Shown here piece by piece: positions 1-64,000 of a DNA stretch of 64,000 nucleotides. Source of the DNA: Zoogloea sp. (GTDB taxonomy: Bacteria > Pseudomonadota > Gammaproteobacteria > Burkholderiales > Rhodocyclaceae); NCBI GenBank assembly GCA_016703645.1, contig JADJBR010000007.1, forward strand, positions 682,001 through 746,000, read 5' to 3'. Under the pieces are notes generated by a model. It was given only the letters and a program-made list of their open reading frames with translations, did no database searches and was not told the origin of the DNA. The translations under genes and the position numbers were made by a program. Positions within the stretch are counted from its first letter, which is position 1; each line of letters opens with the position of its first letter.

Positions 1-773
<773 letters not shown>

Positions 774-787
774 GGCCGGCGCACCAG

Positions 788-818
788 GGGTGGGCTGAAG
801 CTGCGGCTTCGCCCACCC
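788..818. repeat. Strong intergenic hairpin (REP-like or terminator)
   Basis: GGGTGGGC (788-795), a one-base bulge, then GAAGC, loop TGCG, GCTTC and GCCCACCC (811-818). This 13-bp stem lies between tgt and ribF. It has no T-run on either side, so it is not a classical intrinsic terminator. The GGGTGGGC/GCCCACCC arms resemble dispersed REP-type hairpins of proteobacteria, but no second copy was seen in the window. Confidence 0.45.
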
Positions 819-830
819 GAGCCTTGCCGC

Positions 831-836
831 TATAAT
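831..836 (+). promoter_or_regulatory. Candidate -10 box for ribF
   Basis: TATAAT lies 24 bases upstream of the ribF ATG and just downstream of the hairpin. No convincing -35 box is seen at the normal spacing. The short leader and the lack of a Shine-Dalgarno sequence before the ATG suggest a short 5' end. Confidence 0.45.
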
Positions 837-860
837 CGCGCCTTTTCCCCGCTTCCTTCC

Positions 861-1793
861 ATGCAGGTATTCCGCGGAATTCCCGAGCGCTCCGACCACG
901 GCTGCGTGCTCACCATCGGCAACTTCGATGGCGTGCATCGCGGCCATCAGGCCTTGCTCGCGAAACTAAGGGCCAAGTCGCGCGCCAACGGCCTACCCTC
1001 TGCCGTGCTCACCTTCGAGCCGCATCCCCGCGAATACTTCACCCACGAGAACCGGCCGATCCGCCTCACCTCCCTGCGTGAGAAGATCCAGCGCATTGCC
1101 GACCAGGGCGTCGACCGCCTCTACATCGGGCGCTTCAACGCCCGCTTTGCCGCCCTCACCGCCGAGCAGTTCATCGAGGAGATCCTGGTCCGCGGTCTGG
1201 GCGCCCGTCACCTGATGATCGGCGACGACTTCCGCTTCGGCAAGGGGCGCCAGGGTGACTTCGCGCTGCTGGAAGCAACCGGGAAGACAGCCGGCTTCAC
1301 GGTGGAAGCCATGCACACCCTCGTCCACGAAGGTGAGCGCGTCTCCAGCTCTGCCGTGCGCGAAGCCCTTGCCGAGGGCGACATGCCCCACGCTGCCCGT
1401 CTGCTCGGCCACCCCTACAGCATCAGCGGCCGGGTCATGCATGGCGACAAGATCGGACGCAGCATCGGCTTCCCCACGGCCAATATCCAACTCAAGCACC
1501 GCAGCCCGCCGCTCATGGGCATCTATACCGTCAGCGTCGAGGGCCTTGTCGACACCCCGTGGCCCGGCGTCGCCAGTGTCGGGGTGCGCCCCACCATCAA
1601 CGATGCGGGCCGGCCCACCCTTGAGGTGCATCTGTTCGACTGGAAGGCCGAATGCTATGGCGCCCATCTCAAGGTGAACTTCCTCGCCAAGCAGCGCGAC
1701 GAAGAACGCTACGACACCCTTGAAGCGCTGACCGCCCAGATCGCCCGCGACGCCGATCAGGCACGCGCTTACTTCGCACAGAATCCCCTCTGA
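861..1793 (+). CDS. ribF: Bifunctional riboflavin kinase / FAD synthetase
   Basis: Makes FMN from riboflavin and ATP, then FAD from FMN and ATP, in the cytoplasm. The 310-residue length is typical. The N-terminal nucleotidyltransferase half carries [15 protein letters not shown] (about residues 17-31) and SSSAVREAL (about 161-169). The C-terminal kinase half carries [11 protein letters not shown] and SVGVRPTI followed by LEVHLFD. The ATG at 861 is placed directly after TATAAT; no Shine-Dalgarno sequence is seen. It is followed 20 bases later by ileS. The ribF-ileS-lspA order is widely conserved in proteobacteria and suggests one transcript. Confidence 0.96.
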
Positions 1794-1813
1794 ATTCACA
1801 GGCAGCACAGACC

Positions 1814-4618
1814 ATGTCCGACAACCGCAAGACCCTGAACCTGCCCGACACCCCCTTTCCCATGCGCGGCGACCTCGCCAAGCGCGAGCCGAGCTGGGTC
1901 GCCGACTGGCAGCAGCGCAAGCTGTACCAGAAGATCCGCAAGGCCTCCGCCGGCCGGCCCAAGTTCGTGCTCCACGACGGCCCGCCGTACGCCAACGGCA
2001 GCATCCACATCGGTCACGCGCTGAACAAGATCCTCAAGGACATCATCGTCCGCTCCAAGACCCTGGCCGGCTTCGACGCCCCCTACGTGCCGGGCTGGGA
2101 CTGCCACGGCCTGCCCATCGAGCACAAGATCGAAGTCACCCACGGCAAGGGCCTGCCCGCCGACAAGGTCCGCGAGCTGTGCCGCACCTACGCAGGTGAG
2201 CAGATCGAGGAGCAGAAAAAGGACTTCATCCGCCTTGGCGTGCTGGGCGACTGGGAAAAACCCTACCGCACCATGGACTTCGGCAACGAAGCCGGTGAAG
2301 TGCGGGCGCTGGCCGAGATGGTCAAGCGTGGCTGGGTCTTCAAGGGACTCAAGCCGGTGAACTGGTGTTTCGACTGCGGCTCGGCCCTGGCCGAAGCAGA
2401 AGTGGAATACCAGGACAAGGCCAGCCCGGCGGTGGACGTGGGCTTCCCCTGCGCCGAGCCCGAAAAGCTCGCCGCCGCCTTCGGCCTTTCGGCCCTGCCC
2501 GCCGGCAAGGATGCCTGGGCCGTGATCTGGACCACCACCCCGTGGACCATCCCCGCCAACCAGGCCCTCAACGCCCACCCGGAACACGAATACGCCCTGG
2601 TGGACACCCCCCGCGGCCTGCTGGTGCTGGCCACGGAGCTGGTTGAAGGCAGCCTCAAGCGCTTTGGTCTCGAGGGTAGCATCGTCGCCCGCACGCCCGG
2701 CGCGACGCTGGAAAGGATCAATTTCCGCCATCCCTTCTACGACCGCCTGTCACCGGTCTTTGTCGCCGACTACGTGGGCCTCGACGCCGGCACCGGCATC
2801 GTCCACTCCGCCCCGGCCTACGGTCTGGAAGATTTCAACTCCTGCAAGGCGAACGGCTTCAGCAACGACGACATCCTCACCCCGGTGCAGAGCAACGGCG
2901 TGTATGCCGATTCCCTGCCCTTCTTCGGCGGCCTGCACATCTGGAAGGCCAATCCGGTCATCGTCGACAAGCTGCAGGAAGTCGGTGCCCTCTTCTCCCA
3001 CGAGAAGATCACCCACAGCTACATGCACTGCTGGCGCCACAAGACGCCGCTGATCTACCGGGCCACCGCCCAGTGGTTCGTGGGTATGGACCTCAAGCCC
3101 AACGGCGGCCCGAGCCTGCGCGAGCTGGCCCTCGGCGGTGTGGACGCGACCCAGTTCTTCCCGTCCTGGGGCCAGGCACGCCTGCACGCCATGATCGCCA
3201 ACCGCCCCGACTGGTGCATCTCCCGCCAGCGCAACTGGGGCGTGCCGATTCCCTTCTTCCTCAACAAGGCCACCGGCGAGCTGCACCCGCGCACCGTGGA
3301 ACTGATGGAAGAAGTCGCCCAACGCATCGAGAAGGAAGGCATCGCCGCCTGGTTCAAGCTCGACCCCGCCGAACTCCTCGGTGCCGAAGCCGGCCAGTAC
3401 GACAAGATCAGCGACACCCTCGACGTGTGGTTCGACTCCGGCACCACCCACTGGCACGTGCTGCGCGGCTCCCATCCCGACGGCCACGCCAGCGGCCCGC
3501 GTGCCGACCTGTACCTGGAAGGCTCCGACCAGCACCGTGGCTGGTTCCACTCGTCACTGCTCACGGGCTGCGCCATCGACGGTCACCCGCCCTACAAGGC
3601 CCTGCTGACCCACGGTTTCGCCGTGGACGGCGCCGGCCGCAAGATGAGCAAGTCCCTCGGCAACGTGGTCGTGCCCCAGGAGGTCACCGGCAAGCTCGGC
3701 GCCGACATCCTGCGCCTGTGGGTCGCCTCCACCGACTACTCCGGCGAGCTGTCCATTTCCAAGGAGATCCTTGACCGTGTCGTCGAGGTGTATCGCCGCC
3801 TGCGCAACACCCTGCGCTTCCTGCTGGCCAACACCGCCGACTTCGACGCCACCACCGACATGCTGCCCGTGTCCGAGTGGCTTGAGATCGACCGCTACGC
3901 CCTGGCCCTGACCCGCAAGCTGCAGACCCAGGCCGAAGCCGACTACGCCGGTTACGAGTTCCACCGCATCGTGCAGGCCCTGCAGAACTTCGCCTCCGAA
4001 GATCTTGGCGCCGTGTATCTGGACGTCCTCAAGGATCGCCTCTACACCACCCAGGCCAAGTCCGCGGCCCGCCGCTCGGCCCAGAGCGCCCTGTGGCACA
4101 TCCTGCAGTCGGTGGTGCGCCTGATGGCGCCCATCCTGTCCTTCACCGCCGAGGAAATCTGGCAGCTCCTCGTCAAGGACGCGGACGACAGCGTGATGCT
4201 ACACACCTTCCACGCCCTTCCTGCCCAGGACGGCGAGGAAGCACTGCTTGAGCGCTGGACGGCGATCCGTGCCATCCGTGCGGACGTGCAGAAGGAGATC
4301 GAGGCGGTGCGCGCAGCCGGCCAGGTGGGCTCTTCCCTGCAGGCCGAAGTGGAAATCCGTGCTGCAGAGGGCAAATACGCGCTCCTCGCCAGCCTCGCCG
4401 ACGACCTGCGCTTCGTGCTGATCTGCTCGAAGACCACGCTCATCAAGGTGCCGTCCGAGGCCGACGAGGCGATCCTGGTCAGCCCGTCTGCCCACAAGAA
4501 GTGCGAACGGTGCTGGCACTACCGGGACGATGTGGGCCATGACGCCGATCATCCGGAACTTTGCGGCCGCTGCACGTCCAATCTCCACGGCACCGGCGAA
4601 GCACGCTCGGTCGCCTGA
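1814..4618 (+). CDS. ileS: Isoleucine--tRNA ligase
   Basis: Charges tRNA-Ile with isoleucine and edits misactivated valine. The 934-residue length fits the bacterial family. The class I signatures are present: [12 protein letters not shown] near residue 56 (HIGH motif) and [10 protein letters not shown] near residue 612 (KMSKS motif). The editing domain has [14 protein letters not shown]. The C-terminal zinc-binding region has CERCWHYR and a later CGRC (about residues 896-920), typical of the zinc-containing bacterial form. It is flanked by ribF and lspA in the usual order. The frame is intact over 2.8 kb. Confidence 0.97.
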
Positions 4619-4644
4619 GCACCCTTCCCACCGGAGCCCAGCCC

Positions 4645-5139
4645 TTGAAATTACGCCTAGGCAACTGGATTGGCCTCTCAGCCATCGTCGTGCTGGTAGA
4701 CCAGTGGACCAAACACCTCGTCCGCGGCGCCCTGCGCAACGGCGAGGTCATCCACGTCACCGACTACTTTGACCTCGTACTTGCCTTCAATCCTGGCGCG
4801 GCGTTCAGCTTTCTCGCCGACCAGGGCGGCTGGCAGCGCTGGTTCTTCGTGGCACTGGCCGCAGCCATCTGCGGCTGGCTGTTACGCCTGCTGGCCCGCC
4901 ATCAACATGAGTTGTTGCAGCCCCTGGCCTTCTCCCTGATCATCGGCGGAGCCATCGGCAATGTCATCGACCGCTTTGTCTTCGGCGCAGTCGTCGACTT
5001 CCTGTATTTCCACGTCGGCCGCTACGGCTGGCCCGCCTTCAACGTGGCCGACTCCGCCATCTGCGTGGGCGTCGTCCTGATGTTCATCGCCCAGGTTCGC
5101 GAGAGCCGCCACGCCACCGCCCAAGAGAAACTCTCATGA
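4645..5139 (+). CDS. lspA: Lipoprotein signal peptidase II
   Basis: Inner-membrane aspartyl peptidase that removes signal peptides from prolipoproteins after diacylglyceryl addition. I chose the TTG at 4645, giving 164 residues, because GGAG sits 8 bases upstream and the product then begins just before the first membrane helix, matching the family length; an upstream ATG inside ileS would add 28 unlikely residues. Four membrane segments are apparent. The catalytic Asp motifs are GNVIDRF (near residue 114) and FNVADSAI (near 135). The stop overlaps the start of the next gene by four bases. Confidence 0.93.
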   Translation: MKLRLGNWIGLSAIVVLVDQWTKHLVRGALRNGEVIHVTDYFDLVLAFNPGAAFSFLADQGGWQRWFFVALAAAICGWLLRLLARHQHELLQPLAFSLIIGGAIGNVIDRFVFGAVVDFLYFHVGRYGWPAFNVADSAICVGVVLMFIAQVRESRHATAQEKLS

Positions 5140-5567
5140 CCCAGATCGTCCAGCCCGACAGCCTGCTGACCCTCCACTACCGCATCTCCCTCGACAACGG
5201 CCAGGCGCTGATCAGCACCTTCGAGTCTCAACCCGCCACAATGCAATTGGGTCACGGTGACATCGCCCCGACCCTCGAACGCTGCCTGACCGGCATCACC
5301 GTCGGCGAGCGCCACACCTTTCTGCTCGAACCTGAAAACGCCTTCGGCGTTCATCGCGAAGATCTGGTCGAGAAGGTCCGTCTCGAGGACTTCCCTGACG
5401 GCACCGAGGTCGAGCCCATGGTCATCATGGAGTTCACGGCACCCGACGGTACCCGTTACCCCGGCCTGATCCGCGAAGTGCTCGACACCCATGCCATCAT
5501 CGACTTCAACCACCCCCTGGCCGGCAAGTCCATTCGCTTCGAAGTCGAAGTGATCGGCGTAAACTGA
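5136..5567 (+). CDS. fkpB: FKBP-type peptidyl-prolyl isomerase (SlpA/FkpB-like)
   Basis: Likely cytoplasmic SlyD-like prolyl isomerase/chaperone of 143 residues, with no signal peptide. The N-terminus ([14 protein letters not shown]) and the segment [15 protein letters not shown] match the FKBP family with the inserted flap domain. The start ATG overlaps the lspA stop (ATGA), so translation is probably coupled. The order lspA-fkpB-ispH is a common proteobacterial arrangement and supports the assignment. The exact substrate cannot be inferred. Confidence 0.9.
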
Positions 5568-5583
5568 ACCCCGGAGCCCCAGC

Positions 5584-6516
5584 ATGGAAGTCCTGCTCGC
5601 CAACCCCCGCGGCTTTTGTGCCGGCGTCGAACGTGCCATCGAGATCGTGGAACGTGCCCTCGTCCAGTTCGGCGCGCCGATCTACGTTCGCCACGAAGTC
5701 GTTCACAACCGCTTCGTGGTGGATGGATTGCGCGCCAAGGGCGCCATCTTCATTGAATCCCTGGATGACGTGCCGGCCGGCAACACCGTGATCTTCAGCG
5801 CCCACGGCGTGCCCCAGTCGGTACGCACCGAAGCCGAAGCCCGCGGCCTGCGGGTGTTCGACGCCACCTGCCCACTGGTCACCAAGGTGCACATCGAAGT
5901 GGCCCGCATGCGTGAGCAGGGACGTGAACTGATCATGATCGGCCACAAGGGCCACCCGGAAGTCGAAGGAACCATGGGCCAGGTCAAGGACGGCATCTAC
6001 CTGGTTGAATGCGTAGCCGATGTGGCCGGGCTGCAGGTTGCCAAGCCCGACATGCTCGCCTACGTCACCCAGACCACGCTCTCGGTGGACGATGCAGCGG
6101 CCATTGTCACCGCCCTGCGCGAGCGCTTCCCGGACATCGTCGGCCCCAAGAAGGACGACATCTGCTATGCCACCCAGAACCGTCAGGATGCCGTGAAGTT
6201 CATGGCCCCCCGCTCCGACGTGGTCCTGGTGGTCGGTTCGGTCAACAGCTCTAACTCCAACCGCCTGCGCGAAGTCGCCGAGTTGCTCCGCGTGCCGGCC
6301 TACCTCATCGACAACGCCGCCGCCATCGACCCGGCCTGGATCGTCGGCAAGAAACGCATCGGTGTCACGGCGGGTGCTTCCGCACCGGAAGTCCTGGTTG
6401 ACGAAGTGATCGCACGCCTCAAGGAAATGGGGGCCGCATCCGTAAAGTCCCTGGATGGTGTTCCCGAACGGGTGACCTTTCCGCTGCCGAAGGATCTTCA
6501 GACCCCGGCGGCATGA
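5584..6516 (+). CDS. ispH: 4-hydroxy-3-methylbut-2-enyl diphosphate reductase
   Basis: Last enzyme of the MEP isoprenoid pathway; reduces HMBPP to IPP and DMAPP with a [4Fe-4S] cluster. The protein has 310 residues. The three cluster cysteines are in [12 protein letters not shown] (Cys12), [12 protein letters not shown] (near 96) and [11 protein letters not shown] (near 195). Substrate-binding residues are seen in [16 protein letters not shown] and SNSNRL. It follows fkpB after 16 bases and is followed by an intrinsic terminator. Two further isoprenoid genes, ispA and dxs, lie 26 kb away in this window. Confidence 0.97.
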
Positions 6517-6520
6517 GTGG

Positions 6521-6547
6521 AAGGGCGCCTTGCGTGGCGCCCTTTTT
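6521..6547 (+). terminator. Intrinsic terminator after ispH
   Basis: The stem AAGGGCGCC/GGCGCCCTT (6521-6529 and 6536-6544) has a six-base loop and is followed by five Ts (6543-6547), five bases after the ispH stop. It should end the ribF-ispH transcript. Confidence 0.85.
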
Positions 6548-6569
6548 CATCCCTGCGCGAGTGCTGCCC

Positions 6570-6881
6570 ATGCCCTACGTACAACGCGATGCCGATGGCG
6601 TCGTCACCGCAGCTTTCACCGCCTCGGGCCCCGACCACCGGGAGGAACTCCCGGCCGGCCATGCCGATCTCGCTCCCTTTTCCGGCCCTGCCGAGTTTGC
6701 ACGGCTGGACGCGGATCTGATCCGGGTGATTGAAGATGTGGTGGACGTCCTCATCGACCGGGGCCTCCTGCGCCTCACCGACCTCCCGCCCGATGCCCAA
6801 CGCAAGCTGCTTGCCCGCAAGGGCGCCCGGGCGCGCCTGCGACAGGGGCTCAATCTGCTGGGCCCCGACGACGTGATCTGA
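6570..6881 (+). CDS. Small conserved protein of unknown function
   Basis: A 103-residue cytoplasmic protein starting MPYVQRDADGVVTAAF. I chose the ATG at 6570 because it lies downstream of the ispH terminator; the longer frame from 6513 would overlap ispH and read through the terminator stem. From memory, proteins with this N-terminus occur in beta- and gammaproteobacteria and are sometimes labelled tryptophan synthase beta-like, which nothing in the sequence supports. The second half is helical and charged (LIRVIEDVVDVLIDRGLL, then a basic tail). Function unknown. Confidence 0.7.
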   Translation: MPYVQRDADGVVTAAFTASGPDHREELPAGHADLAPFSGPAEFARLDADLIRVIEDVVDVLIDRGLLRLTDLPPDAQRKLLARKGARARLRQGLNLLGPDDVI

Positions 6882-7129
6882 GCCCTTGTCGGCAGATCTG
6901 CAAAGCGACCCGGTTTCACGCGAGCGAACCCGCCCCCACGCCAATGCTGCTTCACACGCGGAGGCATGAAGCTTCAAGAGCGCCCGGCGACGGCCGCCTG
7001 GAGGCTCAAGTTCCCCCTGCGACACCCGTTATCCCTACAATCCGGATGCCATCGGCCTTGCCCATGGCATCTCCCCCGTCAGCTCCCCAGGCTGCCGGAC
7101 CGTGAAACGACCACGAAGCGATTGTGCCG

Positions 7130-9330
7130 ATGACCGACGCTGCATCCCCAGCCACACAGCCCCGCATTCCCGATGCGGGTAGCCCGGACAACGGGTGGCA
7201 ACCGGGCGAAGCCTCCACCCATGAAGACCCGTTGCTTGATGCGCTGGTTGTCCTGACCCGCCTGCACGGCGCCCCCTTTACGGCAGAAGCACTCTCTGCC
7301 GGACTACCCCTGGTGGACAACCGCCTCACACCTTCACTGCTGCCGCGGGCCGCTGCCCGCGCAGGCCTCACTGCGCGGATCGTCCGCAAGCCGCTCTCCG
7401 GGATCACACCAAACCTGCTGCCGGCCATCCTGCTTCTGCACGACCGCCGCGCCTGCATCCTGCTCGAACACCTGCCCGATGGCGGCATGCGAGTGCGCTT
7501 CCCCGAGGCAGGCGAGTCTGCCGACGACCTGACAGCCGAAGAGCTCGCCGCGCTCTACACGGGGCTGGTGTGCTTCGTGCGGCCGCGCTTCCGCTTCGAA
7601 GCGCGCTCCCCCAAGGTCAATGCAGTGCGCTCCAGCCATTGGTTCTGGGGCACGGTCTTGGAGAACTGGCGCCTTTACCGGGACACCCTGCTGGCCGCGC
7701 TGGTCATCAACCTCTTTGCGCTGGCCATTCCCATGTTCTCGATGACGGTCTATGACCGGGTGGTCCCCAACCACGCCGTCGAAACCCTGTGGGTCCTCGC
7801 CATCGGCGCCGTGTTGGTCCTGTTTTTCGATTTCGTCCTGCGCACTCTCCGGGCCTACATCGTGGACACCGCGGGCAAGCGCATCGACGTGCAGCTTTCG
7901 GCGCGCATCATGGAACGGGTTCTCGGCCTGCGCATGGACGCGCGCCCGGCCTCCGTGGGCTCCTTCGCCGCCAACCTCAGGGCATTCGAGGGTGTCCGGG
8001 ACTTCATCGCCTCGGCCACCGTCACGACCCTCATCGATCTGCCCTTTGTCGTGCTCTTTCTGATCGTGATGGTGTGGATCTCCCCGTGGCTGTTGCTGCC
8101 CCCCTGGTCGGCATGCTTGCGGTGCTGTTCGTCACCCTGGTGTCCCAGGAAAAGATGCATGAACTCACCGAAACCACCTACCGGGCAAGCGCCCAGCGCA
8201 ATGCCACCCTGGTGGAGAGCCTGGTCGGGCTCGAGACGGTCAAGACCCTCAGTGCCGAGGGCCTGATCCAGCGCCAGTGGGAACGCGCCACCCTCTTTCT
8301 TGCGCAGATCGGGGGCCGCCTCAAGCTCCTATCATCCGGCACGGTCAACTTCGCCCAGTTCATGCAGCAATTCGTCAACATCGCCGTCATCATCGTCGGC
8401 GTGTATGAACTGTCCGAAGGCAACATGTCGATGGGGGGGATCATCGCGGCGTCAATGCTGTCGGGCAGGGCCATGGCCCCCCTCGGACAGGTGGCAGGCC
8501 TGATGATGCAGTATCAGAACGCCCGCACCTCCCTGGCCTCGGTCAACTCCCACATGGAGCTGCCCATCGAGCGCCCGGAGGGCGCAAGCTTCGTGCACCG
8601 GCCCAGCTTCAGCGGCAACATTGAGTTCAAGGACGTCAGTTTCTGCTATCCCGGCCGTGATCAGGCCGTGCTCAAGAAGGTCAGCTTCCGCCTGAAGGCC
8701 GGTGAAAAGGTGGCCATCATCGGTCGCATCGGCTCGGGCAAGACAACCATCGAAAAGCTCGTGCTCGGCCTTTACCAGCCCACCGAGGGTGCCGTTTTCA
8801 TCGACGGCATCGACGCGCGGCAGATCGACCCCGCCGAGCTGCGCCGGGCCATCGGCTTCGTTCCCCAGGACGTGACCCTGTTCTACGGCACCCTCAAACA
8901 CAATATCGCCATGGGCGCCCCCTTCGCAGACGACAGCGCCATCCTGGCCGCTGCCGAACTCTCGGGCGTCAAGGAGTTTGCGGATACCCATCCCCAGGGT
9001 TTCGAGATGCCGATCGGAGAACGTGGCGAATCCCTCTCCGGCGGTCAGCGGCAAGCCGTGGCCATTGCCCGGGCACTGCTAAATGACCCGCCCATGCTGC
9101 TGCTCGATGAACCCTCCAGCAGCATGGACCACCAGAGCGAGGAAGGCCTCAAGCAGCGTCTACGCCGCTTTGCGGCGAGCAAGACAATGATCCTGGTGAC
9201 CCACCGAACCTCATTGCTCGATCTCGTGGACCGCCTGATCGTCCTCGACCAGGGGCAGATCGTCGCCGACGGGCCCAAGGCGCAGGTGGTCGAAGCCCTC
9301 CAGCAGGGCCGCATCGGACGGGCGGGGTGA
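7130..9330 (+). pseudogene. Type I secretion ABC transporter (LapB-like), frameshifted
   Basis: Inner-membrane permease/ATPase expected to export the giant adhesin encoded downstream. The N-terminus (about 130 residues) is a C39-like domain without the peptidase Cys, as in adhesin and RTX exporters. A six-helix membrane domain follows, then an ATPase with Walker A GRIGSGKTT, signature LSGGQRQAVAIARALL, Walker B MLLLDEP and H-loop VTHRTS. The frame breaks at a run of six Cs (8099-8104): one more C would restore LLLPPLVGMLAVLF and a single protein of about 733 residues. As written, the membrane domain is separated from the ATPase. An in-frame GTG lies at 7124; I used the ATG at 7130. The break may be real or a homopolymer error. 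Confidence 0.88.
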
Positions 9331-9334
9331 CATC

Positions 9335-10741
9335 ATGAAATCACTCATTCCCCTGCTGCAACGCCTCTACGATCCGCTTTACCAACGCTGCTCACGCCTC
9401 TTCGATCGCGTCCTGGACGGTGCCGAGCGCCGTGAGATCCACGATGACTCGGACTACATGGCCGATGCCGAGTGGGCCATGTCGGAACAAAAACTGCGAG
9501 GAAGCCGGATTGCCGTCTGGATAACCTGTACTGCGGTGTTCGTGCTGATCGTCTGGGCAGCATTTGCGCAGCTGGACGAAGTCACCCGTGGCGAAGGCAA
9601 GGTCATACCTTCACGCCAGGTTCAGGTCATGCAGAGCCTCGACGGCGGGATCGTATCGGAGATACTGGTCAAGGAAGGCCAGCAGGTAAAGACCGGACAG
9701 CTACTGCTCAAGGTGGATCCGACCCGTTTCGTGTCCTCCCTGAGGGAGAACCGTGCCCAGTACATCGCCCTCCTCGCCAAAGCTGCGCGGCTCACCGCCG
9801 TCGCCAGCGGCAAGCCCTTCATACCGCCGCCCGAACTGATAAAGGAAGCGCCCGATCTGGTCGAACAGGAGCGTAGCGCCTACGAAAACAAGCGAATGGA
9901 ACTCGAAGCCGCGGTGGGTATTGCCCGTCAGCAGCTTACCCAACGCCGCCAGGAGCTCAACGAACTGATCGCCAAACGCGAGCAGGCCACCCAGAGCTAT
10001 ACCCTTACTGCCAAGGAACTCGAAGTCACCCGCCCCCTCGCCAAGACCGGTGCGGTCTCCGAAGTGGAGCTCCTGCGCCTCGAGCGGGACGTGGCCCGCT
10101 ACCGGGGTGAGCGGGACGCGGCGGGCGCCCAGATTCCCCGTATCCAGGCAGCCATTTCGGAAGCCCAGAACAAGATCGACGAGGTCGGGTTGAACCTGCG
10201 CAATCAAGCCCGCAGCGAGCTCTCCGACACCAACGCCAAGCTGGCCGCCCTCTCGGCCGGCAGCGAGGGTCTGGCCGACCGGGTCAAGCAAGCCGAGATC
10301 CGCGCGCCGATGAACGGCACGGTCAAACAGCTCTTCGCCAACACCGTCGGCGGCGTGGTCCAGCCCGGCAAGGAGATCATCGAGATCGTACCCAGCGACG
10401 ACGCCCTCCTCCTTGAAGCCCGTGTCCAGCCCAAGGACATTGCCTTCCTGCGCCCCGGTCAAGCCGCGCTGGTCAAATTCACCGCCTACGACTTTTCCAC
10501 CTATGGCGGGCTCGAAGCAACCCTGGATCACATCGGAGCCGACACCATCACCGATGAGAAGGGCAATGCCTTTTACATCGTGCGTGTCAGAACGACCCGC
10601 AGCACCATCGGTGATGCGCACATGCCCATCATCCCCGGCATGGTCGCAGAGGTGGACATCCTCACTGGCAAGAAGTCGCTCCTAAGCTACCTGATGAAAC
10701 CCGTTCTGCGCGCCAAGGCCAACGCACTGACGGAACGTTGA
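9335..10741 (+). CDS. HlyD-family type I secretion periplasmic adaptor (LapC-like)
   Basis: Membrane-fusion protein that should bridge the ABC transporter and the TolC-like channel. The 468-residue length is typical. A cytoplasmic N-terminus of about 55 residues precedes one membrane helix (near residues 57-76, IAVWITCTAVFVLIVWAAF). Then come a lipoyl-like half (EGQQVKTGQLLLKVDPTRF), a long coiled coil from about 170 to 320, the second lipoyl half, and a C-terminal beta region ending near the conserved PGMVAEVDILTGKKSLLSYL. It starts four bases after the ABC transporter stop, so it is in the same operon. The frame is intact, unlike its neighbours. Confidence 0.94.
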   Translation: MKSLIPLLQRLYDPLYQRCSRLFDRVLDGAERREIHDDSDYMADAEWAMSEQKLRGSRIAVWITCTAVFVLIVWAAFAQLDEVTRGEGKVIPSRQVQVMQSLDGGIVSEILVKEGQQVKTGQLLLKVDPTRFVSSLRENRAQYIALLAKAARLTAVASGKPFIPPPELIKEAPDLVEQERSAYENKRMELEAAVGIARQQLTQRRQELNELIAKREQATQSYTLTAKELEVTRPLAKTGAVSEVELLRLERDVARYRGERDAAGAQIPRIQAAISEAQNKIDEVGLNLRNQARSELSDTNAKLAALSAGSEGLADRVKQAEIRAPMNGTVKQLFANTVGGVVQPGKEIIEIVPSDDALLLEARVQPKDIAFLRPGQAALVKFTAYDFSTYGGLEATLDHIGADTITDEKGNAFYIVRVRTTRSTIGDAHMPIIPGMVAEVDILTGKKSLLSYLMKPVLRAKANALTER

Positions 10742-10762
10742 CCGAACATCGCCCCCACACCC

Positions 10763-11392
10763 ATGAGCACTCCGCAACCGCTGCTGATTCTCACCCCGGA
10801 CGACCTGCTGGCAGAGCGCTGGCGGGCGCTCTCCTCAAGTCCGATCCGCGCCACCGAGCTGAGTGGGCTCGATAGCTGGCGCAAGGCCGGTCATCGCCTC
10901 GTGGTGGTCGACCTGGGTGGATATCCGCCCGCAGCTCCACCACTGTGGACCCGGGATGCCTGGCAGAACAATGCCGCGGATCTTGCCATTCTCGCCACCT
11001 CATCCCGTCCGGACGATGAGGAAGGCCTGGCCGCACTGAACGCCGGTGCCTGTGGCTACTGCCATAGCCATGCTCCCATCGATACTCTGCGTCAAGCGCT
11101 TGAAGTCATTGCAGGCGGCGAACTCTGGGTTGGCCGCGCCCTGCTCTCGCGCCTTCTGCGCCTTGTGGACAGCCGGCTGCCCCGTGCCGGGCTGGCAGAG
11201 TGGGCCCGTCCCCTGACCGAACGTGAGCGGGAAGTGGCCCATCACGCCGCACTGGGCGAAAGCAATGTCGCCATTGCTGATGCCCTCGGCATCACCGAGC
11301 GTACCGTCAAGGCGCACCTCAAGGCCGTCTTCGAGAAGCTCGAGGTTACGGACCGCCTGCAGCTTGCCCTCCGGGTGCACGGTGTGCGTTGA
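10763..11392 (+). CDS. LuxR-type regulator with degenerate receiver domain
   Basis: A 209-residue protein. The C-terminal 65 residues are a clear LuxR/FixJ DNA-binding domain (LTEREREVAHHAALGES, then IADALGITERTVKAHLKAVF and KLEVTDRLQLALR). The N-terminal 130 residues have receiver-like spacing (VVVDLGG near residue 50, GACGYCHSHAPIDTLRQAL near 100) but lack the usual acidic pocket and phosphoacceptor context, so it is probably not controlled by phosphorylation. It lies between the adaptor gene (21-base gap) and the adhesin gene (112-base gap), which suggests that it regulates adhesin expression. That role is inferred from position only. Confidence 0.85.
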   Translation: MSTPQPLLILTPDDLLAERWRALSSSPIRATELSGLDSWRKAGHRLVVVDLGGYPPAAPPLWTRDAWQNNAADLAILATSSRPDDEEGLAALNAGACGYCHSHAPIDTLRQALEVIAGGELWVGRALLSRLLRLVDSRLPRAGLAEWARPLTEREREVAHHAALGESNVAIADALGITERTVKAHLKAVFEKLEVTDRLQLALRVHGVR

Positions 11393-11504
11393 TCATCGTC
11401 CCGCGTGGCATCCATCACGCGACCTGTCCTTGTGGACAATGGCGGCGTCTTCCACCCCGTCGTAGATTCCGTCTCATCTGAAAAACCGATCATCGGAGAC
11501 CATC
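11393..11504 (+). promoter_or_regulatory. Leader region of the giant adhesin gene
   Basis: This 112-base gap contains a good Shine-Dalgarno sequence (GGAG at 11494-11497, seven bases before the ATG) and a small inverted repeat TGTCC-TTGT-GGACA (11425-11438), a possible binding site for the adjacent LuxR-type regulator. No clear -35/-10 pair was identified. Confidence 0.4.
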
Positions 11505-12039
11505 ATGGCCACCTCGCCCTCCACAGCCAACGTCACCACCAATGCCCTCGCCAAAGGCACCGTCGTATTCGTCCAGGGCGAAGCCTACCTTCGTGACAAC
11601 AGCGGCAAGCTCAGCGCGATCAAGCCCGGAGACGTGGTAACGGAAGGTCAGGAAATCGTGACCCGAAACGGCGCGCTGGTTGAACTACGTCTTCCGGGCG
11701 GCGCAAAGGTCAGTATCGGCCCCGACCGCGAACTGCTGCTCAACGACGAGTTTTTTGCGTCGGCAAGCCCCGAGCGCAGCGAAAACGCCGTTTCCAGCCT
11801 TGGAGCCGACGCGGACCGGGTGATCCAGGCCTTGAACGCAGGCAAGGACCCCTTCGAAGATCTCGAAGACCCGGCCGCCGGCCTTACCGGTGGTGGTCTC
11901 GGTGACCAGACCCACGATTTCGTGCGCCTTGTCCGGATCCTCGAAGACGTGACCCCGGTTTCCTACGACTACGCCACCACGGGAGAGGGTGTCGAGTTTC
12001 TTCCTGCTGCAGCGCTCACGACGCAGACCATCAACACGC

Positions 12040-13160
12040 CCCCGCTTGCCACCGATGACAACATCACGGGCACCGAAGATCAGCCTCTGGTCGTGGACGT
12101 TCTTGCCAATGACAGCGACGCCAACAATGACGCCCTGAGTGTCACCGGCGCCACGGCCGTCAATGGACAGGTCACCATCAATCCCGATGGCAGCCTGCGC
12201 TATGTGCCCAACCCGAACTTCAACGGCACCGACACCGTCACTTACACCATCAGCGATGGACGGGGTGGCAGCTCGACGGCAACGGTGACCATCAACGTCA
12301 CCGCCGTCAATGACGGCCCCGTCGCTCTCCCCGACGTCGCCACCACACCCGAAGACACCCCGATCACGGTGGCCGTTCTCGGCAATGACAGCGACCCGGA
12401 CGGTGACCCCCTCACCGTTACCGGCGCCATCGTCGACCCCACGCGCGGAACCGTCGTGGTCAATCCTGACGGCACACTGAGTTTCACCCCGGCGCCGGAC
12501 ATCACCGGCACGGTCGTCATCACTTACACGGTCAGCGATGGCAAGGGCGGAACGGCAACGTCCACCCTCACGGTAACCGTCACCCCGGTCAATGACCAGC
12601 CCATCGCGAATCCGGACACCGCTACCACCCCCGAGAACACCCCGGTGACGGTATCCGTGCTGGGCAACGACAGTGATCCGGAAGGCGACCCCCTCACGGT
12701 CACAGGCGCAACGGTGGACCCGACGCTTGGCAGTGTCGTCGTCAATCCCGATGGCACCCTCACGTTCACACCGGCCAACAATACCAATGGCCCGGTCGTC
12801 ATTACTTACAGCATTTCCGATGGTCAGGGTGGTAGCGCCACCAGCACGGTCACGATTGACGTGACCCCGGTGAATGAAGCGCCCGTCGCCAACCCCAGCA
12901 CCGCCACCACCCCCGAAGAAACCCCGGTGACCCTCAACGTCCTGGGCAATGACTCCGATCCGGATGGCGACCCCCTCACCGTCACCAGTGCCACCGTCGA
13001 TCCGGCCAAGGGCAGCGTCAGCATCAACCCCGACGGCACCCTCGCCTTCAACCCGGCGCCCAACTTCAATGGGCCGGTGGAGATCACCTACGCCATCTCC
13101 GACGGCAAGGGCGGCTCCGCCACCAGTACCGTCACCGTCAACGTCACCCCGGCCAACGAT
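12040..13160 (+). repeat. Four tandem cadherin/Ig-like repeats in the adhesin
   Basis: Four diverged copies of about 280 bp begin near 12040, 12316, 12596 and 12878. Each encodes a TTPE-(D/E/N)-TP segment, LGNDSDPDGDPLTVT, an INPDGTL-like strand and ISDGKGGSATSTVTV. Five more copies lie farther on (near 15054, 15650, 16820, 18410 and 19005). The aspartate-rich NDSDPDGD motif suggests Ca2+ binding between domains. Confidence 0.85.
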
Positions 13161-14159
13161 GCACCCCTGGCCGTCAATGACAGCGCCACCACCACCGAGG
13201 ACAGCCCGGTCAGCCGCACACCGGCCACCGGCGTGCTCACCAACGATTCCGATATCGACAGCCCCAGCCTCACCGTCTCCGGTGTGCGCACGGGCACCAG
13301 CGGCACCTTCACCGCCCCCGGCGCCGCCGGCGTGACCCTCACCGGAACCTACGGCGCCCTGCTCATCCGTGCCGACGGCAGCTATACCTACACGCCCGGA
13401 ACCGCCGCCCAGGCCCTCAACACTGGCGACTCCGTCCAGGACGTCTTCTCCTATCAGCTCAGCGATGGCAGCCTCACCGCCACCGCCAACCTCTCCATCA
13501 CCGTCACCGGCGCCAATGACGCCGCCGTGATCACCGGTCTGGCCACCGGATCCGTCAAGGAAGACACCGCCGGACAGCTCACCGCCACCGGCACCCTCGC
13601 CGCCACCGATGTGGACAGCCCCGCCACCTTCACCCCGGCCAGCGCCAGCGGTACCTACGGCAGCTTCAACATCGCCGCCGATGGCACCTGGACCTACGTC
13701 CTCAACAACACGGCCGGCAACGTCCAGGCCCTGAACGAAGGCGACTCCCGCACCGAGACCTTCACCGTCACCACCGCCGACGGCACACCCCGCAACGTCA
13801 CCGTCACCGTCCTGGGCACCAACGAGACGCCGACCGTCGCCAACGTCACCGCCTCCGGCGCCGAAGATCCGGCCACTCCCATCCCCGTCACCCTCACCGG
13901 TGCCGATGTGGATGGCACCGTCACCAGCCTCACCCTGGCCGATCTGCCCGCCAACGGCACCCTCTACCGCGATGCCGCCATGACGCAGCCCGTCACCGCG
14001 GGCACACCCCTCGCGGCCACCGCGGGCGCCCTCACCCTCTACTTCCAGCCCGCTCCCAACTGGAACGGCAGCACCAGCTTCCACTTCACCGCCACCGACA
14101 ACAACGGCGGCTCATCGCCGCAGGCTACCGCCACCGTCAACGTCACACCCGTAAACGAC
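13161..14159 (+). repeat. 999-bp triple-domain unit, copy 1
   Basis: Encodes three linked domains: a VCBS-type domain starting APLAVNDSATTTEDSPVSR, a second starting AAVITGLATGSVKEDTAG, and a third starting TPTVANVTASGAEDPATPI. Nearly identical DNA recurs at 17100, 19281, 20279 and 21278. This copy differs slightly more from the others (for example GTSGTF instead of GTSGAF). Confidence 0.9.
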
Positions 14160-15160
14160 GCGGCCACTATCAGCACTGGCACGGGTAGCACCCAGGAAGA
14201 CACGGTGCTGCTGGCCACCGGAACCCTGACCATCACCGACCCGGACGCCGGTGAGGCCGCCTTCCAGGTCCAGACCGGCGTCCCCGGCACCTACGGCAGC
14301 TTCTCCATCAGTGAATCCGGCAACTGGACCTTCACCTTGGACAACGGCAACCCCATTGTCCAGAGCCTCGCCAACGGTGACTCACGCACCGAGTCCTTCA
14401 CCGTGCGCAGCGTGGATGGGACCGAAAGCACCGTCGTCGTCACCATTCTCGGCACCAACGAAACCATCGGCGCACCGGGCACCGGTGTCGTCAAGGAAGA
14501 CAACCCCATTTCCGCCAACGGCACCCTCACCGCCAGCGGTGGCGCCACCTTCGTGCCCCAGCCGGCCACACCGGGTACCTATGGCAGCTTCACCCTCAAC
14601 CCCGACGGTACCTGGACCTACCTCCTGGACAACCCCGCCAGCGTCGTCCAGAGCCTTGGCGAGGGCCAAACCCGCACCGAGGTCTTCCCCGTCACGCTTT
14701 CCGACGGCAGCACCAGCACCGTCACCATCACCGTGGTGGGCACCAACGACCCGGCACTGATCGGCCCGGGCACCGGCGACGTCACCGAGGACACCCAGCT
14801 CAGTACCGGCGGCACCCTGAGCATCACCGACGTGGACAGCGGTGAAGCCGGCTTCCAGCCGCAAACCAGCGTCGCCGGCACCTACGGCATCTTCAACCTG
14901 GATGCAGGCGGCAACTGGACCTACACGCTCAACAATGCGCACCCGAGCGTCCAAGCCCTGGGCGTTGGCGAGACACTCTCGGAAACCTTCCCGGTCTTCA
15001 GCACGGACGGCACCGCCAGCAGCGTCCTTGTCACCATCAACGGCACCAACGACGGCCCCGTCGCCAACCCCAGCACCGCCACCACCCCCGAAGAGACCCC
15101 GGTGACCCTCAACGTCCTGGGCAATGACTCTGATCCGGATGGCGACACCCTCACCGTCAC
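14157..15160 (+). repeat. About 1.0-kb duplicated block, first copy
   Basis: Begins GACGCGGCCACTATCAGC and runs through three VCBS-type domains into a cadherin-like repeat. It is almost identical to 15923-16924, 1,766 bases downstream. The second copy has lost two single Cs relative to this one (near 16454 and 16755), which breaks the reading frame there. Confidence 0.85.
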
Positions 15161-15922
15161 CAAGCCACCGTCGATTCTGCCAAGGGCAGCGTCAGCATCA
15201 ACCCCGACGGCACCCTCGCCTTCAACCCGGCCAACAACTTCAATGGCCCGGTGGAGATCACCTACGCCATCTCCGATGGCAAGGGCGGCTCCGCAACCAG
15301 TACCGTCACCGTCAACGTCACGCCCCTGCCCGACGCGGCCCAGCTAGGCACCGGCAGCGGCACCGTCAAGGAAGACACCCCCGCCCAGAGCACCGCCTCC
15401 GGCACCCTCTCCATCGTTGACCCCGATGCCGGCGAGGCCGTCTTCCAGGCCCGGACCAACGTCCCCGGCACCTACGGCAGCTTCAGCATCAACCCCGCCG
15501 GTGACTGGACCTACACCATCAACAACACCCTGCCCCTCGTCCAGGCCCTCAAGGAAGGCGAGACCCGTAACGAGTCCTTTACCGTGCTCAGCGCCGACGG
15601 CACCGCCACCACCGTCAGCCTCACCATCCTGGGCACCAACGACGGCCCCGTCGCCAACCCCAGCACCGCCACCACCCCCGAAGAGACCCCGGTGACCCTC
15701 AACGTCCTGGGCAATGACTCCGATCCGGATGGCGACACCCTCACCGTCACCAGCGCCACCGTCGATCCGGCCAAGGGCAGCGTCAGCATCAACCCCGACG
15801 GCTCCCTCGCCTTCAACCCGGCGCCCAACTTCAATGGGCCGGTGGAGATCACCTACGCCATCTCCGACGGCAAGGGCGGCTCCGCCACCAGTACCGTCAC
15901 CGTCAACGTCACGCCCCTGCCC

Positions 15923-16924
15923 GACGCGGCCACTATCAGCACTGGCACGGGTAGCACCCAGGAAGACACGGTGCTGCTGGCCGCCGGCACCCTGACCATC
16001 ACCGACCCGGACGCCGGTGAGGCCGCCTTCCAGGTCCAGACCGGCGTCCCCGGCACCTACGGCAGCTTCTCCATCAGTGAATCCGGCAACTGGACCTTCA
16101 CCCTGGACAACGGCAACCCCATTGTCCAGAGCCTCGCCAACGGTGACTCACGCACCGAGTCCTTCACCGTGCGCAGCGTGGATGGGACCGAAAGCACCGT
16201 CGTCGTCACCATTCTCGGCACCAACGAAACCATCGGCGCACCGGGCACCGGTGTCGTCAAGGAAGACAACCCCATTTCCGCCAACGGCACCCTCACCGCC
16301 AGCGGTGGCGCCACCTTCGTGCCCCAGCCGGCCACACCGGGTACCTATGGCAGCTTCGCCCTCAACCCCGACGGTACCTGGACCTACCTCCTGGACAACC
16401 CCGCCAGCGTCGTCCAGAGCCTTGGCGAGGGCCAAACCCGCACCGAGGTCTTCCCGTCACGCTTTCCGACGGCAGCACCAGCACCGTCACCATCACCGTG
16501 GTGGGCACCAACGACCCGGCACTGATCGGCCCGGGCACCGGCGACGTCACCGAGGACACCCAGCTCAGTACCGGCGGCACCCTGAGCATCACCGACGTGG
16601 ACAGCGGTGAAGCCGGCTTCCAGCCGCAAACCAGCGTCGCCGGCACCTACGGCATCTTCAACCTGGATGCAGGCGGCAACTGGACCTACACGCTCAACAA
16701 TGCGCACCCGAGCGTCCAAGCCCTGGGCGTTGGCGAGACACTCTCGGAAACCTTCCGGTCTTCAGCACGGACGGCACCGCCAGCAGCGTCCTTGTCACCA
16801 TCAACGGCACCAACGACGGCCCCGTCGCCAACCCCAGCACCGCCACCACCCCCGAAGAGACCCCGGTGACCCTCAACGTCCTGGGCAATGACTCTGATCC
16901 GGATGGCGACACCCTCACCGTCAC
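15923..16924 (+). repeat. About 1.0-kb duplicated block, second copy
   Basis: Near-identical partner of 14157-15160. It carries TTCCCGTC where the first copy has TTCCCCGTC, and TTCCGG where the first has TTCCCGG. Each is a one-base loss that shifts the adhesin frame. Comparison of the two copies is the direct evidence for both frameshifts. Confidence 0.85.
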
Positions 16925-17099
16925 CAGCGCCACCGTCGATCCGGCCAAGGGCAGCGTCAGCATCAACCCCGACGGCACCCTCGCCTTCAACCCGGCGCCC
17001 AACTTCAATGGCCCGGTGGAGATCACCTACGCCATCTCCGATGGCATGGGCGGCTCCGCCACCAGCACCGTCACCGTCAACGTCACCCCGGCCAACGAT

Positions 17100-18098
17100 G
17101 CACCGCTGGCCGTCAATGACAGCGCCACCACCACCGAGGACAGCCCGGTCAGCCGCACACCGGCCACCGGCGTGCTCACCAACGATTCCGATATCGACAG
17201 CCCCAGCCTCACCGTCTCCGGTGTGCGCACGGGCACCAGCGGCGCCTTCACCGCCCCCGGCGCCGCCGGCGTGACCCTCACCGGAACCTACGGCGCCCTG
17301 CTCATCCGTGCCGACGGCAGCTATACCTACACGCCCGGAACCGCCGCCCAGGCCCTCAACACCGGCGACTCCGTCCAGGACGTCTTCTCCTATCAGCTCA
17401 GCGATGGCAGCCTCACCGCCACCGCCAACCTCTCCATCACCGTCACCGGCGCCAATGACGCCGCCGTGATCACCGGTCTGGCCACCGGATCCGTCAAGGA
17501 AGACACCGCCGGACAGCTCACCGCCACCGGCACCCTCGCCGCCACCGATGTGGACAGCCCCGCCACCTTCACCCCGGCCAGCGCCAGCGGTACCTACGGC
17601 AGCTTCAACATCGCCGCCGATGGCACCTGGACCTACGTCCTCAACAACACGGCCGGCAACGTCCAGGCTTTGAACGAAGGCGATTCCCGCACCGAGACCT
17701 TCACCGTCACCACCGCCGACGGCACACCCCGCAACGTCACCGTCACCGTCCTGGGCACCAACGAGACGCCGACCGTCGCCAACGTCACCGCCTCCGGCGC
17801 CGAAGATCCGGCCACCCCCATCCCCGTCACCCTCACCGGCGCCGATGTGGATGGCGCCGTCACCAGCCTCACCCTGGCCGACCTGCCCGCCAACGGCACC
17901 CTCTACCGCGATGCCGCCATGACGCAGCCCGTCACCGCAGGCACGCCCCTCGCGGCCACCGCGGGCGCCGTCACCCTCTACTTCCAGCCCGCTCCCAACT
18001 GGAACGGAAGCACCAGCTTCCACTTCACCGCCACCGACAACAACGGCGGCTCCTCCAGCCAAGCCACGGCCAGCATCAATGTCACCCCGGTGACCGAT
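17100..18098 (+). repeat. 999-bp triple-domain unit, copy 2
   Basis: Same three-domain unit as 13161-14159, full length and in frame. It is followed by the 591-bp VCBS-plus-cadherin unit, whose copies start at about 18104 and 18695 (a related copy starts near 15341). Confidence 0.9.
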
Positions 18099-19280
18099 AC
18101 CGCCCAGCTGGGCACCGGCAGCGGCACCGTCAAGGAAGACACCCCCGCCCAGAGCACCGCCTCCGGCACCCTCAGCATCGTTGACCCCGATGCCGGCGAG
18201 GCCGTCTTCCAGGCCCAGACCGGCGTCCCCGGCACCTACGGCAACTTCAGCATCAACCCCGCCGGGGACTGGACCTACACCATTGACAACACCCTGCCCC
18301 TCGTCCAGGCCCTCAAGGAAGGCGAGACCCGTAACGAGTCCTTTACCGTGCTCAGCGCCGACGGCACCTCCACCACCGTCAGCCTCACCATCCTGGGCAC
18401 CAACGACGGCCCCGTCGCCAACCCCAGCACCGCCACCACCCCCGAAGAGACCCCGGTGACCCTCAACGTCCTGGGCAATGACTCCGATCCGGATGGCGAC
18501 ACCCTCACCGTCACTCAAGCCACCGTCGATTCTGCCAAGGGCAGCGTCAGCATCAACCCCGACGGCACCCTCGCCTTCAATCCGGCACCCAACTTCAATG
18601 GCCCGGTGGAGATCAGCTACGCCATCTCCGATGGTAAGGGCGGCTCCGCCACCAGTACCGTCACCGTCAACGTCACGCCCCTGCCCGATACCGCCCAGTT
18701 GGGCACCGGCAGCGGCACTGTCAAGGAAGACACCCCCGCCCAGAGCACCGCCTCCGGCACCCTCAGCATCGTTGACCCCGATGCCGGCGAGGCCGTCTTC
18801 CAGGCCCAGACCGGCGTCGCCGGCACCTACGGCAGCTTCAGCATCAACCCCGCCGGTGACTGGACCTACACCATCAACAACACCCTGCCCCTCGTCCAGG
18901 CCCTCAAGGAAGGCGAGACCCGTAACGAGTCCTTTACCGTGCTCAGCGCCGACGGCACCGCCACCACCGTCAGCCTGACCATCGTCGGCACCAACGACGG
19001 CCCCGTCGCCAACCCCAGCACCGCCACCACCCCGGAAGATCAGCCGGTCACCGTGAATGTGCTGGGCAATGACTCCGACCCCGACGGCGACACCCTCACC
19101 GTCACCAGCGCCACCGTTGATCCGGCCAAGGGCAGCGTCACCGTCAACCCCGACGGCTCCCTGACCTTCAACCCGGCTGCCAATACCAATGGCCCCGTGG
19201 TCGTCACCTACACCATCTCCGATGGCAAGGGCGGCTCCGCCACCAGTACCGTCACCGTCAACGTCACCCCGGCCAACGAT

Positions 19281-22276
19281 GCACCGCTGGCCGTCAATGA
19301 CAGCGCCACCACCACCGAGGACAGCCCGGTCAGCCGCACACCGGCCACCGGCGTGCTCACCAACGATTCCGATATCGACAGCCCCAGCCTCACCGTCTCC
19401 GGTGTGCGCACGGGCACCAGCGGCGCCTTCACCGCCCCCGGCGCCGCCGGCGTGACCCTCACCGGAACCTACGGCGCCCTGCTCATCCGTGCCGACGGCA
19501 GCTATACCTACACGCCCGGAACCGCCGCCCAGGCCCTCAACACCGGCGACTCCGTCCAGGACGTCTTCTCCTATCAGCTCAGCGATGGCAGCCTCACCGC
19601 CACCGCCAACCTCTCCATCACCGTCACCGGCGCCAATGACGCCGCCGTGATCACCGGTCTGGCCACCGGATCCGTCAAGGAAGACACCGCCGGACAGCTC
19701 ACCGCCACCGGCACCCTCGCCGCCACCGATGTGGACAGCCCCGCCACCTTCACCCCGGCCAGCGCCAGCGGTACCACGGCAGCTTCAACATCGCCGCCGA
19801 TGGCACCTGGACCTACGTCCTCAACAACACGGCCGGCAACGTCCAGGCTTTGAACGAAGGCGATTCCCGCACCGAGACCTTCACCGTCACCACCGCCGAC
19901 GGCACACCCCGCAACGTCACCGTCACCGTCCTGGGCACCAACGAGACGCCGACCGTCGCCAACGTCACGCCTCCGGCGCCGAAGATCCGGCCACCCCCAT
20001 CCCCGTCACCCTCACCGGCGCCGATGTGGATGGCGCCGTCACCAGCCTCACCCTGGCCGACCTGCCCGCCAACGGCACCACTCTACCGCGATGCCGCCAT
20101 GACGCAGCCCGTCACCGCAGGCACGCCCCTCGCGGCCACCGCGGGCGCCGTCACCCTCTACTTCCAGCCCGCTCCCAACTGGAACGGAAGCACCAGCTTC
20201 CACTTCACCGCCACCGACAACAACGGCGGCTCATCGCCGCAGGCTACCGCCACCGTCAACGTCACCCCGGCCAACGATGCACCGCTGGCCGTCAATGACA
20301 GCGCCACCACCACCGAGGACAGCCCGGTCAGCCGCACACCGGCCACCGGCGTGCTCACCAACGATTCCGATATCGACAGCCCCAGCCTCACCGTCTCCGG
20401 TGTGCGCACGGGCACCAGCGGCGCCTTCACCGCCCCCGGCGCCGCCGGCGTGACCCTCACCGGAACCTACGGCGCCCTGCTCATCCGTGCCGACGGCAGC
20501 TATACCTACACGCCCGGAACCGCCGCCCAGGCCCTCAACACCGGCGACTCCGTCCAGGACGTCTTCTCCTATCAGCTCAGCGATGGCAGCCTCACCGCCA
20601 CCGCCAACCTCTCCATCACCGTCACCGGCGCCAATGACGCCGCCGTGATCACCGGTCTGGCCACCGGATCCGTCAAGGAAGACACCGCCGGACAGCTCAC
20701 CGCCACCGGCACCCTCGCCGCCACCGATGTGGACAGCCCCGCCACCTTCACCCCGGCCAGCGCCAGCGGCACCTACGGCAGCGTCAATATCGCCGCCGAT
20801 GGCACCTGGACCTACGTCCTCAACAACACGGCCGGCAACGTCCAGGCTTTGAACGAAGGCGATTCCCGCACCGAGACCTTCACCGTCACCACCGCCGACG
20901 GCACACCCCGCAACGTCACCGTCACCGTCCTGGGCACCAACGAGACGCCGACCGTCGCCAACGTCACCGCCTCCGGCGCCGAAGATCCGGCCACCCCCAT
21001 CCCCGTCACCCTCACCGGCGCCGATGTGGATGGCGCCGTCACCAGCCTCACCCTGGCCGACCTGCCCGCCAACGGCACCCTCTACCGCGATGCCGCCATG
21101 ACGCAGCCCGTCACCGCAGGCACGCCCCTCGCGGCCACCGCGGGCGCCGTCACCCTCTACTTCCAGCCCGCTCCCAACTGGAACGGAAGCACCAGCTTCC
21201 ACTTCACCGCCACCGACAACAACGGCGGCTCATCGCCGCAGGCTACCGCCACCGTCAACGTCACCCCGGCCAACGATGCACCGCTGGCCGTCAATGACAG
21301 CGCCACCACCACCGAGGACAGCCCGGTCAGCCGCACACCGGCCACCGGCGTGCTCACCAACGATTCCGATATCGACAGCCCCAGCCTCACCGTCTCCGGT
21401 GTGCGCACGGGCACCAGCGGCGCCTTCACCGCCCCCGGCGCCGCCGGCGTGACCCTCACCGGAACCTACGGCGCCCTGCTCATCCGTGCCGACGGCAGCT
21501 ATACCTACACGCCCGGAACCGCCGCCCAGGCCCTCAACACCGGCGACTCCGTCCAGGACGTCTTCTCCTATCAGCTCAGCGATGGCAGCCTCACCGCCAC
21601 CGCCAACCTCTCCATCACCGTCACCGGCGCCAATGACGCCGCCGTGATCACCGGTCTGGCCACCGGATCCGTCAAGGAAGACACCGCCGGACAGCTCACC
21701 GCCACCGGCACCCTCGCCGCCACCGATGTGGACAGCCCCGCCACCTTCACCCCGGCCAGCGCCAGCGGTACCTACGGCAGCTTCAACATCGCCGCCGATG
21801 GCACCTGGACCTACGTCCTCAACAACACGGCCGGCAACGTCCAGGCTTTGAACGAAGGCGATTCCCGCACCGAGACCTTCACCGTCACCACCGCCGACGG
21901 CACACCCCGCAACGTCACCGTCACCGTCCTGGGCACCAACGAGACGCCGACCGTCGCCAACGTCACCGCCTCCGGCGCCGAAGATCCGGCCACCCCCATC
22001 CCCGTCACCCTCACCGGCGCCGATGTGGATGGCGCCGTCACCAGCCTCACCCTGGCCGACCTGCCCGCCAACGGCACCCTCTACCGCGATGCCGCCATGA
22101 CGCAGCCCGTCACCGCAGGCACGCCCCTCGCGGCCACCGCGGGCGCCGTCACCCTCTACTTCCAGCCCGCTCCCAACTGGAACGGAAGCACCAGCTTCCA
22201 CTTCACCGCCACCGACAACAATGGCGGCACCTCCAGCCAAGCCACGGCCAGCATCAATGTCACGCCTGTAAATGAC
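19281..22276 (+). repeat. Three head-to-tail copies of the 999-bp unit
   Basis: Copies start at 19281, 20279 and 21278 (998 and 999 bases apart). They are nearly base-for-base identical, pointing to recent amplification or gene conversion. The first of the three contains all the local damage: a missing T near 19775, a missing C near 19968 and an extra A at 20080, judged against the other copies. The last copy leads into unique sequence at about 22277. Confidence 0.92.
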
Positions 22277-25200
22277 CCACCGGTGGCCATTGCAGACACC
22301 GGCAGCACCGATCAGAACACCCTCCTGTCGAAGGACGCTGCCAGCGGGGTGCTGACCAACGACAGCGACATCGATGGAGGGAGCTTGAATGTGACCTCGA
22401 TCTCCTTCGGAAGTGGTAGTGGTGTCCCGGTGGCCTCCGGCGGCACAACCGTCAACGGCGCCTTTGGTAGCTTGCTGATTGCCCCGAACGGCAGCTACAC
22501 CTATACCCCGGGCGATGCGGCAAAGGCGCTTGTCGCCGGCCAGTCAGCCAACGATGTTTTCACCTACAGCGTTTCTGACGGCAATGGCGGCACCGCGACA
22601 ACCACGCTGACCATCCAGGTGAACGGCCTGAACGATGCGCCAGTGATCGGCGGTATTGCGACCGGCAATGTGTCCGAAGACGGAACCCTCGCCACGGGTG
22701 GCAACCTGACCATCACCGACCCCGATGCGGGCCAGTCTTCATTCATTGCCCAGACTGCCCAGGGCACCTATGGCACGCTGAGCTTGCAATCAAACGGCAG
22801 CTGGAGCTACAGCCTCGATAACGCATCCACCAACGTGCAGTCCCTGAAACAGGGAGAGGTGGTCGAGGACCACTTCAACGTTCAAGCCGCCGATGGCACG
22901 GTGACCACTTTGGTCATCAATGTCACGGGCACAAACGATGAGCCGGTGGTCGGAACAGCCACCGTGAATGTTTCCGAGGAGGGCTTGGCGGCAGGTATCG
23001 CTGACAGCAACGGCAGCACCGACACCACAAACCTGACCACCGCCGGTGGCACGATCAGCGTATCCGACGTGGATGGCAATCCCCTCAACGTAACGCTGAC
23101 CGCACCGACGACAGCGCTGACATCCAATGGCGTCGCCATCACCTGGACAGGCAGTGACTCCAAGCTGCTGATCGGCAGTGCCGGTAGCGTGGAAATTGTT
23201 CGGGCGACGATCAGCGATGACGGCACCCACACGGTGAAACTATCTGGCCCGATCGACCATCCCGTCACGACCGAGGAAGACCTCGTCACCCTGGACCTGG
23301 GGATCAAGGTCAGCGATGGCGTGACCACCACCACCAGCACCCTGACGGTCAACGTGGAGGACGATGCACCCAAGGCCGGCTCCGTCGTCCAGGCCATCGA
23401 AGTTCCGCCCCAGGACACCAATCTCCTGATCATTCTCGACAACTCCGGCAGCATGAACACGGCAGATGGCGTAGGTGGCACGACACGCCTGCGCTCGGCG
23501 ATCACGGCGCTCAATCAGTTGATCGACACTTACGACACGCTCGGTGAAGTTCGCATCCGCATCGTCACTTTCAACAGCGCCGCGTCGGCCGTGGGAACCA
23601 CATGGACGACAGTCACGGTAGGCAAGGGGCAACTGGCAGCAGTTACCCTGGGAGGGACCACCAACTACGATGCGGCAATTGCCGCCGGACAAACGGCATT
23701 CACGTCGACGGGCAAACTCGCCTCCGGCCAGAATGTGGCTTACTTCCTGTCCGATGGTGTTCCCAATTCCGGCACGGGCATCGGAACCGCCGACGAGACA
23801 GCCTGGAAAGCCTTCCTGACCGCCAACGACATCACCAGTTACGCCCTCGGCATGGGAACCGGCGCATCTCAGGCTCCGCTGAATCCGATTGCCTATGATG
23901 GCCTGACGGACACCAATCTCGACGCCAAGGTCATCAGCGACTTCAGTCAACTGTCAAGCGCGCTGCAGGCAACCGTTCCCCAGTCGGCCAGTGGCGACAT
24001 TCTTTCCGGTGGCCTGCTTGGCGGTGCGTCCGGGTTCGGTGCCGACGGTGGCCACATTCAGTCAATCAAGGTGGATGGAATCACCTACACCTATGACCCG
24101 ACGGGCAGCACCAGTGTCTCGGTCACGGGCGGAACCAGTCAGGGCACCTACGATCCGGCCACTCACCAACTGACCGTACGCACTGACGACGGCGGCACCC
24201 TTGTGGTGAACATGAACACCGGTGGCTACAGCTATACGCCCCGGCCAACCGTGACCACCCCGATTGTTGACGGTTTCGACTTCGTGTTGATCGACAAGGA
24301 CGGCGACACCGCGGGGGCGAGCGTGACCTTCAACGTGAGCCGTGAGGCCGAGGCCGTTGTCACCCTGACCAGCACCACCCAGCTCATCGACTCAAGCACC
24401 CTCGGGCTGGCCGGGGAGTACTACGGCTACAACGAGACCACCTCAGGTGTCACCCGTACCCACGCCGACGACACGACGCTGGGCAATCTTGACAGGCTCT
24501 CCGACATGACGACCATCGTCAATGGACGCAGCGGGGAGACCATTCTCGGTACTTACGAAGAGGCGCCGGCCTCGGGATCTGACGCGACGTTCAGCGCCGA
24601 CAAGATCGACTATGGATTCGGCTACACCACCGGCAGCACGACCGCGGCGGCAGTCAACGGTAATCTGGGCAACAACCCGACGCTCGGGGCCAACATGGAT
24701 GTGAACTCGGGGGCTCTCTACAACTTCCTCCGCGGCGGCACGACCGGCTCCGACGCGGTCGATCTGCAGACCACCACGGGTGTTGGCAACACCACCGATT
24801 CCGGTCTCCGTTTCGTTGGCCTGATGAACGTGGCGGGTGGCACCTACGACATCCGCGTTACCGCAGATGACGGCTTCCGGGTCAATGTCGGTGGTGCAAC
24901 CGTGGCCATGTTCGATGGCATCCAGTCGCCCACGGAACGTGTTTTCACCAATATCAGTCTGGAGAGCGGCCTGCAGCCCATTGAGATCGTCTATTGGGAG
25001 CAAGGGGGCAACGCACGCTTGCGCATCGAGGTCAAGTTGAGTAGCGAGCCGGTCACCGCCTACAAGACCCTGGGCACCGAGGAGTTCGCCCTGTTCACGC
25101 CCACCAGCGCCCCGACACTGACCGAGACGCAGGACATCATCGAGAGTACGACCCAGAACGGTGCCTGGCTGCTCCGCTCCGGCGAGCGGCTTGACGGCAC

Positions 25201-25740
25201 GGACGGAAATGACCACATCACCGGCAGTGACGCGAAGGACGTGATCTACGCCGGCCTTGGCAATGACACGGTAACCGGTGGCAGCGGCGCCAGCCTGATT
25301 TCCGGTGGGGCCGGCAATGACACGCTCACCGGTGGCCTGGGCTCGGATACCTTCAAGTGGTCCCTGGGTGATGCGGGCACGGCCGGGGCCCCGGCCATCG
25401 ACGCCATCACCGACTTCGACAAGAGTGCCGCTCTCAGCGGCGGTGACGTGCTTGACCTCAGTGATCTACTACAGGGTGAAAGTCATAGCGGAGTGACCCC
25501 GGGCAATCTGGGTAGCTACCTGCACTTCGAGAAATCGGGCACCGACACCGTCGTGCATATCAGCAGTACCGGGGGCTATACCGGCGGCACCTTCAGCCCG
25601 GCGGCAACCGATCAGAAGATCGTGCTGCAAGGTGTGGATCTGACCAACAGCGGGGCCCTGAGCACCGATGCGCAGATCATTCAGGATCTGCTCACCAAGG
25701 GCAAACTGAGCGCCGACTGACGCCAGGAAGACCGCAAACA

Positions 25741-25770
25741 GAAGGGGGCCTCGAGGGAGGCCCCCTTCTT
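25741..25770. terminator. Bidirectional terminator between adhesin and lapD
   Basis: The 10-bp stem GAAGGGGGCC/GGCCCCCTTC (25741-25750 and 25759-25768) has an eight-base loop and lies 20 bases after the adhesin stop, in the convergent gap before the lapD stop. The T-tract on the plus strand is short. Confidence 0.7.
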
Positions 25771-25801
25771 CCGCTGCCAGCTCAACGCCAACGCCCAATC
25801 G

Positions 25802-27730
25802 TCAGGAGACGGCCATACGTCTCGAAGCCTCGGGGCCGGTCATGCCACCAACCCCGAGCGCGCCAGCCGCTGCCCATTCCTCGGCCGAATGAACCTGCTC
25901 GGCATACACAACCACATCCAGCCCCCGCGCCACATCGACGATGGCCTTGACGAGGCGTTGGTGCCCGACGTTTTCATGCAGACCGGCGACAAAGCTGCCA
26001 TCCAGTTTGAGGTAGGCCAGGCGCAGGGCATACAAGCGCGGCAAGGCAGCAAGCTGTCGCCCGAAATGCTCAATCCCCAAATGTGCGCCATGCCGTGCAA
26101 GCACTTCCGCCAAAGGCTCAAGCCCGGCCAGACTGGCGTCCAGCCCCCGCTCGCTAACCTCCACGGAAATCCGCGACGCGGCCTCTCCGGCCGTCGCCAA
26201 CAGGATGTCGAGCGCATCAAGGAAGCCCGCCTCAATGAGGGAGCGGGGCGCCACATTGATCGCAATGGGCTCGGCGGACGCCGCAAGGCGAGCAATGCCG
26301 AGCCGGACCGCCTCAAGGTCGCAGGCCGCCGCGAGGCCCACCCGAACCGCGGCCGGCATGAACTGCCCGGCCGTCAACACCGAACCGCCGGTAGGCAGCC
26401 GAAGCATGTATTCCCGATGGACCAGGCGACCCTCAACGCTCAGTACGGGATAGCTGGTGAGGGTGAATTCGTGGCGGGACAGCGCTGCCTCAAGCATCTC
26501 ACGCCACCCCTCGGCGCCCGGCACCGGGATGGGCAAGGGGGAGCCGCCCGGCTCTGCGACGATACAACCCTCGGCTTCCGCCCGCATCAGGGCAGAATCG
26601 ACTCGTGCCATCAAAGCCCCTGGCGTATCGTCGCGCCGATAGGCCACGGCTGCGGCGTCCAGGCGCAGGCGATACGCACCGTCGTCCAGTTCAAGATCCA
26701 GCGCGATAACGGCGCTGCACAGACGCTCGAGCATCGCTCGTCCGTCAGCCAAACCCAGGCCGGGAACCAGCACCCCGAACTCGGCACCGCCAAGGCGCCC
26801 CAATGCCACGTCGTCTCCCTCTTCCAGCCCGACTCTCAGCACCTCGGCCACCGCGGTCAGCCACTCATCGGTCCGCGCCCGCCCGAGTTTCTGATTGAGT
26901 ACGACGAGATCTGCGATGCGCAGCACGGCAAGACAGCCTCCCGGTGTCACGTCCGGGTCGGAGAGCACGCGACGGAGTTCGCCGTTGAAGGCCGCCCGAT
27001 TCAGGAGGCCCGTACCACTGTCGTGACTGCCCTCGTCACGCAATAGCGCTATGCGGCCGGCCTGCTCGGCAAACAGCATGCGGACGCGCTCGGACATACG
27101 GTTCAGCGCGCGGGCCATGCTCTGAAGCTCGAGTACTCGCGGCTCGTCAATGACACGGAACTGGCCGGCTCCGATGGCCTCGGCCTGCTCGGCCATCTCG
27201 TCCAGGGGCCGGCGCACCCAGCGCAGCAGCATCGACACGGCCATGGCCCAGAACAGGCCGATTGCAAGCATCACGCTTCCCAGCTGCAGAGATCCACGCC
27301 ACAACGAACGGTACGCATAGCTGCGTGCAGCCAGTACGTTGACCTTACCCACCTGCCGCCAACCATCGCTGACCAGGGCCTGCCCCGGACGGGCCTCCAG
27401 GGGCACCAAGGAAATCAACCAAGCGGGTACGCCTTCGGCCGTGTCCTCCTGGGTGCGCTCGACAAGTACGCGACCTGATGGGTCGGTGAAGCGGATCTGC
27501 CGATAGTGCCCGCCGTCGAAAAGCGCTGTCACCAGCAGCTCCATGGTGGCCACGTCCTTGCTTTGCTGGGACATGGACAAGGCCAATGACACGGCGCCGT
27601 CACTGGCCTGGGCGCTCAACTGCTGCTCGAAGTAACTGCGCGCAGTCAAGAGGCTGACGGTGAAGGCGCCAACCAGCACCACCGTCATGGCCACCACCAC
27701 ACTGATCCATAATCTTCTCAGGAGGGACAT
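25802..27730 (-). CDS. lapD: LapD-like c-di-GMP receptor, degenerate GGDEF-EAL
   Basis: Inner-membrane receptor expected to bind c-di-GMP in the cytoplasm and sequester the protease LapG in the periplasm, keeping the adhesin on the cell. I chose the ATG at 27730 (AAGGA six bases upstream), giving 642 residues, close to known LapD. Order: membrane helix (5-27), periplasmic LapD/MoxY-type domain (about 28-150), second helix (about 155-180), HAMP, GGDEF-like domain with RLGGAEF replacing RxGGDEF, and EAL-like domain with EYMLRL replacing EALLR. Both enzymatic motifs are degenerate, as expected for a receptor rather than an enzyme. The frame is intact. Its stop faces the adhesin stop, and lapG lies ten bases upstream. 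Confidence 0.92.
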   Translation of the reverse strand: MSLLRRLWISVVVAMTVVLVGAFTVSLLTARSYFEQQLSAQASDGAVSLALSMSQQSKDVATMELLVTALFDGGHYRQIRFTDPSGRVLVERTQEDTAEGVPAWLISLVPLEARPGQALVSDGWRQVGKVNVLAARSYAYRSLWRGSLQLGSVMLAIGLFWAMAVSMLLRWVRRPLDEMAEQAEAIGAGQFRVIDEPRVLELQSMARALNRMSERVRMLFAEQAGRIALLRDEGSHDSGTGLLNRAAFNGELRRVLSDPDVTPGGCLAVLRIADLVVLNQKLGRARTDEWLTAVAEVLRVGLEEGDDVALGRLGGAEFGVLVPGLGLADGRAMLERLCSAVIALDLELDDGAYRLRLDAAAVAYRRDDTPGALMARVDSALMRAEAEGCIVAEPGGSPLPIPVPGAEGWREMLEAALSRHEFTLTSYPVLSVEGRLVHREYMLRLPTGGSVLTAGQFMPAAVRVGLAAACDLEAVRLGIARLAASAEPIAINVAPRSLIEAGFLDALDILLATAGEAASRISVEVSERGLDASLAGLEPLAEVLARHGAHLGIEHFGRQLAALPRLYALRLAYLKLDGSFVAGLHENVGHQRLVKAIVDVARGLDVVVYAEQVHSAEEWAAAGALGVGGMTGPEASRRMAVS

Positions 27731-27740
27731 TTCCATTCCT

Positions 27741-28450
27741 TCACGGCGTATAGCCTTCCGAACGCATGCGCAAGAGCAGCTCCCGCCAGCGGGACACCCG
27801 GTCCACCGGACTCGACGCCTGGCTGGCACCGCCGACAAAGACACCCTGCATGTTGAAACTGAAAACAGGCGCGAGATCCGGACGCCCCGTTGCCGGCCGG
27901 ATCTCGGAAATCAGGTTGTCGAGCACCAGGGGTACTGCGTCGGGCGATGGGTAATAACTCAGTACCATATGGGCCTGACTCACGCCGCTGCCTGCACCGC
28001 CCACGGTGGCCCGTACATAGGTCATGCGCAAACGGTCTTCGGCAATGCCAAGCTCACGCAAGGTGAAATACTTGGCAAAGACGAAGTCCTCGCAATCACC
28101 TGCCCCCCGGCAATCGTCTCCATGGGCGTTGCCCAATAATCGGCCTGGGACCACACCGCATTGTCGTCGGCAAAGCGGACGCGGCGGTTGAAATAATCAT
28201 TGATCCTGCGAAGCTGCTCATCCTCACCCAGACCACGCCAGCCGCCGAGGGCATTGCGCCACGCATCAACGGCCTCGCCCCCTGCCGACCCAAAGCGCTG
28301 CTGAGCAGCAAGTCGCATGCGCTCCAGCTCGAAGCCGCACTGGGCAACATCCACCCCCACGCCGACGAGACAGATGACCCCGAGCAATCCTCCCAGACGG
28401 CGCAGGGCCAAGAAGTCAACTGGGCCGCGGAGAGGAAGGTGAAATGGCAT
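27741..28450 (-). pseudogene. lapG: LapG-like periplasmic adhesin protease, frameshifted
   Basis: Transglutaminase-like Cys protease expected to cut the adhesin at its N-terminal di-alanine site when LapD is not bound to c-di-GMP. The N-terminal hydrophobic segment (LGGLLGVICLVGVGVDV) would export or anchor it. The catalytic triad is readable: Cys in GAGDCEDF, His in SQAHMVLSYY, Asp in LVLDNL. The frame breaks at six Gs (plus-strand Cs 28103-28108) directly before the Cys motif. A seventh G would give METIAGGAGDCEDF and a protein of about 236 residues. As written the frame ends without Cys, His or Asp. Start uncertain: ATG at 28450 or 28501, neither with a good Shine-Dalgarno sequence. Confidence 0.88.
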
Positions 28451-28546
28451 CACGGAACGGAAAACACGTACTTCCTGCACGGAGTGCCCTGGGGACAGCA
28501 TGCCCGGTGGATCAAATGTGCTTGGGGCCAGAAGAGTGAGGATCAA

Positions 28547-28751
28547 CGGCAGGGATCGGAAAAAGTTAAGCTTTGTGTTTTGCCGCCGACAATTGTGAAA
28601 TATTTATTCGAAGCAAGCATCCAGGCCATGTAACCGAGCCAGGAAAGAAATAATGCGCAAATCAAGCGTCCAACGACGCCTAAAATCACGCTGCATTCTG
28701 GAACGACAGCTCATCGCATGATCAGCCTGCATTCCAGACCCCTTCTCCCCC
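28547..28751. promoter_or_regulatory. Divergent lapG / TolC-like gene intergenic region
   Basis: About 205 bases, distinctly more AT-rich than the surroundings around 28560-28615 (for example AATTGTGAAATATTTATTC). It must hold the promoters for lapG-lapD on the minus strand and the TolC-like gene on the plus strand. I could not assign clear -35/-10 pairs. Confidence 0.4.
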
Positions 28752-30593
28752 ATGAACGAGATGACAATGTTCAACGCAACAACGCTGTCCGCCAGCCTCG
28801 CGCTTTGCTTCGTGGCAACATCGTTTGCCCAGGCGGGAACTCCCGGCACGCTGCCGGACGCCATCGAAAAGGCCGTTCTCCGCAACCCCGAGGTGCTTGC
28901 CAGACTGCACAACTACCAGGCATCTGACGCTGAACGGGACGTGGCACGCGGAGGCTTGTTCCCTCGCATCGACCTGCAAGGCTATACCGGCCGGGAACGG
29001 CGTGAAACGCCGACCAGCCCTTCCGACACCTACACGCGGCCGGGCTATCAACTGCAACTGCGCCAGCTGCTCTTCGACGGCTTCGCCACCGGCAACGAAG
29101 TGAAACGCCTGGGGTTCGCGCGGGCAGTCCGGTATTTCGAACTCCTTGGCACCACTGACGAGATCGCCTACGAGGCCGCTCGTGCCTACCTGGATGTCCA
29201 GCGCTACCGCGACTTGAGCAAATTGGCCCAGGAAAACTGGGCCATCCACAAGGAAACCGTGGACCAGATCGAACGGCGAGTGAAAGCCGGTGTGGGCCGC
29301 CGCGTGGACCTGGAACAAGCCTTCGGCCGGCTGGCCCTGGCCCAATCCAACTGGCTGACCGAAAGCTCCAACCTCCACGATGTCAGCCAGCGCTACCAAC
29401 GTGTGGTGGGTGAAGCCCCCGCGGACAAGCTCGAAGCAAGCCCGGCTCTGGGTCAACAATTGCCCATCGAAAAAGACCTGTTGCGACAGGCTATCAATGA
29501 CAACCCCAGCTTCCGTGCAGCGGTTGCCAACATCCGCTCCTCCCGGGCCAACATTGACGTCCAGCGTGCCAACAATCTGCCGACCGTCGAGTTTCGCGCC
29601 AGTACCGGCATGGACAAGAACCTTCTTGGCGTCACCGGCGAAACCAACTCGACGGCACTGCAGGTGCTGCTCAACTGGAATCTCTACAAGGGTGGCTCCG
29701 ATGAGGCACGCATCCGCCAGTCCCACGAGCAGCTCTACAACGCCACCGATCTGCGTGACAAAGCCTGCCGAGACGTCCGACAGCAAACAGCGATCGCCTG
29801 GAACGACGTTAAGAAGCTCAAGGAGCAACTCGTCTACCTGGAACAGCACCAGCTTTCCACCGAGAAAGCTCGGGATGCCTATCGTCAGCAGTTCGACATC
29901 GGCCAGCGCAGCCTGCTTGACGTACTCAACACCGAAAACGAACTCTTCGATGCAAAGCGGGCAACAGTGCGCGCCCGCTATGATCTGACCCAGGCCGAAC
30001 TGCGTGTACTCACCCAGACGCATCGCATTCTGCCCGCCGTGCAACTCACCTCCGTCGCCAAGACGGCCCCCGAGGAAGCAGGTGTCACAGACCCGGCACA
30101 GGACGACGTGGTCCACTGCAGCACCGAACTACCGAACGTACCGCCTCTTGACACCATCGGTGCCATGCGGGGTCGCCCTGAACCTGCGCCCGTGCCCTTG
30201 CCTGCCGCCAGCGCCACGGCAGCGGCGGCCGTACCCGTGGCGGCCACCACGCCTGCCACCACCCCCGCCATCGAATCGCTGGTCAAGTCCTGGGCGGCTG
30301 CCTGGTCCGCAAAGGATTTCAAAGGCTACAAGACTTTCTATTCGCCCCGCTTCCAGCCGGAACAGGGCAAGCTTGATGCCTGGATGGCCCTGCGCGAAAA
30401 GCGCCTCGCCAAACCCGGCGATATCACTGTGACGGTTGAAAAGCTGAACGTGCGCAACGTATCCGCCACGGCTGCCGAGGCCAGCTTCACCCAGCACTAC
30501 CGATCCGCCGACTTCAAGGACGCCGGGCCAAAGACGCTTCACTACGAGCTCGAAAACGGGCAATGGAAGATCGTCCGCGAATCAAATCGCTGA
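28752..30593 (+). CDS. TolC-family outer membrane protein (LapE-like) with C-terminal NTF2-like domain
   Basis: Likely the outer-membrane exit duct for the adhesin. A signal peptide ends at about residue 28 (SFAQA). The TolC-type body (about 30-440) shows the two-fold repeat: LPDAIEKAVLRNPEV, LRQLLFDGF, then VLLNWNLYKGG and FDIGQRSLLDVLNTENELF. After an Ala/Pro-rich linker (about 455-510) comes an extra domain of about 105 residues beginning LVKSWAAAWSAKDFKGYKTF and ending LENGQWKIVRES, which resembles the NTF2/SnoaL-like domain at the end of Cds6-type proteins. Total 613 residues, longer than usual TolC. Later ATGs at 28761 and 28767 are possible starts. The frame is intact. Confidence 0.88.
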   Translation: MNEMTMFNATTLSASLALCFVATSFAQAGTPGTLPDAIEKAVLRNPEVLARLHNYQASDAERDVARGGLFPRIDLQGYTGRERRETPTSPSDTYTRPGYQLQLRQLLFDGFATGNEVKRLGFARAVRYFELLGTTDEIAYEAARAYLDVQRYRDLSKLAQENWAIHKETVDQIERRVKAGVGRRVDLEQAFGRLALAQSNWLTESSNLHDVSQRYQRVVGEAPADKLEASPALGQQLPIEKDLLRQAINDNPSFRAAVANIRSSRANIDVQRANNLPTVEFRASTGMDKNLLGVTGETNSTALQVLLNWNLYKGGSDEARIRQSHEQLYNATDLRDKACRDVRQQTAIAWNDVKKLKEQLVYLEQHQLSTEKARDAYRQQFDIGQRSLLDVLNTENELFDAKRATVRARYDLTQAELRVLTQTHRILPAVQLTSVAKTAPEEAGVTDPAQDDVVHCSTELPNVPPLDTIGAMRGRPEPAPVPLPAASATAAAAVPVAATTPATTPAIESLVKSWAAAWSAKDFKGYKTFYSPRFQPEQGKLDAWMALREKRLAKPGDITVTVEKLNVRNVSATAAEASFTQHYRSADFKDAGPKTLHYELENGQWKIVRESNR

Positions 30594-30630
30594 TCCTTCC
30601 CGCCGCCCCTGCTTTTCAGGAGGCGGTATC

Positions 30631-30668
30631 AATAAAAAATGGGAGCCAATCGGCTCCCATTTTTTATT
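30631..30668. terminator. Bidirectional terminator, TolC-like gene / Rieske gene
   Basis: A perfect 17-bp stem, AATAAAAAATGGGAGCC and its complement, with loop AATC. The terminal A/T tracts give a T-run on both strands. It lies between convergent stops at 30593 and 30682. Confidence 0.93.
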
Positions 30669-30681
30669 GCGTTCGGACACG

Positions 30682-31785
30682 TCAGAGGTGTGGCTGGATG
30701 ATGCGCCGATAAAATTCGTGAAAATGCTGCATCCCGTCTTCATAGGGTGACTGGTAGGGCCCGACCTCATTGCGCCCCTCACGCATCAATGCCAGACGCC
30801 CGCGATCCATGCGCTCGCCAATATCGTCGTCTTCAATCGCGGTTTCCATATATGCGGCCTGCTCGGCCTCAACGAAATCGCGCTCAAACTCGAGGATCTC
30901 TTCGGGATAGTAGAACTCGACCACGTTGGTGGTCTTATTCACGTCCGTCGGAATCAGGGTACTCACCACCAGCACATGGGGGTACCACTCGACCATGATG
31001 TTGGGAAAGTAGGTCAACCAGATGGCACCGTGCTTCGGCATTTCACCGCCATGACAGGCCATGACGGCCTCGTGCCAGCGCTTGTAGGTGGGGGAACCGG
31101 GCTTCTGAAGGGAGGTGATCCCGACGCGCTGCACCGAATACCATTCACCAAACTGCCACGTCAGGTCATCGCAGGTGACGAACTGACCAAGCCCCGGATG
31201 GAAGGGCACCACGTGATAGTCCTCGAGGTAGACCTCGATGAACGTCTTCCAGTTGTAGTTGCAGTGATGGATCTCGACCTTGTCGAGCTTGTAACCGGCA
31301 AAGTTGAGCTCCCTTGCCACCTGCATGCCCGCCAGATCGGCATTGGCAGAACGCGGACCCTTGAACAGCAGGCCCTGCCAGTTCTCAAGCTTTTGGCGCT
31401 GCAGATTAAGACAGGGATTGTCCGCAAAATGCGGTGCGCCAATGAGCAAGCCGTCGGGATTGTAGGTCCAGCGGTGAATCGGACAGACGATGTTCCTGTC
31501 AGCCGTTCCGGCGCCTTGCAACATGATGGCCTGGCGATGGCGGCAGATGTTGGACATCTGGTAGAAGCCATCTTCACGATTGATCAACAGCTTGGAGTGG
31601 TCCAGCCATTCGAGGGAACGGTACCGATCAAGCTCCGGCACCATGAGTTCGTGGCCGACGTAGCCCGGACCGGCATCGAAAAGGAGACGTTTCTCCAGTT
31701 CAAAAACCTTGTCATCGAAGTACCACGAGACCGGCAACTGGGAAACCGCCGGCGAAAGAAGTGCCTGAGAAGCAATGTCAGACAT
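30682..31785 (-). CDS. Rieske non-heme iron oxygenase, alpha-subunit type
   Basis: A 367-residue ring-hydroxylating-oxygenase-type protein. The Rieske [2Fe-2S] site is CRHRQA near residue 81 and CPIHRW near 101. The mononuclear iron motif is seen in EDYHVVPFHPGL (two His, near 188-195) with a later acidic ligand not assigned. An RBS-like AGGGGG lies six bases before the ATG. No ferredoxin, reductase or beta subunit is encoded nearby. It is transcribed divergently from xseB-ispA-dxs. From memory, a Rieske gene occurs beside these isoprenoid genes in other betaproteobacteria, so a polyprenyl or quinone-related substrate is possible, but the substrate is unknown. Confidence 0.88.
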   Translation of the reverse strand: MSDIASQALLSPAVSQLPVSWYFDDKVFELEKRLLFDAGPGYVGHELMVPELDRYRSLEWLDHSKLLINREDGFYQMSNICRHRQAIMLQGAGTADRNIVCPIHRWTYNPDGLLIGAPHFADNPCLNLQRQKLENWQGLLFKGPRSANADLAGMQVARELNFAGYKLDKVEIHHCNYNWKTFIEVYLEDYHVVPFHPGLGQFVTCDDLTWQFGEWYSVQRVGITSLQKPGSPTYKRWHEAVMACHGGEMPKHGAIWLTYFPNIMVEWYPHVLVVSTLIPTDVNKTTNVVEFYYPEEILEFERDFVEAEQAAYMETAIEDDDIGERMDRGRLALMREGRNEVGPYQSPYEDGMQHFHEFYRRIIQPHL

Positions 31786-31823
31786 CCCGAACCCCCTGAT
31801 TCAAAGCGAAAGCCCGAAACGTA

Positions 31824-31853
31824 AAACGCGAGATTATATAGTATTACGCGTTT
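31824..31853. promoter_or_regulatory. Palindrome over the Rieske-gene promoter
   Basis: Arms AAACGCG (31824-31830) and CGCGTTT (31847-31853) flank an AT-rich centre that contains TATAAT on the minus strand (31833-31838), the probable -10 of the Rieske gene. The right arm touches the TTGACC -35 box of the xseB promoter. The layout suits a repressor operator controlling one or both directions; no regulator gene is adjacent. Confidence 0.5.
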
Positions 31854-31880
31854 GACCTGAAGCCCAGCCATAGGCTATTT
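31852..31880 (+). promoter_or_regulatory. Sigma-70 type promoter for xseB-ispA-dxs
   Basis: TTGACC (31852-31857), a 17-base spacer and CTATTT (31875-31880), 32 bases before the xseB ATG. Spacing is ideal. No competing promoter was seen before the operon. Confidence 0.6.
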
Positions 31881-31912
31881 TTACGGTTTCCGTACCTTGA
31901 ATCCAGCCGAGA

Positions 31913-32131
31913 ATGGTCAAGCCTTCCAAGACGCCCAGTTTCGAATCCGCAGTCTCCGAGCTGGAAGTGATCGTCCAGGAGATGGAGAACAGCCAGCTCC
32001 CCCTTGATCAGGCTCTTGCCGCCTACCAGCGCGGCTTCGTGCTTCTGCGCCAGTGCCAGGACTTCCTCGGCAAGGCGGAGCAATCCATCCGCGTCCTCGA
32101 AACCACTGATACGGAAGCCCCATCGGCATGA
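31913..32131 (+). CDS. xseB: Exodeoxyribonuclease VII small subunit
   Basis: A 72-residue, almost wholly helical protein that joins XseA to form exonuclease VII, which degrades single-stranded DNA. The family pattern is clear: FESAVSELEVIVQEMENSQL, PLDQALAAYQRG, then LLRQCQDFLGKAEQSIRVL. Its stop overlaps the ispA start by four bases. XseA is not in this window. The pairing of xseB with ispA and dxs is the usual proteobacterial arrangement. Confidence 0.94.
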   Translation: MVKPSKTPSFESAVSELEVIVQEMENSQLPLDQALAAYQRGFVLLRQCQDFLGKAEQSIRVLETTDTEAPSA

Positions 32132-33024
32132 CCACCCAAGGCTTCAACCAATGGATGTCCCACATCCAGGAGCGCACCGAGGCCGCCTTGGCGCGGGCCC
32201 TCCCCGCACCCGATATCGCCCCTGCCCGCCTCCACGAGGCCATGCGCTACGCCGTACTGGGTGGCGGCAAGCGTGTGCGCCCACTGCTTGTTCACGCCGC
32301 GGGGGACGTGAGCGGCGGCGCGCCTGAGCGCCTCGACCGGGCGGCCTGCGCCATTGAAATGATCCACGCCTATTCGCTGGTGCATGACGACATGCCCTGC
32401 ATGGACGATGACACACTGCGCCGTGGCAAACCCACGGTCCATGTCCAGTTCGACGATGCGACGGCCCTGCTGGTGGGCGATGCCCTGCAGACCCTGGCCT
32501 TTCAGCACATCGCGGAGGCGCAGGTAAGCGACTCCCCCCAACGACAACTGGGCATGATCCGCCAGCTCGCCATTGCCTCCGGATCCCGTGGGATGGCAGG
32601 CGGGCAGGCCATTGACCTGGCATCGGTAGGCCTGCAGCTCAGTCTTGCCGAACTGGAGTTCATGCACATCCACAAGACGGGCGCACTGATCCGGGCATCC
32701 ATCGGCCTTGGCGTACAATGCGGCCGTGACCTTGGCGAAGACGAACTGGCATCCCTGGACCACGTGGGCAAGGTGATAGGCCTGCTGTTTCAAGTGGTGG
32801 ACGACATCCTCGATGCTGAAGCAGATACAGCCACGCTGGGCAAGACAGCGGGCAAGGATGCCGCCAATGACAAGCCGACTTACGTCAGCCTGCTGGGCGT
32901 CACGCGGGCACGCGCACTGGCCGAAGAAATGTGCGCAGAAGCGCTGGATCGCCTTGCCGCATTCGGACAGCCCGCTCGCCGACTCTCCGAACTGACGAGA
33001 TTCATCGTCCAGCGGCAGTTTTGA
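32128..33024 (+). CDS. ispA: Farnesyl diphosphate synthase (short-chain polyprenyl synthase)
   Basis: Condenses IPP with DMAPP and then geranyl diphosphate to give farnesyl diphosphate. The 298-residue length is normal. The first Asp-rich motif is HDDMPCMDDDTLRRGKPT (near residues 88-105) and the second is QVVDDILDAEAD (near 222-233). GGKRVRPLL near residue 49 binds IPP. The start overlaps xseB (ATGA). It supplies precursors for undecaprenyl phosphate and quinone side chains together with dxs downstream and ispH at 5.6 kb. Confidence 0.95.
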   Translation: MTTQGFNQWMSHIQERTEAALARALPAPDIAPARLHEAMRYAVLGGGKRVRPLLVHAAGDVSGGAPERLDRAACAIEMIHAYSLVHDDMPCMDDDTLRRGKPTVHVQFDDATALLVGDALQTLAFQHIAEAQVSDSPQRQLGMIRQLAIASGSRGMAGGQAIDLASVGLQLSLAELEFMHIHKTGALIRASIGLGVQCGRDLGEDELASLDHVGKVIGLLFQVVDDILDAEADTATLGKTAGKDAANDKPTYVSLLGVTRARALAEEMCAEALDRLAAFGQPARRLSELTRFIVQRQF

Positions 33025-33075
33025 CACCCGCCATCGCACATCCAAGAACACTCATTAACGACCCGGTAACCCGGA

Positions 33076-34974
33076 ATGCCCCTCGGAACGCAGCCCGCCA
33101 CTCCCCGCAGCAGCCTGCTGGAAAGCATCGCCTCGCCCGCGGACCTGCGCCAGCTCGACCCCAGCCAGCTCTCCCAGCTGGCCGACGAATTGCGCAATTT
33201 CCTGATCAGCTCTGTATCCCGCACAGGTGGTCATCTTTCGTCCAACCTGGGCACCATTGAGCTCACGGTTGCCCTGCATTACGTTTTCAACACCCCTGAA
33301 GACCGCATCGTCTGGGACGTGGGTCACCAGACCTACGCCCACAAGGTTCTCACCGGCCGCCGCGAAGCCATGGCCGGACTTCGCCAGTACCACGGCATCT
33401 CGGGCTTTCCCCGGCGCTCCGAGAGCGACTACGACACCTTCGGCACCGCCCACTCTTCGACCTCCATTTCTGCAGCCCTCGGCATGGCCGAAGCGGCCCG
33501 CATGCGTGGCGAGGATCGTCGTGCCATTGCGGTGATCGGTGATGGTGCCATGTCCGCCGGCATGGCCTTCGAGGCGCTCAACAACGCCGGCGACATGGAG
33601 AACCTCAACCTGCTGGTGATCCTCAACGACAACGAGATGTCGATCTCGCCACCTGTGGGTGCTCTCAACAAGCATCTGTCGCGCCTGCTGTCAGGCAAGC
33701 TCTACAACGGTGCCCGCAAGATCGGCAAGCGCTTCCTCGAGAACCTGCCTCCGCCAGTATTCGAGCTGGCACGCCGCACCGAAGAGCACGTGAAGGGCAT
33801 GGTCATGCCCGGCACCATGTTCGAGGAATTCGGTTTCAACTACATTGGCCCCATCGATGGGCACGACCTGGAGTCCCTGCTTCCCACGCTGCAGAACCTG
33901 CGCACGCTGAAGGGCCCCCAGTTGCTGCACGTGATCACCCGCAAGGGCCAGGGCTACAACCTGCCCGAAGCCGACCCCATTCTCTATCACGGCGTGTCGC
34001 GCTTCGACCATACTGCCGGCATCGCCACCGGCAAGGACGCCAAGGGCGGTGGCAAGCTCACCTACACCCAAGTCTTCGGCGACTGGCTGTGCGACATGGC
34101 AGCCGCCGACGAGCGGCTCGTGGCCATCACCCCGGCGATGCGTGAAGGCTCCGGGATGGTCCGTTTCGCTCAGGAGCATCCCACCCGCTACTACGATGTG
34201 GGCATTGCCGAGCAGCACGCCCTCACCTTCGGTGCCGGCCTTGCCTGCGAAGGCTTCAAGCCGGTGGTGGCCATCTACTCGACCTTCCTGCAGCGCGCCT
34301 ACGATCAGCTGATTCATGACATCGCCCTGCAGAACCTGCCAGTCATGATGGCCATCGACCGGGCGGGACTGGTCGGCGCCGACGGAGCCACGCACCACGG
34401 CGCCTTCGACATTTCCTATCTGCTGTGCGTCCCCAACCTGACAATCTTCTGCCCGGCGGACGAAAACGAGTGCCGGCAGATGCTCTACACCGCCTATCAG
34501 CACGATGGCCCCACCGCCGTACGCTACCCCCGTGGCAGCGGCCTCGGCGTCACTCCGCAGGCGGTGATGCAGACCTTGCCCATCGGCAAGGGTGAGATCC
34601 GTCGTAACGGCAATCGCACCGCGCTGCTGGCTTTCGGCAGCATGCTGGGCACCGCCCTGCAGGTCGGTGAAGAGCTGGACGCAACGGTCGCAAACATGCG
34701 ATTTGCCAAGCCCATTGACCGGGATCTCATCCTCCGGCTGGCGGGCACCCATGATCTGCTGGTAAGCCTCGAAGAGAACGCCACGATCGGCGGTGCGGGT
34801 TCCGAGATCGCCCGAGTGCTTCACGAAGCCGGAAAGCCCACCCGCCTGCTTCAGATCGGCCTGCCCGACCGCTTCATCGACCATGGTGACCAGGCGCAGC
34901 TGATGGCCGAAATCGGCCTCAATGCCCAGGCAATCCGCCAACGGATTGAAGAGGCCTATCAGCCGAATAGTTGA
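33076..34974 (+). CDS. dxs: 1-deoxy-D-xylulose-5-phosphate synthase
   Basis: Thiamine-diphosphate enzyme that joins pyruvate and glyceraldehyde 3-phosphate in the first step of the MEP pathway. The protein has 632 residues. Seen: [16 protein letters not shown] near the N-terminus, the ThDP/Mg motif [18 protein letters not shown] near residue 155, [15 protein letters not shown] near 178, and the transketolase-like middle domain with [15 protein letters not shown] (near 376) and [15 protein letters not shown] (near 430). It follows ispA by 51 bases, in the same operon. No oddities. Confidence 0.97.
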
Positions 34975-35056
34975 GTGCTTTTGTCGGGAATGATAGGATC
35001 AATTTACCAAGGGGCCATAGATCCCCATTCCCCAACGAGATTTAACGAGAACAGTC

Positions 35057-35866
35057 ATGACTACGTGCGAAGCCCCCACTCCGATTCCGGATGTCCAGAA
35101 CTCCGCGGACTCCCGCCAGTTGGCCATCAACAAGGTCGGCATCAAAGCCATCCGTCACCCGATCCGCGTCCAGGACAAGAATGGCGGCGTCCAGCACACC
35201 ATTGCGGTCTTCAACATGTACGTCGGTCTGCCCCACAACTTCAAGGGCACCCACATGTCCCGTTTCGTGGAGATTCTGAACAGCCATGAGCGCGAGATCT
35301 CCGTCGAGTCCTTTGAACCGATGCTGCGCGAGATGGTGAGGAAGCTCGAAGCCGAGACCGGCCATGTGGAGATGACCTTCCCCTACTTCATCAACAAGGC
35401 AGCCCCCGTCTCGGGCGTCCAGAGCCTGATGGACTATGAGGTCACTTTCATTGGCGAAATCAGTGAAGGCGGCGCGTACGAGTTCACGATGCGCATCGTC
35501 GTGCCTGTCACGAGCCTATGCCCCTGCTCGAAGAAGATTTCGGAATACGGCGCACACAACCAGCGCTCCCACGTCACGGTGACCACCACAACGAATGACC
35601 ACCTCTGGATCGAGGAGCTGGTACAGCTTGTCGAGGGGCAGGCATCCTGTGAGCTATATGGTCTGCTCAAGCGCCCCGACGAGAAGTTCGTCACCGAGCG
35701 CGCTTACGACAATCCCAAGTTCGTCGAAGACATGGTGCGCGACGTGGCTGGCTGCCTCAACAAGGAAGTCCGTATTGATGCCTATACGGTGGAGTCCGAG
35801 AATTTCGAATCCATCCACAATCACTCGGCCTATGCTCTGATCGAGCACGACAAACGCGCGAGCTGA
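35057..35866 (+). CDS. folE2: GTP cyclohydrolase FolE2 (type IB)
   Basis: Converts GTP to 7,8-dihydroneopterin triphosphate, first step of folate (and queuosine) precursor synthesis. The 269-residue sequence matches the FolE2 family rather than zinc-dependent Fol[12 protein letters not shown] near the N-terminus, [18 protein letters not shown], the metal/catalytic Cys segment [20 protein letters not shown], and [13 protein letters not shown] near the end. The enzyme is not tied to zinc, so it is useful under zinc limitation. It has its own 82-base leader after dxs and ends before a strong bidirectional terminator. No Zur-like box was recognised. Confidence 0.95.
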
Positions 35867-35899
35867 CCCCCCCTCCCGAAGTGGTGGGCTGCGGGATCA

Positions 35900-35940
35900 G
35901 GACGAAAAAAAACGGAACCGAAGTTCCGTTTTTTTCGTCC
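35900..35940. terminator. Bidirectional terminator, folE2 / rplS
   Basis: The stem CGGAAC/GTTCCG with loop CGAA (35913-35928) is extended by eight As on the left, seven Ts on the right, and GGACG/CGTCC at the base. It lies between the folE2 stop and the rplS stop and should work for both strands. Confidence 0.92.
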
Positions 35941-35950
35941 TGGAAATGGC

Positions 35951-36349
35951 TCAGGCCTTGGCAGCAGCAGCCTTGGCAGCGAAGGACTTGTAGTCCAGCT
36001 TTTCCTTGATACGTGCGGACTTGCCGGAGCGGCTACGCAGATAGTAGAGCTTGGCACGGCGAACATCACCGCGACGCTTCACTTCAATGCTGGCCACCAG
36101 GGGCGAGTAGGTCTGGAACGTACGCTCCACGCCTTCACCGGAAGAGATCTTGCGAACGATGAAACCGGAATTGAGGCCGCGGTTACGCTTGGCAATCACC
36201 ACGCCTTCGTAAGCCTGCAGACGCTCGCGATTGCCTTCCTTCACCTTGACCTGAACCACCACGGTGTCGCCGGGGGCGAACTCGGGGATGGCCTTGCCTT
36301 GGGTCAGACGGGCGATTTCTTCCTGTTCCAGTTGCTGAATGAGGTTCAT
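35951..36349 (-). CDS. rplS: 50S ribosomal protein L19
   Basis: A 132-residue ribosomal protein at the 30S-50S interface. Recognisable segments: [53 protein letters not shown] and [19 protein letters not shown]. It is the last gene of the conserved rpsP-rimM-trmD-rplS operon. A GGAG-like RBS (AGGAGTTACGC) precedes the ATG. The gap to trmD is 87 bases. The C-terminal tail is Ala/Lys-rich (AAKAAAAKA). Confidence 0.97.
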
Positions 36350-36436
36350 GCGTAACTCCTGAAAAAATGGGGCCAGTGGCCTTTCGTGCAGAGCAGGTCG
36401 CCACCTGGTGCACGGCTTTGTTATGAAACCGGAAAA

Positions 36437-37219
36437 TCAAGCCTCCGGTTTCGTCTCAGACTGCCGGAATGCTTCCAGCAGTCGGAATTCTTCCTTGCTC
36501 AACACACGTTCCGCCAGCAGATCGGGGCGTCGCTGCTCGGTACGCCCCAAAGACTGCTGCAACCGCCACCGCCGAATCTCGGCATGGTTGCCCGAGAGCA
36601 ATACCTCCGGAACGCGCCGCCCTTCATAATCGACCGGACGGGTGTAATGCGGGCAATCAAGCAGGCCATCGACAAACGAATCCTCGATGGCCGAGTCCTG
36701 GTCATTCAACGCACCCGGCAACTGCCGGATCAGCGCATCAAGCAAGACCATAGCCGGCAATTCCCCCCCCGAGAGGACGAAATCACCGAGAGAAATCTCT
36801 TCATCCACACAACGGTCGATCAAACGCTGATCAACCCCTTCATAGCGTCCGCACAGAAGAATCAGGGATGGCTCCGCCCCCAACTCGAGCACCTTCCGGT
36901 GATCCAGCGGCCGCCCTTGGGGCGAAAGATAGATCACTCGCCCCGCGGCACCGACAGACTGCAACTGACGCGCCTTGGCGGCGATGATGGACTGCTCCAG
37001 AGGAGCAGGCAACATCACCATTCCCGGTCCGCCCCCATAGGGGCGGTCATCAACAGTACGATGGCGATCTTCGGTGAAATCCCTCGGATTCCAGCAATGG
37101 ATCTCGTACAGGGCCCTGTCAAGAGCCCTTCCGGTGATACCGAACTGCGACAACGCGGCAAACATCTCGGGAAACAGGGTGAGGACGTCATAGGCCTTGG
37201 GGCCTTTGCCTACCGTCAC
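36437..37219 (-). CDS. trmD: tRNA (guanine-37-N1)-methyltransferase
   Basis: SPOUT-family enzyme that methylates G37 of tRNAs with SAM, preventing frameshifting. I chose the GTG at 37219, which overlaps the rimM stop in GTGA, giving 260 residues; the frame stays open five codons farther upstream. Motifs: [23 protein letters not shown] near residue 52, [11 protein letters not shown] near 85, [11 protein letters not shown] near 110, [15 protein letters not shown] near 131, and [13 protein letters not shown] near 208. The knot-forming and SAM-binding loops are intact. Confidence 0.96.
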
Positions 37220-37719
37220 CAGTCCGCTTCCCAATCCACCTGGATCTGTCCCGCCAACGTATCCACAGAAAGCACATAGGCGGCAACAAAAGGAATGAGA
37301 CGCTCGACATCACCATCCCGAACCTGAAGCACATCATGTGCACCGGTGGAGAGCAAACCCTCAACCTTGCCAAAACGCATTCCGGCGGCGTTGGTCACCT
37401 CAAGCCCCACCAGATCAGCCCAGTAGTACTCATCCTTCTCTGGCTTCGGCAGTGCCTCACGAGGTGCCGCCACAAAGTAGCCTGTTACAGCTTCGGCGCC
37501 ATTGCGATCCGGAACCTCGTCAAAGCTGGCAACAATGCCACCCTTGCCGTGCTCCCTGCACCCCTTCAACGTAAACGGAACCCACTCCTTGCCATCCGGA
37601 TCCGTGGCGAGCCACCATTGGGGGATCTTCTTCCAGGAAAGCGGATCATCGCCAAAGGGATGCACCTTAACCCAGCCTCCGACGCCAAAGGGCGCAACGA
37701 TGCGCCCCAGGATGATCAT
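37216..37719 (-). CDS. rimM: 16S rRNA processing protein RimM
   Basis: Assembly factor for the head of the 30S subunit; binds ribosomal protein S19. Started at the ATG at 37719 (167 residues), so the product begins [20 protein letters not shown], which is the usual N-terminus. A TTG at 37755, just after rpsP, would add 12 residues. The C-terminal PRC-barrel domain is seen in [26 protein letters not shown] and [13 protein letters not shown]. It is translationally coupled to trmD by a four-base overlap. Confidence 0.94.
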
Positions 37720-37756
37720 TGCCGAGTCTTTCGACAGTTCGGAAGACTCAGGCAAC

Positions 37757-38008
37757 TCAGGCGGCGGCCTTGGCGGCCTGCTTCACGAGGCGGGAGACGG
37801 TGTCGGAAAGCTGGGCACCGTGACCTTGCCAGTGGGACAGACGCTCGGCATTGACCACGAGGCTGACGGCATTGCCGGAAGCGACGGGATTGTAGTAACC
37901 GATACGCTCGATAAAACGACCATCGCGACGATTACGGGAATCGGCGGCAACGATGTTGTAGAAAGGACGCTTCTTGGAACCGCTGCGGGCGAGACGAATA
38001 ACAACCAT
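37757..38008 (-). CDS. rpsP: 30S ribosomal protein S16
   Basis: An 83-residue ribosomal protein, first gene of the operon. N-terminal [20 protein letters not shown] and IERIGYYNP are diagnostic. AGGA lies eight bases before the ATG. The upstream 199-base gap, shared with a divergent gene at 38208, must carry the operon promoter, but I could not assign boxes confidently. Confidence 0.97.
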
Positions 38009-38207
38009 GACTTGTTCCTGATCCGATGAAATGGAAAAACGTCGGATAATAGATTACCCCGGGAAAAACATCAAGGTTCATGCACCTATCACGGCTTCGT
38101 CACCCTACATCCCTCCAGGTCTCTCCCTGGTTCAAAAACGCCGAAACGCGGCACATGTCCCGGCGATTTAATTACAATGACGTCCTGGCCACGAGACTTC
38201 CCAGGCA

Positions 38208-39698
38208 ATGAGCGCCGCCGACTCCAACCTTTCCGATCGCACAGCGCCAGTTCTCGACTGGCTGGCTTCCCCTCTGTCTGACGACGCAGACCTGGAACTG
38301 GCGACGCTAGTTCGCCACCTTGACGAACTCGGCCGCTCCGATGTGAGTCGCAGCCAGCTCCAACGCTGCCTGGATCTCTTGCACACCCGCAGCATGGCCA
38401 TCAGCCGACAGTTCCGTGGACGCCTGGCCGTTGCCTCGCTGCCGCTGACTCTCGGGCTGCATCGTTCGGCGACACGACTGGTGTCGGCACTCGGCAAGCT
38501 GGTTACCTGGCACGAGGAAGTCCTGAACGAAATACGCCGCCGGCTGGTACGGACACTGCGCCGCAATCCGGCCACGATCAGTGCCAAGGCGCTTGAACTG
38601 CTCGGCGAACAGCTCACCGTCGCACACCTCGCAGGCAACAGCGCACCCTACGAATTCTGGCTGAAGGCCCACTCCCTTTACGCGGGCAGCGGGGCTGAGG
38701 CGGAGCCCGGGCAAGGCGACGAAGCACCCGAAAGTGCCAAAGCCGCTTACAAGTATCTCCTGGCCTTTTCGGCCGCCCACCCCGAGGGCCTCACGGGCAA
38801 GGAGATCTGCTGGCTGTCCGAGTTCATCGCCAGCAATGCAAGCAGCACAGCAATTCGCCACTCTCCGCCGGGGGACGACGAACTGGGCTGGTTCTGGCTG
38901 GACCCGGATCAAGACACTCAGCCCATGTCGATACACCGGCGCCATCCACCCGACCTGGACGGGCTGCTCTATTTCTCGGGTGAAGAACTTGCCCGTCGTG
39001 CCACATCCCTAATAGATCGCCTTGAAGGCGATGCCCCTCCACCCAGCGACTTCCATGCGGGGCTGGACCGATCGGAAGCGGCCTCACTCCTGAGGCGGGT
39101 CAGGGAATACTGGGCCTGCCCCCCGCGCCGGGAGCACTCGCGCCGTCGTAGTCAATATGCCGTTCGGGTTTGCTGCGGACTTGACACCATCTGGAAGATG
39201 CTCCGTGATCCGGGCCTGCCCCGTCAGGCGCTGTACTCATCTGAATGGATGGTGATCAATGAAAGCCCCACCGGCTACGCCATCATGCAAGTCACGGGTA
39301 CGGCCAGTGATCTGACTGCCGGCATGGCGCTGGCCCTGCGCCGCAGCGATGGGGAGCCCTGGACATTGTGCGTGGTGCGTTGGATCCGCACCGAGACACC
39401 CGAGCAGATCGAGCTCGGCCTGCAGGTTCTTGCCAATTCCGCCAAACCGGTGACCGTTGGCTTCCGCAATGCCAACCGCACCCGGCCCATGAGCCCCGCT
39501 CTGGTGTTGCCGCCAGTTCTTGCGCTCGGTCGTCAGCAGTCCATTCTTGCTCCGGCGGGTACCTATTCGGCACGCCGCTTCATGCTTGTATCAGACACCA
39601 ACCGCCTCTACATCGCCCAGGGACGCCTCCTCAGCCTCGACATGCAGACCGCCGCAGTAGAATTGTTTCAGTACGAAATCGACCCCTACCCCCTTTGA
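38208..39698 (+). CDS. Protein of unknown function, possible C-terminal PilZ-like fold
   Basis: A 496-residue soluble protein, no signal peptide or membrane helix. The N-terminal half is helical (for example TRLVSALGKLVTWHEEVLNE). The C-terminal third (about residues 345-430) has a beta-rich pattern, WMVINESPTGYAIMQV then LTAGMALALRR and CVVRWIRT, that resembles PilZ domains (NxSxxG followed by a G-containing strand). The arginine-rich c-di-GMP motif RxxxR is not obvious, so nucleotide binding is doubtful. It is divergent from rpsP, and its stop overlaps the convergent YihY gene by 13 bases. TACAAT near 38174 is a weak -10 candidate. Function not assigned. Confidence 0.7.
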   Translation: MSAADSNLSDRTAPVLDWLASPLSDDADLELATLVRHLDELGRSDVSRSQLQRCLDLLHTRSMAISRQFRGRLAVASLPLTLGLHRSATRLVSALGKLVTWHEEVLNEIRRRLVRTLRRNPATISAKALELLGEQLTVAHLAGNSAPYEFWLKAHSLYAGSGAEAEPGQGDEAPESAKAAYKYLLAFSAAHPEGLTGKEICWLSEFIASNASSTAIRHSPPGDDELGWFWLDPDQDTQPMSIHRRHPPDLDGLLYFSGEELARRATSLIDRLEGDAPPPSDFHAGLDRSEAASLLRRVREYWACPPRREHSRRRSQYAVRVCCGLDTIWKMLRDPGLPRQALYSSEWMVINESPTGYAIMQVTGTASDLTAGMALALRRSDGEPWTLCVVRWIRTETPEQIELGLQVLANSAKPVTVGFRNANRTRPMSPALVLPPVLALGRQQSILAPAGTYSARRFMLVSDTNRLYIAQGRLLSLDMQTAAVELFQYEIDPYPL

Positions 39699-40954
39699 GT
39701 GGTGGCCCGCCCGCGCGCCAGCAACTGGCTGAGCGACACATCGGCCGCCGCATGCACGGCGGCCAGCAAGTGCTGCCATGGCGCCACTACCCATGATTCA
39801 GGCCCGTTTGCCCGACCATCGGTGTCGGGCAGGGGCGCCAGGCCAAAAAGCGCCACCAGGTCCGACAGCAGCACACCCTCGGCAGAACGCGCCAGCAACC
39901 ATCCACCGGCATCCCCGCGCACGACGATTCTCGATGAAGAAAGGAGCGCGAGCGCCTCTCGAACCTCATCATGGCCGACCCGCGCAACGTCGGCCAGTCG
40001 CACCACGGACCGGCACTCGCCGACAGATTGAGCCTCAGCGAGCTCGGCAAGGATCAGCAATGCCACATAGAGGGGACGCCCGGGAAAATCGGGCAACGGT
40101 CGCCTCCGCAGACTTCGCTCGGGAAGGACGGCCGCGACGACGGCTCCGAGCAGGATAATGATCCACGAGAGATAGAGCCACAGAAGAAAGATCGGTACGA
40201 CGGCGAATGCCCCATAGACCAGGGTGTAGCTGGGAAAGTGCGCCAGGTAGAGCCCAAAAAGCCGTTGCATGACAAGGAACGCACCGGCCGCCAGCAAACC
40301 CGCCAGACCCGCGTCGACGAGCCGGACACTGCAATGCGGAACGGCAAAATACAGGGTTGCAAAAACCCCGGAGAGCACACCCAGGGAAACCAACCGCAAA
40401 CCTGCCACCTCCAGCCAGACGGGCTCATTCATCAGGTCCAGGGACACACTCAGCATCGCTCCGGCAGCAAAGACTCCCCCAGCCAACAGGAGAGGCCCCA
40501 GGGAAAGTACAGCCCAATATGCCACCAGGCGGCTGGCCCAGGGTCTGTGGGCCTGCACCCGCCAGATCTGGTTGATCACCTGATCGATGGTCCGCATCAG
40601 CATGATCGCAGTCAGGATCAGCACCACGCCGCCCACAATGGTCAGATTGGTGGCTTTCTGGCTGAACTGAAAAGCGTAGGTGGCGATCACCTTTCCCGCC
40701 TTCTCGGGAAGCAGGTTATCAAGCAGGAAGCCCTGCAACGCATCCCGGAATCGCTGGGACTGGGGAAACTTGCTAAATACCACCGCGACGAGAGTCACAA
40801 AGGGCACGAGTGACAACAGGGAGGTAAACGCCAGACTGGCCGCAACCTGAGAGCACCGACCATCCCTGAAGCGCCGCAATACCGCGCTCAGCAATAGCTG
40901 CAATGCCACGACTGATGAACGAAGGCGGTTACCGGAATCAAGCGCGGAGTTCAT
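39686..40954 (-). CDS. YihY/BrkB family inner-membrane protein
   Basis: A 422-residue protein with a six-helix membrane domain (about residues 35-290) and a soluble C-terminal domain of about 130 residues. Family signatures: AASLAFTSLLSLVPFVTL near residue 38, LPEKAGKVIATYAFQF near 84, and WLYLSWIIILLGAVVAA near 257. Members were once mislabelled ribonuclease BN; their real role is uncertain. The soluble tail, with ADVARVGHDEVREALALL and VVRGDAGGWLLAR, looks like a winged-helix fold, a variation seen in some betaproteobacterial members. It is divergent from wrbA. Confidence 0.9.
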   Translation of the reverse strand: MNSALDSGNRLRSSVVALQLLLSAVLRRFRDGRCSQVAASLAFTSLLSLVPFVTLVAVVFSKFPQSQRFRDALQGFLLDNLLPEKAGKVIATYAFQFSQKATNLTIVGGVVLILTAIMLMRTIDQVINQIWRVQAHRPWASRLVAYWAVLSLGPLLLAGGVFAAGAMLSVSLDLMNEPVWLEVAGLRLVSLGVLSGVFATLYFAVPHCSVRLVDAGLAGLLAAGAFLVMQRLFGLYLAHFPSYTLVYGAFAVVPIFLLWLYLSWIIILLGAVVAAVLPERSLRRRPLPDFPGRPLYVALLILAELAEAQSVGECRSVVRLADVARVGHDEVREALALLSSSRIVVRGDAGGWLLARSAEGVLLSDLVALFGLAPLPDTDGRANGPESWVVAPWQHLLAAVHAAADVSLSQLLARGRATTQRG

Positions 40955-40959
40955 TTACG

Positions 40960-41950
<991 letters not shown>

Positions 41951-41959
41951 AGGGCGGTA

Positions 41960-43492
41960 TCAGACCTGCGGATTCATCTTCTCCGCCCCCGCCTGGATCT
42001 TGTTCAGGGCATTGAGGTAGGCCTTGGCGGAGGCCACGATGATATCGGTGTCGGCGCCCTGGCCATTCACCACACGACCATCCTTCGACAAACGCACGGT
42101 GACCTCACCCTGAGCGTCGGTACCAGTGGTGATGGCATTCACCGAATACAGCAACAGCTCGGTTCCACTTTTCGCGACCACCTCGATCGCCTTGAAGGCC
42201 GCATCCACTGGCCCGGAACCACAGGACTCGGCCTTGGCTTCAGCCCCCCCTACCGCGAGGGTCACCCGTGCACAGGGTATCTCGCCAGTCTCCGAGTGAA
42301 ATGAGGACGACAGCAGGCGAAAATACTCCTTCGGCTCTGAACTCTCATCGCTCATCAACGCCTGCAGATCCTCATCGAAGATCTCGTGCTTCTTGTCCGC
42401 CAGCTCCTTGAATCGGGCAAAGGCATGATTGAGCTGCTCCTCAGAAGCGATATCGACACCCAGCTCCTGAAGGCGCGAGCGAAAGGCATTGCGTCCGGAG
42501 TGCTTGCCCATCACCAGCTTGTTGGTACTCCAACCCACGTCCTCGGCACGCATGATTTCATAGGTCTCACGATGCTTGAGCACACCATCCTGGTGAATCC
42601 CGGACTCGTGGGCAAAGGCGTTGGCACCCACAATCGCCTTATTGGGCTGAACGGGAAAACCCGTGATTCCGGAAACCAGCTTGGAAGCCGGGACAATCTG
42701 GGTGGTATCCACCCGGGTATCGCACTGGAAGACATCCTTGCGGGTCCGCACCGCCATCACGATCTCTTCGAGCGAGGCGTTGCCGGCCCGCTCACCCAGG
42801 CCATTGACCGTACACTCGACCTGCCGCGCACCGGCACGCACCGCAGCCAGGGAATTCGCAACGGCCAGCCCCAGGTCATTGTGGCAATGCACCGACCAAA
42901 CCACCTTGTCGGAGCCGGGCACACGTTCGATCAGGCGGCGGATGGTCTCCGCAAACTGCTCCGGCACGTTGTAACCCACGGTGTCCGGGACGTTGATGGT
43001 CGTCGCCCCAGCCTTGATCACCGCTTCGAAAATTCGGCAAAGGAAATCGATTTCGGAACGGCCGGCATCCTCCGCAGAAAACTCGATATCGTCCGTGTAT
43101 TCCTTCGCCCAGCCGATCGCCCGCACGGCCTGCTCAACCACCTGGTCGGGCGTCATGCGCAGCTTTTTCTCCATGTGGATCGGGCTGGTGGCGATGAAAG
43201 TATGGATACGGCCCGACGCAGCAGGACGGATCGCCTCACCAGCACGGCGGATATCGTTCTCGTTGGCCCGCGCCAGGGAACACACGGTGGACTCGCGGAT
43301 GGCCTCAGCCACCGCCTTGACGGCTTCGAAGTCGCCATTGGAGGCTGCCGCAAAGCCCGCCTCGATGACGTTAACCTTCATCCGCTCAAGTTGCCGGGCG
43401 ATACGCAGCTTTTCATCCCGCGTCATCGATGCACCCGGACTTTGCTCGCCGTCGCGCAGGGTCGTGTCGAAAATGATCAGCTGGTCGTTCAT
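41960..43492 (-). CDS. leuA: 2-isopropylmalate synthase
   Basis: First committed step of leucine synthesis: acetyl-CoA plus 2-oxoisovalerate gives 2-isopropylmalate. I chose the second of two adjacent ATGs (43492; GGGAG six bases upstream), giving 510 residues. Catalytic domain: [17 protein letters not shown] (near 6-22), [36 protein letters not shown] (metal-binding His pair) and [19 protein letters not shown]. Linker: [14 protein letters not shown] and [10 protein letters not shown]. The C-terminal regulatory domain (about residues 385-510) is present, so leucine feedback inhibition is expected. It lies 135 bases downstream of pssA. Confidence 0.97.
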
Positions 43493-43627
43493 CATGGGCT
43501 CCCGCCGGTTCTTTGTATTTGGATTGAGGCGCACCCTCGACGTTCAATCAGTCGAAGGCGCAGGAGTTTGTGAATTGAATCTGGCACCTGGACACTTGGC
43601 TCACAGCCAAGCGCTCCGGGGCCCGGA

Positions 43628-44416
43628 CTATAAATCAGTCTTTTCCGACGCTGCAACCGAAGCCTTTTGCCGACGCCCCTTGATCCAGGCCCAGGCACCC
43701 AGGACATAACCAGAGACCGCATAACACAGGAAAAGACCAAACAGCACTCCGGGCGGATAGCTGGAAATCAGCAGAAAGCCGAGAACGAAGGCGATGATGA
43801 CAATGAAGGGCACACTACGGCGCAGGTTGATCTCTTTACCACTGTAGAACAGCACATTGCTGACCATTGAAATGCCGGCAAATATGGTGAGGGCGCAGCC
43901 ATACCAGCGCACATCGGGCCCGGCAATACCATTATCAATCACGACCCACACCAGCCCTGCAACCAGGGCGGCCGCAGCCGGACTGGGCAAGCCCTGGAAA
44001 TAGCGTTTGTCGATGACGTCAATATTGGTGTTGAAGCGCGCAAGCCGCAGGGCCGCACCTGCACAATAGATGAACGCCGCCATCCATCCGAGTTTGCCCA
44101 TGCCCTTGAGCGCCCATTCGTACATGATCAGTGCCGGGGCGGCCCCAAAGGAAACCATGTCGGAGAGCGAATCGTACTCCGCGCCGAAAGCACTCTGGGT
44201 CCGCGTCAGGCGGGCCACCCGGCCATCCAGGCCATCGAGCACCATGGCAATGAAGATCGCCACTGCGGCCTGCTCGAACAACCCGTTCATGGCTTGAACG
44301 ATCGCATAGAAACCTGCGAAGAGCGCGGCCGTGGTGAACAGATTGGGAAGAATATAGATGCCCCTGCGACGCCGTTCCGGGTTGAGCAGAGGTTTGCGGG
44401 ATTGCAGATCGGCCAT
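43628..44416 (-). CDS. pssA: CDP-diacylglycerol--serine O-phosphatidyltransferase
   Basis: Integral membrane CDP-alcohol phosphatidyltransferase making phosphatidylserine. Started at the ATG at 44416 (MADLQSRKPLLNPERRRRG), giving 262 residues; the frame is open farther upstream. The diagnostic motif DGx2ARx8Gx3Dx3D is seen as DGLDGRVARLTRTQSAFGAE followed by YDSLSD (near residues 61-86). About eight hydrophobic helices. The usual betaproteobacterial neighbour psd (phosphatidylserine decarboxylase) is not between pssA and ilvC here. A terminator after ilvC suggests that pssA has its own promoter. Confidence 0.95.
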   Translation of the reverse strand: MADLQSRKPLLNPERRRRGIYILPNLFTTAALFAGFYAIVQAMNGLFEQAAVAIFIAMVLDGLDGRVARLTRTQSAFGAEYDSLSDMVSFGAAPALIMYEWALKGMGKLGWMAAFIYCAGAALRLARFNTNIDVIDKRYFQGLPSPAAAALVAGLVWVVIDNGIAGPDVRWYGCALTIFAGISMVSNVLFYSGKEINLRRSVPFIVIIAFVLGFLLISSYPPGVLFGLFLCYAVSGYVLGAWAWIKGRRQKASVAASEKTDL

Positions 44417-44482
44417 GGAGGGGACGATGGGTGAAGTCGAATGCGATTGTAACGCAGGACGCTGCGCGCGATCCGAAAACGA

Positions 44483-44506
44483 CACGGGGGACTTTCGTCC
44501 CCCGTG
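44483..44506 (-). terminator. Intrinsic terminator after ilvC
   Basis: A 10-bp stem CACGGGGGAC/GTCCCCCGTG with a four-base loop, followed on the minus strand by TCGTTTTC. It lies 22 bases after the ilvC stop and should end the ilvB-ilvH-ilvC transcript before pssA. Confidence 0.75.
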
Positions 44507-44527
44507 CGCGTCTCAGGCCCGATGCGA

Positions 44528-45574
<1,047 letters not shown>

Positions 45575-45616
45575 TCACGGGACGGCTCGGGCGTCATCAC
45601 CCAAACCGGACCCGCA

Positions 45617-46108
45617 TCAAACTTTCAATACCCGATCACCGCGGCCAACACCGCAGATGCCGGAACGGACGGTTTCAAGAATCAGGCTCGCGTCAATGGC
45701 GCCGACAAAAGAGTCGAGCTTGGCCTGATTGCCGGTCAACTCGATCACGTAGCTGGTATCGGTGACATCAATGATTCGCCCACGGAAGATGTCCGCCATG
45801 CGCTTCATTTCCTCCCGGTCCTTGCCGGTTGCCCGCACCTTGACCAGCATCAGCTCGCGCTCGATGTGGGCAGACTCAGACAGATCGACCACTTTGACAA
45901 CCTCGACCAGCTTGTTGAGATGCTTTGTGATCTGTTCGACGATGTCATCCGAGCCGGACGTGACGATGGTCATGCGCGACAGGGAAGCGTCTTCGGTAGG
46001 CGCCACCGTAAGTGACTCGATATTGTAGCCACGGGCGGAAAACAGGCCGGACACGCGCGACAGCGCACCGGATTCATTCTCGATGAGAAGGGAGATGACG
46101 TGTCTCAT
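45617..46108 (-). CDS. ilvH: Acetolactate synthase regulatory subunit
   Basis: Small subunit (163 residues from the ATG at 46108) that binds valine and controls the catalytic IlvB/IlvI subunit. The N-terminal ACT domain is MRHVISLLIENESGALSRVS with LFSARGYNIESLTVAPTEDA. The C-terminal half has REMML-like ERELMLVKVRATG, DIFRGRIIDVTDTSYVIELT and LDSFVGAI. The frame extends upstream to 46201, but the chosen start gives the family N-terminus. It lies between ilvB and ilvC in the standard order. Confidence 0.96.
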   Translation of the reverse strand: MRHVISLLIENESGALSRVSGLFSARGYNIESLTVAPTEDASLSRMTIVTSGSDDIVEQITKHLNKLVEVVKVVDLSESAHIERELMLVKVRATGKDREEMKRMADIFRGRIIDVTDTSYVIELTGNQAKLDSFVGAIDASLILETVRSGICGVGRGDRVLKV

Positions 46109-46220
46109 AGGCGTCTTGTTCTGGATGGTCATCAGCCCGCGCAACCATTGGGCGTCGAGCGTCTGGGATGGTTCGGGAAACGGGCGCAAGCGGATTCCCA
46201 CTGCAGGCCTTGCCAGTCGA

Positions 46221-47930
46221 TCAGAGATCCTCGGCCGACAGGATCATGTCCGTCAGGCCCTTGCCCCCCTGAACCATCGGATACACGTTCTCTGTGGCAT
46301 CGACCTGAAAATCGAGGAAGACCAGATCGTTCTTCTGCTTGAACGCCTCCCGTAGCGCCCCCTCCACATCGCCCGGCTTGTCCACCCGCAGGCCCACGTG
46401 GCCGTAAGCCGCAGCCAGCTTCGAAAAATCAGGCAAGGCATCCATGTAGGACTCGGAGTAACGGTTCCCGTGGAAGAGCTCCTGCCACTGGCGCACCATG
46501 CCCAGATAGCCATTGTTGAGCAGGACGACCTTGATGGGCAGACGGAACTGCTTGCAGGTGGAGAGCTCCTGGATGTTCATCTGGATTGACCCTTCGCCGG
46601 TAACACAGGCGACGGGCGACCCGGGATGCGCGAGCTGGACCCCCATGGCGGCGGGTAGACCGAAGCCCATGGTGCCCAGTCCGCCGGAATTCACCCAACG
46701 GCGCGGCTTGTCGAACTTGTAGTACTGGGCAGCCCACATTTGGTGCTGGCCCACGTCGGAGGTCACGAAGGCATCTCCCCCCGTGACTTCCCACAGCTTC
46801 TGGATCACGTACTGAGGCTTGATCAGGCCGTCGCCCTGGGAGAACTTGAGGCAATCACGGCGGCGCCACTCCTCGATCTGCTTCCACCAGCTTCCCAGGG
46901 ACTCCTGATCGGGCCTCTCGGAGGCGCCCTCAAGCAAGGCAAGCAGCTCCCCAAGAACCTCGCCCACATCACCCACAATGGGCACATCCACCTTCACACG
47001 CTTGGAGATGGACGAAGGATCAATGTCGATATGAATGATCTTGCGCGGCTCGGAAGCGAAATGCGCCGGGCTGCCGATCACCCGATCATCAAAGCGTGCG
47101 CCAACCGCGAGGAGAACGTCGCAGTAGTGCATGCCCATATTGGCTTCGTAGTTGCCGTGCATGCCCAACATGCCCACAAACTGCCTGTCGGTGGCCGGAT
47201 AGCCCCCCAGGCCCATGAGGGTATTGGTACAGGGGAAACCCAGCTTGCGCACCAGTGCCGTCAGCTTGTCCGCCGCATCGCCAAGCACCACGCCACCACC
47301 GGCGTAGACCATGGGCCGCTTCGCTTCCAGAAGAAGCTGCAGGGCCTTCTTGATCTGGCCTTGATGTCCCTTGATCGTCGGGTTGTAGGAGCGCATGGAG
47401 ACGCTTTGCGGGTAGACAAACTCGCACTTCTGAGCGGTGATGTCCTTGGGAATATCAACCAGGACCGGGCCGGGACGGCCAGTACGGGCCAGATAGAAGG
47501 CCTTCTTGATCGTTTCCGCGATCTCCCGGACATCCCTGACCAGGAAGTTGTGCTTCACGCAGGGGCGCGTGATGCCAACCGTATCGACCTCCTGGAAAGC
47601 GTCCTGTCCGATGGCTGCGGAAGGCACCTGACCGGAAATCACCACCATGGGAATCGAGTCGCAAAACGCGGTGGCAATGCCGGTCACGGCATTCGTCGCA
47701 CCTGGCCCCGATGTCACCAGGGCGACGCCCACTTTCTCGGTCGAACGGGCATATCCGTCCGCCGCATGGATCGCCGCCTGCTCGTGGCGCACCAGAACGT
47801 GGCGCACCGAATCCTGCTTGAAGAGCTCATCGTAGATGTACAGCACAGCGCCACCGGGATAGCCGAAAAGATAATCGACCTTTTCTTCCTGGAGGCACCT
47901 GATTACAATTTCCGCACCGGTAATGACCAT
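46221..47930 (-). CDS. ilvB: Acetolactate synthase catalytic subunit
   Basis: ThDP- and FAD-dependent enzyme that condenses two pyruvates, or pyruvate with 2-oxobutyrate, in valine/isoleucine synthesis. 569 residues from the ATG at 47930 (a GTG directly before it is also possible). Catalytic Glu region: YPGGAVLYIYDEL with RHEQAAIHAADGYARSTEKV (near 47-66). FAD region: ALLVDIPKD-type PGPVLVDIPKD. ThDP-Mg region: VTGEGSIQMNIQELSTCKQF followed by LLNNGYLGMVRQWQELF (near 437-480). It is first in the ilvB-ilvH-ilvC operon, divergent from the sigma factor gene. No leader-peptide attenuator could be confirmed. Confidence 0.96.
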   Translation of the reverse strand: MVITGAEIVIRCLQEEKVDYLFGYPGGAVLYIYDELFKQDSVRHVLVRHEQAAIHAADGYARSTEKVGVALVTSGPGATNAVTGIATAFCDSIPMVVISGQVPSAAIGQDAFQEVDTVGITRPCVKHNFLVRDVREIAETIKKAFYLARTGRPGPVLVDIPKDITAQKCEFVYPQSVSMRSYNPTIKGHQGQIKKALQLLLEAKRPMVYAGGGVVLGDAADKLTALVRKLGFPCTNTLMGLGGYPATDRQFVGMLGMHGNYEANMGMHYCDVLLAVGARFDDRVIGSPAHFASEPRKIIHIDIDPSSISKRVKVDVPIVGDVGEVLGELLALLEGASERPDQESLGSWWKQIEEWRRRDCLKFSQGDGLIKPQYVIQKLWEVTGGDAFVTSDVGQHQMWAAQYYKFDKPRRWVNSGGLGTMGFGLPAAMGVQLAHPGSPVACVTGEGSIQMNIQELSTCKQFRLPIKVVLLNNGYLGMVRQWQELFHGNRYSESYMDALPDFSKLAAAYGHVGLRVDKPGDVEGALREAFKQKNDLVFLDFQVDATENVYPMVQGGKGLTDMILSAEDL

Positions 47931-47989
47931 CACTGCACCCGAGCTGTATCGGCGATGTAAAACGTTGAACCATACCGCCGACCCGGCGA

Positions 47990-48652
47990 TTGGTCAAGGC
48001 GCACCGTATCGGTGCCGCCGCCCTCATCACCGCACCAGAAACGACGACCTCCAGGAACACCCCCACCTGGATCACAAAGGATCACCCCCTGCCATCCCGC
48101 CTCGAACTATCGGACTTCCTCGCCAGCGTCGAGAAACGGGCCTTCAAACAAGCCTTGTTTGCGGTTCGCAACGAAGAGTCGGCCCTCGACATCGTTCAGG
48201 ATTCGATGATGCGGCTTGCCGAAAAGTATGGAGACAAGCCGCTCGACGAGCTTCCCATGCTGTTCCAGCGCATCCTGCAGAATGCCATCAGGGACTACTT
48301 TCGGCGCCAGAAGGTCCGCAGCATGTGGACCACGCTGCTATCGGCCTTTTCCGGCCCTGAGAATGACGATCATGACCCGCTCGACACCCTCGAGTCGGCC
48401 GACCGCGCCCACAAAAGTGAATCTCCCCAGGCCCAACTGGAACAACGCCAGACATTGGGCGTCATAGAGAGAGAGATTGAAAAGCTCCCGCCCCGTCAAC
48501 GTGAAGCCTTCCTGATGCGTTACTGGGAGGAAATGGACATCGCTGAAACGGCAGCGGCCATGGGATGCTCGGAAGGCAGCGTGAAAACGCATTGCTCCCG
48601 GGCGACGCACACCCTGGCCGCCGCACTTGCTGCAAAAGGTATCAAACCATGA
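47990..48652 (+). CDS. ECF-type RNA polymerase sigma factor
   Basis: A sigma-70 family factor of up to 220 residues. The start is uncertain: the only early start codon is the TTG at 47990, and the conserved part begins near residue 40 (LSDFLASVEKRAFKQALFAV). Region 2: ALDIVQDSMMRLAEKYGD and LFQRILQNAIRDYFRRQKVR. A variable acidic linker follows (ENDDHDPLDTLESAD). Region 4: KLPPRQREAFLMRYWEEMDI and ETAAAMGCSEGSVKTHCSRA. Its stop overlaps the start of a DUF3619 protein, whose single membrane helix and position would suit an anti-sigma factor; this is inference. Confidence 0.9.
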   Translation: MVKAHRIGAAALITAPETTTSRNTPTWITKDHPLPSRLELSDFLASVEKRAFKQALFAVRNEESALDIVQDSMMRLAEKYGDKPLDELPMLFQRILQNAIRDYFRRQKVRSMWTTLLSAFSGPENDDHDPLDTLESADRAHKSESPQAQLEQRQTLGVIEREIEKLPPRQREAFLMRYWEEMDIAETAAAMGCSEGSVKTHCSRATHTLAAALAAKGIKP

Positions 48653-49023
48653 ACGAACAGGACTTCCACAACCGGATACGCCAGCACCTCAACGTAGCGG
48701 CCCGCAATTGCCCCGCCCCGGTGGCCGATCGCCTTCTCGAGGCTCGGCAGCTAGCGCTGTCGCGCCAGAAACAGACGGTGAGAAAGCTCAGTCTTGCCGG
48801 CATCGGTCAGACACTCTCAGAACATCTGATGCCCCACGGGCGCACGACGCTTGCGACGATTCTCGTCATCCTGCTTGCGCTGGGCAGTGGCTTCCTGGGC
48901 GAATGGCAGCACACGGCGGACCTCGAAGAGGTCGACAGCGCCCTGCTTGCCGATGACCTTCCGATTGACGCCTACCTGGATAGCGGGTTTGACGCATGGG
49001 TTCAAAACGACTCGCCCGACTGA
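48649..49023 (+). CDS. DUF3619 family protein, possible anti-sigma factor
   Basis: 124 residues, starting at the ATG that overlaps the sigma factor stop. The N-terminus (MNEQDFHNRIRQHLNVAARN, then VADRLLEARQLAL) is helical and cytoplasmic. One membrane helix lies near residues 65-83 (TTLATILVILLALGSGFLG). The C-terminal tail is acidic and would be periplasmic (DLEEVDSALLADDLPIDAYL). The topology and coupling to the sigma gene resemble sigma/anti-sigma pairs, though no zinc-type ZAS motif is present. It overlaps the next gene by 28 bases. Confidence 0.82.
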   Translation: MNEQDFHNRIRQHLNVAARNCPAPVADRLLEARQLALSRQKQTVRKLSLAGIGQTLSEHLMPHGRTTLATILVILLALGSGFLGEWQHTADLEEVDSALLADDLPIDAYLDSGFDAWVQNDSPD

Positions 49024-49643
49024 TCGTCGCCGCCCTTGTCATTCTCTCGACCCAGGCTCTGGCAACGCCGCCGATCACGGCCCCGGCGTGGACGGATCTG
49101 ACCCCGGATCAGCAGCGCACCCTGGCACCGCTGGCAAGCGAATGGAAGAATCTTCCTGACGACAGGAAACGCAAATGGGTCGGCATTGCCGATCGCTTCC
49201 CGGGCTACACGCCCGAGGAACAGTCACGCCTGCAACGACGGATCGAAACCTGGTTTTCACTGACCCCCGAACAACGCACCACCGCGCGCGACCAGTACCG
49301 CAACCTCCAGCGCATCCCGCCCGAGAAGCGGGAAGTGCTGCGCGACAAATGGAACGCCTATCAGGAATTGCCGAGCGAAGAGAAGATCCGCTTCAAGGAG
49401 GCCGCCGCAAAGCCCCAGGTCAAAGCACCCAAGACCAAGACAGCGGCCACGCCACTCAAGCCCCTGACAGCCCCACCACCTCCACGGGTCATCGTGCCGA
49501 AAAAGCCGGCGGTCGCCCCCCTGCAACCGGACACCGTTCCCGAACCTGCCAGTGCAACTGCGGCAGCGCCCGCAAGCACCCTGCCTGCCGCCGATAGTGG
49601 CACCGCAGCCGCCAACACCCTCGCGGCGGGCGTCAAGCCCTGA
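48996..49643 (+). CDS. DUF3106 domain protein, exported
   Basis: A 215-residue protein with a signal peptide (MGSKRLARLIVAALVILSTQ, cleavage near ALA-TPP). The body (about residues 30-145) is a helical repeat rich in W, P and charged residues: APAWTDLTPDQQRTLAPLAS, EWKNLPDDRKRKWVGIADRF, WFSLTPEQRTTARDQYRNLQ, PPEKREVLRDKWNAYQELP. The C-terminal third is a low-complexity Pro/Ala tail. It probably works in the periplasm. It starts inside the DUF3619 gene, so expression is coupled. Function unknown. Confidence 0.85.
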   Translation: MGSKRLARLIVAALVILSTQALATPPITAPAWTDLTPDQQRTLAPLASEWKNLPDDRKRKWVGIADRFPGYTPEEQSRLQRRIETWFSLTPEQRTTARDQYRNLQRIPPEKREVLRDKWNAYQELPSEEKIRFKEAAAKPQVKAPKTKTAATPLKPLTAPPPPRVIVPKKPAVAPLQPDTVPEPASATAAAPASTLPAADSGTAAANTLAAGVKP

Positions 49644-49659
49644 ACCCCTGAACTTGCCC

Positions 49660-50139
49660 ATGTCTTCCCAACAAGCCACCGCAACAGGGGGCCAGCCCGC
49701 CCATCGCACTTCCGTCGAACTCGCGGGCCTGCGCCGCCGGCTGGCGAGCATGCTCTACGAGTCGCTGCTCCTGCTTGGCGTCCTTGCCCTGACCTTCATG
49801 GTGCCATTGCTGATACTCGGTATCGGCACCGAATACACGCCATCGGGCGGGATCCTCTGGGTGTACATATTCGGTGTACTCGGCATGTACTTCCTTTGGT
49901 ACTGGCGGCGTGGCGGACAGACCCTGGCGATGCAGACTTGGAAGCTGCGCATCGTGGACGTGTCCGGAAATCCTGTCAGCTTGCGCCAGGGATGGCTCAG
50001 GTACGCGCTGGCGTGGCCATCGGTGCTTTTTTTCGGTGTCGGCCTGATGTGGGCGCTGATCGACAGGGACCGCCAATTCCTGCATGACCGCCTCGCGGGT
50101 ACGCGGATTGTTCTCCTGCCCGCCGCGCCTCAGAACTGA
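49660..50139 (+). CDS. RDD family membrane protein
   Basis: 159 residues, starting at the ATG at 49660 (the longer frame would overlap the DUF3106 gene). The RDD signature is seen as LAGLRRRLASMLYESLLLLG near residue 19, WRRGGQTLAMQTWKLRIVD in the middle, and a late ALIDRDRQFLHDRLAGTRIV. Three or four membrane helices. It is the last gene of the sigma factor-DUF3619-DUF3106-RDD run. RDD proteins are of mostly unknown function, some proposed as ion transporters. Confidence 0.87.
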   Translation: MSSQQATATGGQPAHRTSVELAGLRRRLASMLYESLLLLGVLALTFMVPLLILGIGTEYTPSGGILWVYIFGVLGMYFLWYWRRGGQTLAMQTWKLRIVDVSGNPVSLRQGWLRYALAWPSVLFFGVGLMWALIDRDRQFLHDRLAGTRIVLLPAAPQN

Positions 50140-50270
50140 CAAGCTTCAGAAACTGCGAAGCCATCGCAGCGAAAGCTTCGGTGTTACTCCGTAAAGCGTG
50201 ACCAGATCCGGCGGGCAGTGAGTATTGCAGCGGCGCAATCAGGTCGCGCAGTCCGCCCCTTCACACGCCC

Positions 50271-51347
50271 TCAACGGCGCTCCACCCACCACATCATGCC
50301 CATTGCCGCCAGCAGGAAGGCGATACTGGGCGTGAGCGCCGCCACTGCCGGCATCCAGCCGTTGATGACACCCAGATTGGAGAACAGCCCGTTCAGCAGA
50401 TGGAAGCCGACCCCAATCATGATCCCGGAAAAAACCTTCAGGCTTACGCCGCCCATGCGGGTTTGCATGTAACCGAATGGCAGCGCCAGCCCCATCATCA
50501 CGAGGGCAGCAAACGGATAGGCCAGTTTCTTCCAGAGCGCGATCTCATAACGGGTGGTACGCTGTTTGTTATCTTCAAGGTGACGTATGTATGAATACAG
50601 CGTTGTCACCGACATCCGCTCCGGCACAACCATCAACACTGACAGGACATCCGGCGTCAGCTCGGAGCGCCAGACAAGCTCCGGCAACGTAAGAACCTCC
50701 GTCCGATCCCCCCGGAACAGCGTCTTGCCCACCCCCCTCAGACGCCATCCGGCACCCTCCTGAAAAACGCCGGAATCCGCCTCGCTGATGGACACCAATG
50801 CAGCCCTGTCATCGAACTCGTAGATGCGGACACCCTGCAGAGAAGTATCCGGCAGAATGCTGCGCACATTCACAAACAGCTTGCCGTCCCGAACCCACAG
50901 CCCGGTGCGTAACTCCTGGGAAACCATGGAGCGTGTGGCCGCCAGCCGCCATTGCTGCGCCGCCCGCTCCGCCGGCGGCGCGAGATACTCGCCGAAAACG
51001 AAAGTCAGCAATACGAATACGCTTCCCACCGACAGCAAGGCGAGCAGGAAGCGCCGCGTGGACAAACCCGAAGCCCGCAGAACGGTGATTTCGGAGTGGC
51101 GGGCCAGTGTCGTGAGCGCATAGAGCGTACCGATCAGCACCGCGATGGGCATGAGCTCATAGACCCGCCCCGGCATGATCATCGCCACGTAGATCGCCGC
51201 ATGATGCAGCGCGTAACCGTTCTTCCCGACCTCATCAAGTTCATTGACCAGATCGAAGAACGCAAAGAGCCCCAGAAAGGCGAGCAGTACAAGTGCCACC
51301 GCAGCGTAGATTTCACGGCTCACATAGCGGATATAGACAGGAATCAT
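50271..51347 (-). CDS. lptG: LPS export ABC transporter permease LptG
   Basis: Inner-membrane permease that with LptF and the ATPase LptB extracts lipopolysaccharide and drives it along the Lpt bridge. 358 residues from the ATG at 51347, which overlaps the lptF stop (TGATG). Typical segments: FFDLVNELDEVGKNGY near residue 30, PGRVYELMPIAVLIGTLYAL near 60, SEITVLRASGLSTRRFL near 85, a periplasmic beta-jellyroll region (about 130-260), and LWKKLAYPFAALVMMGLALP near 270. Six membrane helices in two groups of three. Confidence 0.95.
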   Translation of the reverse strand: MIPVYIRYVSREIYAAVALVLLAFLGLFAFFDLVNELDEVGKNGYALHHAAIYVAMIMPGRVYELMPIAVLIGTLYALTTLARHSEITVLRASGLSTRRFLLALLSVGSVFVLLTFVFGEYLAPPAERAAQQWRLAATRSMVSQELRTGLWVRDGKLFVNVRSILPDTSLQGVRIYEFDDRAALVSISEADSGVFQEGAGWRLRGVGKTLFRGDRTEVLTLPELVWRSELTPDVLSVLMVVPERMSVTTLYSYIRHLEDNKQRTTRYEIALWKKLAYPFAALVMMGLALPFGYMQTRMGGVSLKVFSGIMIGVGFHLLNGLFSNLGVINGWMPAVAALTPSIAFLLAAMGMMWWVERR

Positions 51348-52423
51348 CAAGTCCTCCGCCACCGTGCAAACACGCTGAGCCGCTTGTAGAAAAGCAGGGC
51401 CAGCACCCCCAGCATGATCAGGTGCGGCACCACCAGAGCAACCTCAAAGCGCAAGCGCCCCTGGCCCACCCAGGCCTGGCACACACTCAGCGCATTGCTG
51501 TAGATCAGATACACCAGCACCGCGAGAATCAGATTGTTGGTCCGTCCCGCGCGGGGATTGACGAACGACAGCGGAATGGCGAGCAACGCCAGCATGATGG
51601 CCAGCAAAGGCGTACCGATACGTCCCAGCAGCTCGGCCTGGTTGCGCTTGTCCGGGTCCTTCAGCAATGCCGGCAGCGTCAGGGTCTTTGGCTGCCGGGG
51701 GCCACCGCTCGCCTCTTTGGACTCCATGCGGATCTGGTAGCGCTCGAATTCCATCACCCGGTAACTCGGCGTGCCCGGGGTTCCTTCATAGCGCCGACCG
51801 TTCTCGAGAACGACAAAGCGATTGCCCGAGGCATCCACCTCCATATGCCCCTGAGCCGCCACCATCACCCCCAGGCGACCATGCTGCATGCTACTGGCAA
51901 AAACATTGCGGACACGTCCTTCCTCACCCGACAGGGCTTCCACGAAGAAGACGCGCTCGCCCCCGGAAGACTCCCTGAACATCCCCGGCGCCACCCGGGA
52001 TACATCGTCCCGGTTGTTCAACTGCTCCTTGTACTCGACGCTCTTCTTCTGCGCCCAAGGCGCCACAAAGAGGGACATGGCCGCAATCACGACAACCACG
52101 GGCACCGCAAAGCGCAGCACCGGACGCATCCAGGCGGTCAGCGGCAATCCGCTGGAGAACCACACCACCATTTCCGAATCCCGGTAGCAGCGTGACAAGG
52201 ACATTAGGATCGCGATGAAGACGGTGAGGGACAGCACCACCGGCATCTGCGCAATGGCACCAAAACCGATCAGGGCGAGCACCGCATCGGCGGGCACACG
52301 CCCGCCTGCCGCCTGCCCCAGCAGCCGGATGAGAACGGTGGAAATCAGGATGGCGAACAGCGCCACGAAGACCGCCACGGCGTTCTGCGTGAATTCGCGC
52401 TGGGCAGCTCGGAGAAAAATCAT
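51347..52423 (-). CDS. lptF: LPS export ABC transporter permease LptF
   Basis: Partner permease of LptG. I chose the ATG at 52423, giving 358 residues starting MIFLRAAQREFTQNAVAVF, the usual start of the first helix; the open frame continues 20 codons upstream. Features: LIGFGAIAQMPVVLSLTVF and SLSRCYRDSEMVVWFSSGL near residues 65-100, a periplasmic jellyroll (about 120-250), and RIGTPLLAIMLALLAIPLSF near 268. The gene is divergent from pepA with about 100 bases between starts, the common arrangement in proteobacteria. Confidence 0.95.
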   Translation of the reverse strand: MIFLRAAQREFTQNAVAVFVALFAILISTVLIRLLGQAAGGRVPADAVLALIGFGAIAQMPVVLSLTVFIAILMSLSRCYRDSEMVVWFSSGLPLTAWMRPVLRFAVPVVVVIAAMSLFVAPWAQKKSVEYKEQLNNRDDVSRVAPGMFRESSGGERVFFVEALSGEEGRVRNVFASSMQHGRLGVMVAAQGHMEVDASGNRFVVLENGRRYEGTPGTPSYRVMEFERYQIRMESKEASGGPRQPKTLTLPALLKDPDKRNQAELLGRIGTPLLAIMLALLAIPLSFVNPRAGRTNNLILAVLVYLIYSNALSVCQAWVGQGRLRFEVALVVPHLIMLGVLALLFYKRLSVFARWRRT

Positions 52424-52530
52424 GCGGGGGGAATGGTCGCGCCGGGGAAAGGCCTTTTTGACGTCCGCCGGGGTGCCGGCCATAATGTGCCGCGAAGTCC
52501 CAATTGACGCGTGTTTCCAAGGAGAAGCGG

Positions 52531-54018
52531 GTGGAATTTACCATAAAGGCCGGGTCGCCGGAAAAACTCAAGAACGGCTGTGTGGTAGCAGGCGTATTTG
52601 CCGGTGGCGAGCTGAGCGCCGCCGCCAAGGCCCTCGACAAGGCCTCGGACGGCACCATCGCCGCCATACTCGCCCGGGGTGACCTGGACGACAAGGCCGG
52701 CGCCACCCTCACCCTTCACGCCCTCCCCGGCCTTGCCACGCCGCGTGTGCTGTTGGTCAGCCTGGGCAAAGCCGGGGAGCTCACCGACAAGACCTACCGC
52801 GATGCCGTTTCCGCCGCTGCCCGCCAGCTGGCCGGCTCCCCGGCAGACGATGCCGCCTTCTGCCTGGCCGATGTGGACCTCCCCGGCCGCGACGCCGCCT
52901 GGCGCATCGCCCAGGCTGCACAGATCCTCAAGGACAGCACCTACCGCTGTGATGAGCTGAAATCAAAGAAGGACGAATCAAAGAAGGGCGTCAAGAAGCT
53001 CGTCTTTGTCACCCGTGGCAAGCCCGCCGCTGATCTCGATGCCGCCCTGCTGGAAGGCGAGGCGATTGCCGAAGGCATGGCCCTGGCCAAAACCCTCGGC
53101 AATCTGCCGGGTAATGTCTGCACCCCTGGCTACCTGGCCACCACCGCCCGGAAACTCGCCAAGGAACACAAGATCAAGGTCGAGATCCTGGAACGTGCCG
53201 ACATGGAAAAGCTCGGCATGGGTTCGCTGCTGTCGGTGGCCCAGGGCTCCCACGAGCCGCCCAAGTTCATCATCCTCAACTACAAGGGCGGCAAGCCCAA
53301 GGACAAACCGGTCGTGCTGGTGGGCAAGGGCATCACCTTCGACACCGGCGGCATCTCCCTCAAGCCCGGCGAGGGCATGGACGAGATGAAGTACGACATG
53401 TGCGGCGCCGCCAGCGTGCTCGGCACTTTCAAGGCCATCGCCCGCATGGAGCTGCCGATCAACGTGGTCGGCCTGATCCCCACCACCGAGAACATGCCCG
53501 GCGGGTCAGCCATCAAGCCCGGCGACATCGTCACCTCCATGTCCGGCCAGACCATCGAGATCCTCAACACCGACGCCGAAGGCCGCCTGATCCTGTGCGA
53601 CGCCCTCACCTACGCCGAGCGCTTCGACCCCGTTGCGGTGGTGGACATCGCCACCCTCACCGGCGCCTGCATCATCGCCCTGGGCAACCTCACCTCCGGC
53701 CTGCTCGCCAACGACGACGCCCTGGCGGCCGAACTGCTGGCCTCGGGTCAGGCCGCAGGCGACAAGGCGTGGCAACTGCCCCTGTGGGACGAATACCAGG
53801 ACATGCTCAAGAGCAATTTTGCCGACATCCCCAACATCGGCAGCAAGGGGGCCGGCACCATCACGGCCGCCTGCTTCCTGGCCCGTTTCACCAAGGCCTA
53901 CAAGTGGGCACATCTGGACATCGCCGGCACCGCCTGGAAATCCGGTGCCGACAAGGGTGCCACCGGGCGCCCCGTGCCCCTGCTCACCCGTTTCCTGATT
54001 GGCCGCGCCGGGCTTTGA
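52531..54018 (+). CDS. pepA: Cytosol aminopeptidase (leucyl aminopeptidase, M17)
   Basis: Two-metal M17 aminopeptidase that removes N-terminal residues from peptides; family members can also bind DNA. I chose the GTG at 52531 because AAGGAG lies six bases upstream, giving 495 residues; a TTG at 52504 is less likely. Metal-site segments: VGKGITFDTGGISLKPGEGM (near 262-281), MKYDMCGAASVLG, and the signature NTDAEGRLILCD (near 347-358). Late DIATLTGACIIALG and GAGTITAACFLARF are also typical. Confidence 0.96.
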   Translation: MEFTIKAGSPEKLKNGCVVAGVFAGGELSAAAKALDKASDGTIAAILARGDLDDKAGATLTLHALPGLATPRVLLVSLGKAGELTDKTYRDAVSAAARQLAGSPADDAAFCLADVDLPGRDAAWRIAQAAQILKDSTYRCDELKSKKDESKKGVKKLVFVTRGKPAADLDAALLEGEAIAEGMALAKTLGNLPGNVCTPGYLATTARKLAKEHKIKVEILERADMEKLGMGSLLSVAQGSHEPPKFIILNYKGGKPKDKPVVLVGKGITFDTGGISLKPGEGMDEMKYDMCGAASVLGTFKAIARMELPINVVGLIPTTENMPGGSAIKPGDIVTSMSGQTIEILNTDAEGRLILCDALTYAERFDPVAVVDIATLTGACIIALGNLTSGLLANDDALAAELLASGQAAGDKAWQLPLWDEYQDMLKSNFADIPNIGSKGAGTITAACFLARFTKAYKWAHLDIAGTAWKSGADKGATGRPVPLLTRFLIGRAGL

Positions 54019-54037
54019 GACCCCGGACACCCGCAAC

Positions 54038-54472
54038 GTGACAACCGAGATCCGCTTCTATCACAACGCCCCCGACCGCCTGCGGGTCGCCTGCGTGCTG
54101 AGCACCAAGGCACGCGCAGGCGGGCACCGGATCTCGGTCTTCGCGCCGGATGGCGGTATCGCCCGCCAGTTCGATCAGATGCTGTGGGGCCTCCAGCCCC
54201 TCTCCTTCATTCCCCACGTCGCCGCCGACTCGCCCCTCGCAGCCGAAACCCCTGTGGTGATCGGCAGCCGCCTCGACACCCTGCCCCACGAGGACGTACT
54301 GATCAATCTCGGCGATGAGCTGCCCGATGGCTTCGAGCGCTTTGCGCTGGTGCTCGAGATCGTCGGCCCCACCGACCCGGAACGCCAGGCAGCCCGTGGT
54401 CGTTACCGGCACTACAAGGAGCGCGGCTACACCCTTAGCGCCCACGATCTGGCCCAACGGAGCGGCGAATGA
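54038..54472 (+). CDS. holC: DNA polymerase III chi subunit
   Basis: Subunit of the clamp-loader complex that contacts single-stranded DNA-binding protein. 144 residues from the GTG at 54038. Recognisable: TEIRFYHNAPDRLRVACVLS, KARAGGHRISVFAPDG, LWGLQPLSFIPHVAADSP, ETPVVIGSRLDTLPHEDVLI and RYRHYKERGYTLSAHDL. It lies 19 bases after pepA and overlaps the next gene (ATGA). The pepA-holC-valS order is widespread in proteobacteria. Confidence 0.93.
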   Translation: MTTEIRFYHNAPDRLRVACVLSTKARAGGHRISVFAPDGGIARQFDQMLWGLQPLSFIPHVAADSPLAAETPVVIGSRLDTLPHEDVLINLGDELPDGFERFALVLEIVGPTDPERQAARGRYRHYKERGYTLSAHDLAQRSGE

Positions 54473-54924
54473 ACACCCCCCGAAACCCCGAGTTCGAGAT
54501 TTCCCTTGAAGACGAGGAAGCCGACTCCGGCCGAAACCACGATGACGAACCCACCGGTATTGACGGTGACGACCTCCCCGTTCTGACCGACGTGGTGGAT
54601 GAGCGGATCGAGCCCTACATCGGCGACAGCGAGCCCATCATCCTGGAGCCCATGCGGACTGAAGCGGAGCTTGCCCACACCGCCCCCCCGGCTGGCATCA
54701 CCCAGCCTCCAGGCGATCTGGCCGAACGTCTGGTCACCCTCGACACGGCCATCAGCCGGCTCATCGAGGACTGGGTGGCCAACGAACTCCCGCAGCTCGT
54801 CTCCCGCGAGCTTGACGATCTGGCCGAACGTTTGCGCGTAAAGGCCAGCGCCCACCTCCGCGCGACCCTCCAGCCCCTCATCTCCGCCGAGATCGCCAAC
54901 ACCCTCGACGACAACGAGGGCTGA
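54469..54924 (+). CDS. DUF2486-like protein of unknown function
   Basis: A 151-residue acidic, cytoplasmic protein. The segment [20 protein letters not shown] resembles the PVLTDVV motif of DUF2486 proteins found between holC and valS in other betaproteobacteria (from memory). The N-terminal 35 residues are acidic and probably disordered. The C-terminal 60 ([20 protein letters not shown], then [20 protein letters not shown]) form an amphipathic helix likely to self-associate. Its start overlaps holC. Function unknown. Confidence 0.78.
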
Positions 54925-54985
54925 ATTCACCCCTTGCCACCGCCCCCCGCCAAGTCTTCCCGGCGGGCGGGGCGGGTGCATCCGC

Positions 54986-54991
54986 TATAAT
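54986..54991 (+). promoter_or_regulatory. Candidate -10 box for valS
   Basis: TATAAT lies 28 bases before the valS ATG at 55020 and after a GC-rich stretch with no clear -35. It supports the ATG at 55020 rather than the TTG at 54999, which would be close to the transcript start. Confidence 0.45.
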
Positions 54992-55019
54992 CCGCGTTTT
55001 GCCTTCAAAGACAGACCCC

Positions 55020-57896
55020 ATGGAACTGGCCAAGAGTTTCGAGCCGGCGGAGATCGAACGCCGCTGGTATGAGCACTGGGAGACGAGCGGCTATTTCGCC
55101 GCCGGTCTCGACCGCAGCAAGCCCGCCGACCAATCCTTCTGCATCCTGCTGCCGCCGCCCAACGTCACCGGCACCCTGCACATGGGTCACGGTTTCAACC
55201 AGACCATCATGGACGCGCTCACGCGCTACCACCGGATGCGCGGCTGGAACACCCTGTGGCAGCCTGGCACCGACCACGCCGGCATCGCCACCCAGATCGT
55301 CGTCGAACGTCAGCTCGACGCCCAGGGCATCTCCCGCCACGACCTTGGCCGCGAGAAGTTCCTCGAAAAGGTCTGGGAGTGGAAGGAATACTCCGGCGGC
55401 ACCATCACCCAGCAGATGCGCCGCATGGGCACCAGCCCCGACTGGAGCCGCGAGCGCTTCACCATGGACGCGGGCCTCAACAAGGTGGTCACCGAAACCT
55501 TCGTGCGTCTGTACAACGAAGGCCTGGTCTACCGAGGCAAGCGCCTGGTCAACTGGGATCCGAAACTGCACACCGCCGTGTCCGACCTGGAAGTCGTCCA
55601 GGAGGAGGAAGACGGCTTCATGTGGCACCTGAGCTACCCGCTGGCCGACGGCAGCGGTAGCCTCACCGTGGCCACCACCCGCCCGGAAACCATGCTCGGC
55701 GACACCGCCGTGATGGTGCATCCGGAGGATGAGCGCTACGCCCACCTGATCGGCAAGACCGTACGCCTGCCCCTGGTGAACCGCGAGATCCCGATCATCG
55801 CCGACGAATACGTCGACCGCGAGTTCGGTACCGGCGTGGTCAAGGTCACCCCCGCCCACGACTTCAACGACTACGCCGTCGGCCTGCGCCACGGCCTGCC
55901 GATGATCATCGTGCTGACCCTGGAAGGCACCGTGCCAGCCGCCGGCAGTGTGGTCACCCAGGGTGTGGTCAGTGGTAGCGCGCCCCTACCCGCCGACCTG
56001 GCCGGCCTGGACCGCTTCGAAGCCCGCAAGCAGGTGGTGGCCCAGTTCGAAGCCCTCGGCCTCCTCGGCGAGGTCAAGCCCCACAAGCTGCAGGTGCCCC
56101 GCGGCGACCGCACCGGCGTGGTCATCGAGCCGATGCTCACCGACCAGTGGTTCGTGGCCATGTCCAAGCCCGGCGAGGACGGCAAGTCCATCACCGAAAA
56201 GGCACTGGAGGTCGTCTCCTCCGGCGAGATCAAGTTCGTCCCCGAGAACTGGGTCAACACCTACAACCAGTGGCTCAACAACATCCAGGACTGGTGCATC
56301 TCCCGCCAGCTCTGGTGGGGCCACCAGATTCCCGCGTGGTATGGCGAGAACGGCGAGACCTTTGTCGCCCAGAGCGAGGAAGAGGCCCGCGCCCTGGCCG
56401 ACAAGGCCGGCTACAGCGGCGCCCTGAACCGAGACCCGGACGTGCTGGACACTTGGTACTCGTCCGCCCTGTGGCCCTTCTCGACCCTCGATTGGACCTC
56501 CGAATACCCGGAGAAGTCCAACGACGCGCTGGACCTCTACCTGCCCTCCACCGTGCTGGTCACCGGCTTCGACATCATCTTCTTCTGGGTGGCGCGCATG
56601 GTCATGATGACCAAGCACATCACCGGCAAGATCCCCTTCAAGCACGTCTATGTGCACGGCCTCATCCGCGACGCCGAAGGCGCCAAGATGTCCAAGTCGA
56701 AGGGCAACGTGCTCGACCCCATCGACCTGATCGACGGCATCGGCATCGACGCCCTGGTGGCCAAGCGCACCACCGGCCTGATGAACCCGAAGCAGGCCGC
56801 CAGCATCGAGAAGAAGACCCGCAAGGAATTCCCCGAAGGCATCCCCGCCTTCGGCACCGACGCCCTGCGCTTCACCTTCGCCAGCCTCGCCAGCCCCGGC
56901 CGCGACATCAAGTTCGACATGAGCCGCTGCGAGGGCTACCGCAACTTCTGCAACAAGCTGTGGAACGCCACCCGCTTCGTGCTGATGAACGTCCAGGGCC
57001 ACGACCTGGGCTTGGAGCACAAGCAGGACGGCCCCAGCTGCGGCGGCAACGGCCCCCTCGACTTCTCTTTCGCCGATCGCTGGATCGTCAGCCGCCTGCA
57101 GCGCGTGGAGGCGGAGATCGCCCAGCATTTCGAGGAGTACCGCTTCGACCTCGTATCCAAGACCGTCTACGAGTTCATCTGGGACGAGTACTGCGACTGG
57201 TACCTCGAGCTCGCCAAGGTCCAGATCAACACCGGCAACGAAGCCCAGCAGAAGGGCACCCGCCGCACCCTGATCCGCGTGCTGGAGACCATCCTGCGCC
57301 TGGCCCACCCGCTGATCCCCTTCGTCACCGAAGAACTGTGGCAGACCGTTGCCCCGCTGGCCGGCCGCAAGGACGTGGACAGCCTGTGCCTGGCCCGCTA
57401 CCCCCAGGCCGACCTGGGCCGCATCGACGAGAAGAGCGAGGCCGATGTGGCCGAACTCAAGGGCCTGATCTACGCCTGCCGCAACCTGCGCGGCGAGATG
57501 AACATCTCCCCGGCCCAGCGCATGCCCCTGGTGGCCAGCGGCAACGCCGCGCGCCTGAGCAAGTTTGCCCCCTACATCGCCGGCCTCGCCAAGCTGTCGG
57601 AAGTGCAGGTGGTGGACGAGATCAGCACCGAGGAACTGGCCCCGGTCGCCATCGTCGGCGAGCAGCGTCTGATGCTCAAGGTGGAAATCGACATTGCCGC
57701 CGAACGCGAGCGCATCAGCAAGGAGATCGCCCGCCTCGAGGGTGAGATCACCAAGGCCAACGCCAAGCTCTCCAACGAGAGCTTCGTGGCCCGCGCCCCC
57801 GCCGCCGTGGTGGCCCAGGAGAAGGAGCGCCTGGCCAACTTCAGCGCCACCGTCGACAAGCTCAAGCCCCAGCTGGCCAAGCTCGCCGAACGCTGA
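55020..57896 (+). CDS. valS: Valine--tRNA ligase
   Basis: Charges tRNA-Val and edits misactivated threonine. 958 residues from the ATG at 55020 ([20 protein letters not shown]). Class I signatures: [18 protein letters not shown] (near residues 41-58) and [17 protein letters not shown] (KMSKS, near 553-569). The editing domain has [20 protein letters not shown]. The C-terminal coiled-coil arm is [20 protein letters not shown] through [14 protein letters not shown], as in the bacterial family. It is followed by a strong terminator. The frame is intact over 2.9 kb. Confidence 0.97.
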
Positions 57897-57912
57897 ATCC
57901 AGCGCAGCGCAG

Positions 57913-57950
57913 CATGAAAAAGGGGAGCCGACTGGCTCCCCTTTTTCATG
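57913..57950. terminator. Bidirectional terminator, valS / tusA
   Basis: A perfect stem CATGAAAAAGGGGAGCC with its complement and loop GACT, with A/T tracts giving T-runs on both strands. It lies between the convergent stops of valS (57896) and tusA (57968). Confidence 0.93.
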
Positions 57951-57967
57951 CTGCCATCCATCAACGC

Positions 57968-58198
57968 CTACTTGCGGCGCAGAAAAAACTCAAAGGCATT
58001 GTCAGGCAGATCGGCCTGGGACACCAACTCATTGCCCGTCTGCCGCGCAAAGGCGGCAAAATCCTTCGAAGACCCGGGATCGGTCGCCAGCACGTGCAGC
58101 ACCTGCCCCGGCTGCATCTCGGCCAGCGCCTTCTTGGCACGCAGGATGGGCAGCGGGCAGTTCAAGCCGCGGGCATCCACTTCCTTGTCGAAATCCAT
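57968..58198 (-). CDS. tusA: TusA-family sulfur carrier protein
   Basis: A 76-residue cytoplasmic sulfur carrier of the TusA/SirA/YeeD fold. The catalytic motif is LNCPLPILRAKKAL (CPxP, Cys near residue 14), in the family context VDARGLNCPLPIL. It accepts persulfide sulfur from a desulfurase and passes it on, for example for tRNA 2-thiolation or other sulfur transfer; which pathway is served here is not shown by the neighbours. It is divergent from the roadblock gene, with a 234-base gap. Confidence 0.92.
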   Translation of the reverse strand: MDFDKEVDARGLNCPLPILRAKKALAEMQPGQVLHVLATDPGSSKDFAAFARQTGNELVSQADLPDNAFEFFLRRK

Positions 58199-58432
58199 TG
58201 TGCAGCTCCATCATGAAAGGCATTCAAGGCAGGATTCTACCTGTTGCCGCCAATCCCGGAACACCGGGCGCACGGGCTCATCCCGCGAGAAACCGAAGCG
58301 CGAGTGTGAAATAATGACAGGCGAACATCACCCGGGACATACCGACCAGCCCGCCGCGCGGCACAATGAACCCCGTGGCTCCGCGTCAGCCAGGGAAACT
58401 CCACTCTGCCCATTTCTCCGAGGTATTGCACG
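58199..58432. promoter_or_regulatory. Divergent tusA / roadblock-operon intergenic region
   Basis: 234 bases, no open frame I would support. GAGG at 58420-58423 is a likely Shine-Dalgarno sequence for the roadblock gene. The AT-richer GTGAAATAATGAC around 58304 could be part of a promoter for the seven-gene operon, but no -35/-10 pair is convincing. Confidence 0.35.
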
Positions 58433-58798
58433 ATGCGCTCCAACATGCTTCAAACCGTTCTCAACGACCTCAATGGCACGTCTGCGGACATCGAGGCCTC
58501 GGCCATCATTTCATCCGATGGCCTGATGATGGCGGCCCTGCTGCCCAATACCGTCGACGAAGACCGGGTTGGTGCCATGAGCGCCGCCATGCTGTCCCTC
58601 GGCGACCGCACGGCGCGGGAACTCTCCCGGGGCAACCTCGACCAGGTGCTGATCAAGGGCGAGAAGGGTTATGTGCTGATGGTCCAGGCCGGTGCGGATG
58701 CCGTGCTCACCGTGATGGCCAAGCCCAATGCAAAACTCGGGCTGGTGTTCCTTGACGTCCGCCGGGCCGCTGATGCCATCGGCCGCATCCTGGGCTGA
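58433..58798 (+). CDS. Roadblock/LC7 domain protein (MglB-like)
   Basis: A 121-residue, single-domain cytoplasmic protein of the roadblock/LC7 fold. The pattern is IEASAIISSDGLMMAALLPN (strand-turn-strand near residues 21-40), VGAMSAAMLSLGDRTARELS (central helix near 46-65), DQVLIKGEKGYVLMVQAG and DAVLTVMAKPNAKLGLVFLD (near 90-109). In MglB and similar proteins this fold acts on partner Ras-like GTPases, as GTPase-activating protein or exchange factor. A Ras-like GTPase lies 3 kb downstream in the same run of genes, so that partnership is likely. First gene of the operon. Confidence 0.92.
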   Translation: MRSNMLQTVLNDLNGTSADIEASAIISSDGLMMAALLPNTVDEDRVGAMSAAMLSLGDRTARELSRGNLDQVLIKGEKGYVLMVQAGADAVLTVMAKPNAKLGLVFLDVRRAADAIGRILG

Positions 58799-58811
58799 CG
58801 GACATCCGGCA

Positions 58812-59279
58812 ATGGATGACATGGTCGCCAGCAACGACGCCTGTTCCGCGCATCTCCTCACCTTCGCAGACGGCACCCGGCGTCAGGTTTACGTGACGAG
58901 CGTCGAAACGCCCTACCCCCGCGGCAAGCTCATCGTTTCCCGCACGGACACGCGCGGCATCATCACCCAGTGCAATCCGTCCTTTGTGGACATGTCCGGC
59001 TATCCCGCGGCCGAGCTGATCGGCCAGCCCCACTGCATCCTGCGCCACCCCGACATGCCCGCCGCCGCATTCCGCGATCTCTGGGATACCGTCCAGTCCG
59101 GGCGTCAGTGGAACGGCTACGTCAAAAACCTTCGCAAGGATGGCGGTCACTACTGGGTTTATGCAACCGTGGTCCCCAACGTCCGCGACGGCATGATCGT
59201 CGGCTACACCTCGGTGCGGCGGGAGCCCTCCCGCGACAAGGTCGCCGCCGCCGAAGCCCTCTATCGGGAAATGCGCTGA
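58812..59279 (+). CDS. Stand-alone PAS protein, Aer-like
   Basis: 155 residues; no kinase, cyclase or chemoreceptor domain. The PAS domain spans about residues 40-140 and closely follows the Aer-type pattern: RGIITQCNPSFVDMSGY, ELIGQPHCILRHPDMPAAAF, then RDLWDTVQSGRQWNGYVKNL and GGHYWVYATVVPNVRDG followed by GYTSVRREPS. In Aer this PAS type binds FAD and reads redox state, so a flavin is a reasonable guess. The N-terminal 38 residues are unlike Aer. It starts 13 bases after the roadblock gene. Output must be through protein contacts, probably with operon partners. Confidence 0.9.
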   Translation: MDDMVASNDACSAHLLTFADGTRRQVYVTSVETPYPRGKLIVSRTDTRGIITQCNPSFVDMSGYPAAELIGQPHCILRHPDMPAAAFRDLWDTVQSGRQWNGYVKNLRKDGGHYWVYATVVPNVRDGMIVGYTSVRREPSRDKVAAAEALYREMR

Positions 59280-59281
59280 CC

Positions 59282-60028
59282 ATGGCCTTCAACTTCACCG
59301 TAAGCCCGAGCTTCCCCAACGAGCGCATTTCCGACTGGTACATTTTCAACACGTGGATGCAGCGCAGCCTGGATCTGCCCATCCACCTGGAGCTTCACAA
59401 CGACTTTGGCGCCCAGCGTCAGGCCATCGCAGCGGGCAAGGTGGACATGATCTATGCCAACCCCTTCGATGCATCGCTCCTTGTCCGGGAACAGGGCTTC
59501 CGTGCGATCGCGCGCCCCGAAGGCAAACCCGATGAAATGGTCATCGTCGTGGCGGCCGACAGCCCCACACAGGCCGTGCCCGACCTTGCGGCCGGCAGTC
59601 GCATCGCCTGTGCCGACGATCCCTGCGTCAACACCATCGGGCGCATCCTTCTCGAACCGGCCAACCTCGACGGCACCAATACAACCGAACTGCGCCGCGA
59701 GACCTACATCCAGGTGGCCAAAGCCCTGCTCCGCGGAGATGCCGACCTCGGTTTCATGCCCGTGGAAGCCTTTGAGAGTCTCTCATCCCTGGTGCGGCGC
59801 GACTTGAGAGTCCTGGTTGCCAGCCAGATCCAGGTGATCCACCATGCCTTCCTGATCGGCCCAATCCTCTTTGAACACGCGACCGCCATCACCGGGCTGC
59901 TGCTGTCCATGCATCAGTCCGACAAGGGTCAGGCCATGCTCACGGCACTGGGCGCCCAGCGCTGGCAGGCATTGGAGCAGGAAGACGTGGAGTTCATGAT
60001 CGACATCATCTCCACGCTGACCACGTGA
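59282..60028 (+). CDS. PhnD-like binding protein without signal peptide
   Basis: 248 residues, starting at the ATG two bases after the PAS gene. The fold is that of phosphate/phosphonate ABC-transporter binding proteins: FNTWMQRSLDLPIHLELHND, IAAGKVDMIYANPFDASLLV, REQGFRAIARPEGKPDEMVI and LLRGDADLGFMPVEAFESL. It begins MAFNFTVSPSFPNERISDW with no signal peptide or lipobox, so it should stay in the cytoplasm. No permease or ATPase genes accompany it. It therefore looks like a ligand sensor in a signalling operon, not a transport component. The ligand is unknown. Confidence 0.87.
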   Translation: MAFNFTVSPSFPNERISDWYIFNTWMQRSLDLPIHLELHNDFGAQRQAIAAGKVDMIYANPFDASLLVREQGFRAIARPEGKPDEMVIVVAADSPTQAVPDLAAGSRIACADDPCVNTIGRILLEPANLDGTNTTELRRETYIQVAKALLRGDADLGFMPVEAFESLSSLVRRDLRVLVASQIQVIHHAFLIGPILFEHATAITGLLLSMHQSDKGQAMLTALGAQRWQALEQEDVEFMIDIISTLTT

Positions 60029-60498
60029 AGCCCTTCCTGATTGATCCCGATGCCCCCGGGCGCATTCGCCCGCCGGCCCCACCGGCAGTCTTCGGGCTGC
60101 CGGTGCGCACCCTTGGCATCGCCTCCCACTGGTGCAGCCCGGCCACAGGGGCCTTGCTGGCTGCCGAGGTCGGGCGTCGGCCCCGCAACCTGCACACCCA
60201 TCTGCAACGGATCTCCCTGTGGGCAGACCTGGATGACAGCGCTGCCGTCACGGCGGCAATCGTCGATTTCTGGATCGTCCTGGGCCCCTGCGGCAGGGCT
60301 CTGCGCCAACGTCTCCTGCAGCGCCACGCCGCCACCCTAGCCGCTGCCGGGCTGGCCGACTACCTGAGCGCGCGTCTTGAGCCCGGCCTGGACAGGCATG
60401 ACCCACAGGTCGCCTGCCCCGGCAGCGTCCTGGCCAGACCGGTCGAGGGCAGCCTCCGGTTCATGCGCCACTCTGCCACCGCAACGGATCTGCCGTGA
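60025..60498 (+). CDS. Hypothetical protein of the GTPase operon
   Basis: 157 residues; not recognised. It starts at a GTG that overlaps the preceding stop (GTGA), and its own stop overlaps the next GTG in the same way, so it is translated in step with its neighbours. Pro-rich N-terminus (IRPPAPPAVFGLPVRTLGIA), then an all-helical middle (LHTHLQRISLWADLDDSAAV, RQRLLQRHAATLAAAGLADY). No membrane helix, signal peptide or enzymatic motif. Probably a scaffold or adaptor, by context only. Confidence 0.72.
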   Translation: MKPFLIDPDAPGRIRPPAPPAVFGLPVRTLGIASHWCSPATGALLAAEVGRRPRNLHTHLQRISLWADLDDSAAVTAAIVDFWIVLGPCGRALRQRLLQRHAATLAAAGLADYLSARLEPGLDRHDPQVACPGSVLARPVEGSLRFMRHSATATDLP

Positions 60499-61682
60499 CC
60501 CCCTCCAAGGCCGCGCCCCCGATGAGCGGAACCTGCGCCCTCCACCTGCTTCACGTGGGCAGCATGGACGCAAGGCTTATCGGACTGTCCATCGAGCGCC
60601 ACTGGACGCGCGCCGTACATCTCGTCAACACCCTCGAAGAGGCGCACGTCGTGCTGGTGGATTGTGATCGCCCCGGCATCGAGGCTGCCCTCGAGCGTCT
60701 CGCCGGAAGTCCGCGGATCGGAATCGTCTATTACGCCTTTCACCCCCGCGACCACGCCTCGCGCTTTCACCCACGGCCCGTCCTGGGCAAGCCGCTCAAT
60801 CTCGAGTCCTTGCCGGTGACGCTGGCCCAGGCCAGGGCCGACGCGTCGCGCCTGATCGCTGCGGCGCCACCGCGGGCACCGACGGCGCGCCAACCCCCGC
60901 CCCACCCGCACACCGCGCCACACCAGCAGCCGCCCATGCCCCCGGCGCCGCAGGGCCAAGGCCTCATGGGCGAGGACGAACGGGATTTCTGCGGCGCCAT
61001 GGATGACATACCGGCCGCGCCGGGCGGGACACTGCCCGACAAACTCTTCTTCAACCCGGATGATTACCTCGTCGGCCGCCTGCACAAGGCCCTTGCCCAG
61101 GCCGGTGCCAGCGGGCGCCCCCATGTCATCGCCGGCTTGCAGCGCCTCATCGGCGTCCAGTCCCGGCCGCAGCCCATCTGCGTCACAGCCTTCCGCGAGA
61201 ACCAGTTGCGCCCACTGGCGATGACGCAGCTCCCCGAGGCGACCGGGCGCATTGTCAGCACACCGATCATCGACGATGCCGCAAACACCCTGGTCCATTT
61301 CGCCGCTGAGGACTTTCTCTGGAATGCCGCGGCCTGGGCCGCCCGGGGACGCCTGCCCAGCGGCACCAATCCCTATCTGCCGGTCCGACTCCGGGCCTGG
61401 CCGAACTTCACAAGCGCGTGCGTTTCGCCCCACGCCCTGCGAATCGTCGCCCTATGGACCCGGGTGCCGGCCAGTCCGGTGGACATCGCGACACGCCTTG
61501 GCATCCCGCATCGCTACGTTTTCTCGGTATATTCGGCAGCCCATTTTGCCAATCTGCTCGACACAAGTTTCCAGCCCGAGCAGACTGCTGCCGCGTCGCC
61601 GCCCGCTCCGCCCATGGCCGAACGCCAGGCACGCCCCTCAATCCTTTCCCGAATCCTCAGAAAGCTCCGCGATGCGGTCTGA
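60495..61682 (+). CDS. Receiver-like / winged-helix-like protein of the GTPase operon
   Basis: 395 residues. The N-terminal 125 resemble a response-regulator receiver: LHLLHVGSMDARLIGL, an acidic strand end VVLVDCDRP near residue 55, and a late KPLN where receivers have their conserved Lys-Pro. Not all phosphorylation residues are evident. A Pro/His linker follows (about 130-165). The C-terminal domain (about 170-370) is unrecognised but ends in a helix-turn-helix-like stretch, RIVALWTRVPASPVDIATRL then GIPHRYVFSVYSAAHFANLL, like a winged helix. A basic tail (SILSRILRKLRDAV) ends it. Likely a signal-integrating partner or DNA-binding output. Confidence 0.72.
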   Translation: MTPSKAAPPMSGTCALHLLHVGSMDARLIGLSIERHWTRAVHLVNTLEEAHVVLVDCDRPGIEAALERLAGSPRIGIVYYAFHPRDHASRFHPRPVLGKPLNLESLPVTLAQARADASRLIAAAPPRAPTARQPPPHPHTAPHQQPPMPPAPQGQGLMGEDERDFCGAMDDIPAAPGGTLPDKLFFNPDDYLVGRLHKALAQAGASGRPHVIAGLQRLIGVQSRPQPICVTAFRENQLRPLAMTQLPEATGRIVSTPIIDDAANTLVHFAAEDFLWNAAAWAARGRLPSGTNPYLPVRLRAWPNFTSACVSPHALRIVALWTRVPASPVDIATRLGIPHRYVFSVYSAAHFANLLDTSFQPEQTAAASPPAPPMAERQARPSILSRILRKLRDAV

Positions 61683-62232
61683 ACGTGCCCGCCACAACAA
61701 GATCATCTTCTCCGGCACCGTTGGCGCAGGAAAGAGCACTGCGATCAACGCTCTCAGCGACATTCCGACTGTCAGCACCGAAGCGGTCGCCAGCGACGAC
61801 ACCGCCCGCCTCAAGCGCACCACCACCGTCGCCATGGACTATGGCGTCCTCAACCTGCCCGGTGGCGAGAAGGTCATGCTCTACGGCACCCCTGGTCAGG
61901 AGCGCTTCAGCTTCATGTGGGACATCCTGTCTGAAGGCGGGATCGGCCTGATCCTGTTGATCAACAACGCCAATACTGCCCCCCTGAAGGATCTGGAAGG
62001 CTATCTGGCGGCATTCAAACAGTTCATATCCGGCACGGCCGTGGCCATCGGCATCACGCACATGGACCGGGCACCCGAGCCCGGCCTTGATGCCTACCGC
62101 AGTCACCTGATCGCGCTCGGAATCACACCGCTGCCTGCCGTATTCCGTGCCGACGCCCGCAAGCGGGAGGACGTGGCCATGCTGGTCAAGGCGCTCTTGT
62201 ATACCCTCAACCCCGGATTGAGCGATGCTTGA
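61672..62232 (+). CDS. Small Ras-like GTPase (MglA-like)
   Basis: 186 residues from the ATG at 61672, overlapping the previous gene by 11 bases. G1/P-loop: FSGTVGAGKSTAINAL (near residues 13-28). Switch I: TARLKRTTTVAMDYG. G3: LYGTPGQERFSFMWD (near 78-92), where the usual Asp of DxxGQ is replaced, as in MglA-type and related bacterial GTPases. G4: IGITHMDRA in place of NKxD. No lipid-anchor motif or membrane helix. The GTPase would switch between GDP and GTP states under control of the roadblock proteins encoded in the same operon. Family certain, biological process unknown. Confidence 0.92.
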   Translation: MRSERARHNKIIFSGTVGAGKSTAINALSDIPTVSTEAVASDDTARLKRTTTVAMDYGVLNLPGGEKVMLYGTPGQERFSFMWDILSEGGIGLILLINNANTAPLKDLEGYLAAFKQFISGTAVAIGITHMDRAPEPGLDAYRSHLIALGITPLPAVFRADARKREDVAMLVKALLYTLNPGLSDA

Positions 62233-62857
62233 AATTGTTCCCGGCTCATACCTGACCGTTACCCCTTACGGCGCGTGGCGTGCCGTGTCCCGCAGTGATC
62301 CGGGCATGGATCGAGGCATCCTGCTCGGCGTCCTCCAGGAAGCCATGAGTCCCTTGCTGAGCATGGAAGCCCTGCGGGCATGGACCCCGGGAGCGACGCG
62401 CGACGAGGCCTTCGAAGTGTTGCTCAAGCTCCAGGAGGAAGCCTGCCTCGAAGCCTGGCCAAGCCCCCGGATGGCGCCCATCGGCACCCTTGAGTCCACC
62501 CTTCCGGGCCTTCTGGCTGCCCTCAGCGACACGGGGCAGGCGGTGCTCGCAGACCGGATGGGATTCTGCCTCGCCATCGCCGGCTACCCCAGTGACACCG
62601 GCGAGGCCCTCGCCGCCGTCGGTGCGGACATCCTGTCCGTTGCCGAGCGCCAGGCCCAGGCCTTGTCACGCCTGGGAGAACATCTCCTGGATGGCTGGGG
62701 CAACGTGGATGCGGCCGGCATCAGCGGCCTGAGCTTCTGGCCGATACATATCGGCCGGACACGCCTTGCCCTCACGGTGAGCGGGCGACCACGCTTCAAC
62801 CAGCGCGCCTTCGCAGAGCTCGTATGGGCGCTCTATGTCCGCTACGGCAAAGTCTGA
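62225..62857 (+). CDS. Second roadblock-like protein of the GTPase operon
   Basis: 210 residues, overlapping the GTPase gene by eight bases. The N-terminal half (MLEIVPGSYLTVTPYGAWRA to about residue 95) is helical and not recognised, with GILLGVLQEAMSPLLSMEAL and DEAFEVLLKLQEEACLEAWP. The C-terminal half (about 100-205) has the strand-helix-strand order of a roadblock/LC7 fold: GFCLAIAGYPSDTGEALAAV, GADILSVAERQAQALSRLGE and IHIGRTRLALTVSGRPRFNQ. It is the last gene of the run and may be the dedicated regulator of the adjacent GTPase. Confidence 0.72.
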   Translation: MLEIVPGSYLTVTPYGAWRAVSRSDPGMDRGILLGVLQEAMSPLLSMEALRAWTPGATRDEAFEVLLKLQEEACLEAWPSPRMAPIGTLESTLPGLLAALSDTGQAVLADRMGFCLAIAGYPSDTGEALAAVGADILSVAERQAQALSRLGEHLLDGWGNVDAAGISGLSFWPIHIGRTRLALTVSGRPRFNQRAFAELVWALYVRYGKV

Positions 62858-62989
62858 TTTTGCATGCAACTTCGCGGCCCTGACCAACCCACACCTCCGT
62901 GATACAGGCCGTGCGCCCTGTACGGGAGCGCATCCCGGAGCAGACTCCGACCGCCGGAGACAAACGTCACACAGGCCCCGAGGCCACCA

Positions 62990-64000
62990 TCAACGCTGCT
63001 CGCGTCGCTCCCGGAGCTGCTCGGCCAACAGCGCCCGCACTTCCCTCAGCCGCGAATCCACAGCCGAGTGTTCAAAGAAATCCCCATCCTTTGCTGCCTG
63101 GGCCAGGGAGAACTGCTCGGCAGCCGCGGCGTAATTGCCCTGAATGGCATACAGCTCGCCCAGCGAGCGGTGCTGGGCCAAACGCAGACCAAGCACGGAC
63201 TCCGCCCGCGACCGTACTTCCCAGAGGAAGCCATTGTCAGGCGTTGTCAGGATCTCCGCCTTGACCAGCGCCAGCGCCTCCGCAGGACGACCGGCGTCGA
63301 TCAGGGCCGTGGCCTCGCCATAGAGCAAGCGCAGGGACTGGGGAAAGCGCCCCCGCCCCTCACGAAAAGCCCTCGCGGCGCCCGCATGGTCACCCCGTGC
63401 CAACAGAAGATCGGCTTCCAGCCCCTCGATCATTGCCGACGAGGGCGCCAGCTTGCGCAAGGCCACCATCGCGCGTTCCGCCTCGCCCATCCGCCGTGCC
63501 CCGAGATAGGCTCTCACCAGCGCGTAGTGGGCTGCCGCCGATGCCCCCTCCCGCTTCACGCTGGCCTCAAGCTCGCCGAGTAATTCGGGGGAAACCTGTT
63601 TGCCCACCCGCAACTTGGCCCGGACGAGCTGGAAATCGAGGGAGTCGGGCACCTGCCGATAGGGCATCTGCATCACCCGCCCCTCCATTTCGGTGATCCG
63701 GTCGGCAGTCAGCGGGTGGGTGCGGAGATAGGCAGGTGCGCTGTTCTCATAAAGACGGCTGTTCTTCTGCAGGCGCTCGAAGAAGCTGGCCATGCCGCGC
63801 ACATCAAAGCCCGCCGCTGAGAGGTTCTGCACCCCCAGCCGGTCGGCCTCGTTCTCGAAATCCCGTGAATAGGCCAACTGGGAACTGATTCCGGCCGCCT
63901 GCCCTGCCATGATTGCCGCCTGACTGACCTGGGCGCTGGATTTGGCCGCCAGCACTGCCACCAGCAGGGAAGCCAGCATCAGCATACCCGTCCGCCCCTG
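62990..64000 (-). CDS. M48 metalloprotease with TPR tail (BepA-like), partial
   Basis: Only the C-terminal part (about 336 residues) is in the window; the start and the HExxH zinc motif lie beyond the right edge. The third zinc ligand is visible as YSRDFENEADRLGVQ (ExxxD), followed by FERLQKNSRLYENSAPAYLR and THPLTADRITEMEGRV, all typical of periplasmic M48 proteases. The remaining about 220 residues are TPR repeats (for example AHYALVRAYLGARRMGEAER, AAAEQFSLAQAAKDG). BepA and LoiP relatives act in outer-membrane protein quality control. The frame is intact to the edge. Confidence 0.92.
   Translation of the reverse strand, partial: QGRTGMLMLASLLVAVLAAKSSAQVSQAAIMAGQAAGISSQLAYSRDFENEADRLGVQNLSAAGFDVRGMASFFERLQKNSRLYENSAPAYLRTHPLTADRITEMEGRVMQMPYRQVPDSLDFQLVRAKLRVGKQVSPELLGELEASVKREGASAAAHYALVRAYLGARRMGEAERAMVALRKLAPSSAMIEGLEADLLLARGDHAGAARAFREGRGRFPQSLRLLYGEATALIDAGRPAEALALVKAEILTTPDNGFLWEVRSRAESVLGLRLAQHRSLGELYAIQGNYAAAAEQFSLAQAAKDGDFFEHSAVDSRLREVRALLAEQLRERREQR

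Follow-up and report, generated by a model that had tools for sequence, protein, structure and literature searches.

Seven forward-strand genes, tightly packed between positions 58433 and 62857, make up the operon described here; the window (the whole 64-kb stretch of DNA analysed) gave no match in an Rfam scan. The six junctions are gaps of 13 and 2 bases followed by overlaps of 4, 4, 11 and 8 bases, just as an earlier sequence-only reading of this DNA had counted them (seven genes, four overlaps of 4-11 bases). The genes are as follows:

58433-58798, + strand: gene 1, MglB-type roadblock/LC7 protein, 121 aa, proposed coupler of sensors and GTPase
58812-59279, + strand: gene 2, Aer-type stand-alone PAS protein, 155 aa, predicted FAD sensor
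59282-60028, + strand: gene 3, PhnD-like cytosolic binding protein, 248 aa
60025-60498, + strand: gene 4, small protein, 157 aa, related to the middle portion of a TPR protein
60495-61682, + strand: gene 5, Group 3 partner, 395 aa, with a degenerate receiver (about 14-123), a linker and a C-terminal winged-helix-like region
61672-62232, + strand: gene 6, small MglA-like GTPase with Group 3 motifs, 186 aa
62225-62857, + strand: gene 7, winged-helix/roadblock fusion, 210 aa, the "second roadblock" of the earlier reading

Purifying selection acts on all seven genes, with dN/dS from 0 to 0.42 in all 35 gene comparisons (each gene against five close relatives, four Zoogloea and one proteobacterial MAG). 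The genes recur jointly in other beta/gamma-proteobacterial genomes; the sequence-only reading had staked itself beforehand on such conserved co-occurrence, and in the relatives the composition is kept while the gene order differs by lineage. That no kinase is encoded was borne out by Pfam for all seven proteins, none of which matched, at E 1, either the histidine-kinase-like CvnA or the DUF742 protein CvnC of the conservons (actinobacterial G protein systems, AGPS).

The gene 6 product belongs to ATP_bind_1 (Pfam, E 8e-11) and carries Ras-type motifs: a P-loop, TTTVAMD, YGTPGQ, THMD replacing [NT]KxD, and DAR. GTPGQ is invariant in 25 GTPase sequences, as are D and R at the DAR position. According to the main text of Wuichet and Sogaard-Andersen 2014 (PMC4316618), Group 3 MglA proteins are marked by GTPGQ at G3, Thr for Arg at G2, DAR at G5 and a G4 without lysine, and their systems combine the GTPase with a receiver/wHTH protein and one or two roadblock proteins in beta/gamma-Proteobacteria. 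Gene 6 has this motif set, which upholds its description as an MglA-like GTPase; the TVPGQ at G3 and the arginine finger beside the G2 threonine of Group 1 MglA are replaced by GTPGQ and TT in 25 of 25 rows. In the PDB, the GTPase family profile finds Sec4/Rab GTPases (best 5e-12), and there are no MglA structures among the best 60 of its 82 matches. Gene 5 has the receiver-like N-terminus, variable linker and winged-helix-like C-terminus of the Group 3 partner, and genes 1 and 7 supply the coupled MglB-type proteins, so that the operon core (gene 5, GTPase and roadblocks), placed by motifs and architecture, fits the already known Group 3 MglA systems. The assertion that no described system has this composition thus holds for the whole set of genes, but not for its core, which was published in 2014. 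The GTPase is patchily distributed among relatives (34/149 genomes, 15/123 genera), and at E 1e-6 a Group 3 GTPase went undetected in 4 of the 46 further genomes that carry gene 7.

Gene 5 has no Pfam match. In its AlphaFold2 model (pLDDT 84.8, pTM 0.61) the best Foldseek matches are receiver domains (top E 3.2e-4), and the winged helix is read from the secondary structure of the model, with no Foldseek match behind it; to this extent the proposed receiver-like/winged-helix-like protein was confirmed. The linker varies among relatives. In the window protein HVGSMD follows strand 1, without an acidic pair, while the Asp at the end of strand 3 and the Lys-Pro after strand 5 are kept; in some relatives a single acidic residue stands in place of the pair, L076 has D-E nearby, and Asp and Lys-Pro are largely retained. 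Because the acidic pair is missing, the window's receiver is probably not phosphorylated, and a role as a true phospho-receiver was dropped.

Gene 1 is a clear Robl_LC7 protein (Pfam, E 1.6e-15). Across the 15 loci compared it ranks first in conservation among the seven genes in 13 and second in 2 (63-91% identity), and its dN/dS is 0-0.044 against the five close relatives. Mean roadblock identity is 75.9% within operons carrying PAS and PhnD (153 pairs) versus 67.7% within operons without them (253 pairs); the GTPase shows no such rise (57.3 versus 59.3), relatedness being uncontrolled in both comparisons. Gene 7 by itself gives only a weak Robl_LC7 match (0.025, below the family cut-off), though 18 of 21 family members match Robl_LC7 at E 0.5. 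This weak match is backed up by the AlphaFold2 model (pLDDT 90.3), in which a helical/winged-helix N-terminal part (about 9-80) precedes a roadblock fold (89-207) whose best Foldseek matches are roadblock and MglB structures (top E 3e-4); a second roadblock-like protein had been correctly recognised.

For gene 4 no Pfam match was found, and a PDB search gave nothing strong (best 0.034). Weak TPR_14 matches occur in 7 of 16 family members (best 0.00088), and the family profile matches a TPR protein with probability 98 and E 2.6e-13, the latter being the value for that single comparison. FimV was considered as an identity for the TPR protein encoded upstream of gene 5 in relatives and rejected, with no FimV match in the five proteins. 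A FimV match was seen in a different protein, downstream in L119.

The remaining two genes look like sensors. Gene 2 is a PAS_3 protein (Pfam, E 7.9e-16), and the closest solved structure to its family profile is the E. coli Aer PAS domain 8dik (E 4.2e-45, positions 29-153 of 156), as its description as Aer-like would lead one to expect. The alignment includes RHPDMP and the Trp of Aer PAS; RHP and Trp100 are unchanged across 9 PAS sequences, with Asp replaced by Glu in 2 of 9 orthologues. By sequence, the RHPD and Trp79 positions of the Aer PAS fold included, gene 2 belongs with the Aer-type FAD PAS proteins, and it is predicted to bind FAD.

Gene 3 matches Phosphonate-bd (Pfam, E 7.1e-40), and its family profile matches PhnD (4.6e-7), PtxB (1.4e-5) and a PtxB-like Aio protein (0.002). 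No signal-peptide-like stretch was seen at the start of the window protein, which agrees with a cytoplasmic PhnD-like protein as first proposed. Of the STS-H ligand motif, the STS is missing from its place in 13 sequences, where the window protein has DPCVNT; gene 3 thus appears to lack both the STS and the periplasmic export of the phosphonate and phosphite binders PhnD and PtxB. With the STS missing, the idea of a phosphonate sensor was dropped, and the assignment to the PhnD-like family stands.

PAS and PhnD travel as a pair. In 43 non-redundant clusters, both genes are present in 18, PAS alone in 0, PhnD alone in 2 and neither in 23; one of the two PhnD-alone clusters, L157, is a broken locus holding a PAS fragment. 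These clusters were drawn from the loci L032-L177 that have gene 5, GTPase, gene 7 and roadblock together (66 loci, some duplicated), leaving aside loci without GTPase and L001-L031, which have short flanks; many loci were recruited by similarity to the window's GTPase or gene 7 profile, and some end at contig edges. The pair adjoins the roadblock gene in three module orders with one composition. By hand count, as for all PhnD, PilT, FliG and operon-linked protoglobin, FIST and CZB figures given here, 22 of the 370 genomes sampled from the class have the PhnD clade, and every one of the 22 belongs to the 47 that carry gene 7 (Fisher p about 1e-22).

In relatives, stand-alone protoglobin, FIST or CZB sensors adjoin the roadblock gene instead. 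Among 46 sampled genomes, 10 have protoglobin at the operon (10 loci in 7 families, 10 of 46 protoglobin matches, against a rough expectation of about 0.05), 2 have FIST there (29 matches) and 1 has CZB (69 matches); genome G450 has two operons, with PAS-PhnD in one and CZB in the other. None of the scored sensor types is found in 18 of the 43 clusters (FIST and CZB being scored for loci of the 46 sampled genomes only), so sensors are not obligatory. Near 3 of those 18 lies a ferredoxin-reductase-globin gene. The GTPase gene is missing beside 5 of the 10 protoglobin loci. "Self-contained" was thus too strong a term, as relatives swap or miss sensors and a few operons have no GTPase gene. The original interpretation survives in its components and their co-occurrence; its novelty, the receiver role and the self-containment have been corrected. 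Relative to published Group 3 systems, what appears new is the input side, the PAS-PhnD pair beside the roadblock gene, of which no description was found in the open-licence PMC literature, taken without supplementary files.

The explanation that we favour, with a probability of about 0.58, is a kinase-free GTPase module of the Group 3 MglA type that brings its own input cassette and whose likeliest output is type IV pili, adhesion or polarity. The flavin PAS protein would sense the state of electron transport or redox, and its cytosolic PhnD-like companion a small ligand; both would work in trans on the roadblock product of the gene directly upstream, altering its GAP-type action on the GTPase. 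Neither kinase nor phosphotransfer would be involved, the gene 5 pseudo-receiver serving as a binding domain, and the GTP-bound GTPase would be read by gene 5, by gene 7 through its winged helix and roadblock, and by the TPR-related gene 4. Genomics supports the inputs well. The analysis shows which genes are present and occur together, that sensors are exchanged, to which families the proteins belong and what folds are predicted for them; we infer the direct sensor-roadblock contact, the GAP role, the direction of the signal and the FAD. As the place beside the roadblock gene is variously filled, protoglobin, FIST or CZB may let one switch answer different, mostly oxygen/redox-type signals. 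The wider proposal that Group 3 roadblocks are general sensor sockets, into which soluble one-domain sensors (flavin PAS with PhnD, protoglobin, FIST, CZB) plug in trans, is tentative, and we would put it at somewhat under even odds.

A pilus, adhesion or polarity output is weakly suggested by Snodgrassella, in which mutation of a Group 3 mglB gave flares interpreted as altered pilus motility (PMC11112851, in part). PilT is present in 47/47 genomes with gene 7 versus 270/323 without, and FliG in 38/47 versus 167/323; flagella being likewise enriched, the pilus association is not specific, and a specific type IV pilus link from co-occurrence alone was dropped. Alternatively, with the same input side, gene 5 (and gene 7) would bind DNA through the winged helix under GTPase control and the sensors would tune expression, an output suggested for Group 3 systems by the authors of PMC4316618 (main text) and in keeping with the winged-helix-like regions in both models. 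We think this rather unlikely, as HTH-named Pfam matches are scattered and weak in the families of gene 5 (best 0.079, in 1 of 22 members) and gene 7 (best 0.0013, in 1 of 21), and the two winged-helix regions are dissimilar by profile-profile comparison (probability 0.3), on which a common origin for them was also abandoned. Winged helices can also act as protein-binding domains. Of the output first assigned to the receiver/winged-helix protein, transcription remains one option, but the TPR-type partner equally suggests a protein-protein output.

That PAS and PhnD serve chemotaxis or another pathway, having only the promoter in common with the GTPase genes, is distinctly improbable. CetB is a precedent as a stand-alone FAD-PAS subunit working with a receptor (PMC13401364, in part), a chemoreceptor-type gene lies about 270 bases past the roadblock gene in L144, and five genomes have clade PhnD-like genes outside the operon: 4 of the 22 carrying the clade, and the window's own, which has a second, unlinked copy. 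However, PAS and PhnD keep their place by the roadblock gene in three gene orders, other sensors occupy the same place in relatives, and the PhnD clade is absent from all 323 genomes that lack gene 7. Least probable is a plain MglA/MglB polarity module with sensors and extra genes as lineage decoration without a signalling role, which the Group 3 core motifs and the clusters without a scored sensor would allow, but against which stand the PAS identity of 60-75% over 15 loci versus values down to 26-48% for genes 4, 5 and 7 (local alignments, two nearest loci excepted), dN/dS of 0.07-0.22 for PAS and PhnD against the five close relatives, and the repeated gain or loss of the pair as one unit (10 state changes on the best tree; counted by starred branches, at least 5).

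Bacterial small Ras-like GTPases are known mainly as polarity switches. The linked, exchangeable sensors offer concrete inputs for Group 3, namely flavin redox, haem ligand, the zinc-binding CZB domain and a PhnD ligand, and point to the roadblock protein as where signal and GTPase would meet. If the socket proposal is true, this would be a Ras-like switch with exchangeable sensors, without kinase or phosphate transfer, a bacterial signal-transduction architecture ranking alongside one-component, two-component and chemosensory systems. The parts, small and soluble as they are, lend themselves to biochemical work.

With Group 3 MglA, as given in the main text of PMC4316618, the operon has in common GTPGQ, DAR, a G4 without lysine, the receiver/linker/winged-helix partner, the roadblocks and the beta/gamma-proteobacterial range; that text, in the sections covered, names no PAS, PhnD, globin, FIST, CZB or TPR-related gene for Group 3, and gene 7 differs here in being a winged-helix/roadblock fusion. 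In the conservons, too, one operon unites a sensor part with a roadblock protein, a small protein and a GTPase, and their roadblock protein has been proposed as the sensor-to-GTPase link, but they own CvnA and CvnC (PMC13343842, in part), neither of which was found in the window operon. Aer and the bipartite CetA/CetB have the Aer-type FAD PAS, the CetB subunit working in trans (PMC13401364, in part), whereas here the PAS is linked to roadblock/GTPase genes and there is no receptor signalling domain. Myxococcus MglA/MglB/SgmX likewise comprises a small GTPase, a roadblock GAP and a TPR protein, SgmX, which binds GTP-bound MglA and drives type IV pili (PMC7519303, in part); the Myxococcus GTPase is of Group 1, while that of the window has Group 3 motifs. 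Finally, HGbRL of Methylacidiphilum is a natural globin-roadblock fusion, a haem sensor joined to a roadblock domain (PMC4476040, in part), in one fused protein of another phylum where the window operon has separate proteins.

All seven genes of the operon, and the junctions claimed for them by the sequence-only reading (four overlaps of 4-11 bases, gaps of 13 and 2), have been confirmed by reading the window sequence:

58433-58798 (+), gene 1, roadblock protein
58812-59279 (+), gene 2, PAS protein
59282-60028 (+), gene 3, PhnD-like protein
60025-60498 (+), gene 4
60495-61682 (+), gene 5, receiver/winged-helix partner
61672-62232 (+), gene 6, GTPase
62225-62857 (+), gene 7, winged-helix/roadblock fusion

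For these seven proteins, Pfam backs the roadblock, PAS, PhnD-like and GTPase identities; gene 7 has just a weak roadblock match, and genes 4 and 5 have none. The named loci with GTPases most similar to that of the window are from Zoogloea. Four named Zoogloea and a proteobacterial MAG, all close relatives, were used for comparison: dN/dS is 0 to 0.42 in all 35 gene comparisons, with the strongest constraint on the roadblock protein (93-100% identity; GTPase 81-98%). Scattered gene order had been named earlier as a finding that would count against the operon; the opposite is seen, as blocks move yet remain together across loci. As a signalling operon it is genuine and conserved; its core is already known, and it is the input side for which no description was found in the open-licence literature searched.

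The genome holding the window is 4.99 Mb in size. Divergent from the operon lies a small gene (57968-58198, -), labelled TusA-like from its sequence. Elsewhere in the window, successive reading frames at 11505-25720 (+) are long, high in GC and strongly skewed (1280, 424, 995 and 1956 aa), and may make up a giant adhesin gene. They contain a 282-base tandem repeat (12294-13156) with a consensus that reads as VCBS/Big-like; the tRNA-Asn called by ARAGORN within these frames (17984-18073, -) is probably false.

The GTPase carries the motifs of Group 3 of the MglA family: GTPGQ, a G2 without the arginine finger, THMD replacing [NT]KxD, and DAR. In the available part of its description, Group 3 occurs in beta/gamma-Proteobacteria and combines MglA and one or two MglB with a protein that has a receiver-like N-terminus, a variable linker and a winged-helix-like C-terminus (PMC4316618). 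Gene 5 resembles this partner, with a receiver fold in its predicted model, a variable linker, and a C-terminal region that is winged-helix-like by secondary structure only; because the acidic pair is absent from the receiver of the window protein, it is read as a pseudo-receiver. It is by its motifs that the GTPase fits Group 3; against the PDB its profile matched Sec4/Rab proteins, with MglA absent among the best 60 of 82 matches. A second gene 5-GTPase pair of the same genome (G000:C9:26778-27299, loci L002 and L162; GTPase 45% identical) has no recognised roadblock gene adjoining. The gene 7 model (pLDDT 90.3) shows a winged-helix-like part and then a roadblock domain; its best Foldseek matches are roadblock and MglB structures, and Robl_LC7 is matched by 18 of 21 family members at E 0.5.

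Outside the genus the GTPase is patchy in its distribution, since it is found in 34 of 149 relatives' genomes and 15 of 123 genera. A gene 7 profile search places the system in 47 of the 370 class-sample genomes (37 of 273 genera). Of the 46 besides the window's own, 42 also have a Group 3 GTPase; at E 1e-6 none was found in G234, G276, G324 and G464. Six loci (L129, L143, L145, L146, L148 and L155) hold gene 7 and sensors with no recognised GTPase gene adjoining, and for G234 and G276 the whole genome yields none at that threshold. The order gene 4 - gene 5 - GTPase - gene 7 - roadblock is found in 27 of 51 fetched loci, and PAS - PhnD follows the roadblock gene in 15 of the 51, plus one broken locus; in Zoogloea the two blocks are swapped (roadblock - PAS - PhnD - gene 4 - gene 5 - GTPase - gene 7), and UBA652 (L088) shows a third order.

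Gene 5, GTPase, gene 7 and roadblock are all clustered in 66 loci, of which 43 remain after redundancy is removed at 85% GTPase identity. PAS and PhnD are both present in 31 of the 66, PhnD only in 2 and neither in 33; after thinning the counts are 18, 2 and 23, with no case of PAS only. The two PhnD-only rows are L157, a broken locus in which a fragment of PAS is left, and L060, which has three PhnD genes and two roadblock genes. Presence of the pair changes 10 times at best on the GTPase plus gene 7 tree, in which some long branches are unsafe, and at least 5 times by well supported branches; the two genes have therefore been repeatedly gained or lost together. The PhnD clade (matches down to E 1.9e-38, the next being 1.1e-22) is found in 22 of the 370 genomes, all 22 within the 47 with gene 7 (Fisher p 1e-22), using a profile built from copies adjoining the GTPase, and so biased toward such matches, to search whole genomes. 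Eighteen of the 22 genomes carry the gene at the operon; the copies of G172, G301, G395 and G469 are located away from it and score lower (best E 1e-68 to 1e-75). Besides its operon copy, the window's genome carries an unlinked, cytosolic one (G000:C9:530612-531316); neither roadblock nor PAS nor GTPase genes were recognised in the 16 kb around it (L163). At locus L164, a small upstream ORF (6849-7292), read as SCP2-like, replaces roadblock/PAS beside a PhnD-like gene (7268-8143).

The PAS family profile is close to the PAS of E. coli Aer (8dik; E 4.2e-45, positions 29-153 of 156). FAD binding by the operon PAS is predicted from this similarity. Through FAD, the PAS of Aer reports on the state of electron transport, and CetB provides an example of a PAS subunit working in trans (both from the accessible part of PMC13401364). 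Nothing resembling a signal peptide is seen at the start of the PhnD-like protein, nor does the protein contain the STS of STS-H, the ligand motif given for phosphite and phosphonate binders in the part available of PMC5700983.

Stand-alone protoglobin, FIST and CZB genes adjoin the roadblock gene in some operons. Across 46 genomes, 10 of 46 protoglobin matches, spread over 8 genera and 7 families, fall at the operon (about 0.05 expected by rough estimate), as do 2 of 29 FIST matches, from one genus, and 1 of 69 CZB matches; the FIST and CZB counts cover these sampled genomes. Five loci have protoglobin between gene 7 and roadblock (one of them also with PAS-PhnD), one has it after roadblock, and four have it between roadblock and gene 4; at 5 of the 10 no GTPase gene was seen adjoining. 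On the GTPase plus gene 7 tree, two operons with other sensors, L125 (protoglobin) and L142 (CZB), are placed among PAS-PhnD operons. Genome G450 has two operons with different sensors. At L107 (Limnobaculum), where gene 7 is absent, the GTPase is accompanied by a pair of roadblock genes, and a protoglobin frame overlaps the second of them.

A scored sensor type is present in 25 of the 43 clusters, FIST and CZB being scored in the loci of the sampled genomes and not in the named loci; 3 of the 18 with none (L068, L073 and L075) have a reductase-globin gene. Another Group 3 branch (Marinobacter, Gallionella and others) has a second arrangement near its roadblocks, from scans of one protein of each kind:

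GTPase, then ABC-ATPase fused to dual-specificity phosphatase, roadblocks, often ferredoxin-reductase-globin: L055-L057, L059, L068, L073, L075, L077-L083, L085, L087 and others

GTPases of this kind are regulated by roadblock proteins in a GAP-type manner. Because of this, and because different sensors adjoin the same roadblock gene, the simplest reading is that signals would pass from sensor to roadblock to GTPase, presumably by sensor-roadblock contact. Hints in this direction are that roadblock proteins are more alike among PAS-PhnD operons than other operons, which the GTPases are not (relatedness being uncontrolled), that a natural globin-roadblock fusion exists (PMC4476040, available part), and that a roadblock protein is the proposed link in conservons (PMC13343842, likewise). 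More broadly, the roadblock may be an exchangeable sensor socket.

As output, pili are favoured, only because no gene 7 genome lacks PilT (47 of 47, vs 270 of 323 without gene 7) while nine lack FliG, which is enriched too (38 of 47 vs 167 of 323), and because mutation of an orphan mglB in Snodgrassella produced flares, interpreted as a change in type IV pilus motility in the part available of PMC11112851, the one Group 3 experiment found in the open-licence literature searched. Gene 4 matches, by profile comparison, the middle of a longer TPR protein (probability 98, E 2.6e-13). The gene for that protein directly precedes gene 5 in five operons that have no gene 4. The TPR protein SgmX is the route by which Myxococcus MglA-GTP acts (PMC7519303, accessible part), and may be offered as an analogy, not a homology, to gene 4 and its TPR relative.
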